Source: Sphingomonas parva (ex Maeng et al. 2020) (GTDB taxonomy: Bacteria; Pseudomonadota; Alphaproteobacteria; Sphingomonadales; Sphingomonadaceae). Taken from it: a stretch of DNA of 64,000 bases. Position numbers and translations under genes: made by a program. The stretch covers positions 1 to 64,000 of the forward strand of contig NZ_SPDV01000010.1 of the NCBI RefSeq assembly GCF_004564275.1. Direction: 5' to 3'. Below are positions 1 to 64,000 of the stretch, piece by piece (positions within the stretch are counted from its first letter, which is position 1; every line of letters starts with the position of its first letter). The notes beneath the pieces are model-generated. The model had not been told where the DNA came from. It saw nothing but the letters and a program-made list of their open reading frames with translations, and did no database searches.

Positions 1-78
1 CCGGGCGGCGGTCGCGGCCGCGGCGGCGGCCGCAGCCAGGGCGCCGGCCAGGGTCAGGGCCGCCGCGAGGCGCGCTGA
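1..78 (+). CDS. C-terminal Gly/Arg-rich tail of an upstream gene (partial)
   Basis: Reading frame 1 is open from the window edge to a TGA at 76-78 and encodes about 25 residues made almost only of Gly, Arg and Gln (GGGRGRGGGRSQGAGQ). A strong terminator follows at once. Such RG-rich tails end RNA-binding proteins; in sphingomonads they are common on DEAD-box RNA helicases, but the catalytic part lies outside the window, so the identity is only a guess. Confidence 0.5.
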   Translation, partial: PGGGRGRGGGRSQGAGQGQGRREAR

Positions 79-108
79 CCGGGCCGCCGCAAGGCACTGG
101 AAGGAGAC

Positions 109-143
109 AGCCCTCTCCCGGCGACGGGAGGGGGCTTTTTCTT
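109..143 (+). terminator. Rho-independent terminator
   Basis: A 10-bp stem (CCCTCTCCCG at 111-120 with CGGGAGGGGG at 125-134, one G-T pair) closes a GCGA tetraloop and is followed by CTTTTTCTT. It ends the upstream RG-tail gene. It also overlaps a TTG at 142 that would extend the next gene, which argues against that longer start. Confidence 0.85.
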
Positions 144-180
144 GCGCGCCGCCATCGCGATGCTGCTAAGGGCCGCCGCG

Positions 181-2211
181 ATGCGCGCCCTCCTCTTCCC
201 GCTCCTGCTCTCCTCGACCGCTGCCCTCGCCCAGGTCGAGGACGAGATCGTCGTCACCGGCCGCGGCCTTGGCGCCGCCGTGGGCGAGGGGGTTTTCGAC
301 ACGATCGTCATCGATCGCGCCCGGCTGGAGGGATCGGCCTCGAACCGGCTCGAGGACTTGCTGCGCGACGTGCCCGGCTTCCAGCTCTTCCGCCGCTCCG
401 ACGCGCGCACCGCCAACCCGACTAGCCAGGGCGCCACGCTGCGCGCGCTCGGCGGCAACGCATCGAGCCGGGCGCTGCTGATCCTCGACGGCGTGCCGCA
501 GACCGATCCGTTCGGCGGCTGGGTCAGCTGGCCGGCCTACGATCCGCAGCGGCTCGGCGAGGTTCGGGTGACGCGGGGCGGCGGCAGCGGCGCCTGGGGC
601 CCGGGCGCGCTCGCCGGCACGATCGAGCTTGCCAGCGCGGATCCGCAGCCCGGCGCGACCGGGCGCCTCGCCTACGGCAGCCGGGACAGCGTCGACGCGC
701 AGCTCGGCCTCGGCCTCGCCGCCTGCGCCGGCTTCCTCACCCTGTCCGGCGCTTATGCGCGCGGCGACGGCTTCGTGCCGGTCGTTGGCGAGGACCGCGG
801 CCCGGTCGACCGCGCCTCGCCCTACGAGCAGGCGAGCCTCGCCGTCCGCGGCGTCGCGCCGCTCGGCCGGAACGTCGAGCTGCAGGCGAGCGGCCTCGCC
901 TTCAGCGACGCGCGCGAGCGCGGCACCGCGTTCAGCGACATCCTCACCAAGGGGGCCGACGCCTCGCTGCGGCTGGTCGGCCCGCGCTGGAGCGCCCTCG
1001 CCTACCTCCAGACCCGCGACTTCACCAACAGCTTCGCCAGCGTCGGCGCCGGCCGGGCGACGGTGAGCCGCGCGTCGGAGCAATATTCGGTGCCGTCCAC
1101 CGGTCTCGGCGCCCGCGGCGAGTGGCGGCCGCGCCTCGGCGCGATCGACCTCCGGCTGGGCGGCGACTGGCGGCAGACCGAAGGGGAGACGAGGGAGCTC
1201 TACTCGTTCGTCGCCGGCGCGGCGACCCGCGGCCGGCTCGCCGGCGGGCGCACGGCGACGCTCGGCGGCTTCGCCGAGGCGGCGTGGCGCTCCGACACCG
1301 TCACGCTCACCGCCGGCGGCCGACTCGACCGCTGGACGATCAGCGACGGCGCGCTGCACGAGCGCGTTCTCGCGGGCGGTGCGACGCTCACCGACACGCG
1401 CTTCGCCGATCGCTCCGGCTGGGAGCCGACCGGACGCGCCGGCCTCGCCTGGCGGCCCGCCGAGACGGTGACCGTGAGGAGCGCCGCCTATCTCGGCTGG
1501 CGCCTGCCGACGCTGAACGAGCTCTACCGCCCGTTCCGCGCCGGCACCGACGCGACCGCGGCCAATGCCGAGCTCGCGCCCGAACGGCTGAAGGGCGTCG
1601 AGGCCGGCCTCGACTGGCGCCCGAGCGGCGCGCTGCGCCTGTCAGCGACCGCGTTCGCCAACCGCCTCGAGGACGCGATCGCCAACGTGACCCTCGGCCG
1701 CGGTCCCGGCACCTTCCCCGTCGTCGGTTTCGTCGCCGCCGGCGGGGAATATCGGCAGCGGCAGAACCTCGACAGGATCGAGGCGCGCGGCATCGAAATC
1801 GATGCCAGCGCCCGCCTCGGCGCCTGGAGCCTGGCCGGCGGCTGGTCGTGGGTCGACGCCAAGGTCGGGGCGGACGCCGCCGCGGCGCCGCTGAACGGGC
1901 TGCGGCCCGCCCAGACCCCGCGCCACGCTCTCTCCGCCACCCTCGCCTGGGACGGCGGTGTCGGCGGCCGCGCGGCGGCGACCGCGCGCTGGGTCGGCAG
2001 CCAGTTCGAGGACGATCTCAACGCGCAGACGCTGCGCGGCGCGTTCACGCTCGACGCATCGGCGTCCTGGCCGCTCTCCAGGCGCCTCTCCCTCGAGGCG
2101 CGCGGCGAGAACCTCACCGACGCCCGGATCGAAGCCGGGATCAGTGGCGACGGCGTGGTCGAGCGCGCGACTCCGCGGACGCTGTGGATCGGGCTGCGCT
2201 GGAACGGATGA
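181..2211 (+). CDS. TonB-dependent outer-membrane receptor
   Basis: Outer-membrane beta-barrel that imports a scarce ligand using TonB energy. The protein has a signal peptide (MRALLFPLLLSSTAALA), then a TonB-box-like EIVVTGRG, a plug domain (VPGFQLFRRSDAR, LLILDGVP, EVRVTRGGG, GALAGTIEL) and a roughly 500-residue barrel ending in a strand RTLWIGLRWNG. At 676 residues it is the size of BtuB/siderophore-type receptors rather than the 900-1100-residue carbohydrate type found later in the window. The ATG at 181 was chosen because it begins a proper signal peptide and has AAGG upstream; the TTG at 142 lies inside the terminator. Its stop shares TGATCA with the convergent hydrolase. The ligand (cobalamin, siderophore or other) cannot be told from the sequence. 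Confidence 0.88.
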   Translation: MRALLFPLLLSSTAALAQVEDEIVVTGRGLGAAVGEGVFDTIVIDRARLEGSASNRLEDLLRDVPGFQLFRRSDARTANPTSQGATLRALGGNASSRALLILDGVPQTDPFGGWVSWPAYDPQRLGEVRVTRGGGSGAWGPGALAGTIELASADPQPGATGRLAYGSRDSVDAQLGLGLAACAGFLTLSGAYARGDGFVPVVGEDRGPVDRASPYEQASLAVRGVAPLGRNVELQASGLAFSDARERGTAFSDILTKGADASLRLVGPRWSALAYLQTRDFTNSFASVGAGRATVSRASEQYSVPSTGLGARGEWRPRLGAIDLRLGGDWRQTEGETRELYSFVAGAATRGRLAGGRTATLGGFAEAAWRSDTVTLTAGGRLDRWTISDGALHERVLAGGATLTDTRFADRSGWEPTGRAGLAWRPAETVTVRSAAYLGWRLPTLNELYRPFRAGTDATAANAELAPERLKGVEAGLDWRPSGALRLSATAFANRLEDAIANVTLGRGPGTFPVVGFVAAGGEYRQRQNLDRIEARGIEIDASARLGAWSLAGGWSWVDAKVGADAAAAPLNGLRPAQTPRHALSATLAWDGGVGGRAAATARWVGSQFEDDLNAQTLRGAFTLDASASWPLSRRLSLEARGENLTDARIEAGISGDGVVERATPRTLWIGLRWNG

Positions 2212-3150
2212 TCAGCCGAGAAGCGCCTTCACCACGTCGGTGATCCGCTTCTGCACGCGGCGGGAATGATAATAAGCCGTGTGGGCGAGCGGGGTCGCGC
2301 CGGCGAGGCCGCCGAACTTCACCTCGATGTCTTGGGGACGCTGCTCGCTCGCTGGATCGCGCTTCCATCGCGCCAGCTCCTCGGCGTCGAAGCCGCCGGA
2401 GAAATAGGCCTCGTACTCGTTCGACAGGGGATAGCCGAGCGGGTCGTTCTTCTCCCAGATGTTCAGCCATAGCGACTCCCTGCCGCCTCCGAGCGCGGCG
2501 GGGCGGCGCGGAAGCCGGAGCGGGAGCAGCCGCTGGCGTGCGACGTTGGTGGTCAGCAGCGGCAGGTTGCAGCCGACGAAGACGAGGCCGGACAGCGTCT
2601 CGAGCGCCTGGAAGCGAGTGAGCGGGCCGAGCTCCGGAGCGTTTCCGCCGAGGATCCGCTCGGGCGCATGTCTCGCGTCCCAGGCGTAGCAGGAAAGGAC
2701 ATGGCAGCCCATCGAATGGGCGATCGCGAGGACGGGCATGCTCTCGGCAGCCGGGCCGAGCTGGGCCTCGAGCTCGACCAACGCGCCGCGGATCAGCTGC
2801 TGGACGATGAAATAGGACGAGCTCTCGTTCATCTCGCCGTAGAGCGGCAGATTGTGGGCGGTGGCATCGGAGAGGAAGGACGACACGAACTCGAACAGTC
2901 CGCTCCAGGGAAAGGGCGTCCCCCGCTCCCGGATCAGCGCGTCCTGCCGCCGTTCGAGAGCAGGCGCGCTCCACGTGATCGGACACCATGCGATCCGCTG
3001 GAAATCGGCGCCGAGGCGGGATTCGAGCGCCGCGCGGAGCGGCTGATCGAAGCCCTTGCGCTTCATCCTTCCCTGGCCGGAATAGGTGCCGATGCCGTGG
3101 AGAACGAGGACGGCAAGGTCCTTGCCGCCGCCCACCGTCAGGCATCCCAT
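2212..3150 (-). CDS. Alpha/beta-hydrolase-like protein coupled to a P450
   Basis: A 312-residue protein with two hydrolase-fold landmarks: an oxyanion-type VLVLHGIGTY near residue 20 and a nucleophile elbow AHSMGC with Ser146. A His pair near the C-terminus (PLAHTAYYHSR) could supply the catalytic base. There is no signal peptide, so it is probably cytoplasmic. Its ATG at 3150 lies inside the end of the P450 gene (13-bp overlap), so the two are probably translated together and act on one substrate. The family resembles large serine hydrolases or esterases, but no substrate can be assigned. It ends convergently with the TonB receptor. Confidence 0.7.
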   Translation of the reverse strand: MGCLTVGGGKDLAVLVLHGIGTYSGQGRMKRKGFDQPLRAALESRLGADFQRIAWCPITWSAPALERRQDALIRERGTPFPWSGLFEFVSSFLSDATAHNLPLYGEMNESSSYFIVQQLIRGALVELEAQLGPAAESMPVLAIAHSMGCHVLSCYAWDARHAPERILGGNAPELGPLTRFQALETLSGLVFVGCNLPLLTTNVARQRLLPLRLPRRPAALGGGRESLWLNIWEKNDPLGYPLSNEYEAYFSGGFDAEELARWKRDPASEQRPQDIEVKFGGLAGATPLAHTAYYHSRRVQKRITDVVKALLG

Positions 3151-4382
3151 CTCAGCGGGAAGTGCTCCGGAACGCCATATTGATAGACGACCGACCCTTC
3201 GGCCCTGAGGTTCGGCAGCAGCAGCAGCTGGCGCACGATCTCCGGGATCATGATCGTCGCGATCGCCCGACCGAGGCATTCGTGATGGCCGTAGCCGAGG
3301 GTGAAGGTCTGGTACATGGTGCGGCGGGGATCGAAGACGGTCGCATCGGCATAGGCCTCGCCATCGAACATCGCGCTGTGGGTGCAGGCGATGACGGTCG
3401 TGCCCGGCTGCACGGTCACCGCATGCGGCGTGCCGCCGGCGAGCTGCGTCGGCGTGTGGCAGGTGCGGAAGAAATAAGGGAAGGCCGGGTTGAAGCGCAA
3501 AGCCTCGACCACGTAGCCGTCGAATTCGGTATGATCCGGGTTGGCGGCCGCCGCGCGGGCCCGGGCGAGCATGTCGGGCCGGCGAAGCAGCTCGTCGAGC
3601 GCGTTGTTGACCGTCACCGACGTCGTCTCGATCGTGCCGATCAGCAGGCCGCCGGCGTTGAACAGCACCTTCTTCAGCGGGAACTTGACCCCCTTCGAGG
3701 CCGAGAGGCGCATCAGCCTGGTCACGGAATCGTTGCGGTTGCGGTGGAGCTTGAGCTGGAGCCAGCGGGCGATCATCACCCGCCCGAGGTAGAGCGCGAG
3801 ATGGATTCCCGCCTTCTTGCGCTCGGCGACGACATGATCGGGATCGCTGATCACGTCGCGGTCGAACGGCTGGTTGTGGAAGGCGTCGGTCTGGTTCCAA
3901 TAGGACCAGGTGATCAGCTTCCTGGGATCGCTGCCGGTGAAGCCGAACCGCTCCTGGACGAGCTTGCACGGCACCATACGGGTGAGCTGCTGCGGCGCGT
4001 CTATCGCGCCTCGCGCGTCGCGGAGGATCCGCGCCGCCTCCTGGCCGACGAAGCTGCGCAGCTCCGGCAGGTCCTCGAAGTCGAGGATCGACTTCATGAT
4101 CGACTTGTCCCGCCAGTGATCGGCGGTGTCGTCCTGGGCCATGAAATAGTCGCCCTGCTTGGGCTTGTACAGATCGACGCCAAAATCGTGCCAGCGCTGC
4201 AGGACCATCGTGCAATCGGCGTAACGGGTAATGAAGGCGATGTTGTCCGGAAGCTCGAGCACCGGCCGCTCCGCCCTCATCTCGGCGAAGAAAGTCTCGC
4301 GCTCGCGCATCATCAGGCGGCGCACCAGCGGCCACTTTTCCGCCGCAGGCGCGGCGTCGATCATGTTCAGGAACTGGCCCAC
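3138..4382 (-). CDS. Cytochrome P450
   Basis: Soluble 414-residue P450 monooxygenase. Visible landmarks are the I-helix segment with Glu252-Thr253-Thr254 (IGTIETTS), the K-helix ExxR at 293-296 (EALR), and the heme-ligand loop TLGYGHHECLG with Cys369. The usual aromatic residue seven before the cysteine is Leu here, with Phe displaced two residues earlier, so the loop is off consensus. The start is GTG with GGGGAG seven bases upstream. No ferredoxin or reductase gene is adjacent, so electron partners must come from elsewhere. The overlapping hydrolase downstream suggests oxidation followed by hydrolysis, or the reverse, of an ester-like substrate. Family assignment is firm; the substrate is unknown. 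Confidence 0.88.
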   Translation of the reverse strand: MGQFLNMIDAAPAAEKWPLVRRLMMRERETFFAEMRAERPVLELPDNIAFITRYADCTMVLQRWHDFGVDLYKPKQGDYFMAQDDTADHWRDKSIMKSILDFEDLPELRSFVGQEAARILRDARGAIDAPQQLTRMVPCKLVQERFGFTGSDPRKLITWSYWNQTDAFHNQPFDRDVISDPDHVVAERKKAGIHLALYLGRVMIARWLQLKLHRNRNDSVTRLMRLSASKGVKFPLKKVLFNAGGLLIGTIETTSVTVNNALDELLRRPDMLARARAAAANPDHTEFDGYVVEALRFNPAFPYFFRTCHTPTQLAGGTPHAVTVQPGTTVIACTHSAMFDGEAYADATVFDPRRTMYQTFTLGYGHHECLGRAIATIMIPEIVRQLLLLPNLRAEGSVVYQYGVPEHFPLRWDA

Positions 4383-4552
4383 CCGTTTCTCCCCCCATTG
4401 AGAAATGTGTCAGTCAAACAATGTGCGAGGCACTGCCTCCGGAATGATCGTCGTCTCTGGTCCTCGCAATCTGACCGGGGGAATCTGCCTCAAGATCGGC
4501 GGCGCGCCAAGTCCCCGCGCCGCATGTTGCCTCCAAAGCGGAGGACAGGCGC

Positions 4553-5092
4553 TCAGCTTCGATCGGCGGCAACCGTCATGCGCTGCGGAAGATCGATCCC
4601 GACCAGCTTCCAGCCGAGTCCCTGGCGCTCGAAGACGAGCCCGGACTCGGGCCGGTCGCGTGCGGCGACATGAAAGCGGCTGAAGCCGTCCCGCCGGATT
4701 TCGGGCATGCGCGCGCCCGCGCCGCGCTTCGCGCCCGCCCTCTCCCGCTTCTTCTCCGCGGCCAGCTGCGCGAAGGCCTGCTCCATCGCCTTGGGCGAGA
4801 CCAGCCGGTCGACCATCGGCTCGAGCAGGGCCATGCCGACGGCGAGGCCGAGCTTCCCCTGCGGACTGGGATCCTGCCGCGCCTGCTGGTTGAGCCGCGC
4901 CGCGAGCTCGCTTTTCATGTCGGCGCGTAATGACGGGTAATCGACATAGCGGGAGAAGCCCGCCTCGTCGCCGTCGCGGGCGGCATCCATCATCGCCTGG
5001 ACGGTCCAGGCGGGCGAGAAGGCGTACCAGCCGGCGACGCCGCCGAGGACGAGAAGCAGGACGGCGCCTGCGACGACGAGGTTCTTGCGCAT
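4553..5092 (-). CDS. DUF2939-type membrane-anchored protein
   Basis: A 179-residue protein with one N-terminal membrane segment (LVVAGAVLLLVLGGVAGWYAF) and an outward domain that begins SPAWTVQAMMDAARDGD, followed by YVDYPSLRADMKSEL. This layout matches DUF2939 proteins, whose function is unknown. The ATG has AGGAG about six bases upstream. The middle is rich in basic residues (EKKRERAGAKRG). It lies 49 bp downstream of the LysR gene in the same direction and may be read from the same transcript, but nothing shows a shared role. Confidence 0.75.
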   Translation of the reverse strand: MRKNLVVAGAVLLLVLGGVAGWYAFSPAWTVQAMMDAARDGDEAGFSRYVDYPSLRADMKSELAARLNQQARQDPSPQGKLGLAVGMALLEPMVDRLVSPKAMEQAFAQLAAEKKRERAGAKRGAGARMPEIRRDGFSRFHVAARDRPESGLVFERQGLGWKLVGIDLPQRMTVAADRS

Positions 5093-5141
5093 GAAAGCTC
5101 CTGCTGCGGAGGCGGAGCCTGATCAGCCTCGGCGGACGCCG

Positions 5142-6095
5142 TCAAGCGGCCGGGAACATGGTCGCGAGCTCCGCCTCGCGCTGCACGAGCGCTGAGCTGC
5201 GCCGCGCCTCCCCTTCCCGCGCGAGGCGCGTCAGGCGATCGGCGAGGAAATCGATCACCGCGCGGACCGGCGGCGAATGACGGAGCCGCTCGTGGGTGAG
5301 CAGCCACAGCCCCGTCTCCATGCCGGGCGCGGGCGGAAGGCAGCAGATCAGGTCCGGATCGAGATCGGCGACAAAGCTCGGCAGGGCCGCAAGGCCGATT
5401 CCGGAGCGGACGGCGGCGAGCAGGCCGGTGGCACTGTCGTGCTGTATGGCGACCGCCGCCTCGAGCTCGTTCTGCTTCAGCCATTCCTGGTAGACGCGCC
5501 AGACGTTGCGGCCGCCGCCGCCGATCAGCGGATGACCCTTCAGCGCGCGCCGGCTTCGCGGCACGCCGTGCGCATCGGCATAGGTGCGGCTGCAATAGAT
5601 CGTCCAATTGTTGGTCGCGATGCGACGCCCGACCAGGCCGTTGCCCTTCAGCGCCTTGGCCGAACGCAGCGCGACGTCCGCCGCGCCGCCGGCGAGATCG
5701 CGGACCTCCTCGCTGGTGTCGAGCTCGACGCGGATCGCAGGATGGGCTTCGTGGAAGTCACGAAGGATCGGGCCAAGCACGGTGACGGCGAACAGCTCCT
5801 CCATGGTGACGCGCACCGTTCCGCTGGCGTCGCGGGCATGGCCCGAGGCGGCATCGGAAAGGGCGGTCGCGGCGGCTTCGACGGCGCGGGCATGGCCGAG
5901 CAACGCCTCCCCGGCGGGCGTGAGGGCGTAGCCCGCCTGGCGCCGCTCGAACAGGGCGAGGCCGAGCGCCTCCTCGAGCGCCGCGATCCGTCTTGCCACC
6001 GTGGTCTGGCTGACGCGCAGCGCCCGGCCCGCCGCGAGCGTGCTGCCGGTCGCGGCGACGGCCAGGAAATGACGCAGGTCGTTCCAGTCGAGCAT
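5142..6095 (-). CDS. LysR-family transcriptional regulator
   Basis: A 317-residue DNA-binding regulator. The N-terminal winged helix-turn-helix (about residues 1-60, LRHFLAVAATGSTLAAGRALRVS, QTTVARRIAALEE) is typical of the family, and residues 90-295 form the periplasmic-binding-protein-like effector domain. It is transcribed away from the UrcA-family gene at 6241, with a 145-bp shared upstream region, so that gene or the regulator itself is the nearest likely target. The effector is unknown. It resembles the GcvA/CrgA-like group, but closer placement would need a tree. Confidence 0.9.
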   Translation of the reverse strand: MLDWNDLRHFLAVAATGSTLAAGRALRVSQTTVARRIAALEEALGLALFERRQAGYALTPAGEALLGHARAVEAAATALSDAASGHARDASGTVRVTMEELFAVTVLGPILRDFHEAHPAIRVELDTSEEVRDLAGGAADVALRSAKALKGNGLVGRRIATNNWTIYCSRTYADAHGVPRSRRALKGHPLIGGGGRNVWRVYQEWLKQNELEAAVAIQHDSATGLLAAVRSGIGLAALPSFVADLDPDLICCLPPAPGMETGLWLLTHERLRHSPPVRAVIDFLADRLTRLAREGEARRSSALVQREAELATMFPAA

Positions 6096-6240
6096 GGCTT
6101 ATCCTGCACCTTTCGTGACCCGGCGCATTCTGCACTTTTGCAGAACGACTGCGCAACATCGTTGTTCGTCACCAGCGCCCGATCGGCGTAGAAGGGGATC
6201 GAGCCGGCGCCGGCCATTCCGACAGACATGGAGACTGGAG

Positions 6241-6561
6241 ATGAGAAGGTTTCTTCCGCTCGTGAGCCTTGGCGCGTTCATGATCCTCGCCCCGAATGCC
6301 GGCTCCGCCGCCCAGGCACAGCAATCGGCGACGGTGTCCTACGCCGACCTCGACCTCAGCCGCCCGGCCGGGACGGCCGAGCTCGACCGGCGGATCGGCG
6401 TCGCCGTCCGCAGCCTGTGCGGGACCGCGTCCGCGGCCGACCCGAAGGGCCGGCAGAACATCCGCCGCTGCCGCGCCGACGCCCACTCCGCGGTCGCCCA
6501 GCAGCGCGCGCAGGCGATCGCCTCGTCCCGGCAAGAGCCAAATCTCGCCTCGATACGGTGA
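6241..6561 (+). CDS. UrcA-family secreted protein
   Basis: A 106-residue protein with a signal peptide (MRRFLPLVSLGAFMILAPNAGSAA) and a mature part beginning VSYADLDLSRPAGTAELDRRI, with a conserved pair of cysteines (SLCG and RRCRADA). This is the pattern of UrcA-family proteins of sphingomonads and caulobacters, whose function is not established. The ATG at 6241 follows CTGGAG; longer in-frame starts would lose the signal peptide. A divergent LysR gene shares its upstream region. Confidence 0.8.
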   Translation: MRRFLPLVSLGAFMILAPNAGSAAQAQQSATVSYADLDLSRPAGTAELDRRIGVAVRSLCGTASAADPKGRQNIRRCRADAHSAVAQQRAQAIASSRQEPNLASIR

Positions 6562-6576
6562 CGGAACGGCGCGCCC

Positions 6577-6607
6577 GACCGGCTGCGGTCCTCGGCTGCA
6601 GCCGGTC
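6577..6607 (+). terminator. Hairpin after the UrcA-family gene
   Basis: A perfect 10-bp inverted repeat (GACCGGCTGC at 6577-6586 with GCAGCCGGTC at 6598-6607) lies 16 bp after the stop codon. It is not followed by a T-run, so it may be a transcript-end stabilising hairpin or a weak terminator. Confidence 0.5.
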
Positions 6608-6657
6608 CTTGCCATAACGACGGTTCAATCGATAAAGTAAATTACACTCAACCTCTG

Positions 6658-6676
6658 TGATCGAGCGGATCGATCA
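6658..6676. promoter_or_regulatory. Perfect inverted repeat upstream of ahpC
   Basis: TGATCGA-GCGGA-TCGATCA, a perfect 7-bp inverted repeat with a 5-base spacer, centred about 100 bp before the ahpC start. It looks like a dimer-binding operator. It does not show the spaced ATAG/CTAT pattern of OxyR sites, so the binding protein is not identified. Confidence 0.4.
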
Positions 6677-6767
6677 CCCCCAGCGAGATTCCCCACTTCC
6701 CCTGCGGGCGCGGAGCTACCACATGGGCGTCTCCGTTTCACAGCAAAACCCATAGGGAGATCACTTC

Positions 6768-7331
6768 GTGGGAATCATCGGTAGTTCGCTTAAGCCGTTC
6801 ACCACCCAGGCGTACAAGGATGGCAAGTTCGTCACGATCAGCGACGAGGACGTGCGTGGCAGCTGGGCCGTCTTCTTCTTCTACCCGGCCGACTTCACCT
6901 TCGTCTGCCCGACCGAGCTCGAGGACCTGGCCGACAATTATGCCGAGTTCCAGAAGCTGGGCGTCGAGATCTACAGCGTCTCGACCGACACCCATTTCTC
7001 GCACAAGGCGTGGGCCGACACCTCGCCGGCGATCGGCAAGATCAAGTACACGATGCTGGGCGACGCCAGCGGCGTGATCACCAACAATTTCGGCGTGATG
7101 CGCGAGGGCCAGGGTCTGGCCGATCGCGGCACCTTCCTGATCGATCCGGACGGCGTGATCCAGTTCGTCGAGATCACGGCCGAGGGCATCGGTCGCAACG
7201 CCGCCGAGCTGCTGCGCAAGGTCAAGGCCGCGCAGTACGTCCGCTCGCACCCGGGCGAAGTCTGCCCGGCCAAGTGGGAAGAAGGCGCCGAGACGCTCGC
7301 GCCCTCGCTCGACCTCGTCGGCAAGATCTAA
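6768..7331 (+). CDS. ahpC: Alkyl hydroperoxide reductase subunit C (peroxiredoxin)
   Basis: Cytoplasmic two-cysteine peroxiredoxin of 187 residues, the normal AhpC length. It reduces hydrogen peroxide and organic peroxides. The peroxidatic cysteine is Cys47 in [10 protein letters not shown] and the resolving cysteine is Cys166 in [10 protein letters not shown]. It starts with GTG, preceded by AGGGAGA seven bases upstream. ahpF, its electron donor, follows 138 bp downstream on the same strand with a GC-rich hairpin between them, which could lower ahpF expression relative to ahpC. Induction by peroxide is likely from family knowledge. Confidence 0.97.
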
Positions 7332-7351
7332 GCCGCACAGGTTCAGGACAT

Positions 7352-7376
7352 CCGGGGGCGGCCGCGCCGCCCCCGG
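7352..7376 (+). promoter_or_regulatory. Intercistronic GC-rich hairpin between ahpC and ahpF
   Basis: CCGGGGGCGGC and GCCGCCCCCGG form an 11-bp perfect stem with a 3-base loop, with no following T-run. In this position it could stabilise the ahpC message or partly stop transcription before ahpF. Confidence 0.5.
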
Positions 7377-7469
7377 CATTCCCTGCCTCAGCGTGATCCA
7401 CGCCAGCCGGCCGCCGATGGCCGAGCTGCTCACGCTCTCGCACGAACAATCAGTAATCGGAGCTTACCC

Positions 7470-9047
7470 ATGCTGGACGCCAATCTCAGGCAGCAGCTGC
7501 AGGCCTATATGGCCAACATCCGCGAGCCGATCGAGCTGGTCATGTCGCTCGACGAGGGCGCCAAGTCGGCCGAGCTCAAGGGCCTGCTGGAAGAGATCGC
7601 GTCGCTCTCGGACAAGGTCGACCTCCTCGTCGGCGACGATGCGCGCAAGCCGAGCTTCCTCATCCGCCGCAAGGGCACCGATATCGCCGTGCGCTTCGCC
7701 GGCATTCCGATGGGTCATGAGTTCACCTCGCTCGTGCTCGCCCTGCTGCAGGTCGGCGGGCACCCGTCCAAGGCCGCGCAGGAGCTGATCGAGCAGGTCC
7801 GCAATCTCGACGGCGATTTCGAGTTCGAGACCTATTTCTCGCTGTCGTGCCAGAACTGCCCCGACGTGGTGCAGGCGCTGAACCTGATGGCGGTGCTCAA
7901 TCCGCGGATCAAGCACACGGCGATCGACGGCGCCCTGTTCCAGGACGAGGTCTCCGCGCGGAAGGTCATGGCCGTTCCGACCATCTTCCTCAACGGCGAG
8001 ACCTTCGGCCAGGGCCGGATGGAGCTCGAGCAGATCGTCGCCAGGATCGACACTGCCGCCGAGGCGCGAACCGCCGCCAGGATCGCCGCGAAGGAGCCGT
8101 TCGACGTGCTCGTCGTCGGCGGCGGCCCGGCCGGCGCGGCTTCGGCGATCTACGCCGCCCGCAAGGGGATCCGCACCGGCATCGCCGCCGAGCGCTTCGG
8201 CGGCCAGGTGCTCGACACGATGGCGATCGAGAACTTCATCTCGGTGCCGCATACCGAGGGGCCGAAGCTCGCCGCCCAGCTCGAGCAGCACGTCAAGGAC
8301 TATGACGTCGACGTCATGAATCTGCAGCGCGCCGAGACATTGATCCCGGCGCGGACCGAGGGCGGCCTGCACGAGGTGAAGCTGGCGAGCGGCGCCTCGC
8401 TGAAGGCGCGGACCGTCATTCTCTCCACCGGCGCCCGCTGGCGGCAGATGAACGTCCCCGGCGAGGACGAATATCGCAACAAGGGCGTCACTTATTGCCC
8501 GCATTGCGACGGCCCGCTGTTCAAGGGCAAGCGCGTGGCGGTGATCGGCGGCGGCAACAGCGGCGTCGAGGCGGCGATCGATCTCGCCGGCATCGTCGCC
8601 CATGTGACGCTGATCGAATACGACAGCCAACTTCGCGCCGACGCGGTGCTGCAGCGCAAGCTGGCCAGCCTGCCGAACGTCAAGGTGATCACCTCGGCGC
8701 TGACCACCGAGGTGCGTGGCGACGGGGAGAAGCTGACCAGCCTCACCTACAAGGACCGGAACCACGACACCGTCCACGAGATCGCGCTCGAGGGTATCTT
8801 CGTGCAGATCGGCCTGGTGCCGAACACCGAGTGGCTGAAGGACGCGATCGCGCTCAGCAATCGCGGCGAGATCGAGGTCGATCATCGCGGCGAGACCTCG
8901 CAGCGCGGCATCTTCGCCGCCGGCGACTGCACGACCGTGCCCTACAAGCAGATCGTCATCGCGATGGGCGAAGGTTCGAAGGCGGCGCTCTCCGCCTTCG
9001 ATTATCTGATCCGGCTCCCTGCGGAGCAGGACACGCTCGCCGCCTGA
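7470..9047 (+). CDS. ahpF: Alkyl hydroperoxide reductase subunit F
   Basis: A 525-residue NAD(P)H-dependent flavoprotein that re-reduces AhpC. The N-terminal double-thioredoxin domain (about 1-200) carries the redox pair Cys127/Cys130 in SCQNCPDVV. The thioredoxin-reductase-like part has an FAD-binding [14 protein letters not shown] at about 213-226, the second redox pair Cys343/Cys346 in TYCPHCDG, and an NAD-binding [12 protein letters not shown]. The length matches AhpF. The start ATG follows CGGAG. A rho-independent terminator lies after the stop, which closes the ahpCF unit. Confidence 0.97.
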
Positions 9048-9083
9048 CGGCGGGCGTCACCAGTACGGTAGCGTAAGCGTATG

Positions 9084-9118
9084 ACCGCCGGCGCGGGGAG
9101 ACCCGCTCCGGCGGTTTT
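9084..9118 (+). terminator. Rho-independent terminator of ahpF
   Basis: ACCGCCGG and CCGGCGGT form an 8-bp perfect outer stem around an inner GCGGGGAGACCCGC hairpin; TTTT follows. It lies 37 bp after the ahpF stop. The rest of the ahpF-pbpC gap (9119-9269) holds one palindromic repeat and no gene. Confidence 0.8.
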
Positions 9119-9218
9119 CCGTCCGGGTTCCGTCGCCGCGGCGGAGGCCTGGGCCTCAAAGCGACAATAGCGGAGGCGCCTTTGGCGCGCTCCATTCCCC
9201 TCTCGCCCACTCTCGCCG

Positions 9219-9243
9219 GGACCCCGGCTTCCGCCGGGGTGAC
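9219..9243. repeat. Extragenic palindrome (half element)
   Basis: GACCCCGGCTTCCGCCGGGGTGAC contains an ACCCCGGC/GCCGGGGT palindrome. The same core ends both ~113-bp repeats around argH (near 21645 and 23250). Such elements are a familiar intergenic repeat in sphingomonads; here only one half is present, just past the pbpC stop. Confidence 0.6.
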
Positions 9244-9269
9244 GATTAGGGTTTAGGAGAACATGAGAC

Positions 9270-11387
9270 TCACCGAACGGTGAAGACGCTGCGGTCGAGC
9301 ACCTTTCCCTCGGCCGAGACCAGGGCGAGGCGGTGGAAGCCCGGGGCCGGCAGCACCATCCGCCCCTCCCGCGCCGCGCCGATGTCGCGGCCGTCGAGGG
9401 TCAGCCGCTCACCCCCGGTCGCGCCCGAAGCGAGGAAGCGGATGCGCTGGAGGTGGCGCGGAATGTCCGGATCCAGCGCATAGACGGCGCCCGCCGCCGG
9501 ATTGGCGATGCGCGGCCGGCGCGCTGCGGCGGGCGCGCTGCCGATCGTCGCCTGGCCGGTTCCCGCGAGGAAATATTCGGCGCGCGGTGCCTCCACGCCC
9601 TCGGCATAGACGATGTCGCGCAGCTCGATCCCGCGGGGCCGTTCCGGCGGGACGCCGGGATGGCTGCGGTGCAGCGCCAGCATCAGCTCGCGCCAGACCG
9701 GGGCTGCGCCGCTGGTCCCGGAGACCCGGACCATCGGATCGCCTTCGGAATTGCCGATCCACACGGCGACGGTGAAGCGATCGGTGAAGCCGATGCACCA
9801 ATTGTCCCGCATCGCCTTGGAGGTGCCGGTCTTCGCCGCCGCCCAGAAGGGCAGGCGCAAGGCGGAGTCGAGGCCGAAGGTCACCGCCCGGGCGTCGGCA
9901 TCGGCCAGCATGTCGGCGACGATCCAGGCGGCGACCGGATCGGCAACCGGTTTCGGGGTGGCGGGCGGCTCGCCCAGGCGCAGCCGCAGCGGCCGGTAGC
10001 GGCCGCCCTCGGCCAGTGCCCGATAGGCGGCGGCCTGCTGGAGAAGGGTGACCTCCGCCGATCCGAGCGCAAGGCTGTAGCCGTAATAATCGCCGTCCTC
10101 GGTGAGGCCGCGATAGCCGAGGTCCCACAATCGGTCGCGGAAGGATTCGACGCCGGTGAGGAGCAGGGTGCGCACCGCCGGGACGTTGAGCGACGCGGCA
10201 AGCGCGGTGCGGACGCTCACGGGGCCCCGGAAGCTGCGATCGTAATCGCGCGGCACGTAGAGGCCTGAGGCCGTGTCGAGCTGGACCGGACTGTCGTCGA
10301 GGATCGACCCGGCGGTGAGATAGCCGCGCTCTATCGCCTGGCCGTAGAGGAACGGTTTCAGCGTCGATCCGGCCTGGCGCGGCGCATTGGCATTGTCGAC
10401 CGCCGGCGCGGTCGAGCCGCCGCCGACGCCGCCGACATAGGCGAGCACCTCGGCGGTGCGATTGTCGACGACGACCACCGCACCGTCGCGCGCCCGGTCG
10501 CTGCCGAGGCCGATCAGCTGGCGCCGCAGCGCGGCCGCCGCAAACGTCTGCACCTGGGGGTCGATGGTTGTCCTGAACGTCTCTCCCGGCTTCCTGAGCA
10601 GACGGTAAGCGAGATGCGGGGCGAGCCCTGGATCGTCGGCGAGACGGCGCCCGGGGCCGGTCATCGCCTCGGCCTGTGCGATCAGGCTCGTGCAATCGGA
10701 GATCGCCGCAGTGCGACAGGCGCGGCGCGCGACGGCGGCCGGCGCGGCGCGGGGCGCCGGCAGCAGGGCGGCGAGGAGGAGGGCGTCGTCGCGGCCGAGC
10801 GCGTCGGGCGCGCGTCCGAGCAGCGCGCGCGCCACGGCGCCGATCCCCTGGGTCTCGCCGCGGAAGCTGGCGAGGTTGAGATAGGCTTCGAGGATCTCGT
10901 CCTTGCTCCATCGCGCTTCGATCGCGCGGGCGGCGCGCGCCTGCCGGACCTTGTCGGCGAACGAGCGCGCGCCGGGGCCGCCGAGCCCGGGGTCGAGGAA
11001 GCCGGCGAGCTGCATGGTGATCGTGCTGGCGCCGCGCGCCCGCCGGCCGTGGAGAGCCGTCCAGGCCGAGCCGCCGAACGCGCGCCAATCGACCCCGCCG
11101 TGGTGCTCGAACTGGCGGTCCTCCGACGCGATCACCGCCTCGCGAAGCGCCGGCGCAACACGATCGATCGGCACCCAGCCGAGCCGGCGAACCTTGAAAT
11201 CGACCCGAACGGTCTCGAGCAGCCGCCCGTCCCGTGCCCGCAGCCAGGCTTCGCTGGCCCGCCAATCACCGCGAACCTGATCGTAGGAGGGCAGATCCGG
11301 CGGTCGCGTCCACGCTTCGAGGCCGCCGAAGCCGAGCAGCAGCGCGGCGCCGCACAGGAACGGCCGGCGGCGCAGCCAGAGGATCAC
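9270..11387 (-). CDS. pbpC: Penicillin-binding protein 1C
   Basis: A 705-residue bifunctional peptidoglycan synthase of the PBP1C type. An N-terminal membrane anchor (FLCGAALLLGFGGL) is followed by a glycosyltransferase domain (SEDRQFEHHGGVDW, GASTITMQLA) and a transpeptidase domain with SxxK in GSTLKPF, SxN in ASLNVPAV and KTG in KTGTSKA. A C-terminal BiPBP_C-like domain follows from about residue 600. The start is a GTG that overlaps the stop of the alpha-2-macroglobulin gene by 4 bp (GTGA), so translation is coupled. This pairing is the classic pbpC/A2M arrangement, in which PBP1C is thought to help repair the wall at sites the macroglobulin guards. Confidence 0.95.
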   Translation of the reverse strand: MILWLRRRPFLCGAALLLGFGGLEAWTRPPDLPSYDQVRGDWRASEAWLRARDGRLLETVRVDFKVRRLGWVPIDRVAPALREAVIASEDRQFEHHGGVDWRAFGGSAWTALHGRRARGASTITMQLAGFLDPGLGGPGARSFADKVRQARAARAIEARWSKDEILEAYLNLASFRGETQGIGAVARALLGRAPDALGRDDALLLAALLPAPRAAPAAVARRACRTAAISDCTSLIAQAEAMTGPGRRLADDPGLAPHLAYRLLRKPGETFRTTIDPQVQTFAAAALRRQLIGLGSDRARDGAVVVVDNRTAEVLAYVGGVGGGSTAPAVDNANAPRQAGSTLKPFLYGQAIERGYLTAGSILDDSPVQLDTASGLYVPRDYDRSFRGPVSVRTALAASLNVPAVRTLLLTGVESFRDRLWDLGYRGLTEDGDYYGYSLALGSAEVTLLQQAAAYRALAEGGRYRPLRLRLGEPPATPKPVADPVAAWIVADMLADADARAVTFGLDSALRLPFWAAAKTGTSKAMRDNWCIGFTDRFTVAVWIGNSEGDPMVRVSGTSGAAPVWRELMLALHRSHPGVPPERPRGIELRDIVYAEGVEAPRAEYFLAGTGQATIGSAPAAARRPRIANPAAGAVYALDPDIPRHLQRIRFLASGATGGERLTLDGRDIGAAREGRMVLPAPGFHRLALVSAEGKVLDRSVFTVR

Positions 11388-14300
11388 GGCGCCACTACCA
11401 GCGGCCGGTTCGGCAGAGCGGCGTGGATCTCCGGCGAGTACATTGCCTCCACCCTTGTGGGCGGAAGCAGGAAACGGCCGCTGGCATTGACCCGGACGAC
11501 ATATTCGATCGCCGTCCGGCCCTGCGGCATCCAGCCGAAATAGGCTCGCCAGGCATCGTTCGAACGCTCGATATAGCTCGGCCAGACGCCGCTGCCGCCG
11601 CTCGCCCGCCCGGCGAGCAGCGCCGACTGGGCGCCGCCGCCGCTGACGATCGAGGCGCCGGCGGGGATCGGATCCTCCACCACCACCCAGGTGCGGTCGA
11701 CCGGCGCCTCGACTTCGATGCGAACCTTCAGCACGTCGCCGGCGCTGAGCGCGTCGCCGCGCTTACGCTCGAGGAAGCTCACCTGCCGCGTCATGCGGTA
11801 GCCGGAGAAAGCCGGCTGGGTCAGCGGCACGGCGGCCCGCACGGCGATCGTCGCCCAGGGCGGCGGCGCGGTGCTGTGCGAAAGGATCAGCGGCGTCGCG
11901 CGCGAGGGCAGCGCGAAGACCATCGGCTCGGGGCGCGCCGGCGCCCTGCCCGTCCGGCTGACCGACCAGCCGCGGGTCAGCGTCTCGCCGCCGAGCCGCC
12001 CGATGGTGATGCCGGAGGCGGCGCGCGGATACGCGGCGTCGAACCGCCGGGCCGCGACGCTCCCCCAGGCATTGGCCGGAGTCGTGTCCCAATGGCCGCG
12101 CTGCTGGCGAAGTGCGACGCCGATCATCATCCGCGGCGCATCCGCTTCCCAGCCGCGGCGGCCGATCGCGGCGAGCACGGCCTTCAGCGCCATCTCGTCG
12201 TCGCTGACCATCATCCACCAAGGCGCACGGGCCTTGTCGACAATGTCGAGCCGCGTGCCCTCGTAGACGATGCGGCTGCGCAGCGCCGCTTCCGCGGCCG
12301 CACGGCGCTGGGCGGAGGCGCCCTTCACCCGATCGAGCGTCACCAGCCAGTCGGCGAGCATCGCCGTCGGCATGTCGGCAACCGGCATCGCCGAGCGCTC
12401 GACCATCGCCGGGGTCGCGGCGCCGTTGCGGGCGAGCGCCGCCAGCGCCTGCAGACGCAGCAGCCGCATGTCGGAGGGGCCTTCATCGTCGTCGGTGAGG
12501 CGGCCGTCGACGACCGCCTCCAGCGCCTCGAGCAGCCGCTTCTCGCTCTCCTCCGGCCAATCGTAGCCGGCTTCGGCGGTGATCGACATCGCGTAGGCGG
12601 TGAGCGCGATCGAGCCGGGCATCGACTCGCCGGGCCAGTAGCGCAGCAGCCCGCGCCGCGAGATATAGGCCGGAAGCTCGCTGGTCTGCCGCGCCCACAT
12701 TTCCGCGTCGTCGAGCGCGATGGCGCGGGACAGGCGCTGCTCGAAGCAGGTGTAGGGATAGACGCTCATATAGGCGCGGACGCCGGCAAGCGACGGCGAC
12801 GGGCTGTCGCTCAGCGCCACCTCGATGCTGCCGCGGCCGGGAAGCGCGCCGGACGGCGGCACCACCTGGAACGGCGCGGGGCCGATACGCAGGAAGGTCG
12901 CCGCCCAGGTTTCCACCGGTACGGCCGGCACCACCTGCTCGTCGACCTGGAGCCGGTCGACGGCGCCGCCGTCGGCCGACCGGGCCGAGACCGTCCAGCG
13001 CAGCTGCTCGACATTGTCGGGCGCCGTGAGCCGCCAGGTCACCGGCACCGCGCCGCCCGCGGGGACGTTCACCGTCTGGGCGCCGCTGGCGAGCCGGGCG
13101 CCCGCGACCTCGGCGGAGACGGTGACTTCCATCGCCCGATCGGTCCCGTTGCGCAGGGTGAAGGTGGCGCCGAACTCGTCGCCCGAGCGGACCAGGGGCG
13201 GCAGGCCCGCATAGAGGGTGAGATCCTGCACCGTGCGGATCGCGGCGCTGCCGGTGCCGAACAAGTCCCCGCCCGCGGTGGCCACTGCCACCAGGCGATA
13301 GGACGAAAGCGTGTCGGCGAGCGGCACGTCGATCGACGCCCTCCCGTCGGAATCGAGCTGCACCCGGCCGCGCCAGAGCAGCACCGGCCGAAAGTCGGTG
13401 CGGACAAGATCGGTCAGATCGCCGCCGCCCCCGCCGCCGGCCGCGACCGCCTTGCGGCCGTAGTGACGCTTGCCGACCACCTGCATCTGAGCGGTCGAGG
13501 TGACGACGGAAAGCGGCCTTTCGCCCATCATCCCGTCGAGCAGCTGCCAGCTCTGGTTGGGAGAGAGGGTGAGCAATGCCTCGTCGACCGCGGCGAAGGC
13601 GATCTCGGCCGAGACGGGCGGCTTGCCGTCGGGGCCCAGCACCTGGACGGCGGCACGGGCCGTGTCGCGCACCTGGTAGCGCTCCCTGTCGGGGCGGACC
13701 GCGACCTTGAGCGCATGTCCTTCCCAGCCCACCTTCACGCGCGTGATGCCGATCCGGTAGCTCGGCTTGGCAAGATCTACCAGGGCAGTGGGATTGGCGA
13801 TCTGCTTGACCAGCGGGATGTTCCATTCCTGGGCGAGCTCGGCCAGCCAGACCCTCCAGCTCGAGACGCGACCGCGCACCGCCATCACCGAGATGTAGAC
13901 GTCGGGCGCGTAGCCGCCGGGGAGCGGCACCTCGATCACCGGCTCCTTGCCGGACAGCTTCGTCACGAAGGAGGAGAGAACGCCCTCCCGCTCCACCGTC
14001 ACCAGGGCGGTCGCCTTGCGGAAGGGCATGCGGACCTGGACCCGGGCCTTGCCGCCGGCCGGATACGCCTTGGCGTCGGCAATGACGTCCATGCGATCGC
14101 CGTTGTCGCCGCCGAACCACCAGTCGTCCTCGCCCGCCAGGTAGATGGAGGTCACCGCCCGGGCCTCGTTGCCGGCGGAATCCGCCGTCGTGGCGATGGC
14201 GATCACCTCGCCCGAGACGCCCGGATCGAGCCGGCAGAGCAGGAGGCCGTTGCGGTCGCTCGTCCCGCTGCATTCCGCCGCGATCCGCTTCGTTTCGACG

Positions 14301-17161
14301 ACATTGTCATAGGCATAGAAGCCGCCGATCAGCCGGCGGCGCGCCGACAGGATCTCGCGGGTGTAGAGCGCGACCTTCACCGCCTGTCCCCGGATCGGTT
14401 TCCCGTCGAGGCCGAGCGCGACGACCTTCAGCCGCATGTCGCCGGCCCGCTGCAGCCAGCCGTCCGGCTGAATGCCGAGGCGGACGGACGAGGCGTAGAC
14501 CGGTATCCGGGTCGAGGCCGTCAGAGTCTCGCCATTGGCGTCGGCATAATCCATCTCGACGATCAGCCGGGCGTCGTCGTCGAGACCGGGAACGGCGATC
14601 GGGGTGCGCAGCGCGCCATTGGCATCGAGGGCGAGCGGAATGGTGGATGCGTCGGGCAGCTCCGGCTCGCCGCCATCGCTGCCGTCCTCGTCGAGCGGCA
14701 CGACGCCCTCGACGACGCGGCGCCCCCCGAAGCTCCAGTCCTCCCAGCCGTCGGGGCTGTCGGCGAAGGCATCCCAGGCGGTGCGCAGCTTCACCGCCTG
14801 CCCGGCGGCGCCGCCGCCCGAGAGGAAGCCGACATAGAGATCGAGCGGGACCTGCTTCGGGCGGACGAGCTGCCCCTTGGGGCCGCTGACCGCGGCGCGC
14901 ATCGTCGGCAGCCGGTACTCCTCCACGCGGAAGGATTGGGCGGTGTAGATCGTCCTGCTCTCGTCGGGCCGGTCCTCTTCCTCCGCTCCCGGCGCGCGCG
15001 GCGCGCGCAGCTTGACCGTGATGTCGTAATCGCCGGCAGGGCTGCCCTTGGGAGGAGTCCATTCGCTGAGTCCGATGCCGCCCTCGTCGAGCGACAGAGG
15101 CAGCTCGTAGCTGGTCGGCGAGCCGCGATGCTGCAGCACCAGGGTGCCGGCCAGCGTTCCTCCCGAGCGGAAGCCGGTCGGCGTCGGCATGCGATAGACG
15201 TGCTTCATGTGCACCGTCTCGCCGGCGCGAAGCAGGGTCCGATCGAGCACCGAGTGGAAGATCGGCTCGGGCTCGGACCAGCCGTAAGGAAGGTCGAAGT
15301 CCCACGGCGCGATGCCGTTGCTCCAGTCCGTCATGGTGAAGGAAAAGTCGCCGGCCTTGCGGGCGGAGACCATCAGGGGCGGCGCCTCGTCGCCGCGATT
15401 GTCGCAGCGGCTGCCGCTGGACGGCGGCGGCAGTCCAGCCGGGATCGGCAGGCGACCCTGCTTGTCGGTGGTGCCGGCGGCGAGCTGCGCGCCGGTGCAG
15501 CTGTCGGTCACCTGCACCGCCGCCCCTGCAACGGGCTTGCCCTCGCTGAGCGAGGTCACCCAGGCAAGCGATCCGGCGCGACCCCATTTGAAGTGGACGG
15601 TCATATCGGTGACCAGGGCCGCGGCGCTGACGTAGCGCGTGGCCGGCCTGCCGAGCAGGGCTCGGCCGAGCTCGGGGCTGGCGAGCTCGACGACGTAGAA
15701 GCCGGGCTTGCCGAGCGGAATGCCGATCACCTCGAACTCGCGGCCGCGGCCCGGCAGCGCGAGACGCATGTCTCGGCCTTGCTCGGCACCGTCGAGGATC
15801 GATCGGGTTCCGGTGTAGTTGACGGGTTTGGGCGCCTCCTCCGTGCCTTCGTCGCGGATGTCGTCTTCCTGTGCCTTGGCGACGCGGCGGACCCAGGAGG
15901 CGATCTCGCCGTCGGCGGCGTCGATCCGCGCCGTCTCGCCTCCGATCGCGACCAACTTCTGGGCAAGGTCGGGCTCGACGCCGCGCACCGTGACCGGGAG
16001 CACGCCGCCTTCCTTCGCCTCGAGGATTCCGAACGGGGCCGCGAACTTCACCAGCGGCGGAGTCGCGGCGACGGCGAATTCGAGCGGAAAGCGCCTGGCG
16101 TTGGCGAGCGACCGCCCGCTTTCGTCACGCAGGTCGGCCGGGATCAGCACGCGAGCGGTGATCGCCGGGGGCAGCGGCGGCTTGAACGCGATTTCGGAGA
16201 GGGTCTGCTCGCGCCCGGTATCGGTCGGCGCAAGCGGCGCGCTGGCGCCGACGTCGAGGCGCAGGGCGAGCGCCTGCGCGCGCGGCACCGGCGCGGTGAA
16301 CTGGACGCGTATCGGCTCGATCGGATTGCAGCCGGCGGTGGCGTTGACCCGGTTGCAGACCAGGCGGGCGGTGAAGTCGCGGCGGACCTCGAAGTCGAAA
16401 CGCCGTTCCTCACCGACCGTTCGGCCGCCCGGAGAGCGCACGTTCTTGCCCCAGACGATCGCCATGTCGCGGCCCGGCGGCAGCGGCCTTCGGCATTTCA
16501 GCGCGACGATATCGGCGAGCGCGGCGGCACGCTCGCGCTCCCCTTCCGGCAACGGGCTCGGCAGGCCCGCCTCGGAGAGGAACTGGTCGCGGGTCCAGCG
16601 ACCGCCTTTGGCGGAAAGGATCGCCTCCACCGTCGCGGCGGGAAGCACGTCGAGCGGGATCCGCTCACCGATGCCGTCGACCGCGCAATAAGCGTGCGCG
16701 GCGATCGAGGCGCGCTCCACGGGTGCGTTGAGCGCGGCGAGGAAGACCTGGTCCTCCTCGATTGCGCCGGAGCCGCGCGGCAGCATCGCCCGCGGGTAGG
16801 GCCCGCCGCTGTCGATGATGAACGACTGGGTACCGCCGACCGCGCGGCCGGAGAGGGTCTCGAGATCCTCGTCCAGCGTCGCCGTGCAGGTCATGTTCCC
16901 GGGCAGCGGCCTGGCGAACTCCCAGACGAAGGTCGCGGGATCGACCCAGCGGCCCTTGCCGTCGACCTTGCATTCCATCGCGATCGGCGCGCGGCGAGTC
17001 TCGCCGAGCGGCACCATCGCTTCCGAGAAGCGCAAGGTGAAGCGGGTGATCGCGCTGCCGTCCGTGCCGGGTGTGGCAGCGACCACCGAGGGCGGCGTGT
17101 CGGCCGAAGCCGTGATCGGGAGCAACGCCAACAAAGCACCGACCGCGAGCCAGCCACGCAT
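11384..17161 (-). CDS. Bacterial alpha-2-macroglobulin with thioester
   Basis: A 1925-residue periplasmic protease trap. A signal peptide (MRGWLAVGALLALLPITASA) is followed by repeated macroglobulin domains and an alpha-helical thioester domain. The thioester motif is intact as Cys1472-Phe-Glu-Gln in YPYTCFEQR, so covalent capture of proteases is expected. No lipobox cysteine is seen, whereas E. coli YfhM is a lipoprotein, so this protein may be soluble or held another way. The ATG at 17161 was preferred over one 14 codons upstream because a perfect AGGAGG lies seven bases before it and the signal peptide starts there. It is the first gene of an operon with pbpC. Confidence 0.93.
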   Translation of the reverse strand: MRGWLAVGALLALLPITASADTPPSVVAATPGTDGSAITRFTLRFSEAMVPLGETRRAPIAMECKVDGKGRWVDPATFVWEFARPLPGNMTCTATLDEDLETLSGRAVGGTQSFIIDSGGPYPRAMLPRGSGAIEEDQVFLAALNAPVERASIAAHAYCAVDGIGERIPLDVLPAATVEAILSAKGGRWTRDQFLSEAGLPSPLPEGERERAAALADIVALKCRRPLPPGRDMAIVWGKNVRSPGGRTVGEERRFDFEVRRDFTARLVCNRVNATAGCNPIEPIRVQFTAPVPRAQALALRLDVGASAPLAPTDTGREQTLSEIAFKPPLPPAITARVLIPADLRDESGRSLANARRFPLEFAVAATPPLVKFAAPFGILEAKEGGVLPVTVRGVEPDLAQKLVAIGGETARIDAADGEIASWVRRVAKAQEDDIRDEGTEEAPKPVNYTGTRSILDGAEQGRDMRLALPGRGREFEVIGIPLGKPGFYVVELASPELGRALLGRPATRYVSAAALVTDMTVHFKWGRAGSLAWVTSLSEGKPVAGAAVQVTDSCTGAQLAAGTTDKQGRLPIPAGLPPPSSGSRCDNRGDEAPPLMVSARKAGDFSFTMTDWSNGIAPWDFDLPYGWSEPEPIFHSVLDRTLLRAGETVHMKHVYRMPTPTGFRSGGTLAGTLVLQHRGSPTSYELPLSLDEGGIGLSEWTPPKGSPAGDYDITVKLRAPRAPGAEEEDRPDESRTIYTAQSFRVEEYRLPTMRAAVSGPKGQLVRPKQVPLDLYVGFLSGGGAAGQAVKLRTAWDAFADSPDGWEDWSFGGRRVVEGVVPLDEDGSDGGEPELPDASTIPLALDANGALRTPIAVPGLDDDARLIVEMDYADANGETLTASTRIPVYASSVRLGIQPDGWLQRAGDMRLKVVALGLDGKPIRGQAVKVALYTREILSARRRLIGGFYAYDNVVETKRIAAECSGTSDRNGLLLCRLDPGVSGEVIAIATTADSAGNEARAVTSIYLAGEDDWWFGGDNGDRMDVIADAKAYPAGGKARVQVRMPFRKATALVTVEREGVLSSFVTKLSGKEPVIEVPLPGGYAPDVYISVMAVRGRVSSWRVWLAELAQEWNIPLVKQIANPTALVDLAKPSYRIGITRVKVGWEGHALKVAVRPDRERYQVRDTARAAVQVLGPDGKPPVSAEIAFAAVDEALLTLSPNQSWQLLDGMMGERPLSVVTSTAQMQVVGKRHYGRKAVAAGGGGGGDLTDLVRTDFRPVLLWRGRVQLDSDGRASIDVPLADTLSSYRLVAVATAGGDLFGTGSAAIRTVQDLTLYAGLPPLVRSGDEFGATFTLRNGTDRAMEVTVSAEVAGARLASGAQTVNVPAGGAVPVTWRLTAPDNVEQLRWTVSARSADGGAVDRLQVDEQVVPAVPVETWAATFLRIGPAPFQVVPPSGALPGRGSIEVALSDSPSPSLAGVRAYMSVYPYTCFEQRLSRAIALDDAEMWARQTSELPAYISRRGLLRYWPGESMPGSIALTAYAMSITAEAGYDWPEESEKRLLEALEAVVDGRLTDDDEGPSDMRLLRLQALAALARNGAATPAMVERSAMPVADMPTAMLADWLVTLDRVKGASAQRRAAAEAALRSRIVYEGTRLDIVDKARAPWWMMVSDDEMALKAVLAAIGRRGWEADAPRMMIGVALRQQRGHWDTTPANAWGSVAARRFDAAYPRAASGITIGRLGGETLTRGWSVSRTGRAPARPEPMVFALPSRATPLILSHSTAPPPWATIAVRAAVPLTQPAFSGYRMTRQVSFLERKRGDALSAGDVLKVRIEVEAPVDRTWVVVEDPIPAGASIVSGGGAQSALLAGRASGGSGVWPSYIERSNDAWRAYFGWMPQGRTAIEYVVRVNASGRFLLPPTRVEAMYSPEIHAALPNRPLVVAP

Positions 17162-17467
17162 GCGCAACCCTCCTGGGATGGGCAGGAGAATGCATGAGAT
17201 CACTCGCGCCGTCCAGCGACGAAACGTTCTTTTTCAGCGATGAGCTGAGCAGTGTGCCCGCAGCGACACGGTCGTCGAATTCGGCTCCGTCGGCCGATCC
17301 GCGTCTGCAGCAGGCCGAGATGGGCGCACCTGGGATACCGCGGAAATGGACCGAATAGCGGCCGTGCCGGATCGACTCGCACGGCCGCGAACCGCATACT
17401 CTCCGGGACGCCTCCAGCGCAGGCCAATCCCGTCCTGCGGCGGGGATCGGCGCCGGCGGAGGTAGAC
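17162..17467. other. Divergent intergenic region, no gene
   Basis: This 306-bp stretch separates the alpha-2-macroglobulin gene (minus) from the unknown gene at 17468 (plus). Both must be transcribed from it. It contains the two ribosome-binding sites at its ends. I could not identify a convincing operator, riboswitch or small gene. Confidence 0.5.
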
Positions 17468-18562
17468 ATGGCAAGCTACCCGATCATCCCCTCGAAGACG
17501 CCCGCACCAGGCTGGAAGGGCGGGTTCTCCACCTCCAATCCCAGCTTCGCCTATCCGGATCCCAATCTCAGCTCGCTGCCGATGCTGGACAACATGGCCA
17601 ACATCAACCTGCTGCAGCGCCAGCTCGACGTGCTGTGGCCGGAATTCAGCTGGCAGACCGTGATCGGCGACGAGACCTCGCGCTGCTATCAGATGTTCGC
17701 ACCGGACATCTCCCGCGCCGGCTACGACGTCACAGGCCGGGTCTATTCGATCATCTGCCCGCAGCAGGGGGCATGGTCACCGACGCTCGGCGACCTCAAC
17801 ATCGAGGTGACCGTCACCGGCAATCGGGGATGGGTGAACGAGGATGCGAGCGACCTCGACACCGATCTGGTCGCCGCCGACATGACCGTGACCGGCAAGA
17901 TCTGGTTCGGCCCGAGCGCGAAAGACAAATACGTCTATAAACTGTTGCGGCTGATCCTCGAAGCGGAGGGTCTCCCCTTCCCGCTCGACAAGGCCAATGC
18001 CATCCAGGTGACGCTGCACCGGGTCGGCGACCCCTCCCAACCGATCATCTCGATCCGCTCCGGCATCAATCCCGGCTTCCCGAATCCCGGCTTCGCGCTG
18101 CATGCGACCGAGGCTTGGGCGGTCGCCAACGTCGCCGTGCAGATCGGGCCGATCCTGTCCCGCCACAACGAGAAGGTCGACGGCTTCAACGCGATGGTCA
18201 TGGAGATTTTCAATCTCGCGTCCGGCAACCTGCTGCAACTCGGCAACGTGCTGACCTGGAACGTCTGGCTCGACGCGCCGACGCTCGTCGACCGCGCCGA
18301 ATGGGCCGCGCATGCGGAATATTGGCGCAAGTCGATCGACACCGGCCACGGCAGCCCCGACGGACCGGGCACGCCGCCGCGCTATTTCGACGGCACTCCG
18401 TTCCAGCCGATCGATGCGATCGAGCAGAAGGAATGGGACCTGATCAAGACCTGGCTGAAGAAGCACGTCGGCTGGGTTGCCGAGCTCGCCGCGGAGCGCG
18501 AGGCGGCGCCGGCCAGTCCGACCGCCGAACCCGAGCCGATCACGGTGCAGCCGCTGGCTTGA
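17468..18562 (+). CDS. Unrecognised 364-residue protein
   Basis: I do not recognise this protein. It has no signal peptide or membrane segment. It starts MASYPIIPSKTPAPGWKGGF and is rich in Pro, Asn, Trp and Asp, with segments that look like beta strands (GRVYSIICPQQGAWSP, LNIEVTVTGNRGWV, DMTVTGKIWFG) and a helical second half (KYVYKLLRLILEAEGLPF). Only two cysteines are obvious (SRCYQMF, SIICPQQG). The C-terminus is Ala/Pro/Glu-rich. The ATG at 17468 has GGAGG eight bases upstream. The Asp/Asn-hydroxylase-like gene follows 94 bp downstream on the same strand and might act on it, which is inference from position only. Confidence 0.75.
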   Translation: MASYPIIPSKTPAPGWKGGFSTSNPSFAYPDPNLSSLPMLDNMANINLLQRQLDVLWPEFSWQTVIGDETSRCYQMFAPDISRAGYDVTGRVYSIICPQQGAWSPTLGDLNIEVTVTGNRGWVNEDASDLDTDLVAADMTVTGKIWFGPSAKDKYVYKLLRLILEAEGLPFPLDKANAIQVTLHRVGDPSQPIISIRSGINPGFPNPGFALHATEAWAVANVAVQIGPILSRHNEKVDGFNAMVMEIFNLASGNLLQLGNVLTWNVWLDAPTLVDRAEWAAHAEYWRKSIDTGHGSPDGPGTPPRYFDGTPFQPIDAIEQKEWDLIKTWLKKHVGWVAELAAEREAAPASPTAEPEPITVQPLA

Positions 18563-18656
18563 GAAGGCGCGGCCCACACGTCAGACTAATCTGCTTGCTG
18601 GAAGCGGTGTGAGCGGAGGCATAAGATCGAGCTGCACTGCCTGGAGGCGCAGCCGC

Positions 18657-19403
18657 ATGGATCCGTCCCTGCCCCGCCGGTCGTGGGTTTACCGCGCCGC
18701 GAAGAAGGCACGCGCCACTCTGGACCGGGTGATCGCGCGCTCGTCGAGGATCAGCAACGCTCCGGTACTCCAGGCCAAGGACTTCCCCTGGACGGACGCG
18801 CTCAAGGCGCATTGGCGTGAGATACGCGACGAAGCCGAGACGCTGCTCCCAAGGCTCGCCTCCGTGCCGGCGCTTCGCCTCGTCTCGCCCGATCATCGGC
18901 GCATCGCCCAGGACGATCTCTGGAAATCGTTCTTCCTCGTCGGCTATGGCTACAGGATCGAAGCCAATTGCGCGCGGTGCCCGCGGACGACCGCTTTGGT
19001 CGAGCGCATTCCGGAGCTGAACAGCGCCTTCTTCTCGATCCTGATGCCGGGAACCCGGATCGCGCCGCACCGCGGCCCGACCAAGGGCCTGGTCACCTGC
19101 CACCTCGGTCTGATGGTACCGCCCGACGGAGCATGCCGAATGCGGCTCGCCGACCAGCTGCTCGGCTGGGCGGAGGGCGAATGGCTCGTCTTCGACGATA
19201 CCTACCGGCACGAGGTCCGGCACGACGGCGACACCCCGCGGATCGTCCTGCTCATCCAGGTGAAGCGTCCGTTGCGCTTTCCCGGCCGCCTGATCGCCGA
19301 CCTCTTCCTCGCCGGAATGCGCAGATCGCCGTTCGTCCAGGAGGGCCGGCGCAATCTCGGCGCCTGGGAGCAGGCGATGCAGGCGGCGGATCGCCCGGCG
19401 TGA
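18657..19403 (+). CDS. Aspartyl/asparaginyl beta-hydroxylase-like dioxygenase
   Basis: A 248-residue protein of the Asp/Asn beta-hydroxylase (LpxO/AspH) fold, an Fe(II)/2-oxoglutarate enzyme family. Visible motifs are the first metal-ligand region APHRGPTKG, the strand VTCHLGLMVPP and the C-terminal FDDTYRHEVRH, whose His-Glu-Val is the second ligand region, with a downstream Arg (TPRIVLLIQVKRP) suited to bind 2-oxoglutarate. In LpxO the target is a lipid A acyl chain; in AspH it is a protein side chain. The sequence does not settle which applies. The start follows GGAGG ten bases upstream. Tandem terminator-like repeats follow the stop. Confidence 0.82.
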   Translation: MDPSLPRRSWVYRAAKKARATLDRVIARSSRISNAPVLQAKDFPWTDALKAHWREIRDEAETLLPRLASVPALRLVSPDHRRIAQDDLWKSFFLVGYGYRIEANCARCPRTTALVERIPELNSAFFSILMPGTRIAPHRGPTKGLVTCHLGLMVPPDGACRMRLADQLLGWAEGEWLVFDDTYRHEVRHDGDTPRIVLLIQVKRPLRFPGRLIADLFLAGMRRSPFVQEGRRNLGAWEQAMQAADRPA

Positions 19404-19420
19404 GGGGAGCCTTCGCCGTG

Positions 19421-19532
19421 GCGGCTCCCTGCGGTCGCCGTCACCAACAAAAAAGGCTGCCCCCGGCAGCCTGGTCGGACGCGGCTCCCTGCCGGTCGCC
19501 GTCACCAACAAAAAAGGCTGCCCCCGGCAGCC
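19421..19532. repeat. Tandem direct repeat carrying terminator stems
   Basis: Two copies of a 51-52-bp unit lie at 19421-19471 and 19481-19532, period 60. Each runs GCGGCTCCCTG(C)CGGTCGCCGTCACCAACAAAAAA and then the hairpin GGCTGCC-CCC-GGCAGCC. They differ by a single inserted C. On the minus strand each reads as hairpin plus TTTTTTGTTGG, so they form two consecutive terminators behind tRNA-Glu. Confidence 0.85.
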
Positions 19533-19547
19533 ATTTTTGTTGGTGAC
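19501..19547 (-). terminator. Terminator of tRNA-Glu, extended stem into the tRNA 3' end
   Basis: A 22-bp inverted repeat with one mismatch and a 3-base loop. On the minus strand the left arm begins with the last seven bases of the tRNA (GTCACCA) and continues ACAAAAATGGCTGCC; the right arm is GGCAGCCTTTTTTGTTGGTGAC. The inner GC stem plus T6 is a normal rho-independent terminator. On the plus strand it also ends in ATTTTTG and may terminate the hydroxylase gene. Confidence 0.8.
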
Positions 19548-19616
19548 CCCAACGGGACTCGAACCCGTGTTTTCGCCGTGAAAGGGCGACGTCCTAGACC
19601 GCTAGACGATGGGGCC
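19541..19616 (-). tRNA. tRNA-Glu (anticodon UUC)
   Basis: A 76-nt tRNA with encoded CCA. Acceptor arms are GGCCCCA and TGGGGTC (one G-T pair). The anticodon arm CGCCC-TTTCACG-GCG carries TTC (19580-19582 on the plus strand), and the T arm reads ACGGGTTCGAGTCCCGT. It decodes GAA/GAG glutamate codons. Confidence 0.96.
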
Positions 19617-19698
19617 AAATTATCGGGCGGAGGAGCTCCGTCCGGCGCATCGGCGGGCCGCCCTTAGACCGGACACGCGCCGCCGGTCAACCATTGCC

Positions 19699-21477
19699 TC
19701 AATCGGCCCAGGCGGCGTCCTCCAGGTGCATCTCCGCCGAGACCCGGTCGCTCCATTCGTCGCGCTTGATGCGGCCGGCGATCCACAGCTTGCGATGCGG
19801 CGGACAGGCGAGCATCGCCTGGCCGAGCGGCGTGTCCGCCATGCGGAACGCGATCGCCTTGATGCGGCGACCGTCGTCGCCCGAGACGACGAGCCGCAGA
19901 TGACCGCTGCCGACCACGTCCGCCTTGACGATCCGCACCGGGCCGGCCGCGACCCGGGGAGCAGGCCAGCCGGCACCGTAGGGGCCGCCGGCGTCGAGCG
20001 CGTCGCACAGATCGGGGCAGACGCCGCCCGGAGCGAGCACCGCGTCGAGCTTCAAGGCGCGGCCGTCCACCGCACGGGCGATGTCGGCCGCCAGCCGCTC
20101 CTCGAGGAAATCGGCGAGCGCCTCGATCCGATCGGCGGCCACGGTGACGCCGCAGGCCATCGCGTGGCCGCCGCCGGCGACCAGCAGGCCGCTGTCCTTG
20201 GCAGCGAGCACCGCGGCGCCGAGATCGACGCCGGCGATCGAGCGGCCCGATCCCTTGCCGACGCCGTTCTCGTCGATCGCGATGACGATCGCCGGCCGGC
20301 CGAGCTTCTCCTTGAGGCGGCCGGCGACGATGCCGATCACGCCGGGGTGCCAGCTTTCGCCCGCGACGAGGACCACGGCGCGATTGCCCTTGGCGGCGCA
20401 GAGCTGTTCGGCCGCTTCGCAGACCATGGTCTCGATCGCACGCCGTTCCTCGTTCAGCCGGTCGAGCTCGGCGGCGATTCCCCGCGCTTCCTCCTCGTCC
20501 TCGGTGGTCAGCAGCCTGACCCCGAGATCCGACTTGCCGACCCGGCCGCCGGCATTGATGCGCGGGCCGAGCGCGAAGCCGAGATCGGTGCAGGTCGGCG
20601 CCTTCTTCAGCCGCGACGCCTCGATCAGCGCAGAGAGACCGACGTTCCGGCGCTGCGCCATCACCTTGAGGCCCTGGGTGACGAAGGCGCGGTTCAGGCC
20701 CTTCAGTTGCGCGACGTCCGCGACCGTGCCGAGGGCGACCAGATCGAGCAGCTCGATCAACTTCGGCTCCGGGCGTGCCGCGAAGAAGCCGCGGGCGCGC
20801 AGCACGCGCAGCAGCGCGGCACCGAGCAGGAAGCAGACTCCGACCGCGGCGAGATGACCATGGGCGGCGGCCTCTTCGGCCTCGTCGAGACGATTGGGAT
20901 TGACCAGGGCGCGGGCGACGGGGAGCCGGCTCGCGCATTTGTGATGATCGATCACGATTACCTCGACTCCCGCGGCCCGCGCCATGTCGAGCGCTTCGAA
21001 CGCCTGGGCGCCGCAATCCACCGTGACGATCAGTTCGGCGCCTTCCCGCCCGAGCCGTACCAGCGCCTCGCCCGACGGGCCGTAGCCCTCCATCAGCCGG
21101 TCCGGGATGTAGGCCCGGGGGCTGCCGCCGAGATCGCGCAGCAGGCGGACGAGCAGGGCCGCCGACGTCGCGCCGTCGACGTCGTAATCGCCGAAGATCG
21201 TGACCGCCTCGCCTTTCTCGACCGCGTCGGCGAGCCGCTCGGCGGCGGCGTCCATGTCGCGGAAGATCGACGGGTCCGGCATGAAGCCGCGTATGGTCGG
21301 CTGGCGGTGCCGGTCGAGTTCGGGACGGCCGACGCCGCGCGCCATGAGCAGCTGGTCGATCAGCCCGTCGGCCTGGAAGCCGGCATCGAATCCGTCCGCC
21401 GCCGCGCCGCGCCACTGCCACGGTTGACCAAGGATCGAGCGCGAGACGCCGCAGACGAGGTTTGTGGCCATCAGCAT
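19699..21477 (-). CDS. recJ: Single-stranded-DNA-specific exonuclease RecJ
   Basis: A 592-residue 5'-3' single-strand DNA exonuclease of the DHH family, active in recombinational and mismatch repair. Motifs visible are IFGDYDVDGATSAAL (motif I), the DCGAQAFEAL segment and DHHKC (the DHH metal site), followed by the DHHA1 domain with GSGRSIAGVDLG and GGGHAMACG. The length is normal for RecJ. Two close in-frame ATGs at 21477 and 21471 are possible starts and neither has a strong ribosome-binding site. It is separated from argH by one of the two long palindromic repeats. Confidence 0.95.
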   Translation of the reverse strand: MLMATNLVCGVSRSILGQPWQWRGAAADGFDAGFQADGLIDQLLMARGVGRPELDRHRQPTIRGFMPDPSIFRDMDAAAERLADAVEKGEAVTIFGDYDVDGATSAALLVRLLRDLGGSPRAYIPDRLMEGYGPSGEALVRLGREGAELIVTVDCGAQAFEALDMARAAGVEVIVIDHHKCASRLPVARALVNPNRLDEAEEAAAHGHLAAVGVCFLLGAALLRVLRARGFFAARPEPKLIELLDLVALGTVADVAQLKGLNRAFVTQGLKVMAQRRNVGLSALIEASRLKKAPTCTDLGFALGPRINAGGRVGKSDLGVRLLTTEDEEEARGIAAELDRLNEERRAIETMVCEAAEQLCAAKGNRAVVLVAGESWHPGVIGIVAGRLKEKLGRPAIVIAIDENGVGKGSGRSIAGVDLGAAVLAAKDSGLLVAGGGHAMACGVTVAADRIEALADFLEERLAADIARAVDGRALKLDAVLAPGGVCPDLCDALDAGGPYGAGWPAPRVAAGPVRIVKADVVGSGHLRLVVSGDDGRRIKAIAFRMADTPLGQAMLACPPHRKLWIAGRIKRDEWSDRVSAEMHLEDAAWAD

Positions 21478-21552
21478 GGCGCGAGGGTAGCGGAAACGGA
21501 GTCCGGGGTGAATCCCCGCAGACGAGAAAGGTGTGGAAAATCAATCCAGATC

Positions 21553-21666
21553 GTCATCCCGGCGGAAGCCGGGATCTCAGGCCACGAAGGGCAACAAGGC
21601 AGATGGCGCGCTCCCTTGAGTCTGCGCCTCGTCCGACCCGAGACCCCGGCCTTCGCCGGGGAGACG
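21553..21666. repeat. Composite palindromic repeat, copy A (recJ-argH gap)
   Basis: About 114 bp. It starts GTCATCCCGGCGGAAGCCGGGATCTCA and ends CGAGACCCCGGCCTTCGCCGGGGAGAC, with GCGCGCTCCCTTGAG and CGCCTCGTCCGACC between. A matching element in the same orientation lies on the far side of argH. The two ends are separate hairpins, as in paired REP elements. Confidence 0.8.
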
Positions 21667-21693
21667 GTTTGGGCCCGGGGCCGCGGCACTGCC

Positions 21694-23058
21694 CTAGATC
21701 TGCCCCTTCGCTCTCTCGATCTGTTCGCGGACGCGCTCGGGCGACGTGCCGCCGTAGCTGGTGCGGCTGCGGACCGAGGCGTCGACGGTGAGCACCTGAT
21801 AGACGCTCTCGTCGATCCGCGGGTCGATCGCCTGCAAGGCATGGAGCTCGATCTCGGCGAGGCCGACGCCGCGGTCCTCGGCGAGCTTCACCGCGCGGCC
21901 GGTGATGTGATGGGCCTCGCGGAACGGCACGCCGGCGACGCGGACCAGCCAGTCGGCGAGATCGGTGGCGGTCGAGAAGCCGGCTTCGGCCGCGGCGCGC
22001 ATCCGGTCGGTGCGGAAGTCGGTGGTCTCGACCATCCCGGCGAGCGCCTGCAAGGAGAGCATGAGCAGGTCGTGCGCTTCGAAGACCGGCGGCTTGTCGT
22101 CCTGCATGTCCTTCGAATAGGCGAGCGGCAGGCCCTTCATCGTGATGACGAGGGCGGTCATCGCTCCGGCGATGCGGCCGGCATGGCCGCGGACGAGCTC
22201 GGCCGCGTCCGGGTTGCGCTTCTGCGGCATGATCGACGAGCCGGTCGAGAAGGCATCGGGCAGGCGAACGAAGCCGAACGGCTGGCTCGCCCAGATGATC
22301 AGCTCCTCGGCGAGGCGCGAGAGGTGCAGCGCGCAACTCGTCGCCGCCATCAGATAGTCGAGCGCGAAATCCCGGTCGGAGACGGCGTCGAGGCTGTTGG
22401 CGGTCGGCCGATCGAAGCCGAGCGCGGCGCTGGTTGCCTCCCGATCGAGCGGGAAGGAGGTGCCGGCCAGCGCGGCCGATCCGAGCGGATTCTCGTTGAG
22501 CCGGGCGCGGGCGTCACGGAAGCGCAGGCGATCGCGGCGCAGCATCTCGAAATAGGCGAGCAGGTGATGGCCGAGCGTCACCGGCTGCGCCGCCTGGAGG
22601 TGGGTGAAGCCGGGCATGACGGTCTCTTCATGCTCCTCGGCGCGGGCGACCAGCACCCGCTGGAAGGCGGCGAGCGAGGAGTCGACCTCGTCGATCGCGG
22701 CACGCACCCAGAGGCGGAAGTCGGTCGCCACCTGATCGTTGCGCGAGCGGGCGGTGTGGAGACGTCCGGCGACCGGGCCGATCAACTCGGCCAGCCGCGC
22801 CTCGACGTGCATGTGGATGTCCTCGAGCGCGATGTCCTCGGGGACGCCGTTCGCCTCATATTCGGCGGCGACCGTGTCGAGCCCGCCCGCGATCGTCGCC
22901 GCGTCCTCGGCGGAGACGATGCCCTGCGCGCCGAGCATCGCGACATGCGCCTTCGAGGCGGCGATGTCCTCGCGCCAAAAGCGCTTGTCGAAGCCGATCG
23001 ACGCGTTGATCTCGCGCATCAGCGCCGACGGCCCCCCGCCGAAGCGGCCGCCCCACAT
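21694..23058 (-). CDS. argH: Argininosuccinate lyase
   Basis: Final enzyme of arginine synthesis, splitting argininosuccinate into arginine and fumarate. At 454 residues it has the usual length. It opens [20 protein letters not shown] and carries the family signature [12 protein letters not shown] with the catalytic serine loop, plus [16 protein letters not shown] and GYTHLQ-type [16 protein letters not shown]. The ATG at 23058 has AAGGGC about 11 bases before it and no better upstream start in frame. It stands alone between two repeats, not next to other arg genes. Confidence 0.97.
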
Positions 23059-23162
23059 TACGTTGCTGCCCTTCTGGTCCGAAACGGCTCGTCTCCCTTC
23101 GGAGCGGGGGATTAAGCGGACGGTAAGCGGGGAGCAAGCACCAGATCAGGCAAGCCCCACCC

Positions 23163-23274
23163 GTCATCCCGGGGCAGGCCCGGATCTCATTGAAGGTAAG
23201 CGCCGACGCCGATCGAGCGCGCCCTTGAGGCCCCGCCTCTTCCGACCTGAGGCCCCGGCTTTCGCCGGGGCGAC
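23163..23274. repeat. Composite palindromic repeat, copy B (upstream of argH)
   Basis: About 112 bp, same orientation as copy A. It starts GTCATCCCGGGGCAGGCCCGGATCTCA and ends TGAGGCCCCGGCTTTCGCCGGGGCGAC, with the shared internal blocks GCGCGCCCTTGAG and CGCCTCTTCCGACC. The central ~25 bp has diverged from copy A. No gene is seen in the 254-bp gap that holds it. Confidence 0.8.
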
Positions 23275-23312
23275 CAATTTGGACTGATCGTGCTCCTGCG
23301 ACCCTCGCGGTG

Positions 23313-24347
23313 TTACGCCGCCTTCATCGGCTGGATGACCTGAGCGGCGAAGCGGTCCATCTCCTCGGCCTGGGGGCTCATCTGGAGGAGGAGCAGGTCG
23401 AGACCGGCCTCCTCATATTCGGCGATCCGCTCCTGGAGCTGCTCGGGCGTGCCGACCAGATTGGGCCGAAGACCGCGGTTGGAAACGGAATATTCCTGGA
23501 GCTTGAGCTCGCGCTCGAGCTCGGTGCCCGACAGCCACTGATCGAAATTGTCGAAGCCCTTGGGCGGCTGCGGCGGCAGCTGGGTGATCCGCTCAAGCTC
23601 GCGCTTCGCCTCGGCCTCGCTGTCGCGGACGATGGCGTAGGCGGCCATGCCGAACTGCATCTCGCCGCCGCCGGCGCGGGCGCGGCGCGCCTCCATATCC
23701 TCGATTTTCGGGCGGATCGCCGCGACCGGATCGCCGTGCATGACGTAAGCGTCGCACTGGGTCGCGATCATCGTCTTCGCCGTTTCGCTCTCCCCGCCGG
23801 CGTAGATCGTGGGACGCGGCTGCTTCTTCGGCTTGGGCTCGCAGATCGCGTCCTTCAGCCGGTAGCGCTCCCCCTCGTAGGTGAAGCGCTTCTGAGTCCA
23901 CAGGCCGTCGAGCACCTCGAGCCACTCGCGGGTGCGGGCGTAGCGATCGTCATGCTGATCGAACAGCAGGCCGTATTGGGTCGCCTCGTCCGCCCACCAG
24001 GAGGAGACGACGTTGAGCGCCAGCCGCCCCCCGGAGATATTGTCGATGTTCGCCGCCTGCTTTGCGAACAATGCCGGCTGGTGGAAGTTCGGCCTCACCG
24101 CGACCATCAGCTCGATCGTCTCCGTCACCGCGGCCAGCGCCGCAGCCGTCGACCAGGCGTCGAGCGCCGGTTCCTCGACGCCCTTGATGTCGTTGAGGTT
24201 GAGCTCGGCGATCAGCGACAGGTCCCAGCCGGTCTGCTCGCTGCGCTGGGTGAGCCGACGGACATAGTCCCAGCTCGCCTCCATTCCTTCGTCCTCGATG
24301 TTGCGCAGCCAGCCGCCGAACACGGGCATCCAGTAACCGAACCTCAT
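23313..24347 (-). CDS. LLM-class flavin-dependent oxidoreductase
   Basis: A 344-residue bacterial-luciferase-like monooxygenase that uses reduced FMN. The TIM-barrel features include MRFGYWMPVFGGW at the start, FHQPALFAKQAANIDNISGGRLALNVVSSWW (split over the FMN-binding strand), ERYRLKDA-type segment and TIYAGGESE. It resembles the SsuD/SfnG/RutA group, which act on sulfonates, sulfones or pyrimidine rings. The ATG at 24347 (after AAGGA) overlaps the stop of the ATP-grasp gene by 4 bp, so the two proteins are made together. A flavin reductase is not adjacent. The substrate is unknown; partnership with an ATP-grasp ligase hints at an amide- or peptide-like compound. Confidence 0.85.
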   Translation of the reverse strand: MRFGYWMPVFGGWLRNIEDEGMEASWDYVRRLTQRSEQTGWDLSLIAELNLNDIKGVEEPALDAWSTAAALAAVTETIELMVAVRPNFHQPALFAKQAANIDNISGGRLALNVVSSWWADEATQYGLLFDQHDDRYARTREWLEVLDGLWTQKRFTYEGERYRLKDAICEPKPKKQPRPTIYAGGESETAKTMIATQCDAYVMHGDPVAAIRPKIEDMEARRARAGGGEMQFGMAAYAIVRDSEAEAKRELERITQLPPQPPKGFDNFDQWLSGTELERELKLQEYSVSNRGLRPNLVGTPEQLQERIAEYEEAGLDLLLLQMSPQAEEMDRFAAQVIQPMKAA

Positions 24348-25282
24348 GCAGCATCCTTCCGAATACGGGCGGCGGCGATCGCCGCCTCCAACGCGTCGAC
24401 CAGGCGCTCGTGCGGATCCCATCCGAGCACGTCGAGAGGCTTGGCGACGAAGTTCGACAGGCCGTTGATGTCGTAGAAGCGCGGCGTCCCGTCGCGATCG
24501 TCGATCACGACCTCGACCCCGCCGACGTCCATGCCGCAGGCGGCGGCGATGCGCTCCGCCGCCTCGATCAGCTCGGCCGGCGGCGTGACCGCGCGCATGC
24601 CGATCGCCGCGCGGCCCGGCTGGACCAGGCAGGCATCGGCCGGGCAGAGATCGAAGGCGTCGCCCTTGCTCTCCACCTCGAGCGCATAGAGAAAACGGCC
24701 GCCGAGCGTCTCGATCCGCATGATCGTGCCGCCGCGCGGCGGCACATAATCCTGCAGCAGCAGGACCATGTCGATGCTCTCCGGCAGGGTACGATCGCTG
24801 ATCGACTGCGCGAGCTCGTCACGGCTGGCGTAGCGGACGATACCGGCGCCGGCACCGCCGATGTTGGCCTTAACCAGCAAGGGAAAGGCCATGCCTTCCG
24901 CCGCGGCGAGCAGGTCGCGGCCGCGATGCACCGCCCGCGTCTCCGGGATCGCATAACCGAGACCGGTGATCAGCGAGAGCTGGCGCGCCTTGGAGGTGTC
25001 GATGGCGAGCAGGTCGGCGCCGTTGAGCACCGTCGCGCCCTGGCGACGCCAATGGTCGAGCAGGGCCTCGGCATAAAAGATCGGGTGCTCGGGCTCGCGC
25101 AGGAAACCGGACATGGCGACTCGGCTGAGGATTACCGGCGCCGGCGGCGGGCTGCGGCCCGGATCGAAATGATGGTCGCCGAGCGGGATCTTGACGAACG
25201 AGACGCCGCGGCGCTCCAGCGCCGCGAACAGCGGCTCGAACCACAAAGGATGCTCGTAGAGGATAGCGAGATCGGCGGTCAT
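24344..25282 (-). CDS. ATP-grasp ligase-like protein
   Basis: A 312-residue protein with RimK/glutathione-synthetase-like ATP-grasp layout: a pre-ATP-grasp N-domain (LAILYEHPLWFEPL, LLDHWRRQGATVLNG), the lysine strand FPLLVKANIGGAGAGIVR, LLQDYVPP with acidic and hydrophobic adenine contacts, and the magnesium-site strand VGGVEVVIDDRDGTPRFYDING. Such enzymes join a carboxylate to an amine using ATP. The start ATG at 25282 gives the natural N-domain; one 10 codons upstream is possible. It overlaps the downstream flavin oxidoreductase by 4 bp. The product is not identifiable from sequence. Confidence 0.82.
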   Translation of the reverse strand: MTADLAILYEHPLWFEPLFAALERRGVSFVKIPLGDHHFDPGRSPPPAPVILSRVAMSGFLREPEHPIFYAEALLDHWRRQGATVLNGADLLAIDTSKARQLSLITGLGYAIPETRAVHRGRDLLAAAEGMAFPLLVKANIGGAGAGIVRYASRDELAQSISDRTLPESIDMVLLLQDYVPPRGGTIMRIETLGGRFLYALEVESKGDAFDLCPADACLVQPGRAAIGMRAVTPPAELIEAAERIAAACGMDVGGVEVVIDDRDGTPRFYDINGLSNFVAKPLDVLGWDPHERLVDALEAAIAAARIRKDAA

Positions 25283-25341
25283 GCGGGAATCCGGATTCGA
25301 GGAGCCGCGCATGTGTGGCCGCCGGTCCTGAATTTCAAAGG

Positions 25342-25372
25342 AAAAAGGGGTCGCCGGCCGCGGCCCCTTTCC
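25342..25372 (-). terminator. Terminator after the sugar symporter gene
   Basis: On the minus strand, AAAGGGGCCGCGGCCGGCGACCCCTTTTTCC forms an AAGGGG/CCCCTT stem with a GC-rich core and a T-run. It lies directly after the symporter stop at 25376 and closes the whole polysaccharide-utilisation gene row. Confidence 0.8.
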
Positions 25373-25375
25373 ACC

Positions 25376-26731
25376 TCAGTGGGTTGCCCGCGCCGGCGCA
25401 TCGGCGCTCGCCGCGACCTTCACCCGATCCGCCGCCAGCGCGAACAGGCAGAGCAGGATGTAGCAGGCGGCCGGGACGACCAGCGCCAGCGTGTAGCCGA
25501 CCGAGCCCGACACCGCGCCGACCAGCGGCGGGATCGCGGCGCCGCCGACGATCGCGGTGCACAGGAAGCCGGAGGTCGCCTCCTCGCTGGCCGTCGAGCG
25601 CTCGAGCGTCAGCGTGAAGATCACCGGGAACATGATCGAGTTGAACAACCCGATCGAAAGGGCGACGTAGCCCGCCTCCACCCCGCCGAGGAACGCGACA
25701 TAGAGGCACATCGCGGCGGCGATGGCGGTGAAGATGGCGAGCAGCCGCGCCGCGCGCACCCTGGCGAGCAGGGCCGAGCCGATCAGCCGGCCGACCATCG
25801 CCCCGCCCCAATAAAGGGCGACCGCCTTGCCGGCTTCCTGCAACGAGACGCCGGGCACGCCGTCGCTGCCCATCAGACCACTGAGGATCGGGAAGCCGAA
25901 CGGACCGTCCGACTGGCCCCAGATGCCGTCAGAGTTGAGGAACAGAGCCATCTGGGTGCCGATCGCGACCTCCGCGCCGACATAGAGGAAGATGGCCGCG
26001 CCGCCGAGCAGCGCCCATTTCGACGAAAACGCCTCGGCGAGCATTGCGCCGACGCCGCGACGAGCAACCGCGTCGGAGACGGCGGGGGCCGCATTGTCGA
26101 CCAGCCGGCGCGAGAAGAAGAAGAACAGGGCGAGCGCGGCGATCAGGCCGGAAATCCAGAAATAGGCAGAGTCGATGCCTGCGAGCGCGTTCGAGCGCGC
26201 CGCCTCGGTCACCGCGCTGCCTTCCTTCACCTCGATACCGGCGAGGAAGAGATGGGCACCGAGCAAGGGGCCGAGGAAGGTGCCGAGCGAGTTGAACGCC
26301 TGGCTGAGGGTCAGCCGCAGGTGGCTGTAGCGAGGATCGCCGAGCGCCGCGGCAAGCGGGTTGGCCGCGACCTGGAGGATGGTGATGCCGCTGGCGAGGA
26401 TGAACAGCCCGGCGAGAACCAGGGTGTAGACCGAGAGATTGGCGGCGACCAGCATGGTCAGGCAGCCGGCGACCATCAGCAGCAGGGCGCCGATGATCGT
26501 CTTGCTCGAGCGGAAGCGCGAGAGCAGCGCCGCGGCGGGGAAGGAGACGATACCGTAAGCGATGAAGAAGGCCGAGGCGCTGAGCTGGGCCTGGAGATCG
26601 GTGAGATCGAAGATGCCCTTCACCGCGGCGACGAGGGGATCGATCATCGAGGTGATGAAGCCCCAGGCGAAGAACAGGGTGGTCACGGTGATGAACGCCG
26701 CGCGCATCCCGCCTGTCTGCGTTTTTTCCAT
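25376..26731 (-). CDS. Sugar:H+ symporter (FucP/GluP-type MFS)
   Basis: A 451-residue inner-membrane transporter with twelve predicted segments, of the fucose/glucose-galactose (FHS) branch of the major facilitator superfamily. Typical features are LFFAWGFITSMIDPLV in helix 1, ASAFFIAYGIVSFPAAALLSRF, GITILQVAANPLAAALGDP and LTLSQAFNSLGTFLGPLLG. It would bring monosaccharide released by the nearby glycosidases into the cell, where the ROK kinase could act. The start follows GAGG ten bases upstream. It is the last gene before the terminator. Glucose and galactose are family substrates; the exact sugar is an inference. Confidence 0.9.
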   Translation of the reverse strand: MEKTQTGGMRAAFITVTTLFFAWGFITSMIDPLVAAVKGIFDLTDLQAQLSASAFFIAYGIVSFPAAALLSRFRSSKTIIGALLLMVAGCLTMLVAANLSVYTLVLAGLFILASGITILQVAANPLAAALGDPRYSHLRLTLSQAFNSLGTFLGPLLGAHLFLAGIEVKEGSAVTEAARSNALAGIDSAYFWISGLIAALALFFFFSRRLVDNAAPAVSDAVARRGVGAMLAEAFSSKWALLGGAAIFLYVGAEVAIGTQMALFLNSDGIWGQSDGPFGFPILSGLMGSDGVPGVSLQEAGKAVALYWGGAMVGRLIGSALLARVRAARLLAIFTAIAAAMCLYVAFLGGVEAGYVALSIGLFNSIMFPVIFTLTLERSTASEEATSGFLCTAIVGGAAIPPLVGAVSGSVGYTLALVVPAACYILLCLFALAADRVKVAASADAPARATH

Positions 26732-26825
26732 TCGAGAATTTTCCTCATCGGCCGCGGACGCGGCCCCTTTCCGGTCCGTCCGGTTGGTAGATGACAGGGC
26801 TGTCATTCCGCAAGCGGAAGGTAAG

Positions 26826-26861
26826 AATCCTCCCCATCGCCTTTCGGCGACAGGGAGGATT
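26826..26861 (-). terminator. Hairpin over the ROK kinase stop codon
   Basis: AATCCTCCC (26826-26834) pairs with GGGAGGATT (26853-26861) around an inner TCGCC/GGCGA stem. It overlaps the TAA of the kinase gene. There is no strong T-run, so it may attenuate rather than end transcription into the symporter gene 128 bp on. Confidence 0.45.
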
Positions 26862-27738
26862 ACGCAGCCCCCAATGCCAGCGCGATCGGACCGAGCGGGC
26901 CGGCATCGTCGCCGAGGCCGGGCGCGGTGACGTAGGGAGCATCCTCCGGGATGCTCATGTAGCCGGCGATGCTCTCGCGCAGCAGCGGCTCGATGCGCGG
27001 GAGGAGGTGTTTCTGGCCCGAGACGACGCCGCCGCCGATCACGATCCGCCTTGGCGCCGCGGCGCAGACGATGGTGTGGCAGAGCTGGGCAAGGGCGTGG
27101 GCGACGCTGTCCCAGACCGGATGATCGGCCGGGAGCGCCGACGCATCGTCGAGGCCGAGACGCTTCTTGATCGAGCCACCGGCGACGAGCCCTTCCACGC
27201 ACGGGCCGTGATAGGGACAGGCGCCCTCCCAATCGTCGCCGGGCAGGCGGGCGATGCGGACGTGGCCGAGCTCGCAATGCTGGAAGCCGCGCATCGGTTC
27301 GCCATTGGCGATGAGGCCCACCCCGACCCCGGTGCCGACGGTGACATAAGCGAAGTCGCGCATCCCCCGGCCCGCCCCCCAGGTCATCTCCGCCCGGGCG
27401 GCGCCGTTGACGTCGGTGTCGAAGGCGGTCGGCACGCCGAACGGTCGCGCCAGCCGCGGGGCGACGTCGATGCGCTGCCAGCCGGGCTTGGGCGAGCTGG
27501 TGACATGGCCCCAGGTCGGCGAGGCAGGATCGAGATCGACCGGGCCGAAGCTGGCGATGCCGAGCGAGACGAACGGCGCGTCCGCCCACCAGCCGGCGAG
27601 GATCGCCTCGAGCGCGGCGAGCGTCTCTTCGGGGCCCGCGGTCGGCACCGTCCTGCGGTCGAGCACCGTCTCCGGGCCCTCGGCGAGCGTCGCCACGCAT
27701 TTCGTGCCGCCCAGCTCGATTCCGGCGAAGCGCCTCAT
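26860..27738 (-). CDS. ROK-family sugar kinase (fructokinase-like)
   Basis: A 292-residue cytoplasmic sugar kinase. N-terminal phosphate-binding GIELGGTKCVATLAEG, the catalytic strand TAFDTDVNGAARAEM, the ROK segment YVTVGTGVGVGLIANG and the zinc motif CELGHVRI followed by CPYHGPCVEG identify the fructokinase-type ROK group. The C-terminal RRIVIGGGVVSGQKHLLP is also typical. It lies 33 bp after the aldo/keto reductase gene. In this locus it would phosphorylate the sugar imported by the neighbouring symporter; glucose, mannose or fructose are all plausible. Confidence 0.9.
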   Translation of the reverse strand: MRRFAGIELGGTKCVATLAEGPETVLDRRTVPTAGPEETLAALEAILAGWWADAPFVSLGIASFGPVDLDPASPTWGHVTSSPKPGWQRIDVAPRLARPFGVPTAFDTDVNGAARAEMTWGAGRGMRDFAYVTVGTGVGVGLIANGEPMRGFQHCELGHVRIARLPGDDWEGACPYHGPCVEGLVAGGSIKKRLGLDDASALPADHPVWDSVAHALAQLCHTIVCAAAPRRIVIGGGVVSGQKHLLPRIEPLLRESIAGYMSIPEDAPYVTAPGLGDDAGPLGPIALALGAA

Positions 27739-27771
27739 CGCTCCCCTCCCCTCAACACCGTGCCGCCTCGA

Positions 27772-28818
<1,047 letters not shown>

Positions 28819-28829
28819 ATCTTTCATCC

Positions 28830-29840
28830 TCAGCAGGTGCCGCCGCACGGCATCGGTGTCCGAGGCTGCGGCGGGGAAGAATCACGGTCGTGCATCGCGC
28901 GCAGATGCTCGCGAACCAGTCGGCCGGACGGGGTGAGATCGTTCTCCTTCCATCCGCCCCGCGCATCCGCGCCGGGAAGCAGAGCCGCGGAGCTCTCGCG
29001 CTTGGTGGTGATCGACCAGTTCAGATAGCTCAGCTTGTTGGCTTCGAGGAAGTCCCACCATTTGCGGGTCTCCTCGACGTCGACGGGGCCGTCGCCGCTC
29101 GCGGGGGTAGTGCCCCATTCGGTGACGAACAAAGCGGCGCCCTTGGCGAGCGCGTCATCGGCCTTGTCGCGCAGCGACTGGCGATGTGTGCCGGCGTAGA
29201 AGTGCAGCGTGTACGCGAGGTTGGTGAACGGCAGAGGATCGACCGCCGCCTTGTCCACGTCCTGCGACCAGGTCTGCGTGCCGGCGACGATCAGATTGTC
29301 CGGATCGGCTTCCCGGATCTTCGGGATGACGGCGAGATGATAGGGCTTGATCACGCGAGACCAATCCTGGGTGTCCAGCGGCTCGTTCCAGGTTTCGTAG
29401 ATGATGTTCGGCAGATGGCCGTATTTGCGCGCGATGTGGGAGAAGAAGTGCGCGGCCGCCTCCGGCTCCGGCTGGTGGGCGTGCCAGTCGACGATCACGT
29501 ACAGGCCGGAAGCGATTGCGGCGTCGATCACCGCCTCCGCCTTCTTCGTCTCGCGATCGGGATGCTCCATATAACCGCCGCTGTGCACGGCGATCGCCGC
29601 ACGGACGACGTCGGCCTTCCAGTCGTCGCGCAGCCAGGCGACGGCCCCGCGATTGTAGAATTGCGGGGCCCATTGGCTCCAGAACAGCGACATGCCGCGC
29701 AGGACCACGGGCTCGCCGCGCGCATCGACGATCCGATTGCCTTCGACGCGCAATTGGCCGTGCCGCTCGACCGGAGTCTCGGCCGCGGCGGGCGCGGCGG
29801 CGGCGAGGAAGAGGCAGAGACCAGCGAGGAGTCGGATCAT
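28830..29840 (-). CDS. GH5 endo-beta-1,4-glucanase
   Basis: A 336-residue secreted cellulase with a signal peptide (MIRLLAGLCLFLAAAAPAAA). The GH5 catalytic pair is visible: acid/base Glu153 in IYETWNEP and nucleophile Glu241 in LFVTEWGTT, with VLRGMSLFWSQW and IVDWHAHQPE in between, typical of subfamily GH5_2. It cuts internal beta-1,4-glucan bonds. It begins 10 bp after the mutarotase stop and belongs to the large minus-strand operon. The C-terminus ends in an unusual short Pro/Cys tail (SPPQPRTPMPCGGTC) not needed for the fold. Confidence 0.92.
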   Translation of the reverse strand: MIRLLAGLCLFLAAAAPAAAETPVERHGQLRVEGNRIVDARGEPVVLRGMSLFWSQWAPQFYNRGAVAWLRDDWKADVVRAAIAVHSGGYMEHPDRETKKAEAVIDAAIASGLYVIVDWHAHQPEPEAAAHFFSHIARKYGHLPNIIYETWNEPLDTQDWSRVIKPYHLAVIPKIREADPDNLIVAGTQTWSQDVDKAAVDPLPFTNLAYTLHFYAGTHRQSLRDKADDALAKGAALFVTEWGTTPASGDGPVDVEETRKWWDFLEANKLSYLNWSITTKRESSAALLPGADARGGWKENDLTPSGRLVREHLRAMHDRDSSPPQPRTPMPCGGTC

Positions 29841-29850
29841 GCGGGGTCCT

Positions 29851-30978
29851 TTAGCGGCGCGGGGCGGAAAAACGGAAGACGGTCCTGCTCAGCCAGGTTT
29901 GTCCCGGGCGCAGCACGGTCGAGGGAAATTCCGGACGGTTGGGGGAGTCGGGGGAATGCTGGGTTTCCAGCGCGATGCCCTCGTGCCTGCGATAGGGCGT
30001 GCCCTGCGCGCCCGCGTCGCGGCCGGAGAACCAGTTGGCGGCGTAGATGTGGAGCGCAGGCTCGGTGGTCTCGACCAGCAGGCGTCGCCCGGATCCGGGA
30101 TCCTCGAGCCGTGCGGCGAGGCCGGGACCGATGCCCTTGTCGAGCGCCCAACTGTGGTTGAAGCCGCCGCGCCCTTCGAGCTGCGCGTGCGGCTCGTCCA
30201 TCCGCCAGCCGATCGTCGCAGGCTTGCGGAAGTCGAACGGCGTGCCTTCGACCCGGACGAGCCGGCCGGTCGGGATGCCGTCCCTCCGAGTCTCGACAAG
30301 GCGGCGGGCGGCGACCCACAAGAGATGCTCGCGCGCGCTGCCCGATCCCGCTCCGGCGAGATTGAAATAGCTGTGGTTGGTGAGGTTGAGCGCCGTCGGA
30401 GCGTCGGTCGTCGCGCGATAGTCGATCCGCAGATCGTTCCACGGCGTCAGCGTGTAGGTGATGGTGACGTCGAGCCGGCCGGGAAAGCCCTGCTCGCCGG
30501 GCGGGCTGGTGTAGCGAAGCTCGGCGCCGACCTCCTGCCGCTTTCGCACCGGCCGCAGGGCCCAGACCCTGGTGTCGAAGCCGCCGGGGCCGCCGTGGAG
30601 GGTGTTCGGCCCGTCGTTGGCTACCAGGCGCACCGGGTGGCCGTCGATGCTGAAGCGCGCGCCGGCGATGCGCCCGGCGTAGCGGCCGATCGCGGCGCCG
30701 AAGCCGTAATTGCCGTTCTTGGCCTCGTATTCGGCGAGGCTGCCGAAACCGGGCACGACATTGGCGCGCCGCCCCTGACGATCGGGCACGACGATGTCGG
30801 TAATGATCGCACCGTAGCTGATCACCCGCACTTCCATGCCGTGGTCGTTGCGCAACGTCGCCTGCACGATCTCGCGGCCGTCCTTCAGCGTCCCGTAGGG
30901 CGCGATGGTGACGCTCGCCGCGACCGCCGGCGAAGCGACGGCCGCGGCGAGCAATACCGCCGGCGCGGCGCGGTTCAC
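29851..30978 (-). CDS. Secreted aldose 1-epimerase (mutarotase)
   Basis: A 375-residue enzyme that interconverts alpha and beta anomers of aldoses. It has a signal peptide (MNRAAPAVLLAAAVASPAVA), unlike cytoplasmic GalM, so it works in the periplasm on sugars freed by the glycosidases. Family motifs include ISYGAIITDIVVPDRQG, GAAIGRYAGRIAGARF, NTLHGGPGGFD, LTNHSYFNLAG with the catalytic His, and a final ALETQHSPDSPNRPEFPST with the catalytic Glu region. The start is a GTG overlapping the GH9 stop by 4 bp. Confidence 0.92.
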   Translation of the reverse strand: MNRAAPAVLLAAAVASPAVAASVTIAPYGTLKDGREIVQATLRNDHGMEVRVISYGAIITDIVVPDRQGRRANVVPGFGSLAEYEAKNGNYGFGAAIGRYAGRIAGARFSIDGHPVRLVANDGPNTLHGGPGGFDTRVWALRPVRKRQEVGAELRYTSPPGEQGFPGRLDVTITYTLTPWNDLRIDYRATTDAPTALNLTNHSYFNLAGAGSGSAREHLLWVAARRLVETRRDGIPTGRLVRVEGTPFDFRKPATIGWRMDEPHAQLEGRGGFNHSWALDKGIGPGLAARLEDPGSGRRLLVETTEPALHIYAANWFSGRDAGAQGTPYRRHEGIALETQHSPDSPNRPEFPSTVLRPGQTWLSRTVFRFSAPRR

Positions 30979-33524
30979 TTGCCCTGGCCGCGGCCGTAGA
31001 GGGCGTCGGCGGCAAGCGCGAGGAACATGTAGTTCGTCTCTCCGCCGCCCATCACATATTCCGTCTGCTGCCAGAAGAACGGCCAGGTCTTGAGCTCGGG
31101 CAGGTCCGGCCGGATCAGGGCGGTGCCGGAGATCACGCCGCCCGGGATGTACGACCATTCGGCGCGGTTGGTGCCGTAGGCGACGGTCGCCGACTTCGAT
31201 CCGACGCCGGAGGCGAACGACATATTGTTCTCGCCCGGGTGGACGCCGAGGACGAAGTTCAGCGCGCTGACCCAGCTCTGCGGATCGGTGTGCCCGGGCC
31301 AGCCCTTGTGGAAGAAATATTGGCGAACGCCCCGCTCCTGGATCGTCCAGCCCGCACCCCAGATGTCGGGCTTGTAGGGCACGCCATAAGGCGAGTCGGT
31401 GCGCGCGCTCTGCTTCACCGTCGCCTGGTAGGCGCCGACCGCCTCGTCGAGCCGCGCCTTGAAGCCCGAATCGTCGATCCGGCCGAGCGCCGGCGCGAGC
31501 ATCCAGGCGGATTGCTCGACATTGCCGAGGATGTCCTTCTCCATCGCGACCAATTGCGCGGCATAGGCGCGCTCGCCGGTCGTCTGGAGCAATTCGGAGA
31601 GCGCGAAGACCCGGTTCGACACGCTCCTGGCGCGCGGCAGCGCAGCGGTTGCGATCGCGCGGGCAGCGGCGAGCGATTCCGCCGCGAGCTTCGAATCCCG
31701 CGCCTTCATCACCCGCGACGCGGCGGCAAGGCCGGCGGCGACGTAGAGCTCGCGATCGGGATTGTCCTCGGTGAAGACCCAGCGATCGTCGGCGCGGATC
31801 GGATTGCCGGAATTGTCGCGGCCGAGTCCTTCCACCGGCTTCCGGAACACATTGTCGGTATGGTTGGCCGCGTCGCCGAGCATCACATATTGCCGGTGGG
31901 TCGGCGCGATGATCCCCCGATAGAGGCGGCCGAGGGCCCGATAGCCGCCGACGACCGACAGGAGGCCGTGCTCGATCTGCTGGAGCGCGTCGCTCTGCCC
32001 GTCGGGCTGGTGGATCTCGACGAGCTTCTGCTTCTGATCGATCGTCGTCGCGTCGTAATCGAGGCCGAAGTCCTCGATCATCTTGGCGAGCAGCCAGACG
32101 GTGCCGATCTGGCTTTCGACCCGCAGGTCGAAGTCGCCCGCGTCGTGCCAGCCGCCGGCGTTCAGGCCCGGCACGATTTCGCCCGGCTTGAAGCGGGTCA
32201 TCGTCTTCGGGCCCTGCAGATAGCCGTCGAAATGGTTGAGGGCGGTCGGCGCCATCAAGGCGTCGTCGAGATGATCGTGGCCGTGCCAGACGCGGTATTT
32301 CTCGTTGACCCGCATGTGGCACATCTGCGCCGGCAGGAAATATTCCAGCGTCGGCTGCCAGACGTGGCGCGAATAGACGTCGTCTCCGATCCGGAACGGG
32401 TGCGAGAGCGTGTCGCCATAGCCGACGACGTACATGCCGGGCTCGGTGACGGCCGAGAAATCGAAGGTGCGATAATCGTAGCGCAGGAAGCCGCCCCAGC
32501 GCTCCGGCACCGCCTCGAGCACTTCCTTGCGCCCGTCCTCGGTCAGGCGGAAGAGGCGGGCGCGCTTGACGTCCCGGTCGGCGGGATCGAGCTCGATCAC
32601 CGCCTTCTTCGGCTGCGCCGGCGCATAGCCGACCTGGCTGACCTGCACGACCGGCGCATAGCGCCAATCCTCCTCGACATGCGGCGTCACCACCCATTCG
32701 AGCGCATTGGCGGTCGCGCCGGCCGGGATCACGCCGCGAACGATGAACCAGCCGTTGTTGTGGTTGAGCCGGCCGTCGATCAGCTCCAGCGTGCCGCTGC
32801 GGCTCTCGATGGTGATCCGCTGCAGGTCCTGGTCGGGCGCCACGACCAGCTTGCGTCCGGTGGCGAGCGGCGCCCCCAGCGGCTCGTTGTTGAGCGACGG
32901 CACCGGACCGTTGGGCTGGACCGGCGTCGGCACCGGCACGGCGGGCCCATTGCTCAGGACGACCGGCCCGTTCGGCTGGCGCGGGAAGATGCCGCTCGCC
33001 CCGTCCATCAGGAAGCTCTTGCCGAACAGATCGGTGGGGAACAGCTCGAGGTTGAAGCCGACCTTGCCAACCCATTCGCGCGGCACCGGACGATCGAGAT
33101 CGACGCTGATCCGGAAGGAATTGCCCTCCAGCGGCGTCACTCGGACTTTGTAGCCGAGCTCCACATCCGGATAGAAAACCGGGTTGAAGCCCTTACGGTT
33201 CTTGGCGGGGTCCGGATAGGAAAGAGCCTGGGTGACCGTCTGCGTCTTCGCGTCCACCGTCCGCGCGCCGACCAGCGGCACCGGGGACCATTGTCCGGGC
33301 GAGGCCTCGAGACGGAGATCGCCGTTGGCGGCCACGCGAATGCCGTGCTGGACGATGGTGACGCCGGTCTGATGGCCCTCGGGATAATAATCCGAGAAGA
33401 CCATCACGTTCAGGCCCTGGCGGGCGAAATAGCCCTTGTCGTTCAGCTTCAGCGCCTGCGCATCGGCAAGGCCGCCCCAGCACGCCGTCGAGCATGCGAG
33501 CGCCAGCGCCACCTTGAACTTCAT
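30975..33524 (-). CDS. GH9 endoglucanase
   Basis: An 849-residue secreted cellulase. Signal peptide MKFKVALALACSTACWGGLADA; an N-terminal beta-rich region to about 290; an immunoglobulin-like cellulase domain (VVQVSQVGYAPAQPKKAVIE) at about 295-385; then the (alpha/alpha)6 GH9 domain. Catalytic Asp461 and Asp464 lie in GGWHDAGDFD, and the C-terminal signatures are VLGVHPGENNMSF and TNRAEWSYIPGG with the likely acid Glu. An unusual Pro/Asn/Gly-rich insert (QPNGPVVLSNGP...QPNGPVPS) sits near residues 186-212. The protein heads the GH9-mutarotase-GH5 part of the operon. Confidence 0.92.
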   Translation of the reverse strand: MKFKVALALACSTACWGGLADAQALKLNDKGYFARQGLNVMVFSDYYPEGHQTGVTIVQHGIRVAANGDLRLEASPGQWSPVPLVGARTVDAKTQTVTQALSYPDPAKNRKGFNPVFYPDVELGYKVRVTPLEGNSFRISVDLDRPVPREWVGKVGFNLELFPTDLFGKSFLMDGASGIFPRQPNGPVVLSNGPAVPVPTPVQPNGPVPSLNNEPLGAPLATGRKLVVAPDQDLQRITIESRSGTLELIDGRLNHNNGWFIVRGVIPAGATANALEWVVTPHVEEDWRYAPVVQVSQVGYAPAQPKKAVIELDPADRDVKRARLFRLTEDGRKEVLEAVPERWGGFLRYDYRTFDFSAVTEPGMYVVGYGDTLSHPFRIGDDVYSRHVWQPTLEYFLPAQMCHMRVNEKYRVWHGHDHLDDALMAPTALNHFDGYLQGPKTMTRFKPGEIVPGLNAGGWHDAGDFDLRVESQIGTVWLLAKMIEDFGLDYDATTIDQKQKLVEIHQPDGQSDALQQIEHGLLSVVGGYRALGRLYRGIIAPTHRQYVMLGDAANHTDNVFRKPVEGLGRDNSGNPIRADDRWVFTEDNPDRELYVAAGLAAASRVMKARDSKLAAESLAAARAIATAALPRARSVSNRVFALSELLQTTGERAYAAQLVAMEKDILGNVEQSAWMLAPALGRIDDSGFKARLDEAVGAYQATVKQSARTDSPYGVPYKPDIWGAGWTIQERGVRQYFFHKGWPGHTDPQSWVSALNFVLGVHPGENNMSFASGVGSKSATVAYGTNRAEWSYIPGGVISGTALIRPDLPELKTWPFFWQQTEYVMGGGETNYMFLALAADALYGRGQGK

Positions 33525-33571
33525 CCCCGACTTCCCTTCCCTGTTGATTATGTTCTTCGGCCCGTTTGCCG

Positions 33572-33961
33572 TCAGTCAGCAGCGACGCGGGTGAACGCGC
33601 CCAGGCGGCAGCGCGGCACCGCTTTTATCCCTCCGACCGGGAGATCCGCCGGATCGTAGATCCGCACGGAATCGCCGCGGCACATCCGGCTCTCGATCGG
33701 ATCGATCGCAAGCGTGCCGAAGCTGGAGGCGCGGGCAAGTCCCTGGCAGGCGTCCGGAAGATCGTTGCGGACGACAGTTCCGTCGCTCAGCTCGAAAACG
33801 AGTGCCCGATTGCCCTGGGCACGACGACCGGCAATCCGCGTCGCGTCGATGCAATCGATCCGCTGCGCGTCGGCGGCGCTGGTGGTTGCTAGCGTCTCTG
33901 CCTGCCGGGCCGTGCAGCCGAGCAGGATCAGCGGTACTGCGAAGACGACGGACATGCGCAT
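33572..33961 (-). CDS. Small lipoprotein, DUF6491-like
   Basis: A 129-residue protein with a lipoprotein signal peptide (MRMSVVFAVPLILLGC, lipobox LLGC). The mature part has Cys pairs in RIDCIDATRI, DLPDACQGL and SRMCRGDSVRIYD, a pattern I associate with DUF6491 proteins of unknown function. The ATG at 33961 follows AGGAGAGAG; a start five codons earlier is possible. It lies 66 bp after the GH10 gene and 47 bp before GH9, inside the glycosidase gene row, but nothing in it suggests carbohydrate binding. Confidence 0.75.
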   Translation of the reverse strand: MRMSVVFAVPLILLGCTARQAETLATTSAADAQRIDCIDATRIAGRRAQGNRALVFELSDGTVVRNDLPDACQGLARASSFGTLAIDPIESRMCRGDSVRIYDPADLPVGGIKAVPRCRLGAFTRVAAD

Positions 33962-34027
33962 GGTCTCTCTCCTCATTCGCCCCCATCACCAACGACTTAG
34001 CATGCCGATAAGGCCCCGCTACGCCCC

Positions 34028-35197
34028 TCAGCCGTGGCGGCTCGAGGCGCCTGCGAATGCGGCCGCAACGGCCTCGCGAAGCGGCTTCGGCCTGAAATCG
34101 ACGTCGTAGGGAAGGCCGCGCTTGATCGACTTGTCGGCACGCGGATCGAAACCGGTGAGCCAGCTGTACCTGTCAACCATGCCCCAGGCGAGGATGTCGC
34201 CGAGCTGAGGGTAGCTCAGCATCACGTCGAGATAGGCGCGGGCGTAATCGGCCACCAGGCGATCGCGGATGCCGACATCGTCCGGCGCGCGCCGGTCGTT
34301 GACGTCGAATTCGGTGATGACGAGATCGTAGCCCATGCCGACGACCTCATCGAGGAAGCGGCGCCAGGGTCCCTCGGATTCGCGCACGATCTCGGCGACC
34401 GGCAGATCCTTGAGCAGGCGGATGTGCGACTGGACGCCGAGCGCGTCGACCGGCGTGCCCCGCTTCCTGAAGCCCTCGAGCAATTTGAGCACCCCGGCGA
34501 TGTGGGTCTCGTCCTCGGTCCCCCGCTCCCAGCTCATGTAGTCGTTGTAGACCAGCTGAGCGTGCGGTGCCTCGGCCTTGGCGGTGTGGAACATGACGTC
34601 GAGCATCGCCTCGCCGCCCATTGCGCGGGTCACGACGGTATCGCGGATCGCACCGGTCTCCGGCTCGACCGCCTCGTTGACCACGTCGTAGGAATAGATT
34701 CGATCGCCGTACCGCCGGCAGACGGTGCGGACGTGCTCGACCAGCATCGCCTCGGCCGCCTTGGACGGCTGGCTGCCGAAATCGTGCCCGACGAGCCATT
34801 TCGGGTACCATTTCTGGGGCGCCCAGAAGAGGGTGTGACCGCGCAGCGCGAAGCCCTTCTTCGTCGCATAGTCGACGATCGCGTCCATCTGCCGGAAGTC
34901 GAACTGGCCGGCCGAAGGACGCGTCCACTGCCACTTGAGCTCGTTCTCGGGCACGAGAAGGCCGCATTCTCGCTCCAGGATCGCGGCGTAGGCGGGATTG
35001 GCGAAACTGCCGCGATCGGCGCCTGCGGCGCCCCATGAGAGCGCGGAGCCGAAGCGGCGACCGCTGCGCTGCGCGAGCGCGTGGAGCGAGCCCTCCGCGG
35101 TGGCCCGCGATCCGGCGCTTTCCATGCCGGTCGGAGCGCAGGCGGTCGCCGCCAGCGCCAGACCGAGAGCAAGGCTGTCACGTCGCGTCATGTTCAT
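34028..35197 (-). CDS. GH10 endo-1,4-beta-xylanase
   Basis: A 389-residue xylanase with acid/base Glu175 in YDVVNEAVE and nucleophile Glu296 in VITEFDVN, plus GHTLFWAPQKWYP for the substrate cleft. The N-terminus MNMTRRDSLALGLALAATAC has twin arginines and a cysteine at position 20, which suggests Tat export and lipid attachment to the outer membrane. The ATG at 35197 follows GAGG by eight bases; an in-frame ATG at 35227 is possible but gives a poor signal. It lies 35 bp after GH3 and would cut xylan backbones for GH3 and GH67 to finish. Confidence 0.94.
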   Translation of the reverse strand: MNMTRRDSLALGLALAATACAPTGMESAGSRATAEGSLHALAQRSGRRFGSALSWGAAGADRGSFANPAYAAILERECGLLVPENELKWQWTRPSAGQFDFRQMDAIVDYATKKGFALRGHTLFWAPQKWYPKWLVGHDFGSQPSKAAEAMLVEHVRTVCRRYGDRIYSYDVVNEAVEPETGAIRDTVVTRAMGGEAMLDVMFHTAKAEAPHAQLVYNDYMSWERGTEDETHIAGVLKLLEGFRKRGTPVDALGVQSHIRLLKDLPVAEIVRESEGPWRRFLDEVVGMGYDLVITEFDVNDRRAPDDVGIRDRLVADYARAYLDVMLSYPQLGDILAWGMVDRYSWLTGFDPRADKSIKRGLPYDVDFRPKPLREAVAAAFAGASSRHG

Positions 35198-35232
35198 CTG
35201 GGTGACCTCGTCGGAAAAAAGGTTCATGGCGC

Positions 35233-37608
35233 TCACTCCTCGATCACGAGAGTGGCGGATTTGAGCGCGGCCGAGCTGTTCCCGGCCATGATTTCGAACG
35301 CGCCCGGCTCGACGAGCCGCCGCATGTCCGCATTCCACATCCGAAAGGCCTCCGGCCCGAGGGAGAAGCGCAAGGTGCGGCGCTCGCCCGGCTGAAGCGT
35401 GACGCGGCGAAAGGCCTTCAGCTCCTTGATCGGGCGCGTGACGGTGGCGACCTCGTCGCACACGTAGATCTGGACCACCTCGTCGCCGGTCCGGGGACCG
35501 ACGTTCGCCACGTCGACCTCGACATCGACGGTGCCGGCGGAGCGGATCCTCCGCTGCGACAGGCGCGGGGCGGAGAGCTCGAAACGCGTGTAGCTTAGGC
35601 CGTAGCCGAACGGGAAAAGCGGCGCGGTGGTATCGAACAGATAGCCGCGCCCGACGCTGGGCTTGTGGTTGTAGTAGAGCGGAACCTGTCCGACGCTGCG
35701 GGCGACGGTCACCGGCAGCTTGCCGCCCGGATTGGCGTCGCCGAACAGGATCTGCGCCATGGCGGTCCCGCCCTCCTGGCCGACGTACCAATTCTCCACC
35801 AGGGCGTTGGCCCGCTCCGCCACCATCGGCCAGGATGGTGGGCGTCCGTTCAGCGCCATGACGACCACCGGCTTGCCGAGCGCGAACAGCGCGGCGGCGA
35901 GCTCGTTCTGCTCGCCGACCAGATCGAGGCTGGTGCGGTCTCCGAGATGGTTCTTCGCGAACCCTTCCCGGCTGGTCTGCTCGGTGTCGCCGATGGCGAG
36001 GATGACGAGATCGGCGCCCCGTGCCGTCTCCACCGCTTCGGCGATCAGCTCGCGGTTGCGGACCGGATCGGCGAGCTCGACCTCGTGCAGCGAACGATCC
36101 TCGCTGCGGGTGATGAAGACCCCTTGGGCGTGGACGACCTCGGCCTTGCTCCCGACCCGCGCCTTGATCCCGTCCAGCAGGCTGACCGACTGCCTGGGGA
36201 AGCTCGAATAGCCGCCGAGCCGGGTCACCGCCGCATTCGGGCCGATCACCGCGATCCTGCGGTGGGCGCCCGGCGCGAGAGGGAGGATGCCGTCGTTCCT
36301 GAGGAGGACGATCGACTTGCGCGCGGCCTCGAGCGCCAGGGTCCGCGCCTCGGCATTGCCCGTTACCCGTCCGACCGCTTTCGGATCGGCATAGGGATTT
36401 TCGAACAGGCCGGCGCGGAACTTGAGCGAGAGGATCCGGCGCACCGCGCCGTCGACCGTCCCTTCCGAGACACGCCCGTCGCGCACGGCCTGAACCAGAG
36501 TGCGGTAGGAGAGGCCTTCGGGAAGATCGGAATCGACCCCGGCGGAGATCGCGCGGATTGCCGCCGCTTGGATGTCGGGCGCGACATGGTGGAAGGTCGC
36601 GAGCTCGTCGACGCCGGAATAATCGCTGACCACCGCACCGCGGAAACCCCATTCGCCGCGCAGCACGTCCTGAAGCAGCCAGCGATTGGCATGGGAGGGC
36701 ACGCCGTCGATCTCGTTATACGAGGCCATGACCGCCTCGATCCCGGTGCGGGTCACCACCTGCTCGAACGGCGGGAAGAAGAATTCGCGCAGCTCGCGCT
36801 CGCCGAGCGGCGCGGGGGCGACATTGTTGCCCGCCTGCGGCTGGCCGTGCCCGGTCATGTGCTTCAGCGTTGCGAACACCTTGCCCGGCCGGAGGGTGCG
36901 GCCCTCCCCCTGCAGCCCGAGCACCGCCGCGACGCCCAGCTCTCCCGCGAGATAGGGATCCTCTCCGAACGTCTCCTCGATCCGTCCCCAGCGCGGATCG
37001 CGGGCGATGTCGACGACGGGCGAGAGGACCAGACTGACGCCGCGGACGCGCACCTCGCGGGCGATGGTCTCGTTGACCCGGCGGACCAGCTCCGGGTCCC
37101 AGCTGCTCGCCAGCGCGATCGCCTGGGGGAACATGGTCGCCTCCGTGGCCATGTAGCCGTGGAGCGCCTCCTCGTGGAAGAGGACCGGGATGCCGAGCCG
37201 GGTGCGGGTGAGCGCGTGGCGCTGGACCGCGTTGACGAACTCCGCGGTCTCGGCCGGAGTACGCCAGCGGCGATCGCTCGGCACCGCCTCGCCGGCAGGG
37301 GCCGTGCGGCGCGCATCGGACGGACGGGCGATCTGGCCGATGCCATCTGGCCAGGCCGCTTCGGCCTTGGCCGGATCGAATCTCTGCCCCTCCCCCAGCA
37401 CGTCGCGCGTGGTCGCGCCGACGGTGAGAAGCTGCGCGACCTTCTCCTCGAGCGTCATGCGGGCGAGCAGATCCTCGACGCGCAGATCCACCGGTTGGGA
37501 AGCGTCCTTGTAGAGGGGCCGCGCGGCGGGCGTCTCGGCGCGCGCCAGACCGGCGGTGAGCGGCACCGCGAGGGTTCCCACCACCGCGCCGGCAACGGCG
37601 GCCGCCAA
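35233..37608 (-). CDS. GH3 beta-glucosidase/beta-xylosidase
   Basis: About 791 residues, the BglX-type three-domain GH3 with an FnIII-like C-terminus (EVDVANVGPRTGDEVVQIYV). The nucleophile is Asp329 in AVVSDYSGVDE; KHMTGHGQPQAG and GRIEETFGEDPYLAGEL are family marks. It removes glucose or xylose from oligosaccharide ends in the periplasm. The coordinates use a TTG at 37608, but the signal peptide looks cut there. A CTG at 37635, preceded by GGAGAG five bases away, would add LKRVSRPLA (Met-Lys-Arg start) and give a complete signal peptide; an in-frame TAG lies further upstream and no ATG, GTG or other TTG occurs between. It is the first gene of the minus-strand row. Confidence 0.92.
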   Translation of the reverse strand: MAAAVAGAVVGTLAVPLTAGLARAETPAARPLYKDASQPVDLRVEDLLARMTLEEKVAQLLTVGATTRDVLGEGQRFDPAKAEAAWPDGIGQIARPSDARRTAPAGEAVPSDRRWRTPAETAEFVNAVQRHALTRTRLGIPVLFHEEALHGYMATEATMFPQAIALASSWDPELVRRVNETIAREVRVRGVSLVLSPVVDIARDPRWGRIEETFGEDPYLAGELGVAAVLGLQGEGRTLRPGKVFATLKHMTGHGQPQAGNNVAPAPLGERELREFFFPPFEQVVTRTGIEAVMASYNEIDGVPSHANRWLLQDVLRGEWGFRGAVVSDYSGVDELATFHHVAPDIQAAAIRAISAGVDSDLPEGLSYRTLVQAVRDGRVSEGTVDGAVRRILSLKFRAGLFENPYADPKAVGRVTGNAEARTLALEAARKSIVLLRNDGILPLAPGAHRRIAVIGPNAAVTRLGGYSSFPRQSVSLLDGIKARVGSKAEVVHAQGVFITRSEDRSLHEVELADPVRNRELIAEAVETARGADLVILAIGDTEQTSREGFAKNHLGDRTSLDLVGEQNELAAALFALGKPVVVMALNGRPPSWPMVAERANALVENWYVGQEGGTAMAQILFGDANPGGKLPVTVARSVGQVPLYYNHKPSVGRGYLFDTTAPLFPFGYGLSYTRFELSAPRLSQRRIRSAGTVDVEVDVANVGPRTGDEVVQIYVCDEVATVTRPIKELKAFRRVTLQPGERRTLRFSLGPEAFRMWNADMRRLVEPGAFEIMAGNSSAALKSATLVIEE

Positions 37609-37691
37609 GGCCAGGGGGCGCGAAACGCGTTTCAGTTCGTCTCTCCGTGCGCCGGTTCGCGCTTTTGCCTCTCTTCTCGCGGGAGGCTATG

Positions 37692-37705
37692 TGATAGCGC
37701 TAACA
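37692..37705. promoter_or_regulatory. LacI-type operator between GH3 and GH67
   Basis: TGATAGCGCTAACA is a near-perfect palindrome around a central GC step, the shape of LacI/XylR-family operators that control xylan genes in related bacteria. It is almost equidistant from the GH67 ATG (57 bases) and the candidate GH3 start (57 bases), so one repressor could control both directions. No LacI-type gene lies in the window. Confidence 0.7.
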
Positions 37706-37762
37706 TGAAAGACTCGGCGCGCCTTTGTCAACGCGCGTCGGATAGGAGAGGGTGGATTTACG

Positions 37763-39925
37763 ATGCGCCTGACAAACCTCCTTCGCACGATGGTCTCAGC
37801 CTTCCTGCTCCTGCTGTCGGCCGGCGCCTTCGCCCAGACCGGTGAAGACGGCTACGACCTCTGGCTGCGCTACCGCCCGCTCGAGGCCGGATTGCAGGCG
37901 CGCTATGGTCGGGCTGCAACCGAGCTGGTGGCGACCGGCAGAAGCGCGACCGTCGAAGCCGCCGCCGCCGAGCTCGAGCGCGGCCTTTCCGGGCTGCTCG
38001 GACGCCCCCTGCCCCGCACCGCCCGGATCGGCAAGGACGGCGCCATCCTGCTCGGCACGCCGGCCAGCACACCGGCGATTGCGGCGATGAAGCTGCCGCT
38101 CGACCGTGTCGGCGCGGAAGGTTTCGTGATCCGCAGCACGCGGATCGGCGGCCGCGACGTGATCGTGATCGCCGCCAACCAGGACATCGGGCTGCTCTAC
38201 GGCGCCTTTCGACTGCTCCGCCTGGTCCAGACCGGTGCCGCGCCCGAGGGTCTCGACATCGTCGACGCGCCCAAGGCGAAGCTGCGGCTGCTCAATCATT
38301 GGGACAATCTCGATCGCACGGTGGAGCGCGGCTATGCCGGCTTCTCCTTGTGGGACTGGCACAAGCTCCCCGACTATCTCGACCCGCGCTACACCGATTA
38401 TGCCCGCGCCAACGCCTCGATCGGGATCAACGGCACCGTCCTCACCAACGTCAACGCCAATGCCGAGGTGCTGACCGCGCCCTATCTGGAGAAGGTGAAG
38501 GCGCTGGCGGGCGTCTTCCGCCCCTATGGCATCCGGGTCTATCTGACCGCGCGGTTCAGCGCGCCGATCGAGATCGGCGGCCTCAAGACCGCCGATCCGC
38601 TCGATCCGGCGGTGCGGGCCTGGTGGCGGGCCAAGGCCGATGAGATCTACCGCACCATCCCCGATTTCGGCGGCTTCCTGGTGAAGGCCAATTCCGAGGG
38701 GCAGCCGGGGCCGCAGGACTATAAGCGCAACCACGCCGACGGCGCCAACATGCTGGCCGACGCGGTGAAGCCGCACGGCGGCGTGGTGATGTGGCGCGCG
38801 TTCGTCTACGCCGCCGACAATCGCGAGGATCGCGCCAAGCAGGCCTATTCCGAGTTCAAGCCGCTCGACGGACACTTCCGCGACAACGTCATCGTCCAGG
38901 TCAAGAACGGCGCGATCGACTTCCAGCCGCGCGAGCCGTTCCACCCGTTGTTCGGCGCCATGCCGAAGACGCCGCTGGTGATGGAATTCCAGATCACCAA
39001 GGAATATCTCGGGTTCGCGACCCATCTCGCCTATCTCGGCACGATGTGGGAGGAGGTGCTGCGCGCCGACACCGGCCACGGCGGCACCGTCGCCCGCGTT
39101 GTCGACGGATCGCTCCATCATTACCCTGTCAGCGGCCTCGCAGGTGTCGCCAACATCGGCAACGATCGCAACTGGACCGGCTCCCATTTCGACCAGGCGA
39201 ACTGGTATGCCTTCGGGCGTCTCGCCTGGGATCCGGATGCCTCGGCGCGGACGATCGCGGCGGACTGGGCGCGGATGACCTTCTCCAACGAGGACGGTTT
39301 CGTCCGCCCGACCGTGGACGTGATGATGGCGTCCCATCAGGCGGTGGTCGATTACATGACCCCGCTGGGGCTTCATCACCTGATGGCGACGGGCCACCAT
39401 TATGGCCCGGGGCCCTGGGTCAACGATCTCGGCCGCCCCGACTGGAACCCGACCTATTACCATCGCGCCGACGCCCAGGGGATCGGCTTCGACCGCACGC
39501 GCAGCGGCAGCGACGCGGTAAGCCAATACGCCCCGTCGGTGGCGCGCATCTTCGCCGATCCGAAGCGCGTCCCCGAAGACCTGCTCCTTTGGTTCCACCA
39601 TCTTCCGTGGGATCACCGCATGGCCTCGGGCCGGAGCCTGTGGGACGAGCTGGTGCTGCGCTACGGCCGCGGCGTCGCCGAGGTCCGCCGGATGCGCGCC
39701 ACCTGGGAGAGCCTGCGCCCGTTCGTCGATCCGCGCCGGCACGCCGATGTCGCCGCCTTCCTGCGCATCCAGGAGAAGGAGGCGATCTGGTGGCGCGACG
39801 CGAGCGTCGCCTATTTCCGCAGCATCAACCGGCTGCCCCTCCCTCCTGGAGCGCCGGAGCCGGCGATGAGCCTGGATGCCTACAAGGCGCTGAGCTTCCC
39901 CCACGCGCCGGGCAATCCGAGCTGA
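37763..39925 (+). CDS. GH67 alpha-glucuronidase
   Basis: A 720-residue enzyme with a signal peptide (MRLTNLLRTMVSAFLLLLSAGAFA). It removes 4-O-methylglucuronic acid from the ends of xylo-oligosaccharides. Catalytic residues expected from the family fit Glu312 in VKANSEGQPGP (acid) and Asp386 in AIDFQPREPF with Glu414 in QITKEYLG (base pair). The length is normal for GH67. It is transcribed divergently from the GH3-GH10 row across the LacI-type box, and its job complements GH10 and GH3 in glucuronoxylan breakdown. Exported GH67 enzymes are common in this group. Confidence 0.95.
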   Translation: MRLTNLLRTMVSAFLLLLSAGAFAQTGEDGYDLWLRYRPLEAGLQARYGRAATELVATGRSATVEAAAAELERGLSGLLGRPLPRTARIGKDGAILLGTPASTPAIAAMKLPLDRVGAEGFVIRSTRIGGRDVIVIAANQDIGLLYGAFRLLRLVQTGAAPEGLDIVDAPKAKLRLLNHWDNLDRTVERGYAGFSLWDWHKLPDYLDPRYTDYARANASIGINGTVLTNVNANAEVLTAPYLEKVKALAGVFRPYGIRVYLTARFSAPIEIGGLKTADPLDPAVRAWWRAKADEIYRTIPDFGGFLVKANSEGQPGPQDYKRNHADGANMLADAVKPHGGVVMWRAFVYAADNREDRAKQAYSEFKPLDGHFRDNVIVQVKNGAIDFQPREPFHPLFGAMPKTPLVMEFQITKEYLGFATHLAYLGTMWEEVLRADTGHGGTVARVVDGSLHHYPVSGLAGVANIGNDRNWTGSHFDQANWYAFGRLAWDPDASARTIAADWARMTFSNEDGFVRPTVDVMMASHQAVVDYMTPLGLHHLMATGHHYGPGPWVNDLGRPDWNPTYYHRADAQGIGFDRTRSGSDAVSQYAPSVARIFADPKRVPEDLLLWFHHLPWDHRMASGRSLWDELVLRYGRGVAEVRRMRATWESLRPFVDPRRHADVAAFLRIQEKEAIWWRDASVAYFRSINRLPLPPGAPEPAMSLDAYKALSFPHAPGNPS

Positions 39926-40038
39926 CCAACACCAATTCAGTACCAATCCGATGCGGAGAGTCTCGCGACCTATTGAGGACCATTGACGCTTTAGGGGAAA
40001 GAAGAGACAGTCCGCGCCCTCACATGTCTTCGATTGGT
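39925..40038. promoter_or_regulatory. Repeated ACCAA(T/C) boxes before the PTS genes
   Basis: ACCAAC (39925), ACCAAT (39931) and ACCAAT (39942), plus the inverted ATTGGT at 40033, occur in the 120-bp gap upstream of the PTS operon. They could be half-sites for the GntR-type regulator encoded at 48169, but the pattern is short and may be chance. Confidence 0.25.
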
Positions 40039-40045
40039 CCGTTCA

Positions 40046-42604
40046 ATGGCGAGCAGTTCCTCCCCGTCAACCGCACCAGGCCCTGAGGCGAGCGAAAGCG
40101 TCGTCCTTCACGCCCCGCTGCCGGGCTGGGTTTCCGCGCTCGGCGAGGTTCCGGACGAGGTCTTCGCGCAGGGCATGATGGGCGAGGGCCTTGCGATCGA
40201 CCCGCTCGCCGGCGAATTGCGGGCGCCGTGCGACGGCCGGGTCGTCCTCGTCGCGCCGACCTCCCATGCGGTGACCCTTAAGAGCCGAAACGGCGCCGAG
40301 ATTCTGCTCCACATCGGCCTCGACACGGTGGGGCTCGGCGGCCGCGGCTTCGACGCACGGGTCGCCGCCGGCGACGAGGTCCGGCGGGGCGACCTCCTGA
40401 TTGCGTTCGATCTCGACGCAGTGGCGCTCGAGGCGCGCAGCCTGATCACGCCGATCATCGTTACCAACGGCGAGCGGTTTCTCTTCTCCGCGTCGGGAAC
40501 GGGCGCCGTCGATGCGGACGCGCCGATCGGCATCGTCCGGCTGCGTAGCGAGATCGAAGCGACGGCGGTGCCGGGACCGTCCAGCCGGTTCGCCGTTCGG
40601 GAGGTACGCATTGCTCTCCCCAACGGGCTGCATGCCCGGCCGGCTGCGCGGGTCGCGGCCACGGCCAAGCAGTTCCGGTCGGAGATCCGGATGCGCGTCG
40701 GCGACCGGGAGGCTGGTGCCCGCAGCCCCGTGTCGATGATGGCGCTCGACGTAAGGGACGGCCAGACGATCGAGCTTTCCGCCGAGGGAGGCGATGCGGA
40801 CGAGGCGCTGGCGGCGCTCGCGCGGCTGATCGAGGTCGATCTTCCCGCCGTCGAGGTCCATGCGGCGGCCGCGCCGAAGACCGTGGCGCCTGCCGCCGCG
40901 GCCCCGGCAGGCGTGATCGCCGGCGTCTGCGCCGTGGCGGGCATGGCGGTTGGGCCGGTCGTGCGGCTCGACGGCCGCATCGAGGAGGTTGCGCGCGAAG
41001 GCCGCGGCCCGGCAATCGAAGCGCAGGCGCTCGACGACGCGCTTGCGGCTGTCTGCTCGGCGCTCGCCGGTGCCGCCGCCGATCGTGACGCCACCGTCGC
41101 GGGCATCGCGACGGCACATCTCGAACTGGTCGGCGACGAGGACCTGCGCGCAGCGGCCCTTAAGCGGATCGACGAAGGTGAGAGCGCCGGCTTTGCCTGG
41201 CGCGCAGCGTCGCGCGAAATGGGCGACGCGCTGAAAGCCACCGGCAACCGGCTCCTTGCCGAGCGGATCGACGATCTCCGCGACATCGAACAGCAGGTCC
41301 TCGCCCGCATCGCGGGCCGCGAGCGCGACGCGCCGCTGTCGCTTCCCGAGAACGCAATCGTGCTCGCCGACGAGATCCTGCCTTCCCAGGTGGTCGCGCT
41401 CGCCGGCAGAGCCGCCGGCCTCTGCACCGCAGGCGGCGGACCGACTTCGCATGTCGCCGTGCTGGCCGCCGCCGCCGGTCTTCCGACCATGGTCGCGGCG
41501 GGCCGCGGCCTCGCGGTCGTCGCCGAAGGCACGATCGTGCTTCTCGACGCGACGAGCGGGCGCCTGCACGTCGATCCGGCGGCCGAGATGCTCGACATCG
41601 CAAGGGCCGGCATCGCCGCATCGCACGCGCAGCGCCGAAGCGAGCGCGACGATGCTCTCGCCGAATGCCGCACAGCCGACGGCACCCGGATCGAAATTTT
41701 TGCCAATCTCGGCGCCGTCACCGATGCGGCGGCGGCGGTCGCGGCCGGCGCCGAGGGCTGCGGGCTGCTGCGCAGCGAATTCCTGTTTCTCGATCGCGAC
41801 AGCGCTCCGGACGAGGACGAGCAGCACGCCGCCTATCAGGCGATCGCCGACGGCCTCGACGGACGGCCGCTGATCGTCCGGACGCTGGACGTCGGCGGCG
41901 ACAAGGCGCTGGCCTATCTGCCGATCCCGCGCGAGGACAATCCAGCGCTCGGCCTGCGCGGCGTGCGCGTCAGCCTGTGGCGTCCCGAGCTGCTCGACGA
42001 GCAGCTTCGTGCAATCCTGAGGGTCACCCCAGCCGGGCGCTGCCGGATCATGGTGCCGATGGTGAGCGGCCTCGACGAATTGCGGGCGGTTCGCGCGCGC
42101 CTCGAGGCGCTCGCCGGGGAGAACGGCGGCGCCGCTGCCGAGCTCGGCGTGATGGTCGAGACCCCCGCGGCGGCGATCCTTGCAGACCAGATCGCGACGG
42201 AAGCCGACTTCCTCTCAATCGGCACGAACGACCTCACCCAATATGCGCTCGCGATGGACCGCACCAATCCGGCCGTTGCGGCACAGGTCGACGCCTTCCA
42301 TCCCGCCGTGCTGCGGCTGATCGCCGCCGCCGCCGAGGGCGGCCGCCGCCGCGGCAAGCCGGTCGGCGCGTGCGGCGGCCTCGCTTCCGATCCGCTCGGC
42401 GCCGTCCTTCTCGTCGGGCTCGGGCTCAGCGAGCTCTCGGCCGCCCCGGCCGCGATCCCGGCGGTGAAGGCGCGGCTCCGCTCGGTCAGGATCGACGAGT
42501 GTCGGGCGATCGCCCAATGGGCCCTCGATCAGGATTCCGCGGCGTCCGTCCGTCGCTCCGTCGAGGACGCACTGGCCCCCTCCGAAGCAGGAATGAAGGC
42601 ATGA
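40046..42604 (+). CDS. Fused PTS EIIA-HPr-Enzyme I phosphotransferase
   Basis: An 852-residue cytoplasmic phosphorelay protein. Domain order: a glucose-type EIIA (about 20-160) with phospho-His89 in LLHIGLDTV and the partner His74; HPr (about 185-270) with phospho-His196 in NGLHARPAAR; and Enzyme I (about 290-850) with phospho-His469 in GGGPTSHVAVL, the PEP-binding RTLDVGGDKAL and GTNDLTQYALAMDR. It takes phosphate from PEP to the EIICB protein encoded next. Downstream overlap is 4 bp (ATGA). The ATG at 40046 lacks a clear ribosome site; a TTG four codons upstream is possible. Such fusions accompany GlcNAc transport in related bacteria. Confidence 0.93.
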   Translation: MASSSSPSTAPGPEASESVVLHAPLPGWVSALGEVPDEVFAQGMMGEGLAIDPLAGELRAPCDGRVVLVAPTSHAVTLKSRNGAEILLHIGLDTVGLGGRGFDARVAAGDEVRRGDLLIAFDLDAVALEARSLITPIIVTNGERFLFSASGTGAVDADAPIGIVRLRSEIEATAVPGPSSRFAVREVRIALPNGLHARPAARVAATAKQFRSEIRMRVGDREAGARSPVSMMALDVRDGQTIELSAEGGDADEALAALARLIEVDLPAVEVHAAAAPKTVAPAAAAPAGVIAGVCAVAGMAVGPVVRLDGRIEEVAREGRGPAIEAQALDDALAAVCSALAGAAADRDATVAGIATAHLELVGDEDLRAAALKRIDEGESAGFAWRAASREMGDALKATGNRLLAERIDDLRDIEQQVLARIAGRERDAPLSLPENAIVLADEILPSQVVALAGRAAGLCTAGGGPTSHVAVLAAAAGLPTMVAAGRGLAVVAEGTIVLLDATSGRLHVDPAAEMLDIARAGIAASHAQRRSERDDALAECRTADGTRIEIFANLGAVTDAAAAVAAGAEGCGLLRSEFLFLDRDSAPDEDEQHAAYQAIADGLDGRPLIVRTLDVGGDKALAYLPIPREDNPALGLRGVRVSLWRPELLDEQLRAILRVTPAGRCRIMVPMVSGLDELRAVRARLEALAGENGGAAAELGVMVETPAAAILADQIATEADFLSIGTNDLTQYALAMDRTNPAVAAQVDAFHPAVLRLIAAAAEGGRRRGKPVGACGGLASDPLGAVLLVGLGLSELSAAPAAIPAVKARLRSVRIDECRAIAQWALDQDSAASVRRSVEDALAPSEAGMKA

Positions 42605-44298
42605 TCAAGCTTCGTATCGATCGACTGCAGCCGCTCGGCCGCGCCCTGATGCTGCCGATCGCCGTGCTGCCGGCGGCCGGCATGCTGCTGCGCCTCGGCC
42701 AGCCCGATCTGCTCGACATCGCCTTCATCGCCGCCGCCGGCGACGCGATCTTCGCCCATCTCGGCCTGTTGTTCGCGATCGGCATCGCCGTCGGCCTCGC
42801 TCGCGAGAACCACGGCGCCGCCGGTCTCGCCGGTGCGGTCGGCTTCCTGGTCACGATCGAAGGCGCGAAGGCGCTGCTCGCGGTCCCGCCGGAGACGGTC
42901 GCCGCCTTTACCGATCAGGCCGCGCGGGATCTCGCCGCAGCGGCCTACAAGAGCCAGCAGATGGCCAAGCTCAGCGTGCCGGCCGGCGTGCTCTCCGGCG
43001 TGGCCGCCGGCATGCTCTACAACCGCTTCGCCAACGTCCGCCTGCCTGAATATCTCGCTTTCTTCGCCGGCCGGCGGTTCGTGCCGATCGTCGCCGGCTG
43101 CGCCGGACTGTTCGGCGCCCTGCTGTTCGGCCTCGGCTTCCCCTGGATCGAGCCCGGCATCGACGCGCTCAGCCGCTCGGTGGTCAACGCCGGCGGCTTC
43201 GGCCTGTTCGTCTACGGCACGCTCAACCGGCTGCTGATCATCACCGGCCTCCACCACATCCTCAACAACATCGCCTGGTTCATCATCGGCGATTTCAACG
43301 GCGTGACCGGCGACCTCAAACGCTATTATGCGGGCGATCCGACCGCCGGCGCGTTCATGGCCGGCTTCTTCCCGGTGATGATGTTCGGCCTGCCCGCGGC
43401 CTGCCTCGCGATGTACCGCAGCGCGCGGCCCGAGCGGCGCAAGGCCGTGGGGGGCATGCTCGCCTCGCTGGCGCTGACCGCCTTCCTCACCGGAATCACC
43501 GAGCCGATCGAGTTCACCTTCATGTTCCTGGCGCCGGCGCTCTACGCCGTGCACGCGGTGCTGACCGGCCTCTCGATGGTGGTGATGGATGCCCTCGGCG
43601 TGAAGCTCGGCTTCGGCTTCTCGGCCGGCCTGTTCGACTATGTGCTCGGCTACGGCCTTTCCGCCCGGCCGCTGCTGCTCATCCCGGTCGGCCTCGCCTA
43701 CTCCGCGGTCTATTACGCGACCTTCCGCTTCTGCATCGTTCGCTTCAACCTGCGCACGCCGGGCCGCGAGATTGAGGAGAGCGTGGCAGCGACGCCCGCG
43801 GCTGGAGCGGGAGGCGCGGGCGGCCTGGTCGGCGCTCTCGGCGGCGCCGCCAACATCCTGCGGGTCGACGCCTGCATGACGCGCCTCCGGCTCGAGCTCG
43901 CCGATCCGAACCTGGCCGACGAAGCGGCGCTGCGCGCCCTCGGCGCCAAGGGCGTGGTCCGGCCGGGCGGCGGAGCGCTCCAGGTCGTGCTCGGGCCGAT
44001 TGCCGATCAGGTCGCGGGAGAGCTTCGCCAGGCGCTGCGCGACGGAGATACGGCGGGCAGCAGCGATGCGGGTGCGACCCGGCGCCTCTATGCAGCGCTC
44101 GGCGGCGAGGACAATGTGCGCAGCCTGCAGGTCCGTGCCAACCGGCTGCTCGTCGCCCTGCGATCGACCGACGCGGCAGACGAGGCAGCGTTGCGCGCCC
44201 TCGGCGCCCGTGGCGTCGCCCACAGCACGGGCGGGCTGCTCCACGTCATTCTCGGCCCCGACGCGGCGCGCTGGACCGGAGGGCTGGCGAAGGCCTGA
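42601..44298 (+). CDS. PTS EIICBB, N-acetylglucosamine-type, with a second EIIB-like domain
   Basis: A 565-residue membrane transporter that imports and phosphorylates its sugar. The EIIC domain (about 1-390) has ten or so hydrophobic segments and the GlcNAc/glucose signatures ITGLHHILNN and GITEPIEFTFMF. The first EIIB domain carries the phospho-Cys425 in RVDACMTRLRLEL. A second copy follows (about 488-560, GGEDNVRSLQVRANRLL) in which the cysteine position is Arg512. Both copies share DEAALRALGAKGV/DEAALRALGARGV, so they arose by duplication. It overlaps the upstream EIIA-HPr-EI gene by 4 bp. GlcNAc specificity is supported by the adjacent chitin genes. Confidence 0.93.
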   Translation: MIKLRIDRLQPLGRALMLPIAVLPAAGMLLRLGQPDLLDIAFIAAAGDAIFAHLGLLFAIGIAVGLARENHGAAGLAGAVGFLVTIEGAKALLAVPPETVAAFTDQAARDLAAAAYKSQQMAKLSVPAGVLSGVAAGMLYNRFANVRLPEYLAFFAGRRFVPIVAGCAGLFGALLFGLGFPWIEPGIDALSRSVVNAGGFGLFVYGTLNRLLIITGLHHILNNIAWFIIGDFNGVTGDLKRYYAGDPTAGAFMAGFFPVMMFGLPAACLAMYRSARPERRKAVGGMLASLALTAFLTGITEPIEFTFMFLAPALYAVHAVLTGLSMVVMDALGVKLGFGFSAGLFDYVLGYGLSARPLLLIPVGLAYSAVYYATFRFCIVRFNLRTPGREIEESVAATPAAGAGGAGGLVGALGGAANILRVDACMTRLRLELADPNLADEAALRALGAKGVVRPGGGALQVVLGPIADQVAGELRQALRDGDTAGSSDAGATRRLYAALGGEDNVRSLQVRANRLLVALRSTDAADEAALRALGARGVAHSTGGLLHVILGPDAARWTGGLAKA

Positions 44299-44308
44299 TT
44301 CAAGGCTC

Positions 44309-44329
44309 CCCGCCGCCTCCGGCGGCGGG
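44309..44329. terminator. Hairpin between convergent PTS and hexosaminidase genes
   Basis: CCCGCCGCC-TCC-GGCGGCGGG, a 9-bp perfect stem with a 3-base loop, lies in the 38-bp gap between the two stop codons. No T-run follows on either strand, so it may be a bidirectional stabiliser or weak terminator. Confidence 0.5.
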
Positions 44330-44336
44330 CTCGATC

Positions 44337-46910
44337 CTATCCGCCGATCCGGACGCTGCGGCTGGCCCGACGGCCGTCCGGCGTGCGGGTCCTGAGCTCC
44401 ACCGGGCCGGACACCGCCACCGGAGCCGAATAAGGCTGCCACTGCCCGTCGCCAATCCGGTATTCGATGGCCGTACCCGGGAATTCTGGGATCGCGTGCA
44501 GCGTGCCGCCCACCAGGCGAGCGCCCGGCGGCGCGAGGCGATAGTCGACACCGGCCGCGTCGAGCAGGCGCTGGTGCGCCCCTAGGCGCGCCGCGAAGCC
44601 GGCGTAATCGCGCTGCAGCGCCGCGCGATCGACCTTGCCGTCGCCGAACTTGTAGCTCTCGCCCGGCTTGTAGACCGGCTCCCAGCTGCCCTCGTGCCAG
44701 CCGCGCTCGGCCAGCGCGATGAGCCGCGGGAAGAGCATGTACTCGACCTGGGAGTCGCTGCGCACCGTCTCGCTCCAGAGCTGGCCCTGGAGACCATAGA
44801 TGCCGATGCCCGGGCGCAGCGGTGTCGTGTCGCTCACCTGTGCCGGCTGGGCATTGAGATCCTTCATCACCGAGATGTTCGCCGGCAAATTCTCCGGCAT
44901 CAGCGCGAACACCTTGAAGGTGTCGGTATCGCGCGACGGCCAGTCGAGACCCCGCTCCATCGGATCCGGCGCGTAAGGCGAATCGAGATAGGTGACGTTG
45001 GGCACCGAGATGACCGCGCGCCAGCCGCGATTGGCGTGGTCATGGCCTTCGGCGACGCCGCCCGCAAACAGATTGCCCCAGATGTTCGACTGGACGTTCT
45101 TGGGCATCTTCGCCGGATCGGTGTGGCCGAGGCCGTCGCTCCATCCGGCGGTCAGGATGCCCTGCCGCGACAAATTACCGGCCACCCGCTCGATGAACAT
45201 CGCGCCGAGCGACTTGGCGTCGCGGCCGGTCGAGGCCATCACCCGCTTGCAGGCGGGCGAATCCGTCCACGCACCTGCCGTCTCGTCCGCGCCGATATGA
45301 TAGGTCTTGAGCGGCGTGCCCGCCGCCGCATGCAGCGCCGCGACTTCGCCGAGGACGGTGTCGAGGAAGCGATAGGTGGAATCGAGACAGACGTTCAGCG
45401 TGTTGTCGTTATAGTTCTGGACGCTGCGGTACTTGGTCGTGTCGGCAGGCTCGACCAGCCGGTAACGCTCGGCCTCTTCCCTCGTCCCGTCCTTCATCAG
45501 GCGCCGGTAGCGCGCTTCCATCGAGCGGATCGCGGCGCGGCTATGCCCCGGCATGTCGAAAGAGGGAATGACCTCGATGTTGCGCGCCTTGGCGGCGGCG
45601 AGGATGTCGAGATAATCGGCCTGGCTGAAGAAGCCGTTGTGCACCCCCGATCCATCGGGTCCGGCGCCGAACATCGGCAGCAGGCAGCGATCCTCGGCAG
45701 GATCGTGGCAGCGATAGCCGCCGACCTCGGTGAGTTCGGGCAATTGCTTGATCTCGAGCCGCCAGGCTTCGTCCTCGCCGAGATGGAGGTGCAGCCGGTT
45801 GAGCTTGTAGGCGGCCATCTGGTCGAGCAGCTTCACCACCTCGGCCTTGCTGTGGAAGTTGCGCGCGACGTCGAGGTGCAGGCCACGGAAGGCGAAGCGC
45901 GGCGCGTCCTCGATGGCCAGCGGCCGCAACATTCCGCCTTCATGCGCGACCTGTTGCGCGAGCGAGCGGACGGCGTGCGCCGCGCCCGCAGCGTCGGCCG
46001 CCCGGATCTGGATGGCGCCGCGGCCAGCCGAAGAGGTCGTCACGCGATAGCCTTCGGCGACAAGGCCGGCACCCGGCGCCACCGTGATGCTCAGCTCCGG
46101 TCCCGCCGAGAGCCCGCCGACGCCGGCGGCAACGAGCTGGTTCAGGGCCGGCTGCAGCGCCTCGCGCGCCACGCCCGAAACCTGCAGGCTGGCGCCGCGC
46201 CGCAGATCGAGCGGCGCACCGACGAGACGCGAGATCTTCGCGGGCGTCGGGATGACGACGAATTCGGGCGCCGGTATCGGCGCGCCGAGACGCTCGCTGT
46301 AGAGGGCGAAGGCGCGCTCCGGAGTACGCCACTGGGTGGCGTTCCCCGGCGCGCCGGTGGCGAGGTTCGCCTCGTCGCTCATCGCGGCGACGAACGGCAC
46401 CGTCTCGATCTGCGTCTCGGGATCGACCACCGGCTGCGTCGCACGGACGACGCGGGCGGTGAGGCCTTCGGGCGCGAGATACATGTTCGGCATGACATAA
46501 TAGCTCGAGTAGAAATGCCCGCCGCTCCAGATCCTGATCTTGTACGATTTGCCGCCCTCGAGCCGCGCGCCCCTGCGCGCCTTCAGCACGTGGAGATCGC
46601 CGTTCACCAGCTCGATCTCGAACTGGTCGCTGTCGACTTTCTGGGGCGATCCGAGGAAGCCGAAGTAGAGCCGGAAATCCTCCGCCGTGAAATCGGAGGG
46701 CAGCCGCTCGGGAAGGCGCACCTGCAGCTCGGAGAGAAAGCAGCCCGGCTGGCCGCCGGGACAATCATCGGGATTGTTGTCGATCACGGTGAAGCGGATG
46801 CCAAGATCGCGGGCCAGCGTATCGAGCTCCGGCTGGCTGATCGCCGCTGCGGACGGTGCGGCTGCGGCCAGGGCGGCGGCCAAAGCGAACATGGCGACAG
46901 AGTTCTTCAC
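44337..46910 (-). CDS. GH20 beta-N-acetylhexosaminidase
   Basis: An 857-residue secreted chitobiase. Signal peptide MKNSVAMFALAAALAAAAPSAAA; an N-terminal carbohydrate-binding domain (about 25-180), the GH20b domain (about 225-350), the catalytic barrel with Asp542-Glu543 in HIGADETAGAW and a final beta domain. It releases GlcNAc from chitobiose and related oligomers. The GTG at 46910 was chosen because it begins the signal peptide and follows GGGAGAG; a more upstream ATG at 46982 gives a long odd N-terminus. It is divergent from the chitinase gene. Confidence 0.95.
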   Translation of the reverse strand: MKNSVAMFALAAALAAAAPSAAAISQPELDTLARDLGIRFTVIDNNPDDCPGGQPGCFLSELQVRLPERLPSDFTAEDFRLYFGFLGSPQKVDSDQFEIELVNGDLHVLKARRGARLEGGKSYKIRIWSGGHFYSSYYVMPNMYLAPEGLTARVVRATQPVVDPETQIETVPFVAAMSDEANLATGAPGNATQWRTPERAFALYSERLGAPIPAPEFVVIPTPAKISRLVGAPLDLRRGASLQVSGVAREALQPALNQLVAAGVGGLSAGPELSITVAPGAGLVAEGYRVTTSSAGRGAIQIRAADAAGAAHAVRSLAQQVAHEGGMLRPLAIEDAPRFAFRGLHLDVARNFHSKAEVVKLLDQMAAYKLNRLHLHLGEDEAWRLEIKQLPELTEVGGYRCHDPAEDRCLLPMFGAGPDGSGVHNGFFSQADYLDILAAAKARNIEVIPSFDMPGHSRAAIRSMEARYRRLMKDGTREEAERYRLVEPADTTKYRSVQNYNDNTLNVCLDSTYRFLDTVLGEVAALHAAAGTPLKTYHIGADETAGAWTDSPACKRVMASTGRDAKSLGAMFIERVAGNLSRQGILTAGWSDGLGHTDPAKMPKNVQSNIWGNLFAGGVAEGHDHANRGWRAVISVPNVTYLDSPYAPDPMERGLDWPSRDTDTFKVFALMPENLPANISVMKDLNAQPAQVSDTTPLRPGIGIYGLQGQLWSETVRSDSQVEYMLFPRLIALAERGWHEGSWEPVYKPGESYKFGDGKVDRAALQRDYAGFAARLGAHQRLLDAAGVDYRLAPPGARLVGGTLHAIPEFPGTAIEYRIGDGQWQPYSAPVAVSGPVELRTRTPDGRRASRSVRIGG

Positions 46911-47138
46911 GCGGCGCTCTCCCTTTGTGCGAGCAACATGTGGCAAGGCCCGGCTCACATCGAGTTGGCCTAGATTTGTCATGACGGTGCCCAGCGGTCA
47001 ACGCAGACCCGGAAGCATAATTCTAAGTCCTTGAAATCAGGCTTGTCTTTGACCGGATTTCCGCGCCACCAAGAGGGTTTTGCGGTCTGCGCCACGTCGT
47101 GCTAGCCTGCTGCTGGCATTAAAGAGGTATTATTGCGG

Positions 47139-48182
47139 ATGCGGAGCTGGTCGGTCGTCATGTCGCTTGCCGTGGCCGCGGTGTCGACGCTCGCGTCCCC
47201 AGCAGCCCTGGCCGAGCCCGCCCGCTCTGTGACGATCGGCTACATCCCCGCCTTTCGCGGCGTCGATGCCGCGATCGGGCGATCGGACCTTTCCCAATAC
47301 ACCCACCTCAACATCGCCTTCGTCAATCCGGACAAGGATGGGCGCATCGCCGGCAAGGCCCGCTTCACCTGCGCAGCCGACGGCGAGGACAGGATGCTGA
47401 GCGGCGACGCCGTGCGGGCCCTCGTCGGGAGGGCGCACCAGGGCGGAAGCAAGATCCTGATCTCGCTTGGGGGCGGCGCGATCCCCGAGTGCTCCGGCGA
47501 CTGGGAAGCATTGCTCCGCCCCGAGCGTCGCGCGAAAGTGGTGAAATCGCTGATCGAGGCGGTCGAACGATATGGTCTCGATGGAATTGACGTCGACATC
47601 GAGGGCGCCCTGCTGACGAAGATCGATCAGGCCGGCAACTTCACGCCGTTCGTCGCCGAGCTCAGCCGTGCGCTGAAGGCCCGCGGAAAATTGCTCACCT
47701 GTGCGACCGCCTCCTACGAAGGCGGAATGGTGCCGACCTCGTCGATCCCCTATTTCGACCTAGTCGCAATCATGACCTATGACGCGATCGGCCCAAGCTG
47801 GGGCGAGGCGGGCGACGAGCATTCGACGGTCGCGCAGGCGCGCAAGGACATCCAGCTGTGGCGCGATCGCGGCGTAGCGCAGGAGCGACTGATCCTCGGC
47901 GTCCCCTTCTACGGCTACGGCTACGGCCGCTACAAGCCGAACTGGGCGTTCCGCGAGATCGAGGCGGCCTATCCCGGCGCTGCCACGCTGACCGACGTGA
48001 TCGGCAGCCGATGCGCGGGTTGCAGCTACATCACCTTCAACGGGCTGCCGACGCTGATCGAGAAGAGCCGCCTCGCGCGTGAGCGCACCGGCGGCATCAT
48101 GGTCTGGGAAATCTCTCAGGACAGCGACGATCAGAAGCTGATCCGAGCGGTCAACAAGGCGCTGACCGGTGCGGCTGAGTGA
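47139..48182 (+). CDS. GH18 chitinase
   Basis: A 347-residue secreted chitinase with a signal peptide (WSVVMSLAVAAVSTLASPAALA). The catalytic motif DGIDVDIE gives the acid Glu155; SKILISLGGG and LVAIMTYDAIG are also family marks. It is a bare catalytic domain with no chitin-binding module. A TTG at 47133 with AGAGG five bases upstream is an alternative start two codons earlier. The GntR gene overlaps its end by 14 bp, so chitinase, regulator and NagX form one operon. Confidence 0.93.
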   Translation: MRSWSVVMSLAVAAVSTLASPAALAEPARSVTIGYIPAFRGVDAAIGRSDLSQYTHLNIAFVNPDKDGRIAGKARFTCAADGEDRMLSGDAVRALVGRAHQGGSKILISLGGGAIPECSGDWEALLRPERRAKVVKSLIEAVERYGLDGIDVDIEGALLTKIDQAGNFTPFVAELSRALKARGKLLTCATASYEGGMVPTSSIPYFDLVAIMTYDAIGPSWGEAGDEHSTVAQARKDIQLWRDRGVAQERLILGVPFYGYGYGRYKPNWAFREIEAAYPGAATLTDVIGSRCAGCSYITFNGLPTLIEKSRLARERTGGIMVWEISQDSDDQKLIRAVNKALTGAAE

Positions 48183-48909
48183 GGCGTGCGGAAGCCTGCG
48201 GAAGCACGATCCGCAGCCGCTGTACCTCCAGCTCCAGAAACTGGTGCGGGACGCGATCAAGACCGACCTCGTCGGAGAGGGCGAGGCGATCCCGACGGAA
48301 CGCGATCTCGCCGAGGAATTCGACGTCTCCCGCATCACCGTCCGCAAGGCGATCGACGGGCTGGTCGACGAAGGTCTGCTGAGCCGCCGCCGCGGCGCCG
48401 GCACCTTCGTGATCGGCCGGCGCGTGGTGAAGAGCTTTTCCAAGCTGTCCTCCTTCTCCGAGGATATGCGCTCCCGCGGCCGCAACCCGCACAGCGTCTG
48501 GGTCGGCCGCTCCGCCGGTGCGGTCACGCCCGAGGAAGCGCTGTCGCTGGGCCTCTCCCCCGGGACCATGGTCTACCGGTTCAGCCGCATCCGCTACGCG
48601 GACGGGGAATCGATGGCGCTCGAGCAATCGACCATTCCGGCTTATTGCCTCGAGAGTCCCGACGCAGTGCAAGACTCGCTCTACGAGGCGCTGGAGAGGA
48701 CCGGTCACCGGCCGGTGCGCGCGCTGCAGAGGCTGCGCGCCGTCGCCTTCACCGCGGAGCAGGCCGAAGCCCTCGGGGTGGCCACCGGCGCCTCGGGCCT
48801 GTTCATCGAGCGGATCGGCTTCCTCGCGGACGGACGCGCCGCCGAGTTCACCCAATCGCATTACCGCGGCGATTCGTACGACGTGGTCGCGGAACTGCAC
48901 GACACTTGA
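48169..48909 (+). CDS. GntR/UTRA-family transcriptional regulator
   Basis: A 246-residue regulator of the HutC/NagR branch. The winged helix (about 15-80) includes EGEAIPTERDLAEEFDVSRI and VRKAIDGLVDEGLLSRRRG; the UTRA ligand domain (about 95-235) has VYRFSRIRYADGESMALEQS and ends FTQSHYRGDSYDVVAEL. Homologues bind GlcNAc-6-phosphate or glucosamine-6-phosphate and repress GlcNAc genes, which fits its place between chitinase and NagX. It starts with GTG inside the chitinase gene. Confidence 0.9.
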   Translation: MRLSEACGSLRKHDPQPLYLQLQKLVRDAIKTDLVGEGEAIPTERDLAEEFDVSRITVRKAIDGLVDEGLLSRRRGAGTFVIGRRVVKSFSKLSSFSEDMRSRGRNPHSVWVGRSAGAVTPEEALSLGLSPGTMVYRFSRIRYADGESMALEQSTIPAYCLESPDAVQDSLYEALERTGHRPVRALQRLRAVAFTAEQAEALGVATGASGLFIERIGFLADGRAAEFTQSHYRGDSYDVVAELHDT

Positions 48910-48926
48910 AAGACACGGGGGGCGGA

Positions 48927-50078
48927 ATGGATCAGGCATCGCAACGGACGGACGCGGTCGCGCGCGGCTCGGGGGGGCGCCTGCTGTCGCTCGACGTGCT
49001 GCGCGGACTGACGGTGATCGGCATGATCCTGGTGAACTCCGCCGCCGGCGTCGGCGATCGCGCCGAGGTCTTCCCCACCCTGCTCCACTCGCACTGGCAG
49101 GGCTTGACGCTGGCCGACGTCGTCTTCCCCGGCTTCCTGATGATGGTGGGCGTCTCCATCCCGCTGGCGATGCGCAGCGCCGCCGAGCGCGGACTGGATG
49201 CCGATCAGGCAAGGCACATACTCGGCCGCACCATCCGCCTGTTCGTGCTCGGCTTCGTGCTCTCGAACCTGTGGTACTTCTCCGATTTCTCCGCGACCAG
49301 CTGGCGGCTGTTCGGCGTCCTGCAAAGGATCGGCCTAGTCTATGGCGCCTGTGCGATCCTCTTCCTGCTCTGCGGTCCGCGCGTGCGGCTGGCGATCATC
49401 GCCGCGCTGCTGATCCTTTACTGGCCCCTGACGCTGCTGCCGCAACCGGACGGCCTCTCGACCGACCTCTGGGTTCGCGGCCACAATTTCGTCGGCGCTT
49501 TCGACCGCCTGCTGCTCGGCGCCGGCAACCACAATTACGTGACCGGCCCGGAAGGCTATGATCCCGAGGGCCTGCTCGGCACGCTTCCGGCGATCGCGCA
49601 CGGCCTGATCGGCGTCGCCATCGGCGAATATCTGCTTTCCGCCCGTGGCAAGGCAAGCGCCGTCCGCCTGGCGGTGCTGGGCGCAACCATGGTCGCGGCC
49701 GGCCTCGCCTGGGGTCTCGTCTTCCCTGTGGTGAAAGACATCTGGTCGAGCAGCTTCGTCCTGCTCACCTGCGGCATCACCGCTCTGGTGCTCGCGCCGC
49801 TTCACCTCTGGCTCGACGGACCGGACCAGCACGGTCTGGGCAAGCGGCTGGTGCTCGCGGCGACCCTGCCGTTCGGGATCAACGCGATCGCGGCCTATGT
49901 CATCCACATGCTGACCGGGAACATGCCCGGCTGGGACCTCCTGCTCGTGCCGTTCGAGGTGACCCGGGACGCGATCGGCGATCGTCTGGCCTCGCTGCTT
50001 CCGATCCTGCTCTACATCGCCTTCATCTGGGCCTGCGTCGAGGCGCTGCGCCGCAAGCGCTGGTTCGTGAAGATCTGA
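48927..50078 (+). CDS. NagX-type membrane protein (HGSNAT/DUF5009-like)
   Basis: A 383-residue inner-membrane protein with about ten hydrophobic segments. It opens SLDVLRGLTVIGMILVNSAA, then HSHWQGLTLADVVFPGFLMMVGVSIPLA, the hallmark of heparan-alpha-glucosaminide N-acetyltransferase-like proteins and bacterial NagX. NagX genes recur in GlcNAc regulons and are proposed to help transport or modify amino sugars. It starts 17 bp after the GntR stop, following GGGGCGGA. The exact reaction is not established. Confidence 0.85.
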   Translation: MDQASQRTDAVARGSGGRLLSLDVLRGLTVIGMILVNSAAGVGDRAEVFPTLLHSHWQGLTLADVVFPGFLMMVGVSIPLAMRSAAERGLDADQARHILGRTIRLFVLGFVLSNLWYFSDFSATSWRLFGVLQRIGLVYGACAILFLLCGPRVRLAIIAALLILYWPLTLLPQPDGLSTDLWVRGHNFVGAFDRLLLGAGNHNYVTGPEGYDPEGLLGTLPAIAHGLIGVAIGEYLLSARGKASAVRLAVLGATMVAAGLAWGLVFPVVKDIWSSSFVLLTCGITALVLAPLHLWLDGPDQHGLGKRLVLAATLPFGINAIAAYVIHMLTGNMPGWDLLLVPFEVTRDAIGDRLASLLPILLYIAFIWACVEALRRKRWFVKI

Positions 50079-50146
50079 GCGCCGCCTCCGAGGCGCACGA
50101 GAGCCGTTTGCATCGACACTTTCGCGCGCCTCGGCTAAGCGGCGGC

Positions 50147-51202
50147 ATGGCTGAAGCGGATCCGACCTTCGACATCGACACGCTGCCCCCGGTGCGCGAA
50201 ATCGATGCGCGCGGGCTGACTGCGGAGGGGTTCGCGCGGGACGTCGCCTCGCGCTACGAGCCGACCCTGCTGCGCGGGCTCTCCGCCGATTGGCCTGCTG
50301 TCCAGGCCGGCCTCCAGCCGCCCGCGGCGATTCGAGACTATCTCGCCCGCTTCGACAGCGGCATGCCGATCAAAGCGTTCATGGCGCCGGAAACGACCGA
50401 GGGTCGCTTCTCTTATCGGCCGACGATGGATGGCTTCAACTTCACCATCGTCGACACCAAGCTCGCCTTCCTCCTCCAGACGCTCATCGCCGTCGCAGAG
50501 AAGGGCCAGCGCCAGGCGATCTATCTGGGCTCGACCGCGGTGCGACAGCTGCTCCCCGGCTTCGAGGAACAGAACGCCATGCCCGTTCTCGCCGGCAAGG
50601 CGGACGCCGAGCCGCGGATCTGGATCGGCAACGATACCAACGTCTCCGCCCATTATGACGAGGCGGACAACATCGCCTGCGTCGTCCGCGGACGCCGCCG
50701 GTTCGTCCTGGTCCCGCCCGAGCAGGTGGCGAACCTGTATGTCGGCCCGCTCGAGCGGACGGTGGCGGGACGGCCGACCAGCCTGGTCGATCTGTCCCGG
50801 CCCGATTTCGAGCTCTACCCGCGTATCCGTGACGCGCTCGCCACCGCGACCGTCGCAGACATGGGACCCGGTGACGGCCTGTTCATCCCCAGCCTGTGGT
50901 GGCATCATGTCCGCGCCACGGGGCCGCTCAACATCCTCGTCAATTACTGGTGGAGCGATGCGCCGGCCGACGCGGGATCGCCCTTGCACGCGCTCGCCCA
51001 CGGCCTGCTCACGATTAGCCACCTGCCCGAGCCGAAACGTCGGGCCTGGCGCGCGCTGATCGACCATTACGTCTTTCAGCTGAACGGCAATCCCGCGGAG
51101 CACATCCCACCGGCGGCGCGCGGGCTGCTCGGCGAGTCCACCCCGCAGCAGCGGGCGATGCTCAAGCAGTTCCTCCGCCAGATGCTCAGCCAGCTCGGCT
51201 GA
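50147..51202 (+). CDS. Cupin/JmjC-type Fe(II)/2-oxoglutarate dioxygenase-like protein
   Basis: A 351-residue cytoplasmic protein with a cupin-8/JmjC core. The iron ligands fit His169 and Asp171 in SAHYDEADN and His253 or His254 in PGDGLFIPSLWWHHV. Family members hydroxylate protein side chains or small molecules. Relatives of this protein recur beside tryptophan-halogenase genes and TonB receptors in caulobacters and sphingomonads, which fits its place here, but their substrate is not known. The ATG at 50147 has only a weak AAGCGG upstream; a start 13 codons earlier is possible. It follows the NagX gene by 68 bp and could be read through from it. Confidence 0.82.
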   Translation: MAEADPTFDIDTLPPVREIDARGLTAEGFARDVASRYEPTLLRGLSADWPAVQAGLQPPAAIRDYLARFDSGMPIKAFMAPETTEGRFSYRPTMDGFNFTIVDTKLAFLLQTLIAVAEKGQRQAIYLGSTAVRQLLPGFEEQNAMPVLAGKADAEPRIWIGNDTNVSAHYDEADNIACVVRGRRRFVLVPPEQVANLYVGPLERTVAGRPTSLVDLSRPDFELYPRIRDALATATVADMGPGDGLFIPSLWWHHVRATGPLNILVNYWWSDAPADAGSPLHALAHGLLTISHLPEPKRRAWRALIDHYVFQLNGNPAEHIPPAARGLLGESTPQQRAMLKQFLRQMLSQLG

Positions 51203-51210
51203 GCCGACAC

Positions 51211-51240
51211 GAAAAGGGCAGCGGCCACGGCCGCTGCCCT
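51211..51240 (-). terminator. Terminator between convergent cupin and small secreted-protein genes
   Basis: AGGGCAGCGGCC and GGCCGCTGCCCT form a 12-bp stem around a short loop. On the minus strand it is followed by TTTTCG, so it mainly ends the small secreted-protein gene; it may act in both directions. Confidence 0.75.
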
Positions 51241-51261
51241 CGTTCGACCAGGTGCCGGCGA

Positions 51262-51705
51262 TCAGCCGTTGGGCGAGGCGTTCGCCGCCGCGACGGCCGC
51301 GTCGAACTCGGTCTTGCCCATCTGGATCAGCAGGCCGTTCTTGTCCTTGCCGAAGGCGTCCACCGGGACCTTCACCTTGCCGCCGGGCGCGGCGACGATC
51401 ACGCCGGTCACGTCGAGGCTGTCGATCGTGCCGAGCGTCACGCCGGCGTTGCCATGCACGATCGTACCCGCGACCAGATCCTCAACCGTGGCGGCGACCG
51501 GACCGCGACGCCGGCCGCCCTTGCGATCCTTGGCGCCGATCTGACGGTTGTACTCGGCGTTCACTTCCTGATTGCCGCGCGCGACCGCCTTCGAATCCGC
51601 GCTCCCCGGTGCCGGCCCGCCGCCGCCCATCGCCTGGGCGAGCGCAGCGTCGGCGCCGAAAAGCATGGCAAAAGCGGCAATCAACGTCTTCGTCTTGGTG
51701 TTCAC
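51262..51705 (-). CDS. Small secreted protein with PRC-barrel-like C-terminus
   Basis: A 147-residue protein with a signal peptide (MNTKTKTLIAAFAMLFGADAALA). A Gly-rich, then basic linker (KDRKGGRRRG) leads to a beta-rich region, VEDLVAGTIVHGNAGVTLGTIDSLDVTG and GKVKVPVDAFGKDKNGLLIQM (split here), that resembles a PRC-barrel or related small barrel. The start is GTG with GGGAGG seven bases upstream. It is transcribed away from the first halogenase gene. I cannot assign a function. Confidence 0.7.
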   Translation of the reverse strand: MNTKTKTLIAAFAMLFGADAALAQAMGGGGPAPGSADSKAVARGNQEVNAEYNRQIGAKDRKGGRRRGPVAATVEDLVAGTIVHGNAGVTLGTIDSLDVTGVIVAAPGGKVKVPVDAFGKDKNGLLIQMGKTEFDAAVAAANASPNG

Positions 51706-51858
51706 CCGAACCTCCCTGAACCTTTCGACCGACCGAATAGCCGCTCCGCTCGGCACCGCGCAACGGTGCGGCGCACGACGCCATAGTTGCTGTGCGGCAG
51801 CGCCAAATGCGCTAGCACCCGCGAACAGAGCCGATGCCAGAGAGGGAATGAGCGCAGG

Positions 51859-53394
51859 ATGAATGGGGAGCCGATCCGCAACATCGTGATCGTCGGCGGG
51901 GGCACTGCCGGATGGATGACCGCGGCGGCGGCCGCGCGCTTCCTGGCCGGCGGCGGCAAGCGCCGCATCCGCCTGATCGAATCGGCCGAGATCGGCACGG
52001 TCGGCGTCGGCGAGGGCACGATCCCGCCGATGATCGAGTTCAACCAGCAGCTCGGCATTCCGGAAGCGGATTTCCTGCGCGAGACCAAGGGCACCTACAA
52101 GCTCGGCATCGACTTCGTCGGCTGGGGCGCGGAGGGCGAACGCTACTTCCATCCGTTCGGCAAGCTCGGCCTCAACCTCAACGGAGTCGACTTTCACCAA
52201 CTCTGGCTGAAGCACCGCAGCAATCCCGCGGTCGGCCCGATCACCGCCTATTCCATTTCTGCGCTCGCGGCGCAGGAGCATCGCTTCGCCCATCCGGACA
52301 AGAGCGGCCGCTCCGCGCTCACCAACATCGGCTACGCTTATCATCTCGATGCCGGCCTCTACGCCGCAATGCTGCGCCGTTATGCCGAAGCGGGAGGTAT
52401 CGAGCGGATCGAGGGCCGCATCGTCGACGTGGCCCGTGATCCGCAGAGCGGCCACGTTACGGCGGTGACGCTGGCTGACGGCCAGCGGATCGAGGGCGAG
52501 CTGTTCATCGACTGCTCCGGCTTCCGCAGCCTTCTGCTCGGCCAGACGCTCGGCGTTGCGTTCGAGGACTGGAGCCACTGGCTGCCGTGCGACCGCGCGA
52601 TCGCGGTGCCGAGCGCGCGCCGAGAGCCGATCACGCCGTTCACCCGCTCCATCGCGCACAAGGCCGGCTGGCAGTGGCGGATCCCGCTGCAGCACCGGAC
52701 CGGCAACGGCCATGTCTATTCCAGCGCCTATCTGGGTGACGACGAGGCCGAGCGCATCCTGGTGGAGCATCTCGATTCGGCGCAGATCGGCAACTTCAAC
52801 CGGCTGCGCTTCACGGCCGGCCGCCGGGCGCGATCCTGGGAGGCCAATGTGGTCGCGATCGGCCTGTCCAGCGGGTTCCTGGAGCCACTGGAATCGACCA
52901 GCATCTATCTCATTCAGTACGGCATCCACCGCCTGTTCTCGCTGTTCCCCGACACCGGCTTCGCGGAGGCCGAGCGGCGCGAATACAACCGCTTCATGAG
53001 CGAGAGCTACGAGGCGGTACGCGACTTCATCATCCTCCATTATCAGGCGACGCGGCGGCCGGAGCCGTTCTGGCGTGACGTGCGCGCGGTCGAGATGCCG
53101 GACAGCCTGCGCCGCAAGATCGAACTGTTCGCCGACAAGGGCCGCATCTTCCGCTACAGCGACGAGCTGTTCGAGCTGCCGAGCTGGGTGGCGGTAATGC
53201 TGGGCCAGGGGATCGTGCCGAGCGGCCACGATCCGCTCGCCGATTCGCTGCCGGACGACCAGGTCGTCGCCGCAATGGCGGAGCTCCGGAAGGGCTATGC
53301 CAAGATTGCCGGCCAGCTGCCGACGCACGAGAGCGTCATCGGCCAGGCGCTCGCGGCTGCGGGCGGGCAGCAGGCGGTGCGCCAGAGCCTCTAG
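51859..53394 (+). CDS. Tryptophan-halogenase-type flavoenzyme 1
   Basis: A 511-residue FADH2-dependent halogenase homologue. It has the FAD-binding IVIVGGGTAGWMTAAA, the catalytic Lys81 in GTYKLGIDFVGW, the WxWxIP tract as GWQWRIPLQHRTGNG and the catalytic Glu345 in GFLEPLESTSIYLIQ. All residues needed to make and use hypohalous acid are present. In family members Lys and Glu position the halogen and substrate. It stands alone on the plus strand; its stop shares the four bases CTAG with the stop of the convergent second halogenase. The ATG at 51859 follows AGAGGG and GCAGG. A reductase gene for FADH2 supply is not adjacent. Confidence 0.9.
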   Translation: MNGEPIRNIVIVGGGTAGWMTAAAAARFLAGGGKRRIRLIESAEIGTVGVGEGTIPPMIEFNQQLGIPEADFLRETKGTYKLGIDFVGWGAEGERYFHPFGKLGLNLNGVDFHQLWLKHRSNPAVGPITAYSISALAAQEHRFAHPDKSGRSALTNIGYAYHLDAGLYAAMLRRYAEAGGIERIEGRIVDVARDPQSGHVTAVTLADGQRIEGELFIDCSGFRSLLLGQTLGVAFEDWSHWLPCDRAIAVPSARREPITPFTRSIAHKAGWQWRIPLQHRTGNGHVYSSAYLGDDEAERILVEHLDSAQIGNFNRLRFTAGRRARSWEANVVAIGLSSGFLEPLESTSIYLIQYGIHRLFSLFPDTGFAEAERREYNRFMSESYEAVRDFIILHYQATRRPEPFWRDVRAVEMPDSLRRKIELFADKGRIFRYSDELFELPSWVAVMLGQGIVPSGHDPLADSLPDDQVVAAMAELRKGYAKIAGQLPTHESVIGQALAAAGGQQAVRQSL

Positions 53395-54911
53395 ATCAGC
53401 GCCCCCCCGCCCGGCCTCGAGGCGACGGCCTCGAGGAACGCCTGGTGCGGCGGCAGCCCGTCCACGCGTTTCTGGATCGCCGCGCGGATCTGGGCCAGCG
53501 TCACCCGCAGCTCGTCGCTGGACATGTTGTCGGCGAGCGGATGGTAGCTCTCCGGCTCGAAGCCCTGGCCGTAGAGGATCGCGAACCAGTTCGTCTCGTG
53601 GAACGTGTCGAAGCCGCTCGGGAACACCTGGGCGCGGCCGCGAAACAGATCGAGCTTGGTGGCAAGGCTGTCCGGCGGCTCGATGTCCTGACAATGACGC
53701 CAGAACGGCTGATCGCGCTCGGTCAGCTTGTAGTGGGCGATCAGGAAGTCGCGGATGGAATCGTAGACCTGGTTGGTCTCGTCGTTGAACCGGGAGAGGA
53801 TCGCCGGGTGGAAATCGCGGTTCGGGAACATGTCGAGCAGCTTGTTCACCGCGATCTGGATGAGGTGGATGCTGGTCGATTCCAGCGGCTCGAGGAAGCC
53901 GGCAGCGAGCCCTACCGCCAGGCAGTTCTTCTCGAAGCACACGCGGCGGCGCCCGGCCTTGAAGCGGAGGACGCGCGGTTCGGCCTGAGCAGCGCCGTCG
54001 AGGCGCGACAGCAGCTTCTCGGTGGCCTCCTCCTCGCCGATGAAGGCGCTGGCGAACACATAGCCGTTGCCCGTCCGGTGCTGGAGCGGGATGCGCCATT
54101 GCCAGCCGGCCTCGCGGCCGGTGACGGTGGTGAACGGCGTAGGATCATTGGTGCGCGCGCACGGCACCGCCACCGCGCGATCACAGGGCAGCCAACGGCT
54201 CCAGTCCTCGAACGGGACCTCGAGGCTGTCACCGAGCAACAGGCTCCTGAAGCCCGAGCAATCGACGAAGAACTCGCCGGCGACGCTGCGCCCGTCCTGC
54301 AGGGTGACCGCGGCGATGAACCCGGTCTCAGCGTCGCGCCGCACAGCGACGATGCGCCCCTCGATCCGCTCGACGCCGCGTGCCTCCGCAAAGCGGCGCA
54401 GGAAGGCCGCGTAGAGCGACGCATCGAACTGATAGGCGTAATTGATGTTGGGCAGCGCGCCGCCGGTTGGCGGGGTTCGCGCGAAGCGGCCGACCCGCGC
54501 TGCTTCGGTCTCGGCGCTGAACCGGGAGAAATCGGGATTGCCCCCCTCCTGCACCCAGCGCAGCCAGAAATGGACGAAGCCGACACGATCGGGAAGATCG
54601 GCGCCGAGCAGGCCGAACGGATGGAAGTAGCGGTGTCCCGGCCGCCGCCAGTCGACGAAATCGATGCCGAGCTTGAACGTGGCGTTGGTCTCGCGGACGA
54701 ACGTATCCTCGTCGATCCCGAGCATCTTGTTGAACAGCAGGATCGGCGGAATCGTCGCCTCGCCGACGCCGACCGTCCCGATCTCCTCCGATTCCACCAG
54801 CGTGATCGAGACGTTCTCCGTGCCGACCACTTTCGCCAGCGCGGCGGCCGTCATCCAGCCGGCCGTTCCGCCGCCGACGATGACGATGCTGCGGATCCGG
54901 GGATCGTTCAT
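53391..54911 (-). CDS. Tryptophan-halogenase-type flavoenzyme 2
   Basis: A 506-residue paralogue with all key motifs: IVIVGGGTAGWMTAAA, Lys80 in NATFKLGIDFVDW, GWQWRIPLQHRTGNGYVF and Glu344 in GFLEPLESTSIHLIQ. It is the last gene of a three-gene minus-strand operon and its ATG overlaps the stop of the degenerate paralogue by 4 bp. The C-terminal part ends DGLPPHQAFLEAV, a segment all family members here share in form. Halogen, substrate and site of action are unknown; relatives from similar clusters halogenate indole in vitro. Confidence 0.9.
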   Translation of the reverse strand: MNDPRIRSIVIVGGGTAGWMTAAALAKVVGTENVSITLVESEEIGTVGVGEATIPPILLFNKMLGIDEDTFVRETNATFKLGIDFVDWRRPGHRYFHPFGLLGADLPDRVGFVHFWLRWVQEGGNPDFSRFSAETEAARVGRFARTPPTGGALPNINYAYQFDASLYAAFLRRFAEARGVERIEGRIVAVRRDAETGFIAAVTLQDGRSVAGEFFVDCSGFRSLLLGDSLEVPFEDWSRWLPCDRAVAVPCARTNDPTPFTTVTGREAGWQWRIPLQHRTGNGYVFASAFIGEEEATEKLLSRLDGAAQAEPRVLRFKAGRRRVCFEKNCLAVGLAAGFLEPLESTSIHLIQIAVNKLLDMFPNRDFHPAILSRFNDETNQVYDSIRDFLIAHYKLTERDQPFWRHCQDIEPPDSLATKLDLFRGRAQVFPSGFDTFHETNWFAILYGQGFEPESYHPLADNMSSDELRVTLAQIRAAIQKRVDGLPPHQAFLEAVASRPGGGALI

Positions 54912-56404
54912 GCGCTGTCCTGTCTGGCCGCGACCCCGGCCAGCGACGCCTCGACCGTCGGCATCGCCCGAACCTGATCGCCGATCGCGCGCAGGCGCTG
55001 CTGGATCGTTTCCATATGCTGCTGCTGCGAGAGCAGATCGACGCGCGGGTCATAGCCGCGTGGCGCAACGCCGTGCCCCGCGAGCAGCGCGGTCCAGCTT
55101 TCTTCCTGGAAGGTCTCATCCTCCCGCAAGGGGATCATGCCCCGTGCCGCGAACAGGCGGATCTTTTCTTCCAGCGATTCCGGGCCCGCCGCTTGCCGCA
55201 CGCGATCCCAGAACGGCTCGTCGTAGCGGCGATTGAGCTTGTAATGGGCCGCCTGGAAGTCCCGCAGGTTGACGGCGTGGGAGTGCATCAGCCGCGTGTA
55301 GGCCACTGCTTCCATCATGTTGCCGGCGTCGGCGGGGAAGAGCGTGATCAGGTGCGAAACGGCGAGATGGATCAGATGAAGCTGCACTGCGGACAAAGGC
55401 TCGAGCGCCACCGCCGAGTCTCCCAGGGCGACGCAATTCGCGACCCAAGGGCGCTGCCGTATGCCGGTCCGGAAGGGGGTGACGAAGGCGTCCTGATCGA
55501 GCGCGATGCCCGCGACGATCGGCAGAAGCTCGCTGGTCTCCGCATCCGGGCAGTCCCTGCTGGCGTAGCAGGCGACCAATGCGGTGCGATCCTGCAAGGG
55601 ATGGAGCCCGACCCAGCCGCCCTTGAAGGCGGAAATCTCGCTGAACGCGGGGAGCGGTGAAAGCTTCTTGCCCGATGCGGCGAGGATGCGGTCGCAGGGC
55701 AGCCACTCCGCCCAAGAAGTGAAATCGGAACCGAGTGCACCGATCAGGGTGGCGTCAGCGCCGGTCGCGTCGACGTAGAGATCGGCGCCCATTCGGCGGC
55801 CATCCTTCAAGGCGATCTGCTCGATGCCGTGATCGCCCGCCGAGACTGCGCCGATCGTGCCGGAGACGATCTCCACCCCTTCCTGAAGAGCGGCGCGACG
55901 CAGCAGGGCGACGTAGCTCGAGGCATCGAGATGGTAGCCGGGGGCGGCCGATACGGGTCCTGCGGGCAGATGGTCGGACGGGACGCGTCCCTGCTTGGCG
56001 GCGGCCGCCGCAAGGCTGAAATCCTCGAGCTCGACCCTCAGCCCCTCACCCTTCGCCTTCAGCCAATATTGGAAGAAGCCGGCATTCCCGCCGCTCGTCG
56101 CCGGCGTGTCGTAACCGATCAGGAACGGACGCCGCCCTCGCCCCCAGTTGGAAAAGCGTTGCGCCATCACCGGGACGCCGGCGCATGCTGCGAGCACGTC
56201 CGCCTCCTCCAGCCCGAGCATCCGGTTCAGCCCATGAAGGGCCGGCAGACCCGCGTAGACGTCGACCGGCTTCAGCAGCGACGGCAGCTCGAGGAGCTGG
56301 ACCCGCACGCCGGTTCGCCCGAGGGAACGGCAGATCGCAAGCGCGGCGACGAACGCCGCGGCGTCGCGGCCGACGACCAGGACGCTGGACACCCGCCGGC
56401 TCAT
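54908..56404 (-). CDS. Degenerate halogenase paralogue (probable pseudoenzyme)
   Basis: A 498-residue protein that aligns along its whole length with the neighbouring halogenases but has lost their catalytic features. The FAD motif GGGTAGW is VGRDAAAF. In an ungapped alignment from LGIDEDTF (LGLEEADV here) to the following Trp, the catalytic Lys is Val79. WQWRIPLQHR has become WVGLHPLQDR, and the catalytic Glu of EPLEST is Ser in EPLSAVQLHLIH. The frame is intact and both ends overlap the flanking halogenase genes by 4 bp, so it is expressed and maintained. It may be a partner or scaffold for the active paralogues. It is not a pseudogene by any frameshift. Confidence 0.85.
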   Translation of the reverse strand: MSRRVSSVLVVGRDAAAFVAALAICRSLGRTGVRVQLLELPSLLKPVDVYAGLPALHGLNRMLGLEEADVLAACAGVPVMAQRFSNWGRGRRPFLIGYDTPATSGGNAGFFQYWLKAKGEGLRVELEDFSLAAAAAKQGRVPSDHLPAGPVSAAPGYHLDASSYVALLRRAALQEGVEIVSGTIGAVSAGDHGIEQIALKDGRRMGADLYVDATGADATLIGALGSDFTSWAEWLPCDRILAASGKKLSPLPAFSEISAFKGGWVGLHPLQDRTALVACYASRDCPDAETSELLPIVAGIALDQDAFVTPFRTGIRQRPWVANCVALGDSAVALEPLSAVQLHLIHLAVSHLITLFPADAGNMMEAVAYTRLMHSHAVNLRDFQAAHYKLNRRYDEPFWDRVRQAAGPESLEEKIRLFAARGMIPLREDETFQEESWTALLAGHGVAPRGYDPRVDLLSQQQHMETIQQRLRAIGDQVRAMPTVEASLAGVAARQDSA

Positions 56405-57939
56405 GGGTGTGCTCCACTGGCCTGCACGAGGGCGAGCGCCGGCGCGTAGCGCCCGACGAAATCCTCGTGGGCGGGCATCGCCTCCGCCCGTTGCCGGACC
56501 TCGTCGCGCAGCCGCTCGAGATCGGCGATCAGGCGGTCGTACGGGAGCCCCTCCGCGAGCGGATGATGGCCGGTCGGGATCACCCCCTGCCCGGCGTAGA
56601 CCGCGACCCAACTCGGCAAGGTGAACAGGCCGTCGCGATACTGCTCGATATATCCGCTGTGCTGGAACAGCGCGAGCTTGCGCTGCAGGCTCTCCGGGAT
56701 CGGCATCGCGCGACAATAGCGCCACAACTCGGAATCGTCGCGGCCCGTGGCGTGATAATGGAGGATCAGGAAATCACGGATTCGCTCGTATTCGATCTCG
56801 ATCCGGCGGTTGAACTCATCAGCCAGGGCCGGATCGACGGGCGTCGTCGGCAGGAGCGGCAGCAGGTGCATGATCGCGACCTGGATGAGGTAGATGCTGG
56901 TTGATTCCAGCGGCTCCAGGAAGCCGCTGGCGAGCCCGAGAGCCACGCAGTTACGAGACCAGGATTTCAGCCGCCGGCCCGCCTCGAACCGCAGCATCCG
57001 CGGCTCGCCCAGCGCCTCTTCGGGGAGGTTCTGCATCAGGGTGGCCGCAGCCTCGTCCTCGCTGATGAACTGCGATGCGAAGACATGGCCATTGCCGGTG
57101 CGATGCTGCAGCGGGATGCGCCACTGCCATCCCGCCTCGCGGCAGGTGGACCGGGTGTAGGGGCTGAAATCGGTCGCCCGGGCGCTCGGCACGGCAAAGG
57201 CGCGATCGCAGGGCAGCCATTGCGACCAACTCTCCCACTCCGCGCCGAGCGTCTGGCCCAGCAGCAGGGAGCGAAAGCCGGAGCAATCGACGAAGAAGTC
57301 GCCGGCGACATCCTCACCGGATTCGAGCGCGAGCGCGGCAATTTCGCCATTGAGCGGATCGAGCTTCACCTCGCGGACCTTGCCTTCGGTTCGGACGACG
57401 CCCGCGCTCTCGGCGAGCCTGCGCAGCAGCCGGGCATAAGTCGAGGCATCGAAATGATAGGCGTAGCTGTAGGTGGAATCGATCCGCTGCGGGTCCGCAT
57501 TGGGAAAATCGAAGCGGTTGAGCCGGCTCGCGACCACGGCATAGGAGAAATCGCCGATATCGAGGTCGGCCCCGCCCTGCACAGCGCGGAGCCAGTGCTG
57601 GTAGAAGGGCAGGCCGAGTGCCGGACGCCCGTGATCACCGAAGGGGTGGACGTATCGCCGTCCTTTCCCGCCCCAGTCGACGAAGTCGATGCCGAGCTTG
57701 AAGGTGGCGCTGGTCTCCCGCATCATCTCGACCTCGTCGAGGCCGATCAGATCGTTGAACGACTTCATGTGCGGCAGCGTCGCTTCGCCGACGCCGACCG
57801 TGCCGATTTCCTCGGATTCGATCAGCCGGATGCGGCACACGCCGGGACCGAGGACGCGAGAGAAGGCGGCTGCCGCCATCCAGCCTGCCGTGCCGCCGCC
57901 GACGATGACCAGGTTCAGTGGCTGCTTCACAGGCTTCAC
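56401..57939 (-). CDS. Tryptophan-halogenase-type flavoenzyme 3
   Basis: A 512-residue paralogue with complete motifs: LVIVGGGTAGWMAAAA, Lys81 in SATFKLGIDFVDWGG, GWQWRIPLQHRTGNGHVF and Glu345 in GFLEPLESTSIYLIQ. It is the first gene of the three-gene operon; the degenerate paralogue's ATG overlaps its stop by 4 bp. Upstream, a terminator separates it from the TonB receptor gene, so its promoter should lie in 57940-58024. Close similarity in length and motif order to the two other intact paralogues indicates local gene duplication. Confidence 0.9.
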   Translation of the reverse strand: MKPVKQPLNLVIVGGGTAGWMAAAAFSRVLGPGVCRIRLIESEEIGTVGVGEATLPHMKSFNDLIGLDEVEMMRETSATFKLGIDFVDWGGKGRRYVHPFGDHGRPALGLPFYQHWLRAVQGGADLDIGDFSYAVVASRLNRFDFPNADPQRIDSTYSYAYHFDASTYARLLRRLAESAGVVRTEGKVREVKLDPLNGEIAALALESGEDVAGDFFVDCSGFRSLLLGQTLGAEWESWSQWLPCDRAFAVPSARATDFSPYTRSTCREAGWQWRIPLQHRTGNGHVFASQFISEDEAAATLMQNLPEEALGEPRMLRFEAGRRLKSWSRNCVALGLASGFLEPLESTSIYLIQVAIMHLLPLLPTTPVDPALADEFNRRIEIEYERIRDFLILHYHATGRDDSELWRYCRAMPIPESLQRKLALFQHSGYIEQYRDGLFTLPSWVAVYAGQGVIPTGHHPLAEGLPYDRLIADLERLRDEVRQRAEAMPAHEDFVGRYAPALALVQASGAHP

Positions 57940-58024
57940 CCATCCATTCCGAAGTGGCGCAACCTCTCCAAGTGCGCGCCGGCTGGCAAGAGACGCGCGG
58001 TGGAGCGGCCCGACGTCAGGTCAA

Positions 58025-58058
58025 GAAAAAGGAGGCGCCGCCTGCGGCGACGCCTCCC
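58025..58058 (-). terminator. Terminator of the large TonB receptor gene
   Basis: On the minus strand GGGAGGCGTCGCCGCAGG and CGGCGCCTCC form a long GC stem followed by TTTTTCTTG. It lies 18 bp after the receptor stop and before the halogenase operon, so that operon needs its own promoter or read-through. Confidence 0.85.
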
Positions 58059-58076
58059 AGTTGCTTACCGTTCCGA

Positions 58077-61000
58077 TCAGAAGCGGACGCGGACGCCTGC
58101 GGTGAAGCGCCGGTCGTTCTGGAACCAGCCGTTCGGCATCAGCGTACGCCGGCCCTCCGGGCTCTCCTCGTCGGCAACCTGCGTCCTCAGCACCGTCTTG
58201 GTGTTGAGCAGGTTGCTGCCCTGCAGGCTGAGCTCGATGTTCTCGGTGATGCCGTAGCGGATCGAGCCGTCGAGGAAGCCCGCGCCCTCCTGCCAGACCG
58301 GCAGGTAGACGCAACAGTCCACCGCCGTCACCAGGTAGCGCGACCGCCAGTTGTAGGCGAGGCGCATGGCGAGCGGGCCCTTTTCGTACATGCCGACCAC
58401 GTTGAAGCTGTGCTTCGACAGGCCCTCGAGCGAGCCGGGGTTGAGCGACGTACCGGCGTTGCCGGCGTTGGTGGTCTCCCCGGTGCTTCCGACCGGCGTC
58501 AGGTTCGAGTTCGGCACGCCGCTGTTCTTCACGTAGGTGTAGTTCGTCTGGATGCCGAGACCATCGAGCGGCTTGGGCAGGAAGTCGAAGAAGCGCTGAT
58601 AGGCCGCTTCGAAGCCGTAGATCTTGGCGCCAGATCCGTTCGCCGGACCGCGGACGAAGACGTCGCGGGTGACGTCGCCGCGGGTGAACGACTGCACGAA
58701 CGTGCCGTACTGGATGTAGTTGGAGAACGTCTTGTAGAAGCCGGCGAGCGAAAACTGACCCGCATTCCCGAAATAGTTCTCCAGGCTGACGTCGAACTGC
58801 CAGGCCGTGGTCGGCTTCAGGTACGGGTTGTACGCGCTCGCCTCGTAGGTCGGGTTGACGCCGGTGATCACGCCTGCCGAGTTCTTGACCCAGCGGGGAT
58901 CGTTGACCTCGATCGGGTTTGGCAGGCCGGCCGAGATCGAAACGAAGTTCTTCAGGAAGCCGATATCGGGCCGCGACAGGGCGCGCGACGCGGCGAATCT
59001 GACGAGCCAGCTGTCGGTGAGATCGACCCGCATGTTGAAGCTCGGCAACCAGTGACGGTGCTTGGCCTTCGCGACGCTCTCTTCACCGCCGCCGCTGATA
59101 AACGAGGCATCCTGGGGCGAGAGGTAGCAGAATGCCGGATCGTTGGCCTGCGGCGGCGGAGCCGGCTGGCCGGGCTGCTGTGCCGGCGGCAGGCCGTCGC
59201 AGACCGGCCGCCCGTTGATGTCGAACCGCTGGAAGTTGTCGACTGGATAACGGACGAAGCCGCGGCTTTCGTTGCGCGTCTCGACGTAGCGCACGCCGAG
59301 GTTACCCGAAACCCGCAGGCTGCCCACGGTCGCATCGTCGCCGCCGAAGCGGAGCATGGCATAGACCGAGCGCACGTCCTCGGACACGTCGGCGATTTCG
59401 TTGTCGACGAAGCAGCTGTCCGGGAGCTCGTTCAAGCGGGTGCAGATCGGGCGGAACTCGCCCACCCCGATAAGGTCGCGGCTGTAGCGATCGGCATCGT
59501 GGTTCTTCAGCGCGTTGAACGGAACGAACGGGAAGGTGCCAAGCTGGCCGCCGAAGAACGGCGCGCCGAACGGCGAGACCTCGATCATGCCGGTCGGATA
59601 GCCCTTGAAATCACCCGACGGCGCATAGCTGTCGAGGTTCCAGTACGGATGCGCCGTGCCGGTGTCCGTCCAGGTGTTGGCGACGTTCGCCCAGTTGTAG
59701 GTGCTCCACTGCACCGTCTGCTCGCGCTTCGCGTAGCGGCCGCCGAGCTTGATCGAGTCGAGCCAGTTGGTGCCGAGATCGTATTCCACGTCGCCGCGGA
59801 ACGCCCACTGGTTGCCTTCGCTGTCCTCGAGGTGATCCATGACCGAGCGGAGATACCAGTTGTTCGGATTGGCGAGGCCGCCCGGCGACTGGTTGATGTT
59901 GTCCGGCGGAAGCAGCGAGATCCGCGGATAGCGGCCGCTCGCGTCCAGCGCGACGTTGGCGAACGAGTGATGCTCGACCGACAGATCGTAATTGTCGACC
60001 GTGGAATCGACATACTGGCCGTCGAAGTTGAAGCGCAGCCGGTCGGTCGCCTCCCACTTGATGTTCAGGCCCGCATCCTGGGTCATGTTGCGGTTCTGGT
60101 TGATGCGGCTGCCGGTGCCGACGTCGACGCCGTAGGTCGGCCGGCCGAAGGCATCAACCTTGCAGCCCGCGAACGGCGGCGTCGTCCAGTTGTAGCAAGC
60201 GTTGAACATCGGCTGACCGGCCTGGTTGACGCCGTAGCCCGGATTGGCGCCGGGCTGGCCCCACCACATGTTCTGGCCCTGGCGGACGATCGTGCCCGAC
60301 TGGAAGAAGCCGTCCTCGTCGAAGGTGAAGGCGCCCGCACCCGCCATCGGAACGGGGATGCGGTCGCTCAGATTGGTATCGCTGACCCGCGTCCGGACGT
60401 TGAAGCTGTACAGATCCGGGCCGATGCCGAACGATCCGAAGGTGCGCTCCTGCCACGCGTTCTCGTAGGTCGAGCGGTTGAACTGGGCGGTGACCAGCCA
60501 CTTGTGATCGAGGTCGCGCCACTGGGCCGCGAGGGCGATACCCTTGCGCTCACGACGATATTCGTTGTCGAGGAAATTGACCGACGCCGGAATATAGGCG
60601 GTGTCCGGCGCCCCGGTGCCGAGCAGGCTGGCGGTGTTGGCATCGTCGATGATCGCGACACGGCCGTACTGGATGCCCTGGGAGGCGGTACGGACGCGCG
60701 AGTAAGCGAGATTGCCCATCAGGCCGAACTCGCCGAGGCCCGTCTCCCAACGGTTCGAGTAGAAGACGTTCGCGTCCGGCGTGATTGCGCCGGACAGATC
60801 GTTGTAGTTGAGGTTGGCGCCGAACTGGATCAGCTGCCCGGGCGCGTCGAACGGAACGCGGGTGCGCAGGTTGATCGAGCCGGCGATGCCGCCCTCGATC
60901 ATCTCGGCGGTCTGGTTCTTGTAGGTGTCGACGCCGGCCATCAGCTCCGGCGTGACGTCGCCCCAGCTCAGGCCGCGCGACGAGTTGGCGCTGAACGTGT

Positions 61001-61469
61001 CGCGACCGTTGAACTCGGAGCGGACCTGCGGAAGGCCGCGAACGATGACGCCCGACGGCTCGGCCGAGAAGTGGGCGGTATCGCTGCTCGCCGCGAAGCG
61101 GTTGACGGTGATGCCGGGGACGCGCTGCAGCGCTTCCGCAACCGACTTGTCGGGGAAGGCGCCGATGTCGGTCGCCGTGATCGAATCGACGACGGTGTCG
61201 GCGTTGCGCTTGATCGTCGCAGACGTCTGCAGAGCGCGCCGCTGACCGGTGACGATGATGTCGCTGTCCGACGCATCATCCGGATTGCCGGCGGCCGACG
61301 GATCGGTCGAGGCGCTGACCTGCGTCGTCGTGTCTTCGGGCTGCGCGTCCTGGTCCTGCGCATGAGCCGCAGGGGCAAGGCCGATCAGGGCGAGACCGAG
61401 AGCCATTGTGGAGGCACCGCCGCGCAGCATGCGGGCCTGAGCCGAAAACCTACCGATAGACACGTTCAT
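58077..61469 (-). CDS. Large TonB-dependent receptor (carbohydrate-type)
   Basis: A 1130-residue outer-membrane receptor. A signal peptide ends near PAAHAQDQD; a low-complexity Ser/Asp/Thr stretch with the TonB box (DIIVTGQRRAL) follows, then the plug (SITATDIGAFPDKSVAEALQRVPG) typical of Caulobacter/Xanthomonas receptors linked to oligosaccharide uptake, then a barrel of about 950 residues ending RRFTAGVRVRF. The start follows GGAGGTGG. A LacI-type box lies about 104 bp upstream. It is next to the halogenase operon, a recurring pairing in this group. The ligand is unknown; plant or microbial glycan fragments are the best guess. Confidence 0.93.
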   Translation of the reverse strand: MNVSIGRFSAQARMLRGGASTMALGLALIGLAPAAHAQDQDAQPEDTTTQVSASTDPSAAGNPDDASDSDIIVTGQRRALQTSATIKRNADTVVDSITATDIGAFPDKSVAEALQRVPGITVNRFAASSDTAHFSAEPSGVIVRGLPQVRSEFNGRDTFSANSSRGLSWGDVTPELMAGVDTYKNQTAEMIEGGIAGSINLRTRVPFDAPGQLIQFGANLNYNDLSGAITPDANVFYSNRWETGLGEFGLMGNLAYSRVRTASQGIQYGRVAIIDDANTASLLGTGAPDTAYIPASVNFLDNEYRRERKGIALAAQWRDLDHKWLVTAQFNRSTYENAWQERTFGSFGIGPDLYSFNVRTRVSDTNLSDRIPVPMAGAGAFTFDEDGFFQSGTIVRQGQNMWWGQPGANPGYGVNQAGQPMFNACYNWTTPPFAGCKVDAFGRPTYGVDVGTGSRINQNRNMTQDAGLNIKWEATDRLRFNFDGQYVDSTVDNYDLSVEHHSFANVALDASGRYPRISLLPPDNINQSPGGLANPNNWYLRSVMDHLEDSEGNQWAFRGDVEYDLGTNWLDSIKLGGRYAKREQTVQWSTYNWANVANTWTDTGTAHPYWNLDSYAPSGDFKGYPTGMIEVSPFGAPFFGGQLGTFPFVPFNALKNHDADRYSRDLIGVGEFRPICTRLNELPDSCFVDNEIADVSEDVRSVYAMLRFGGDDATVGSLRVSGNLGVRYVETRNESRGFVRYPVDNFQRFDINGRPVCDGLPPAQQPGQPAPPPQANDPAFCYLSPQDASFISGGGEESVAKAKHRHWLPSFNMRVDLTDSWLVRFAASRALSRPDIGFLKNFVSISAGLPNPIEVNDPRWVKNSAGVITGVNPTYEASAYNPYLKPTTAWQFDVSLENYFGNAGQFSLAGFYKTFSNYIQYGTFVQSFTRGDVTRDVFVRGPANGSGAKIYGFEAAYQRFFDFLPKPLDGLGIQTNYTYVKNSGVPNSNLTPVGSTGETTNAGNAGTSLNPGSLEGLSKHSFNVVGMYEKGPLAMRLAYNWRSRYLVTAVDCCVYLPVWQEGAGFLDGSIRYGITENIELSLQGSNLLNTKTVLRTQVADEESPEGRRTLMPNGWFQNDRRFTAGVRVRF

Positions 61470-61572
61470 TCACCACCTCCCCAAGCCGGAGGCGACATCA
61501 CGGCCGCCCCTCGGTTCGCCCGTCTCCGCCAAAGCGGGTGCAGGCCTGTTATCGCCGAGCGACGAATGGGCG

Positions 61573-61586
61573 TGGTAGCGTTAACA
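61573..61586. promoter_or_regulatory. LacI-type operator upstream of the TonB receptor
   Basis: TGGTAGCGTTAACA matches the box at 37692 (TGATAGCGCTAACA) at 12 of 14 positions. It lies 104 bases before the TonB receptor start. This suggests the receptor and the xylan/glucan locus 24 kb away answer to the same or a related sugar-sensing repressor. Confidence 0.55.
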
Positions 61587-61770
61587 ACGGAGGGTATAAA
61601 AATTCGCAAGAAGCGATCGGAGCCTCGGGCTCCACTCCCCCCCTGCGATTCATGCCCCTGCCATGGCGCATCCTCGCCCGTTCGTATGACTCGAACTTGA
61701 CAGGCGTTGTAAGTGGCGGCCGACGAGACGGTCAATTGCTTTGCGTTAGCGGAGCCCGCGCACATTGGCT

Positions 61771-61824
61771 TTGTCGGCAGCTGTGGCAAGCCGACAACAC
61801 TTTCGCTGCAGGGTGCCCCTGCAG
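61771..61824 (+). promoter_or_regulatory. Two perfect hairpins in the leader of the beta-helix gene
   Basis: TTGTCGGC (61771-61778) pairs with GCCGACAA (61790-61797). Eight bases on, CTGCAGGG (61806-61813) pairs with CCCTGCAG (61817-61824). They end about 48 bases before the start codon and could be an operator pair or a structured RNA leader. Confidence 0.4.
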
Positions 61825-61872
61825 TAAGTCCCGACCGGGAGCGATTTCTGTCGCACGGTCCGGAGAAATTGC

Positions 61873-63666
61873 TTGCGAGGGCGAAGCGGCAGGACGGCAT
61901 TGCTGGCGGGACTGCTGTTCGCCCAGCCACCTGCGGCCGAGACGACACCGCTCGGCACGATTGCCGCGTTGCCCGCGGCCGAAGCGCCCGCGGGGCTCCC
62001 GTTCGTGGAGATCGAGGCCGAAGATGCCGCCTTCGCCGGCCGCGCGATCGGGCCCGATCGGACGTTCACGAGCCTGGCCGCCGAGGCCTCGGGTCGCCGC
62101 GCCGTCCTGCTCGCCGGGCCGGACGACCATGTCGAATTCACCCTGCCCGCCCCCGCGAACGCCGTCATCGTCCGCGCCGCAATCCCGGACGGGCCGGGCG
62201 GCGAAGGACGCGACGCCGCCCTCGCCGTTCACGTCGGCGAGGAGCGGATCGGCACCCTCGCCGTCACGTCGCGCTACGGCTGGTTCTACGGGCGCTATCC
62301 GTTCACCAACAATCCGTCCGACGGCGCTGCGCACCATTTCTATGACGAGACGCGCCTGCTGCTTGGCCGCACGTTGCCCGCCGGCACCCAAATTCGCCTG
62401 AGCATCGACCAGGCAGCGCCGGTGCCGTGGACCGTCGTCGACCTTGCCGATTTCGAACTGGTCGCGCCGCCCGCAACCGCGCCTGCCGATGCCCTCTCGA
62501 TCCTGGCTTTCGGGGCCGACCCTTTCGGCGCGCGCGACTCGTCGACAGCGCTTGCCCAGGCGATCGCACAGGCGCGGCGACGCGGCGTGCCCGTCTGGAT
62601 ACCGCCCGGCACCTTCCGGATCGACCGGCAGATCATCGTCGATCGGGTGACGATCGCCGGCGCGGGCTTATGGCATTCGGTGCTGCGCGGAAACGGAGTA
62701 GGGCTCTACGGCCGCAAGGCGCCGCGCGGCTCGCGCCGGGTGGTTCTCCGCGACTTTGCGATCCTCGGCGAGGTCAAGGAGCGCGTCGACGCCCTGCAGC
62801 GCGCGGGTGTCGGCGGGTCGCTCGGCGAGGGCTCCGAGCTGCGCAACCTGTGGCTGCAGCATCACAAGGTGGGAGTCTGGCTGGACGGGCCATTGCGCAG
62901 CCTCGCCATTCGCGGCCTTCGCATCCTCGACAACACGGCGGACGGGCTCAACCTGCGGCGCGGCGTCAGCGACGCGGTGGTGGAAGGGAATTTCGTCCGC
63001 AACTCCGGCGACGACGGTCTCGCCGCCTGGTCGCACCGCGAGGCCAATCACAACCTCGCCTATCGCGACAATGTCGTCGTCGCGCCGGTCCTTGCCAACG
63101 GCATCGCCATCTACGGCGGCCGCGACATCAGCGTGACCGGCAATGTCGTCGCCGACAGCGTGACGCAAGGCGGGGGCATTCATCTCGGCAATCGCTTCGA
63201 CGCGGTGCCGCTCTCCGGCACCATCACGATTGCGGACAATCTCATCGTTCGCGGCGGCAGCTTCGATCCGAACTGGCGCTTCGGGGTGGGCGCATTGTGG
63301 CTCTATGCGCTCGACGCACCGATCAGGGCGTCGATTCGGCTGCGGAATATGCGCATCGTCGACAGCACCCTCCCCGCGCTGCAATTCATTGGTCAGCGGA
63401 TCGAGGGCGTGCAGGCCGAGAACGTCCATATCACGGGCGCCGCGGGCCACGCCTTGCAGCTGCAGTCGCCCGGCGCCGCCTCGTTCCAAGACGTCGCGGC
63501 GGTCGGCGTGCGGGGCGCCGGCATCCTGGCCTGCGGCGACGGCTTCAAACCGATCGATGCCGGCGGGAATTCTGGGTGGACGGAGAAGGCCGTGTCGCCC
63601 GATCAAGCCCTGCCGCTCGCCCCAGGCTTGCCGCGCGACTGCCGTGAGCAGAGCCTGGGCCAATAA
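61873..63666 (+). CDS. Secreted right-handed beta-helix protein, probable polysaccharide-active enzyme
   Basis: A 597-residue exported protein. The signal peptide is short (GRSGRTALLAGLLFAQPPAAE). Residues about 40-200 form a carbohydrate-binding-like beta-sandwich (VEIEAEDAAF, VEFTLPAPANAVIVRAAI). From about 212 a pectate-lyase-3-type start (ILAFGADPFGARDSSTALAQAI) leads into a repeated beta-helix (LRILDNTADGLNLRRG, VVEGNFVRNSGDDGLAAW, NNVVVAP-like coils). The layout resembles GH87-type glucanases and other helix glycosidases or lyases, but the active-site set is not certain; the paired Asp in NSGDDGLA is a candidate. The TTG start follows GGAGA by seven bases. The CAZy family needs a profile search. 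Confidence 0.78.
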   Translation: MRGRSGRTALLAGLLFAQPPAAETTPLGTIAALPAAEAPAGLPFVEIEAEDAAFAGRAIGPDRTFTSLAAEASGRRAVLLAGPDDHVEFTLPAPANAVIVRAAIPDGPGGEGRDAALAVHVGEERIGTLAVTSRYGWFYGRYPFTNNPSDGAAHHFYDETRLLLGRTLPAGTQIRLSIDQAAPVPWTVVDLADFELVAPPATAPADALSILAFGADPFGARDSSTALAQAIAQARRRGVPVWIPPGTFRIDRQIIVDRVTIAGAGLWHSVLRGNGVGLYGRKAPRGSRRVVLRDFAILGEVKERVDALQRAGVGGSLGEGSELRNLWLQHHKVGVWLDGPLRSLAIRGLRILDNTADGLNLRRGVSDAVVEGNFVRNSGDDGLAAWSHREANHNLAYRDNVVVAPVLANGIAIYGGRDISVTGNVVADSVTQGGGIHLGNRFDAVPLSGTITIADNLIVRGGSFDPNWRFGVGALWLYALDAPIRASIRLRNMRIVDSTLPALQFIGQRIEGVQAENVHITGAAGHALQLQSPGAASFQDVAAVGVRGAGILACGDGFKPIDAGGNSGWTEKAVSPDQALPLAPGLPRDCREQSLGQ

Positions 63667-63684
63667 CGATGCAGACGCCGGGCT

Positions 63685-64000
63685 TCAGGGAAGAAAGACG
63701 AACCGCTGGGTCAGGCGCGGGCTGCTGAACCGCGCCTCGCCGCGGATCCAGTCCCCGTCGATTTCGGCGGAATGCGGCACGAAGCCCGGGTAGATCGCCA
63801 TCCGATTATAAGCCGGAGCGATCCGATCGAGGAGCTCGAAGCTCTCGTTGCCCGAAACCGGATAGCCCTGGCCGCTCGGCGCGATCGCCGGCCCCTTCTG
63901 GTTGAAGAACAAGGTCCCGCCGCGCGGCTCGGGGTTCAGATAGACGAGCCCGAAGATGGGCACTGGATCGACATGGGGGAGCTGCTGCACCGGATGCAGC
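63685..64000 (-). CDS. DUF6445-like protein (5' end outside the window)
   Basis: The last 105 or so codons of a gene that runs off the window edge; the frame is open to 64000. The visible part starts LHPVQQLPHVDPVPIFGLVYLNP and has RGGTLFF, then a C-terminal VPHSAEIDGDW. The HVD (HxD) motif, the strand before RGGT and the later His in VPHSAE are what would be expected of a prolyl-hydroxylase-like Fe(II) fold. DUF6445 proteins commonly sit in halogenase/TonB-receptor clusters of this group. Function is not established. Confidence 0.75.
   Translation of the reverse strand, partial: LHPVQQLPHVDPVPIFGLVYLNPEPRGGTLFFNQKGPAIAPSGQGYPVSGNESFELLDRIAPAYNRMAIYPGFVPHSAEIDGDWIRGEARFSSPRLTQRFVFLP

Follow-up and report, generated by a model that had tools for sequence, protein, structure and literature searches.

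The window analysed here, a 64,000-nucleotide stretch of Sphingomonas parva (contig NZ_SPDV01000010.1, positions 1 to 64,000), carries an array of flavin-dependent halogenase (FDH) genes beside a TonB-dependent receptor gene and among genes for sugar utilisation. Many bacterial genes carry the label 'tryptophan halogenase'. The relevant features are listed below.

37692–37705, no strand assigned: XylR-type operator between GH3 and GH67 genes (xylan-type glycosidases)
44337–46982, minus strand: GH20 beta-hexosaminidase
47133–48182, plus strand: GH18 chitinase-type protein
48169–48909, plus strand: GntR/UTRA regulator, NagQ-like by context only
48927–50078, plus strand: NagX-like membrane acetyltransferase on the chitin side (PF07786; NF046061 at 124 bits, below the cut-off of 480)
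50147–51202, plus strand: Cupin_8/JmjC-type protein with HxD...H (PF13621, 221 bits)
51859–53394, plus strand: FDH1, an intact FDH convergent with FDH_B (PF04820, 615 bits, motifs present)
53391–54911, minus strand: FDH_B, an intact FDH co-oriented with FDH_A and pseudo-FDH (PF04820, 604 bits, motifs present)
54908–56404, minus strand: pseudo-FDH, full-length halogenase fold lacking the catalytic Lys, GVGEAT and the catalytic Glu (PF04820, 308 bits)
56401–57939, minus strand: FDH_A, an intact FDH (PF04820, 608 bits, all catalytic motifs)
58077–61469, minus strand: TonB-dependent receptor, 1130 aa (TIGR01782, 587 bits)
61573–61586, no strand assigned: operator-like palindrome of XylR type upstream of the receptor (1 mismatch to TGKTAGCGCTAMCA)
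61873–63666, plus strand: beta-helix protein with CatAgl alpha-1,3-glucanase-like domains (PF22815/PF22816)
63685–64000, minus strand: DUF6445 protein (PF20043), its ORF running past the right end of the window, with the called start at contig position 64383

FDH_A, FDH_B and FDH1 each combine the PF04820 match with GxGxxG, GVGEAT and GWxWxIP motifs, the catalytic Lys and the catalytic Glu (Glu-Ser), and family match and motifs together identify them as flavin-dependent halogenases of predicted activity. The receptor gene lies upstream of FDH_A on the same strand at a spacing of 138 bp, while pseudo-FDH overlaps FDH_A (upstream) and FDH_B (downstream) by 4 nt each. In the Cupin_8 protein, HxD occupies residues 182–184 (ORF numbered from 50108), with a distal WWHH at 264. 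The initial annotation had listed three intact FDHs, a degenerate fourth, a 1130-residue TonB receptor, a Cupin_8/JmjC-type protein with HxD and a DUF6445 gene, and the ORFs and Pfam matches bear out this inventory. No PKS, NRPS, RiPP or terpene core was found among the Pfam matches of the scanned ORFs, a selection that was incomplete below 44 kb and between 64 and 80 kb.

The neighbouring genes place the array in a sugar-utilisation setting. GH20, GH18, GntR/UTRA, NagX-like and PTS genes lie to its left, and GH67, GH3, LacI, sugar permease and IlvD/Edd dehydratase genes lie around it and to its right. With a TonB receptor near CAZymes, a sugar regulator and an inner-membrane transporter, this is a carbohydrate-utilisation (CUT-type) locus and probably not an orphan metabolite cluster, and its receptor is predicted to transport oligosaccharides. 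Xanthomonas and Caulobacter CUT loci share the same set of receptor, regulator, glycosidases and inner-membrane transport; a term search of the main texts of two papers on CUT and NagQ/NagR regulons returned no halogenase. More specifically, a xylan-type regulon surrounds the array, with chitin genes to the left. Of 22 array loci, the window's among them, 15 have an XylR-type operator close to the start of the receptor gene, as do, by the identical criterion, 4 of 13 loci added later (L218, L226, L228, L232); in L225, the operator falls 220 nt inside the receptor ORF as called. Given this setting and the xylose/xylan-type operator at the receptor promoter, the original description of a 'cluster with no known product' was the wrong frame; the sugar-utilisation identity of the neighbour genes had been overlooked.

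Chitin or GlcNAc as the home of the array was considered and rejected, as only the window and MAG AP_26 (L010, on a contig common with L062; clusters 21 and 23) adjoin GH20/GH18/NagX genes among the mapped loci. Regulation by NagQ was dropped because chitin adjacency is confined to these two loci and the receptor promoter carries a xylose-type operator. A basic search of the intergenic DNA for palindromes and recurrent words found no operator common to the chitin genes and the array. Across loci, the FDHs persist while the sugar genes vary, from chitin genes to GH43/GH3/GH67, GH13/GH97, GH2/GH5/GH35-like and GH31 sets.

Linkage between FDHs and receptors is general. In eight genomes, 21 of 24 FDH clusters have a TIGR01782 receptor no more than 10 kb away, against 1.75 expected, and a receptor is present in 41 of 42 pseudo-FDH loci, the exception being a 6.2-kb contig. 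Linked receptors also cluster on the receptor tree (10 changes versus 28.4 when shuffled). Neighbourhood comparison, proposed initially as a check on whether halogenases, dioxygenase-like genes and receptor belong together, upheld the halogenase–receptor link; that of Cupin_8 is partial (18/29 of the first pseudo-FDH loci), and the association of DUF6445 with arrays is looser still. Receptors without FDHs are also common: 10 of the 13 TIGR01782 receptors over cut-off in the window's genome have no nearby FDH, and the L113 receptor lies inside the array clade yet lacks one, so uptake in general does not require the proposed modification. FDHs occur without an adjoining receptor in L017 and L088, and no receptor was found in L204. 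Some FDHs away from TIGR01782 receptors have as their neighbour a receptor of a different type, an autotransporter of 1994 aa, or an RTX protein that comes with type I secretion and HlyC-like genes. A literature search covering few subscription papers returned no link between tryptophan halogenases and TonB receptors, and the passages of PMC11337851, where both terms occur, contain nothing on such a link.

The fourth FDH, initially set aside as degenerate, is a conserved pseudo-halogenase and proved the most informative part of the locus. Pseudo-FDHs were found in 42 loci, and the copy in the window lacks the catalytic Lys, the GVGEAT motif and the catalytic Glu. The catalytic Lys is present in 138/138 active FDHs and in 0/41 readable pseudo-FDHs (0/28 and 0/13), while the catalytic Glu is kept in 7 of 28 and the GxGxxG loop partly survives in some (last Gly in 12/28). 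These proteins form one clade of 24 members (21 in the first sample), spanning Caulobacter as well as the window's family and order. In Caulobacter, where selection was measured, pseudo-FDH is under purifying selection, with dN/dS of 0.14–0.17 (15 pairs, six loci) versus 0.08–0.18 for FDH_B. An AlphaFold2 model, built from an input alignment of 24 pseudo-FDHs and 7 active FDHs, has a complete FDH fold (pLDDT 94); among the chains ranked highest by Foldseek, which the fold comparisons covered, its best PDB matches are 9luq (Z 53.5, rmsd 1.8, 482 aligned) and BrvH. Shortened copies exist (394 aa in L074; 337–407 aa in four others), and the reading frame of the L010 copy, on a MAG contig, is broken close to the 3' end.

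The pseudo-FDH accompanies a single type of active FDH, FDH_A. A tree built from 180 active FDHs, with the pseudo-FDHs left out, groups the 37 enzymes encoded directly upstream of a pseudo-FDH into exactly one clade (SH-aLRT 98), which includes the window's FDH_A; none of the remaining 143 has a pseudo-FDH downstream. Wherever an upstream FDH was identified (27/27), both genes share a strand and the pseudo-FDH core starts −16 to +23 nt from the FDH stop. Divergence within the two families is closely matched (Mantel r 0.906 over 21 pairs; 0/5000 shuffles as high). The partners also stay together next to a different receptor group (L073, L078) and in arrays where they occupy the far end (L198–L200; L225, L226, L228, L232). 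L203 and L223 carry two FDHs, Cupin_8 and a receptor, with the pair missing. Further arrays came from class-wide surveys of 385 genomes each, in which 3–4 candidates were scored per genome and whose tallies of 11 and 10 genomes should not be taken as measures of prevalence. In these new arrays, 8/8 gaps of 1.2–2.7 kb were filled by a pseudo-FDH among the matches listed, the gaps having been chosen by eye before sequence retrieval with the prediction unlogged; a ninth gap of 3.0 kb (G498, L231) held no pseudo-FDH.

The pair is conserved, abutting or overlapping on one strand, co-inherited and located beside a TonB receptor. Position 437 shows a complementary change between FDH_A and the dead subunit, being Gly in 37/37 FDH_A and mostly Glu in other FDHs (106/143), while pseudo-FDH keeps Glu in 28 of 38. 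A dead twin behind every examined close relative of FDH_A suggests two-part, receptor-tied machines rather than ordinary antibiotic-making enzymes.

On balance, we lean towards a receptor-linked halogenation cassette within a sugar-uptake regulon, its core an obligate pair of FDH_A and a catalytically dead paralogue. FDH_A and pseudo-FDH would form a heteromer, with FDH_A using FADH2, O2 and halide to generate the halogenating agent and the dead partner holding or presenting the substrate or regulating FDH_A. More speculatively, the extra FDHs and Cupin_8 might modify further positions on a common target. This target might be a protein acted on in the cytoplasm prior to its export; the simplest candidate is the neighbouring receptor, whose synthesis could follow induction of the locus by xylan-type sugars. 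Such a substrate, possibly the receptor, is weakly favoured because the FDHs remain constant across changing sugar genes and some have a different receptor, an autotransporter or an RTX protein as neighbour. Should the pair prove to be a complex, pseudo-FDH would represent a pseudoenzyme partner undescribed in the halogenase family, as far as the literature search goes, and receptor halogenation, if true, would be a novel type of post-translational modification for sugar receptors. It is possible, and offered here tentatively, that Caulobacter and other alphaproteobacteria have dedicated protein-halogenation systems for outer-membrane and exported proteins, with a separate cytoplasmic halogenase set for each TonB-receptor lineage and, in the most elaborate, a dead halogenase serving the first enzyme as its obligatory recognition subunit.

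A comparison of 40 linked with 39 unlinked receptors, after removal of five near-identical Caulobacter rows, found no linked-specific aromatic site. The best aromatic columns, W593 and W1041, were rejected as such sites since they track receptor clades rather than linkage. A plug-domain His-Phe insertion was likewise rejected, being absent in L197 and L201 despite the pair and present in L203 without it. Trp accounts for merely 0.32% of the linked receptors L020 and L022.

Alternatively, the cassette could halogenate or oxidise a small aromatic on or with the imported glycan, such as feruloyl xylan or phenolic glycosides, for detoxification or catabolism. We consider this unlikely, although it retains an appreciable chance: the XylR-type operator recurs near receptor starts in both sets of array loci, GH43, GH3, GH67, GH9, SASA-type esterase and IlvD/Edd dehydratase genes adjoin some arrays, and BrvH is described in PMC5945002 as halogenating free indole, though slowly. 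However, FDH clusters also occur in chitin, starch-type (GH13/GH97), GH2/GH5/GH35-like and GH31 loci, as well as beside an autotransporter and an RTX/type I secretion set, for which a common aromatic ligand is not expected. The selected proteins scanned also gave no feruloyl esterase-type match.

It is rather doubtful that pseudo-FDH is an independent protein, for instance a sensor or receptor chaperone, merely kept in the operon and not a subunit of FDH_A. The surviving last Gly of GxGxxG in 12 of 28 copies is in keeping with such a role, as are the four copies of 337–407 aa, a shrinkage that might be too much for one half of a symmetric dimer. Nevertheless, the presence of pseudo-FDH behind FDH_A and no other FDH (37/37 vs 0/143), together with the placement of the pair beside another receptor group or at the array's far end, indicates that it goes with FDH_A and not with the receptor.

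Characterised FDHs act mostly in natural-product pathways, and the proximity of receptor and FDHs might accordingly be read as tailoring of a diffusible secondary metabolite or signal followed by its re-uptake. This is improbable, as the scanned ORFs, though selective, include no biosynthetic core, and the linkage recurs many times within a genome (16 full-length FDHs in G015) and in varied sugar loci. Finally, the degenerate gene might be put down to ordinary decay of a duplicate, in an array produced by accidental tandem duplication. This idea draws on the L010 frame break and the shortened copies but is judged already refuted by the dN/dS across six Caulobacter loci, the single clade and the fixed place behind FDH_A.

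Among known systems, BrvH (6FRL), Xcc4156 (6Y1W) and Pseudoalteromonas 9LUQ are, in sequence, the nearest solved relatives of FDH_A and the pseudo-FDHs; in fold they rank among the nearest (top Foldseek chains), and their catalytic motifs match those of FDH_A. According to PMC5945002, no natural substrate is known for BrvH-type enzymes, which act slowly on free indole. BrvH, whose gene has another FDH gene as neighbour, was examined there alone on free indoles, with TonB unmentioned in the main text. FDHs that track sugar receptors, with a dead companion in one branch, would account for possible failures of assays on single enzymes. PMC8407142 gives BrvH, Tar14 and Thal as dimers, and a term search of it found no mention of a dead halogenase partner; a literature search for pseudoenzymes in connection with halogenases found none either among the papers covered.

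The window FDHs are not members of the QhpG, GoxB or LodB families: QhpG (40 bits) and GoxB (35 bits) against pseudo-FDH, and LodB (weak) against FDH_B, are all sub-threshold NCBIfam matches, far from the equivalog cut-offs (240, 400 and 400). QhpG, GoxB and LodB modify residues of a partner protein. MibH, a lanthipeptide Trp halogenase, likewise provides a precedent for halogenating a ribosomal peptide; we know of no dead partner for it. Its fold (5UAO) is shared by FDH_A (Z 38.5) and pseudo-FDH (Z 41.6), but MibH acts on a RiPP, and no RiPP precursor was seen at the window locus.

PrnA, RebH, Thal and SttH have the fold and catalytic motifs in common with FDH_A at about 29–35% identity in structural alignments, yet belong to natural-product clusters, whereas FDH_A has a sugar-uptake setting. 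The substrate lid also differs: SttH has a YY pair, which we take to bind the amino-acid part of Trp, while the corresponding pair in FDH_A is YR. Y434 is present in 36 of 37 FDH_A.

The region at 50-64 kb of the window contains a Cupin_8 gene, four flavin-dependent halogenase (FDH; PF04820) genes, a TonB receptor, a beta-helix protein and a partial DUF6445 gene, on contig C10 of a 4.49 Mb genome with nine PF04820 genes on four contigs. All catalytic motifs are kept in three of the window's PF04820 proteins (604-615 bits), here FDH_A, FDH_B and FDH1. The fourth (308 bits), here the pseudo-FDH, lacks the GVGEAT motif as well as the catalytic Lys and Glu. It overlaps both FDH_A and FDH_B by 4 nt.

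Receptor and tandem halogenase genes of the window array
53391-54911, same strand as the pseudo-FDH and FDH_A: FDH_B (PF04820)
54908-56404, same strand as FDH_A and FDH_B: pseudo-FDH (PF04820)
56401-57939, same strand as the pseudo-FDH and FDH_B: FDH_A (PF04820)
within 50-64 kb: TonB receptor (TIGR01782), 1130 residues

This arrangement is repeated elsewhere. In a motif table of 129 FDH-like ORFs from the first sample, each receptor-adjacent array of three or four FDHs had one degenerate member behind the receptor-nearest FDH, except for the L079-type triple, which lacks SapC and has none; a few two-FDH loci have one too. Pseudo-FDHs formed a single clade of 21 in a 124-row tree (SH-aLRT 98) and of 24 in a 154-row tree, which included new genomes and left out every row from four near-identical Caulobacter loci, one duplicate locus and short rows. 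Because long branches call for caution with this clade, a tree of active FDHs only was built as a stronger test. Among its 180 rows, the 37 FDHs directly upstream of a pseudo-FDH formed exactly one clade (98), and a pseudo-FDH stood behind none of the other 143. This tree excluded the same loci as the 154-row tree and rows below 280 aa; one partner (L069_6575), whose gene order had been hidden by a long overlapping ORF, was added by hand.

The pair is also tightly held together. An upstream FDH, where found, was on the same strand in 27/27 cases, with the approximate start of the pseudo-FDH core -16 to +23 nt from its stop codon. At three loci (L198, L199, L200) the pair is at the receptor-distal end of the array, its members still adjacent, and at L073 and L078 it adjoins a different receptor group. 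FDH_A and pseudo-FDH distances correlated as co-inheritance predicts (r 0.906, 21 pairs), with 0 of 5000 Mantel shuffles as high. Pseudo-FDH loci now number 42 (29 first, 13 later). In 41 of them there is a receptor, sometimes truncated where the contig or stretch ends; the one without is a 6.2-kb contig. Cupin_8 occurs in 18 of the first 29, and SapC was not detected in pseudo-FDH loci. Loci with a receptor, SapC and Cupin_8 have one or two FDHs (L028, L075, L084, L206, L209, L233), one being divergent and of GWxWDIG type where there are two.

The pattern was also checked in further genomes. Of 118 genomes of the window's order, at least 76 had a PF04820 match at E 1e-90, and among the matches listed eight arrays had a 1.2-2.7 kb gap between FDHs. 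These were fetched, as were 12 further loci with tandem or single FDHs. A Lys-less FDH-like ORF occupied all eight gaps, together in G485 with an active FDH missing from the match list. Pseudo-FDHs were also present in five of the 12 other loci (L225, L226, L228, L232, L234) and absent from seven (L223, L224, L227, L229, L230, L233 and L231, where a ninth spacing in G498 measures 3.0 kb). At L215, L216, L217 and L220 the pseudo-FDH is reduced to 337-407 aa, still scoring 94-157 bits; the middle of the family profile is missing, while position and open frame are kept. The frame of the MAG AP_26 copy (L010 5273-6715) is broken near the 3' end, either by an error of assembly or because the gene has recently begun to decay. 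Active FDHs in convergent pairs recur beside a shorter receptor (935-958 aa) at L224, L227, L229 and L230.

Sequence comparisons indicate that the pseudo-FDH is dead but selected. In 138 active FDHs against 28 pseudo-FDHs, the catalytic Lys is found in 138 and 0, the Glu of GVGEAT in 138 and 1, the second Trp of GWxWxIP in 138 and 7, and the catalytic Glu in 138 and 7; the Lys and Glu columns are partly circular, since these residues defined the active set, while the clade result is not. The 13 later pseudo-FDHs also lack the Lys. Across six Caulobacter loci, the only genus covered (15 pairs each; scripted Nei-Gojobori), pairwise dN/dS was 0.14-0.17 for pseudo-FDH, 0.05-0.14 for FDH_A and 0.08-0.18 for FDH_B. 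A predicted model of the window pseudo-FDH (mean pLDDT 94; input alignment of 24 pseudo-FDHs and seven active FDHs) matched 9luq (Z 53.5, rmsd 1.8, 482 aligned) and BrvH (Z 51.8, rmsd 2.0, 484 aligned).

The active partner has a signature of its own. Gly437 is found in 37/37 FDH_A proteins and 1/143 other active FDHs; the position is Glu in 106 of those 143 and in 28/38 pseudo-FDHs. Leu55, His57 and Tyr434 are further signature residues, and in an alignment with SttH the stretch corresponds to the substrate lid. The Gly437/Glu pattern may reflect complementary specialisation of two subunits. A fixed, abutting pair of active and dead paralogues is how an obligate heteromer would be expected to look. 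BrvH, Tar14 and Thal appear as dimers in a listing in PMC8407142.

Linkage between FDHs and TIGR01782 receptors is general. Positions of 24 FDH clusters from eight genomes (1-3 contigs in seven, about 20 in the other) were set against those of the listed receptor matches, after merging split PF04820 matches and leaving out weak fragments (G058 2960678, 2961527, 3630622; G056 C2 535488, 535818; G015 5463592). Among the matches listed, a receptor lay within 10 kb of 21/24 clusters and within 450 bp of 16/24; receptor density predicts 1.75. The tail probability of 1e-23 is naive, ignoring kinship. Relatedness among the sampled genomes means that counts cannot be treated as independent, and all trees were built by quick methods. 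Loci entered the sample by way of FDH hits, and most are from Caulobacter or from the genus, family and order of the window. Named loci with FDHs also occur in Asticcacaulis, Litorimonas, Sphingomonas, Roseomonas, Pelomonas, Methylotenera and Catenovulum. In the window's genome, 10/13 over-cut-off receptors have no nearby FDH. Linkage required 10 changes on a receptor tree (84 rows, 45 linked) versus 28.4 when shuffled, which indicates that receptor lineages keep their halogenases.

Sugar-utilisation genes surround the window array. To its left are PTS IIA-HPr-EI, GH20, GH18, a GntR/UTRA regulator and a NagX-like gene, and farther left GH67, GH3, GH9, GH5 and a ROK protein. To its right on the same contig are GH3, LacI, a sugar permease (the last two assigned by clustering with scanned proteins of locus L065) and an IlvD/Edd dehydratase. 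Operators were sought with a palindrome presumed to be the XylR-type sequence of Caulobacter. The Caulobacter operator is given as 14 bp in PMC7198004. Sites of 14 bp, each with one mismatch, lie at 61573 (upstream of the receptor), 37692 (between GH3 and GH67) and 67002 (GH3/LacI), with none in window 1-36000. Because of these sites, the array here is assigned to a xylan-type regulon. This is not so everywhere: a site near the receptor start was found in 15/22 array loci (28 sites in their 451 kb) and, by the same criterion, in 4/13 later loci. It was absent from L012, the Caulobacter locus checked, and Caulobacter arrays neighbour GH2, GH5 and GH35-like genes.

Because no signal peptide was seen by eye in the FDHs, whose Rossmann motif begins near the N-terminus, they should act in the cytoplasm. 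Their favoured target would be an exported protein, most simply the receptor itself, because receptor and FDH stay constant while the surrounding sugar genes vary, and because loci with no TIGR01782 receptor nearby often have other surface or secreted neighbours. For example, FDH, an OMP_b-brl_4-type TonB receptor, DUF6445 and a GH43/F5-F8-type protein are conserved in two genomes (L029 3319-10596; L085 3031-10276, assigned by clustering with L029), and at L097 (1650-9537) an FDH lies directly downstream of a 1994-residue autotransporter. At two further loci, FDH and DUF6445 adjoin an HlyC-like gene and the gene for a giant protein with RTX repeats: in Roseomonas sp. MO-31 (L016 9204-21478) and on contig C15 of the window's genome (L027 4740-18999), the latter also with type I secretion ABC and HlyD genes. 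At both, a secreted protein may be modified. These loci include two of the three clusters without a TIGR01782 receptor within 10 kb (L085, L097); the third, L088, has its nearest receptor at 11 kb and, like L204 and L017 (adjacent GH30 gene), no surface or secreted neighbour in the parts inspected. Against the receptor as target, comparison yielded no aromatic site specific to linked receptors, and those of L020 and L022 have very little Trp. In xylan arrays, a feruloyl-type ligand is a serious rival to the exported protein.

Elsewhere in the window, one stretch (11384-19403) carries a 1939-aa ORF (11384-17203), a 436-aa ORF without a Pfam hit (17252-18562) and, beside the latter, an Asp/Asn beta-hydroxylase gene (PF05118, 18477-19403).
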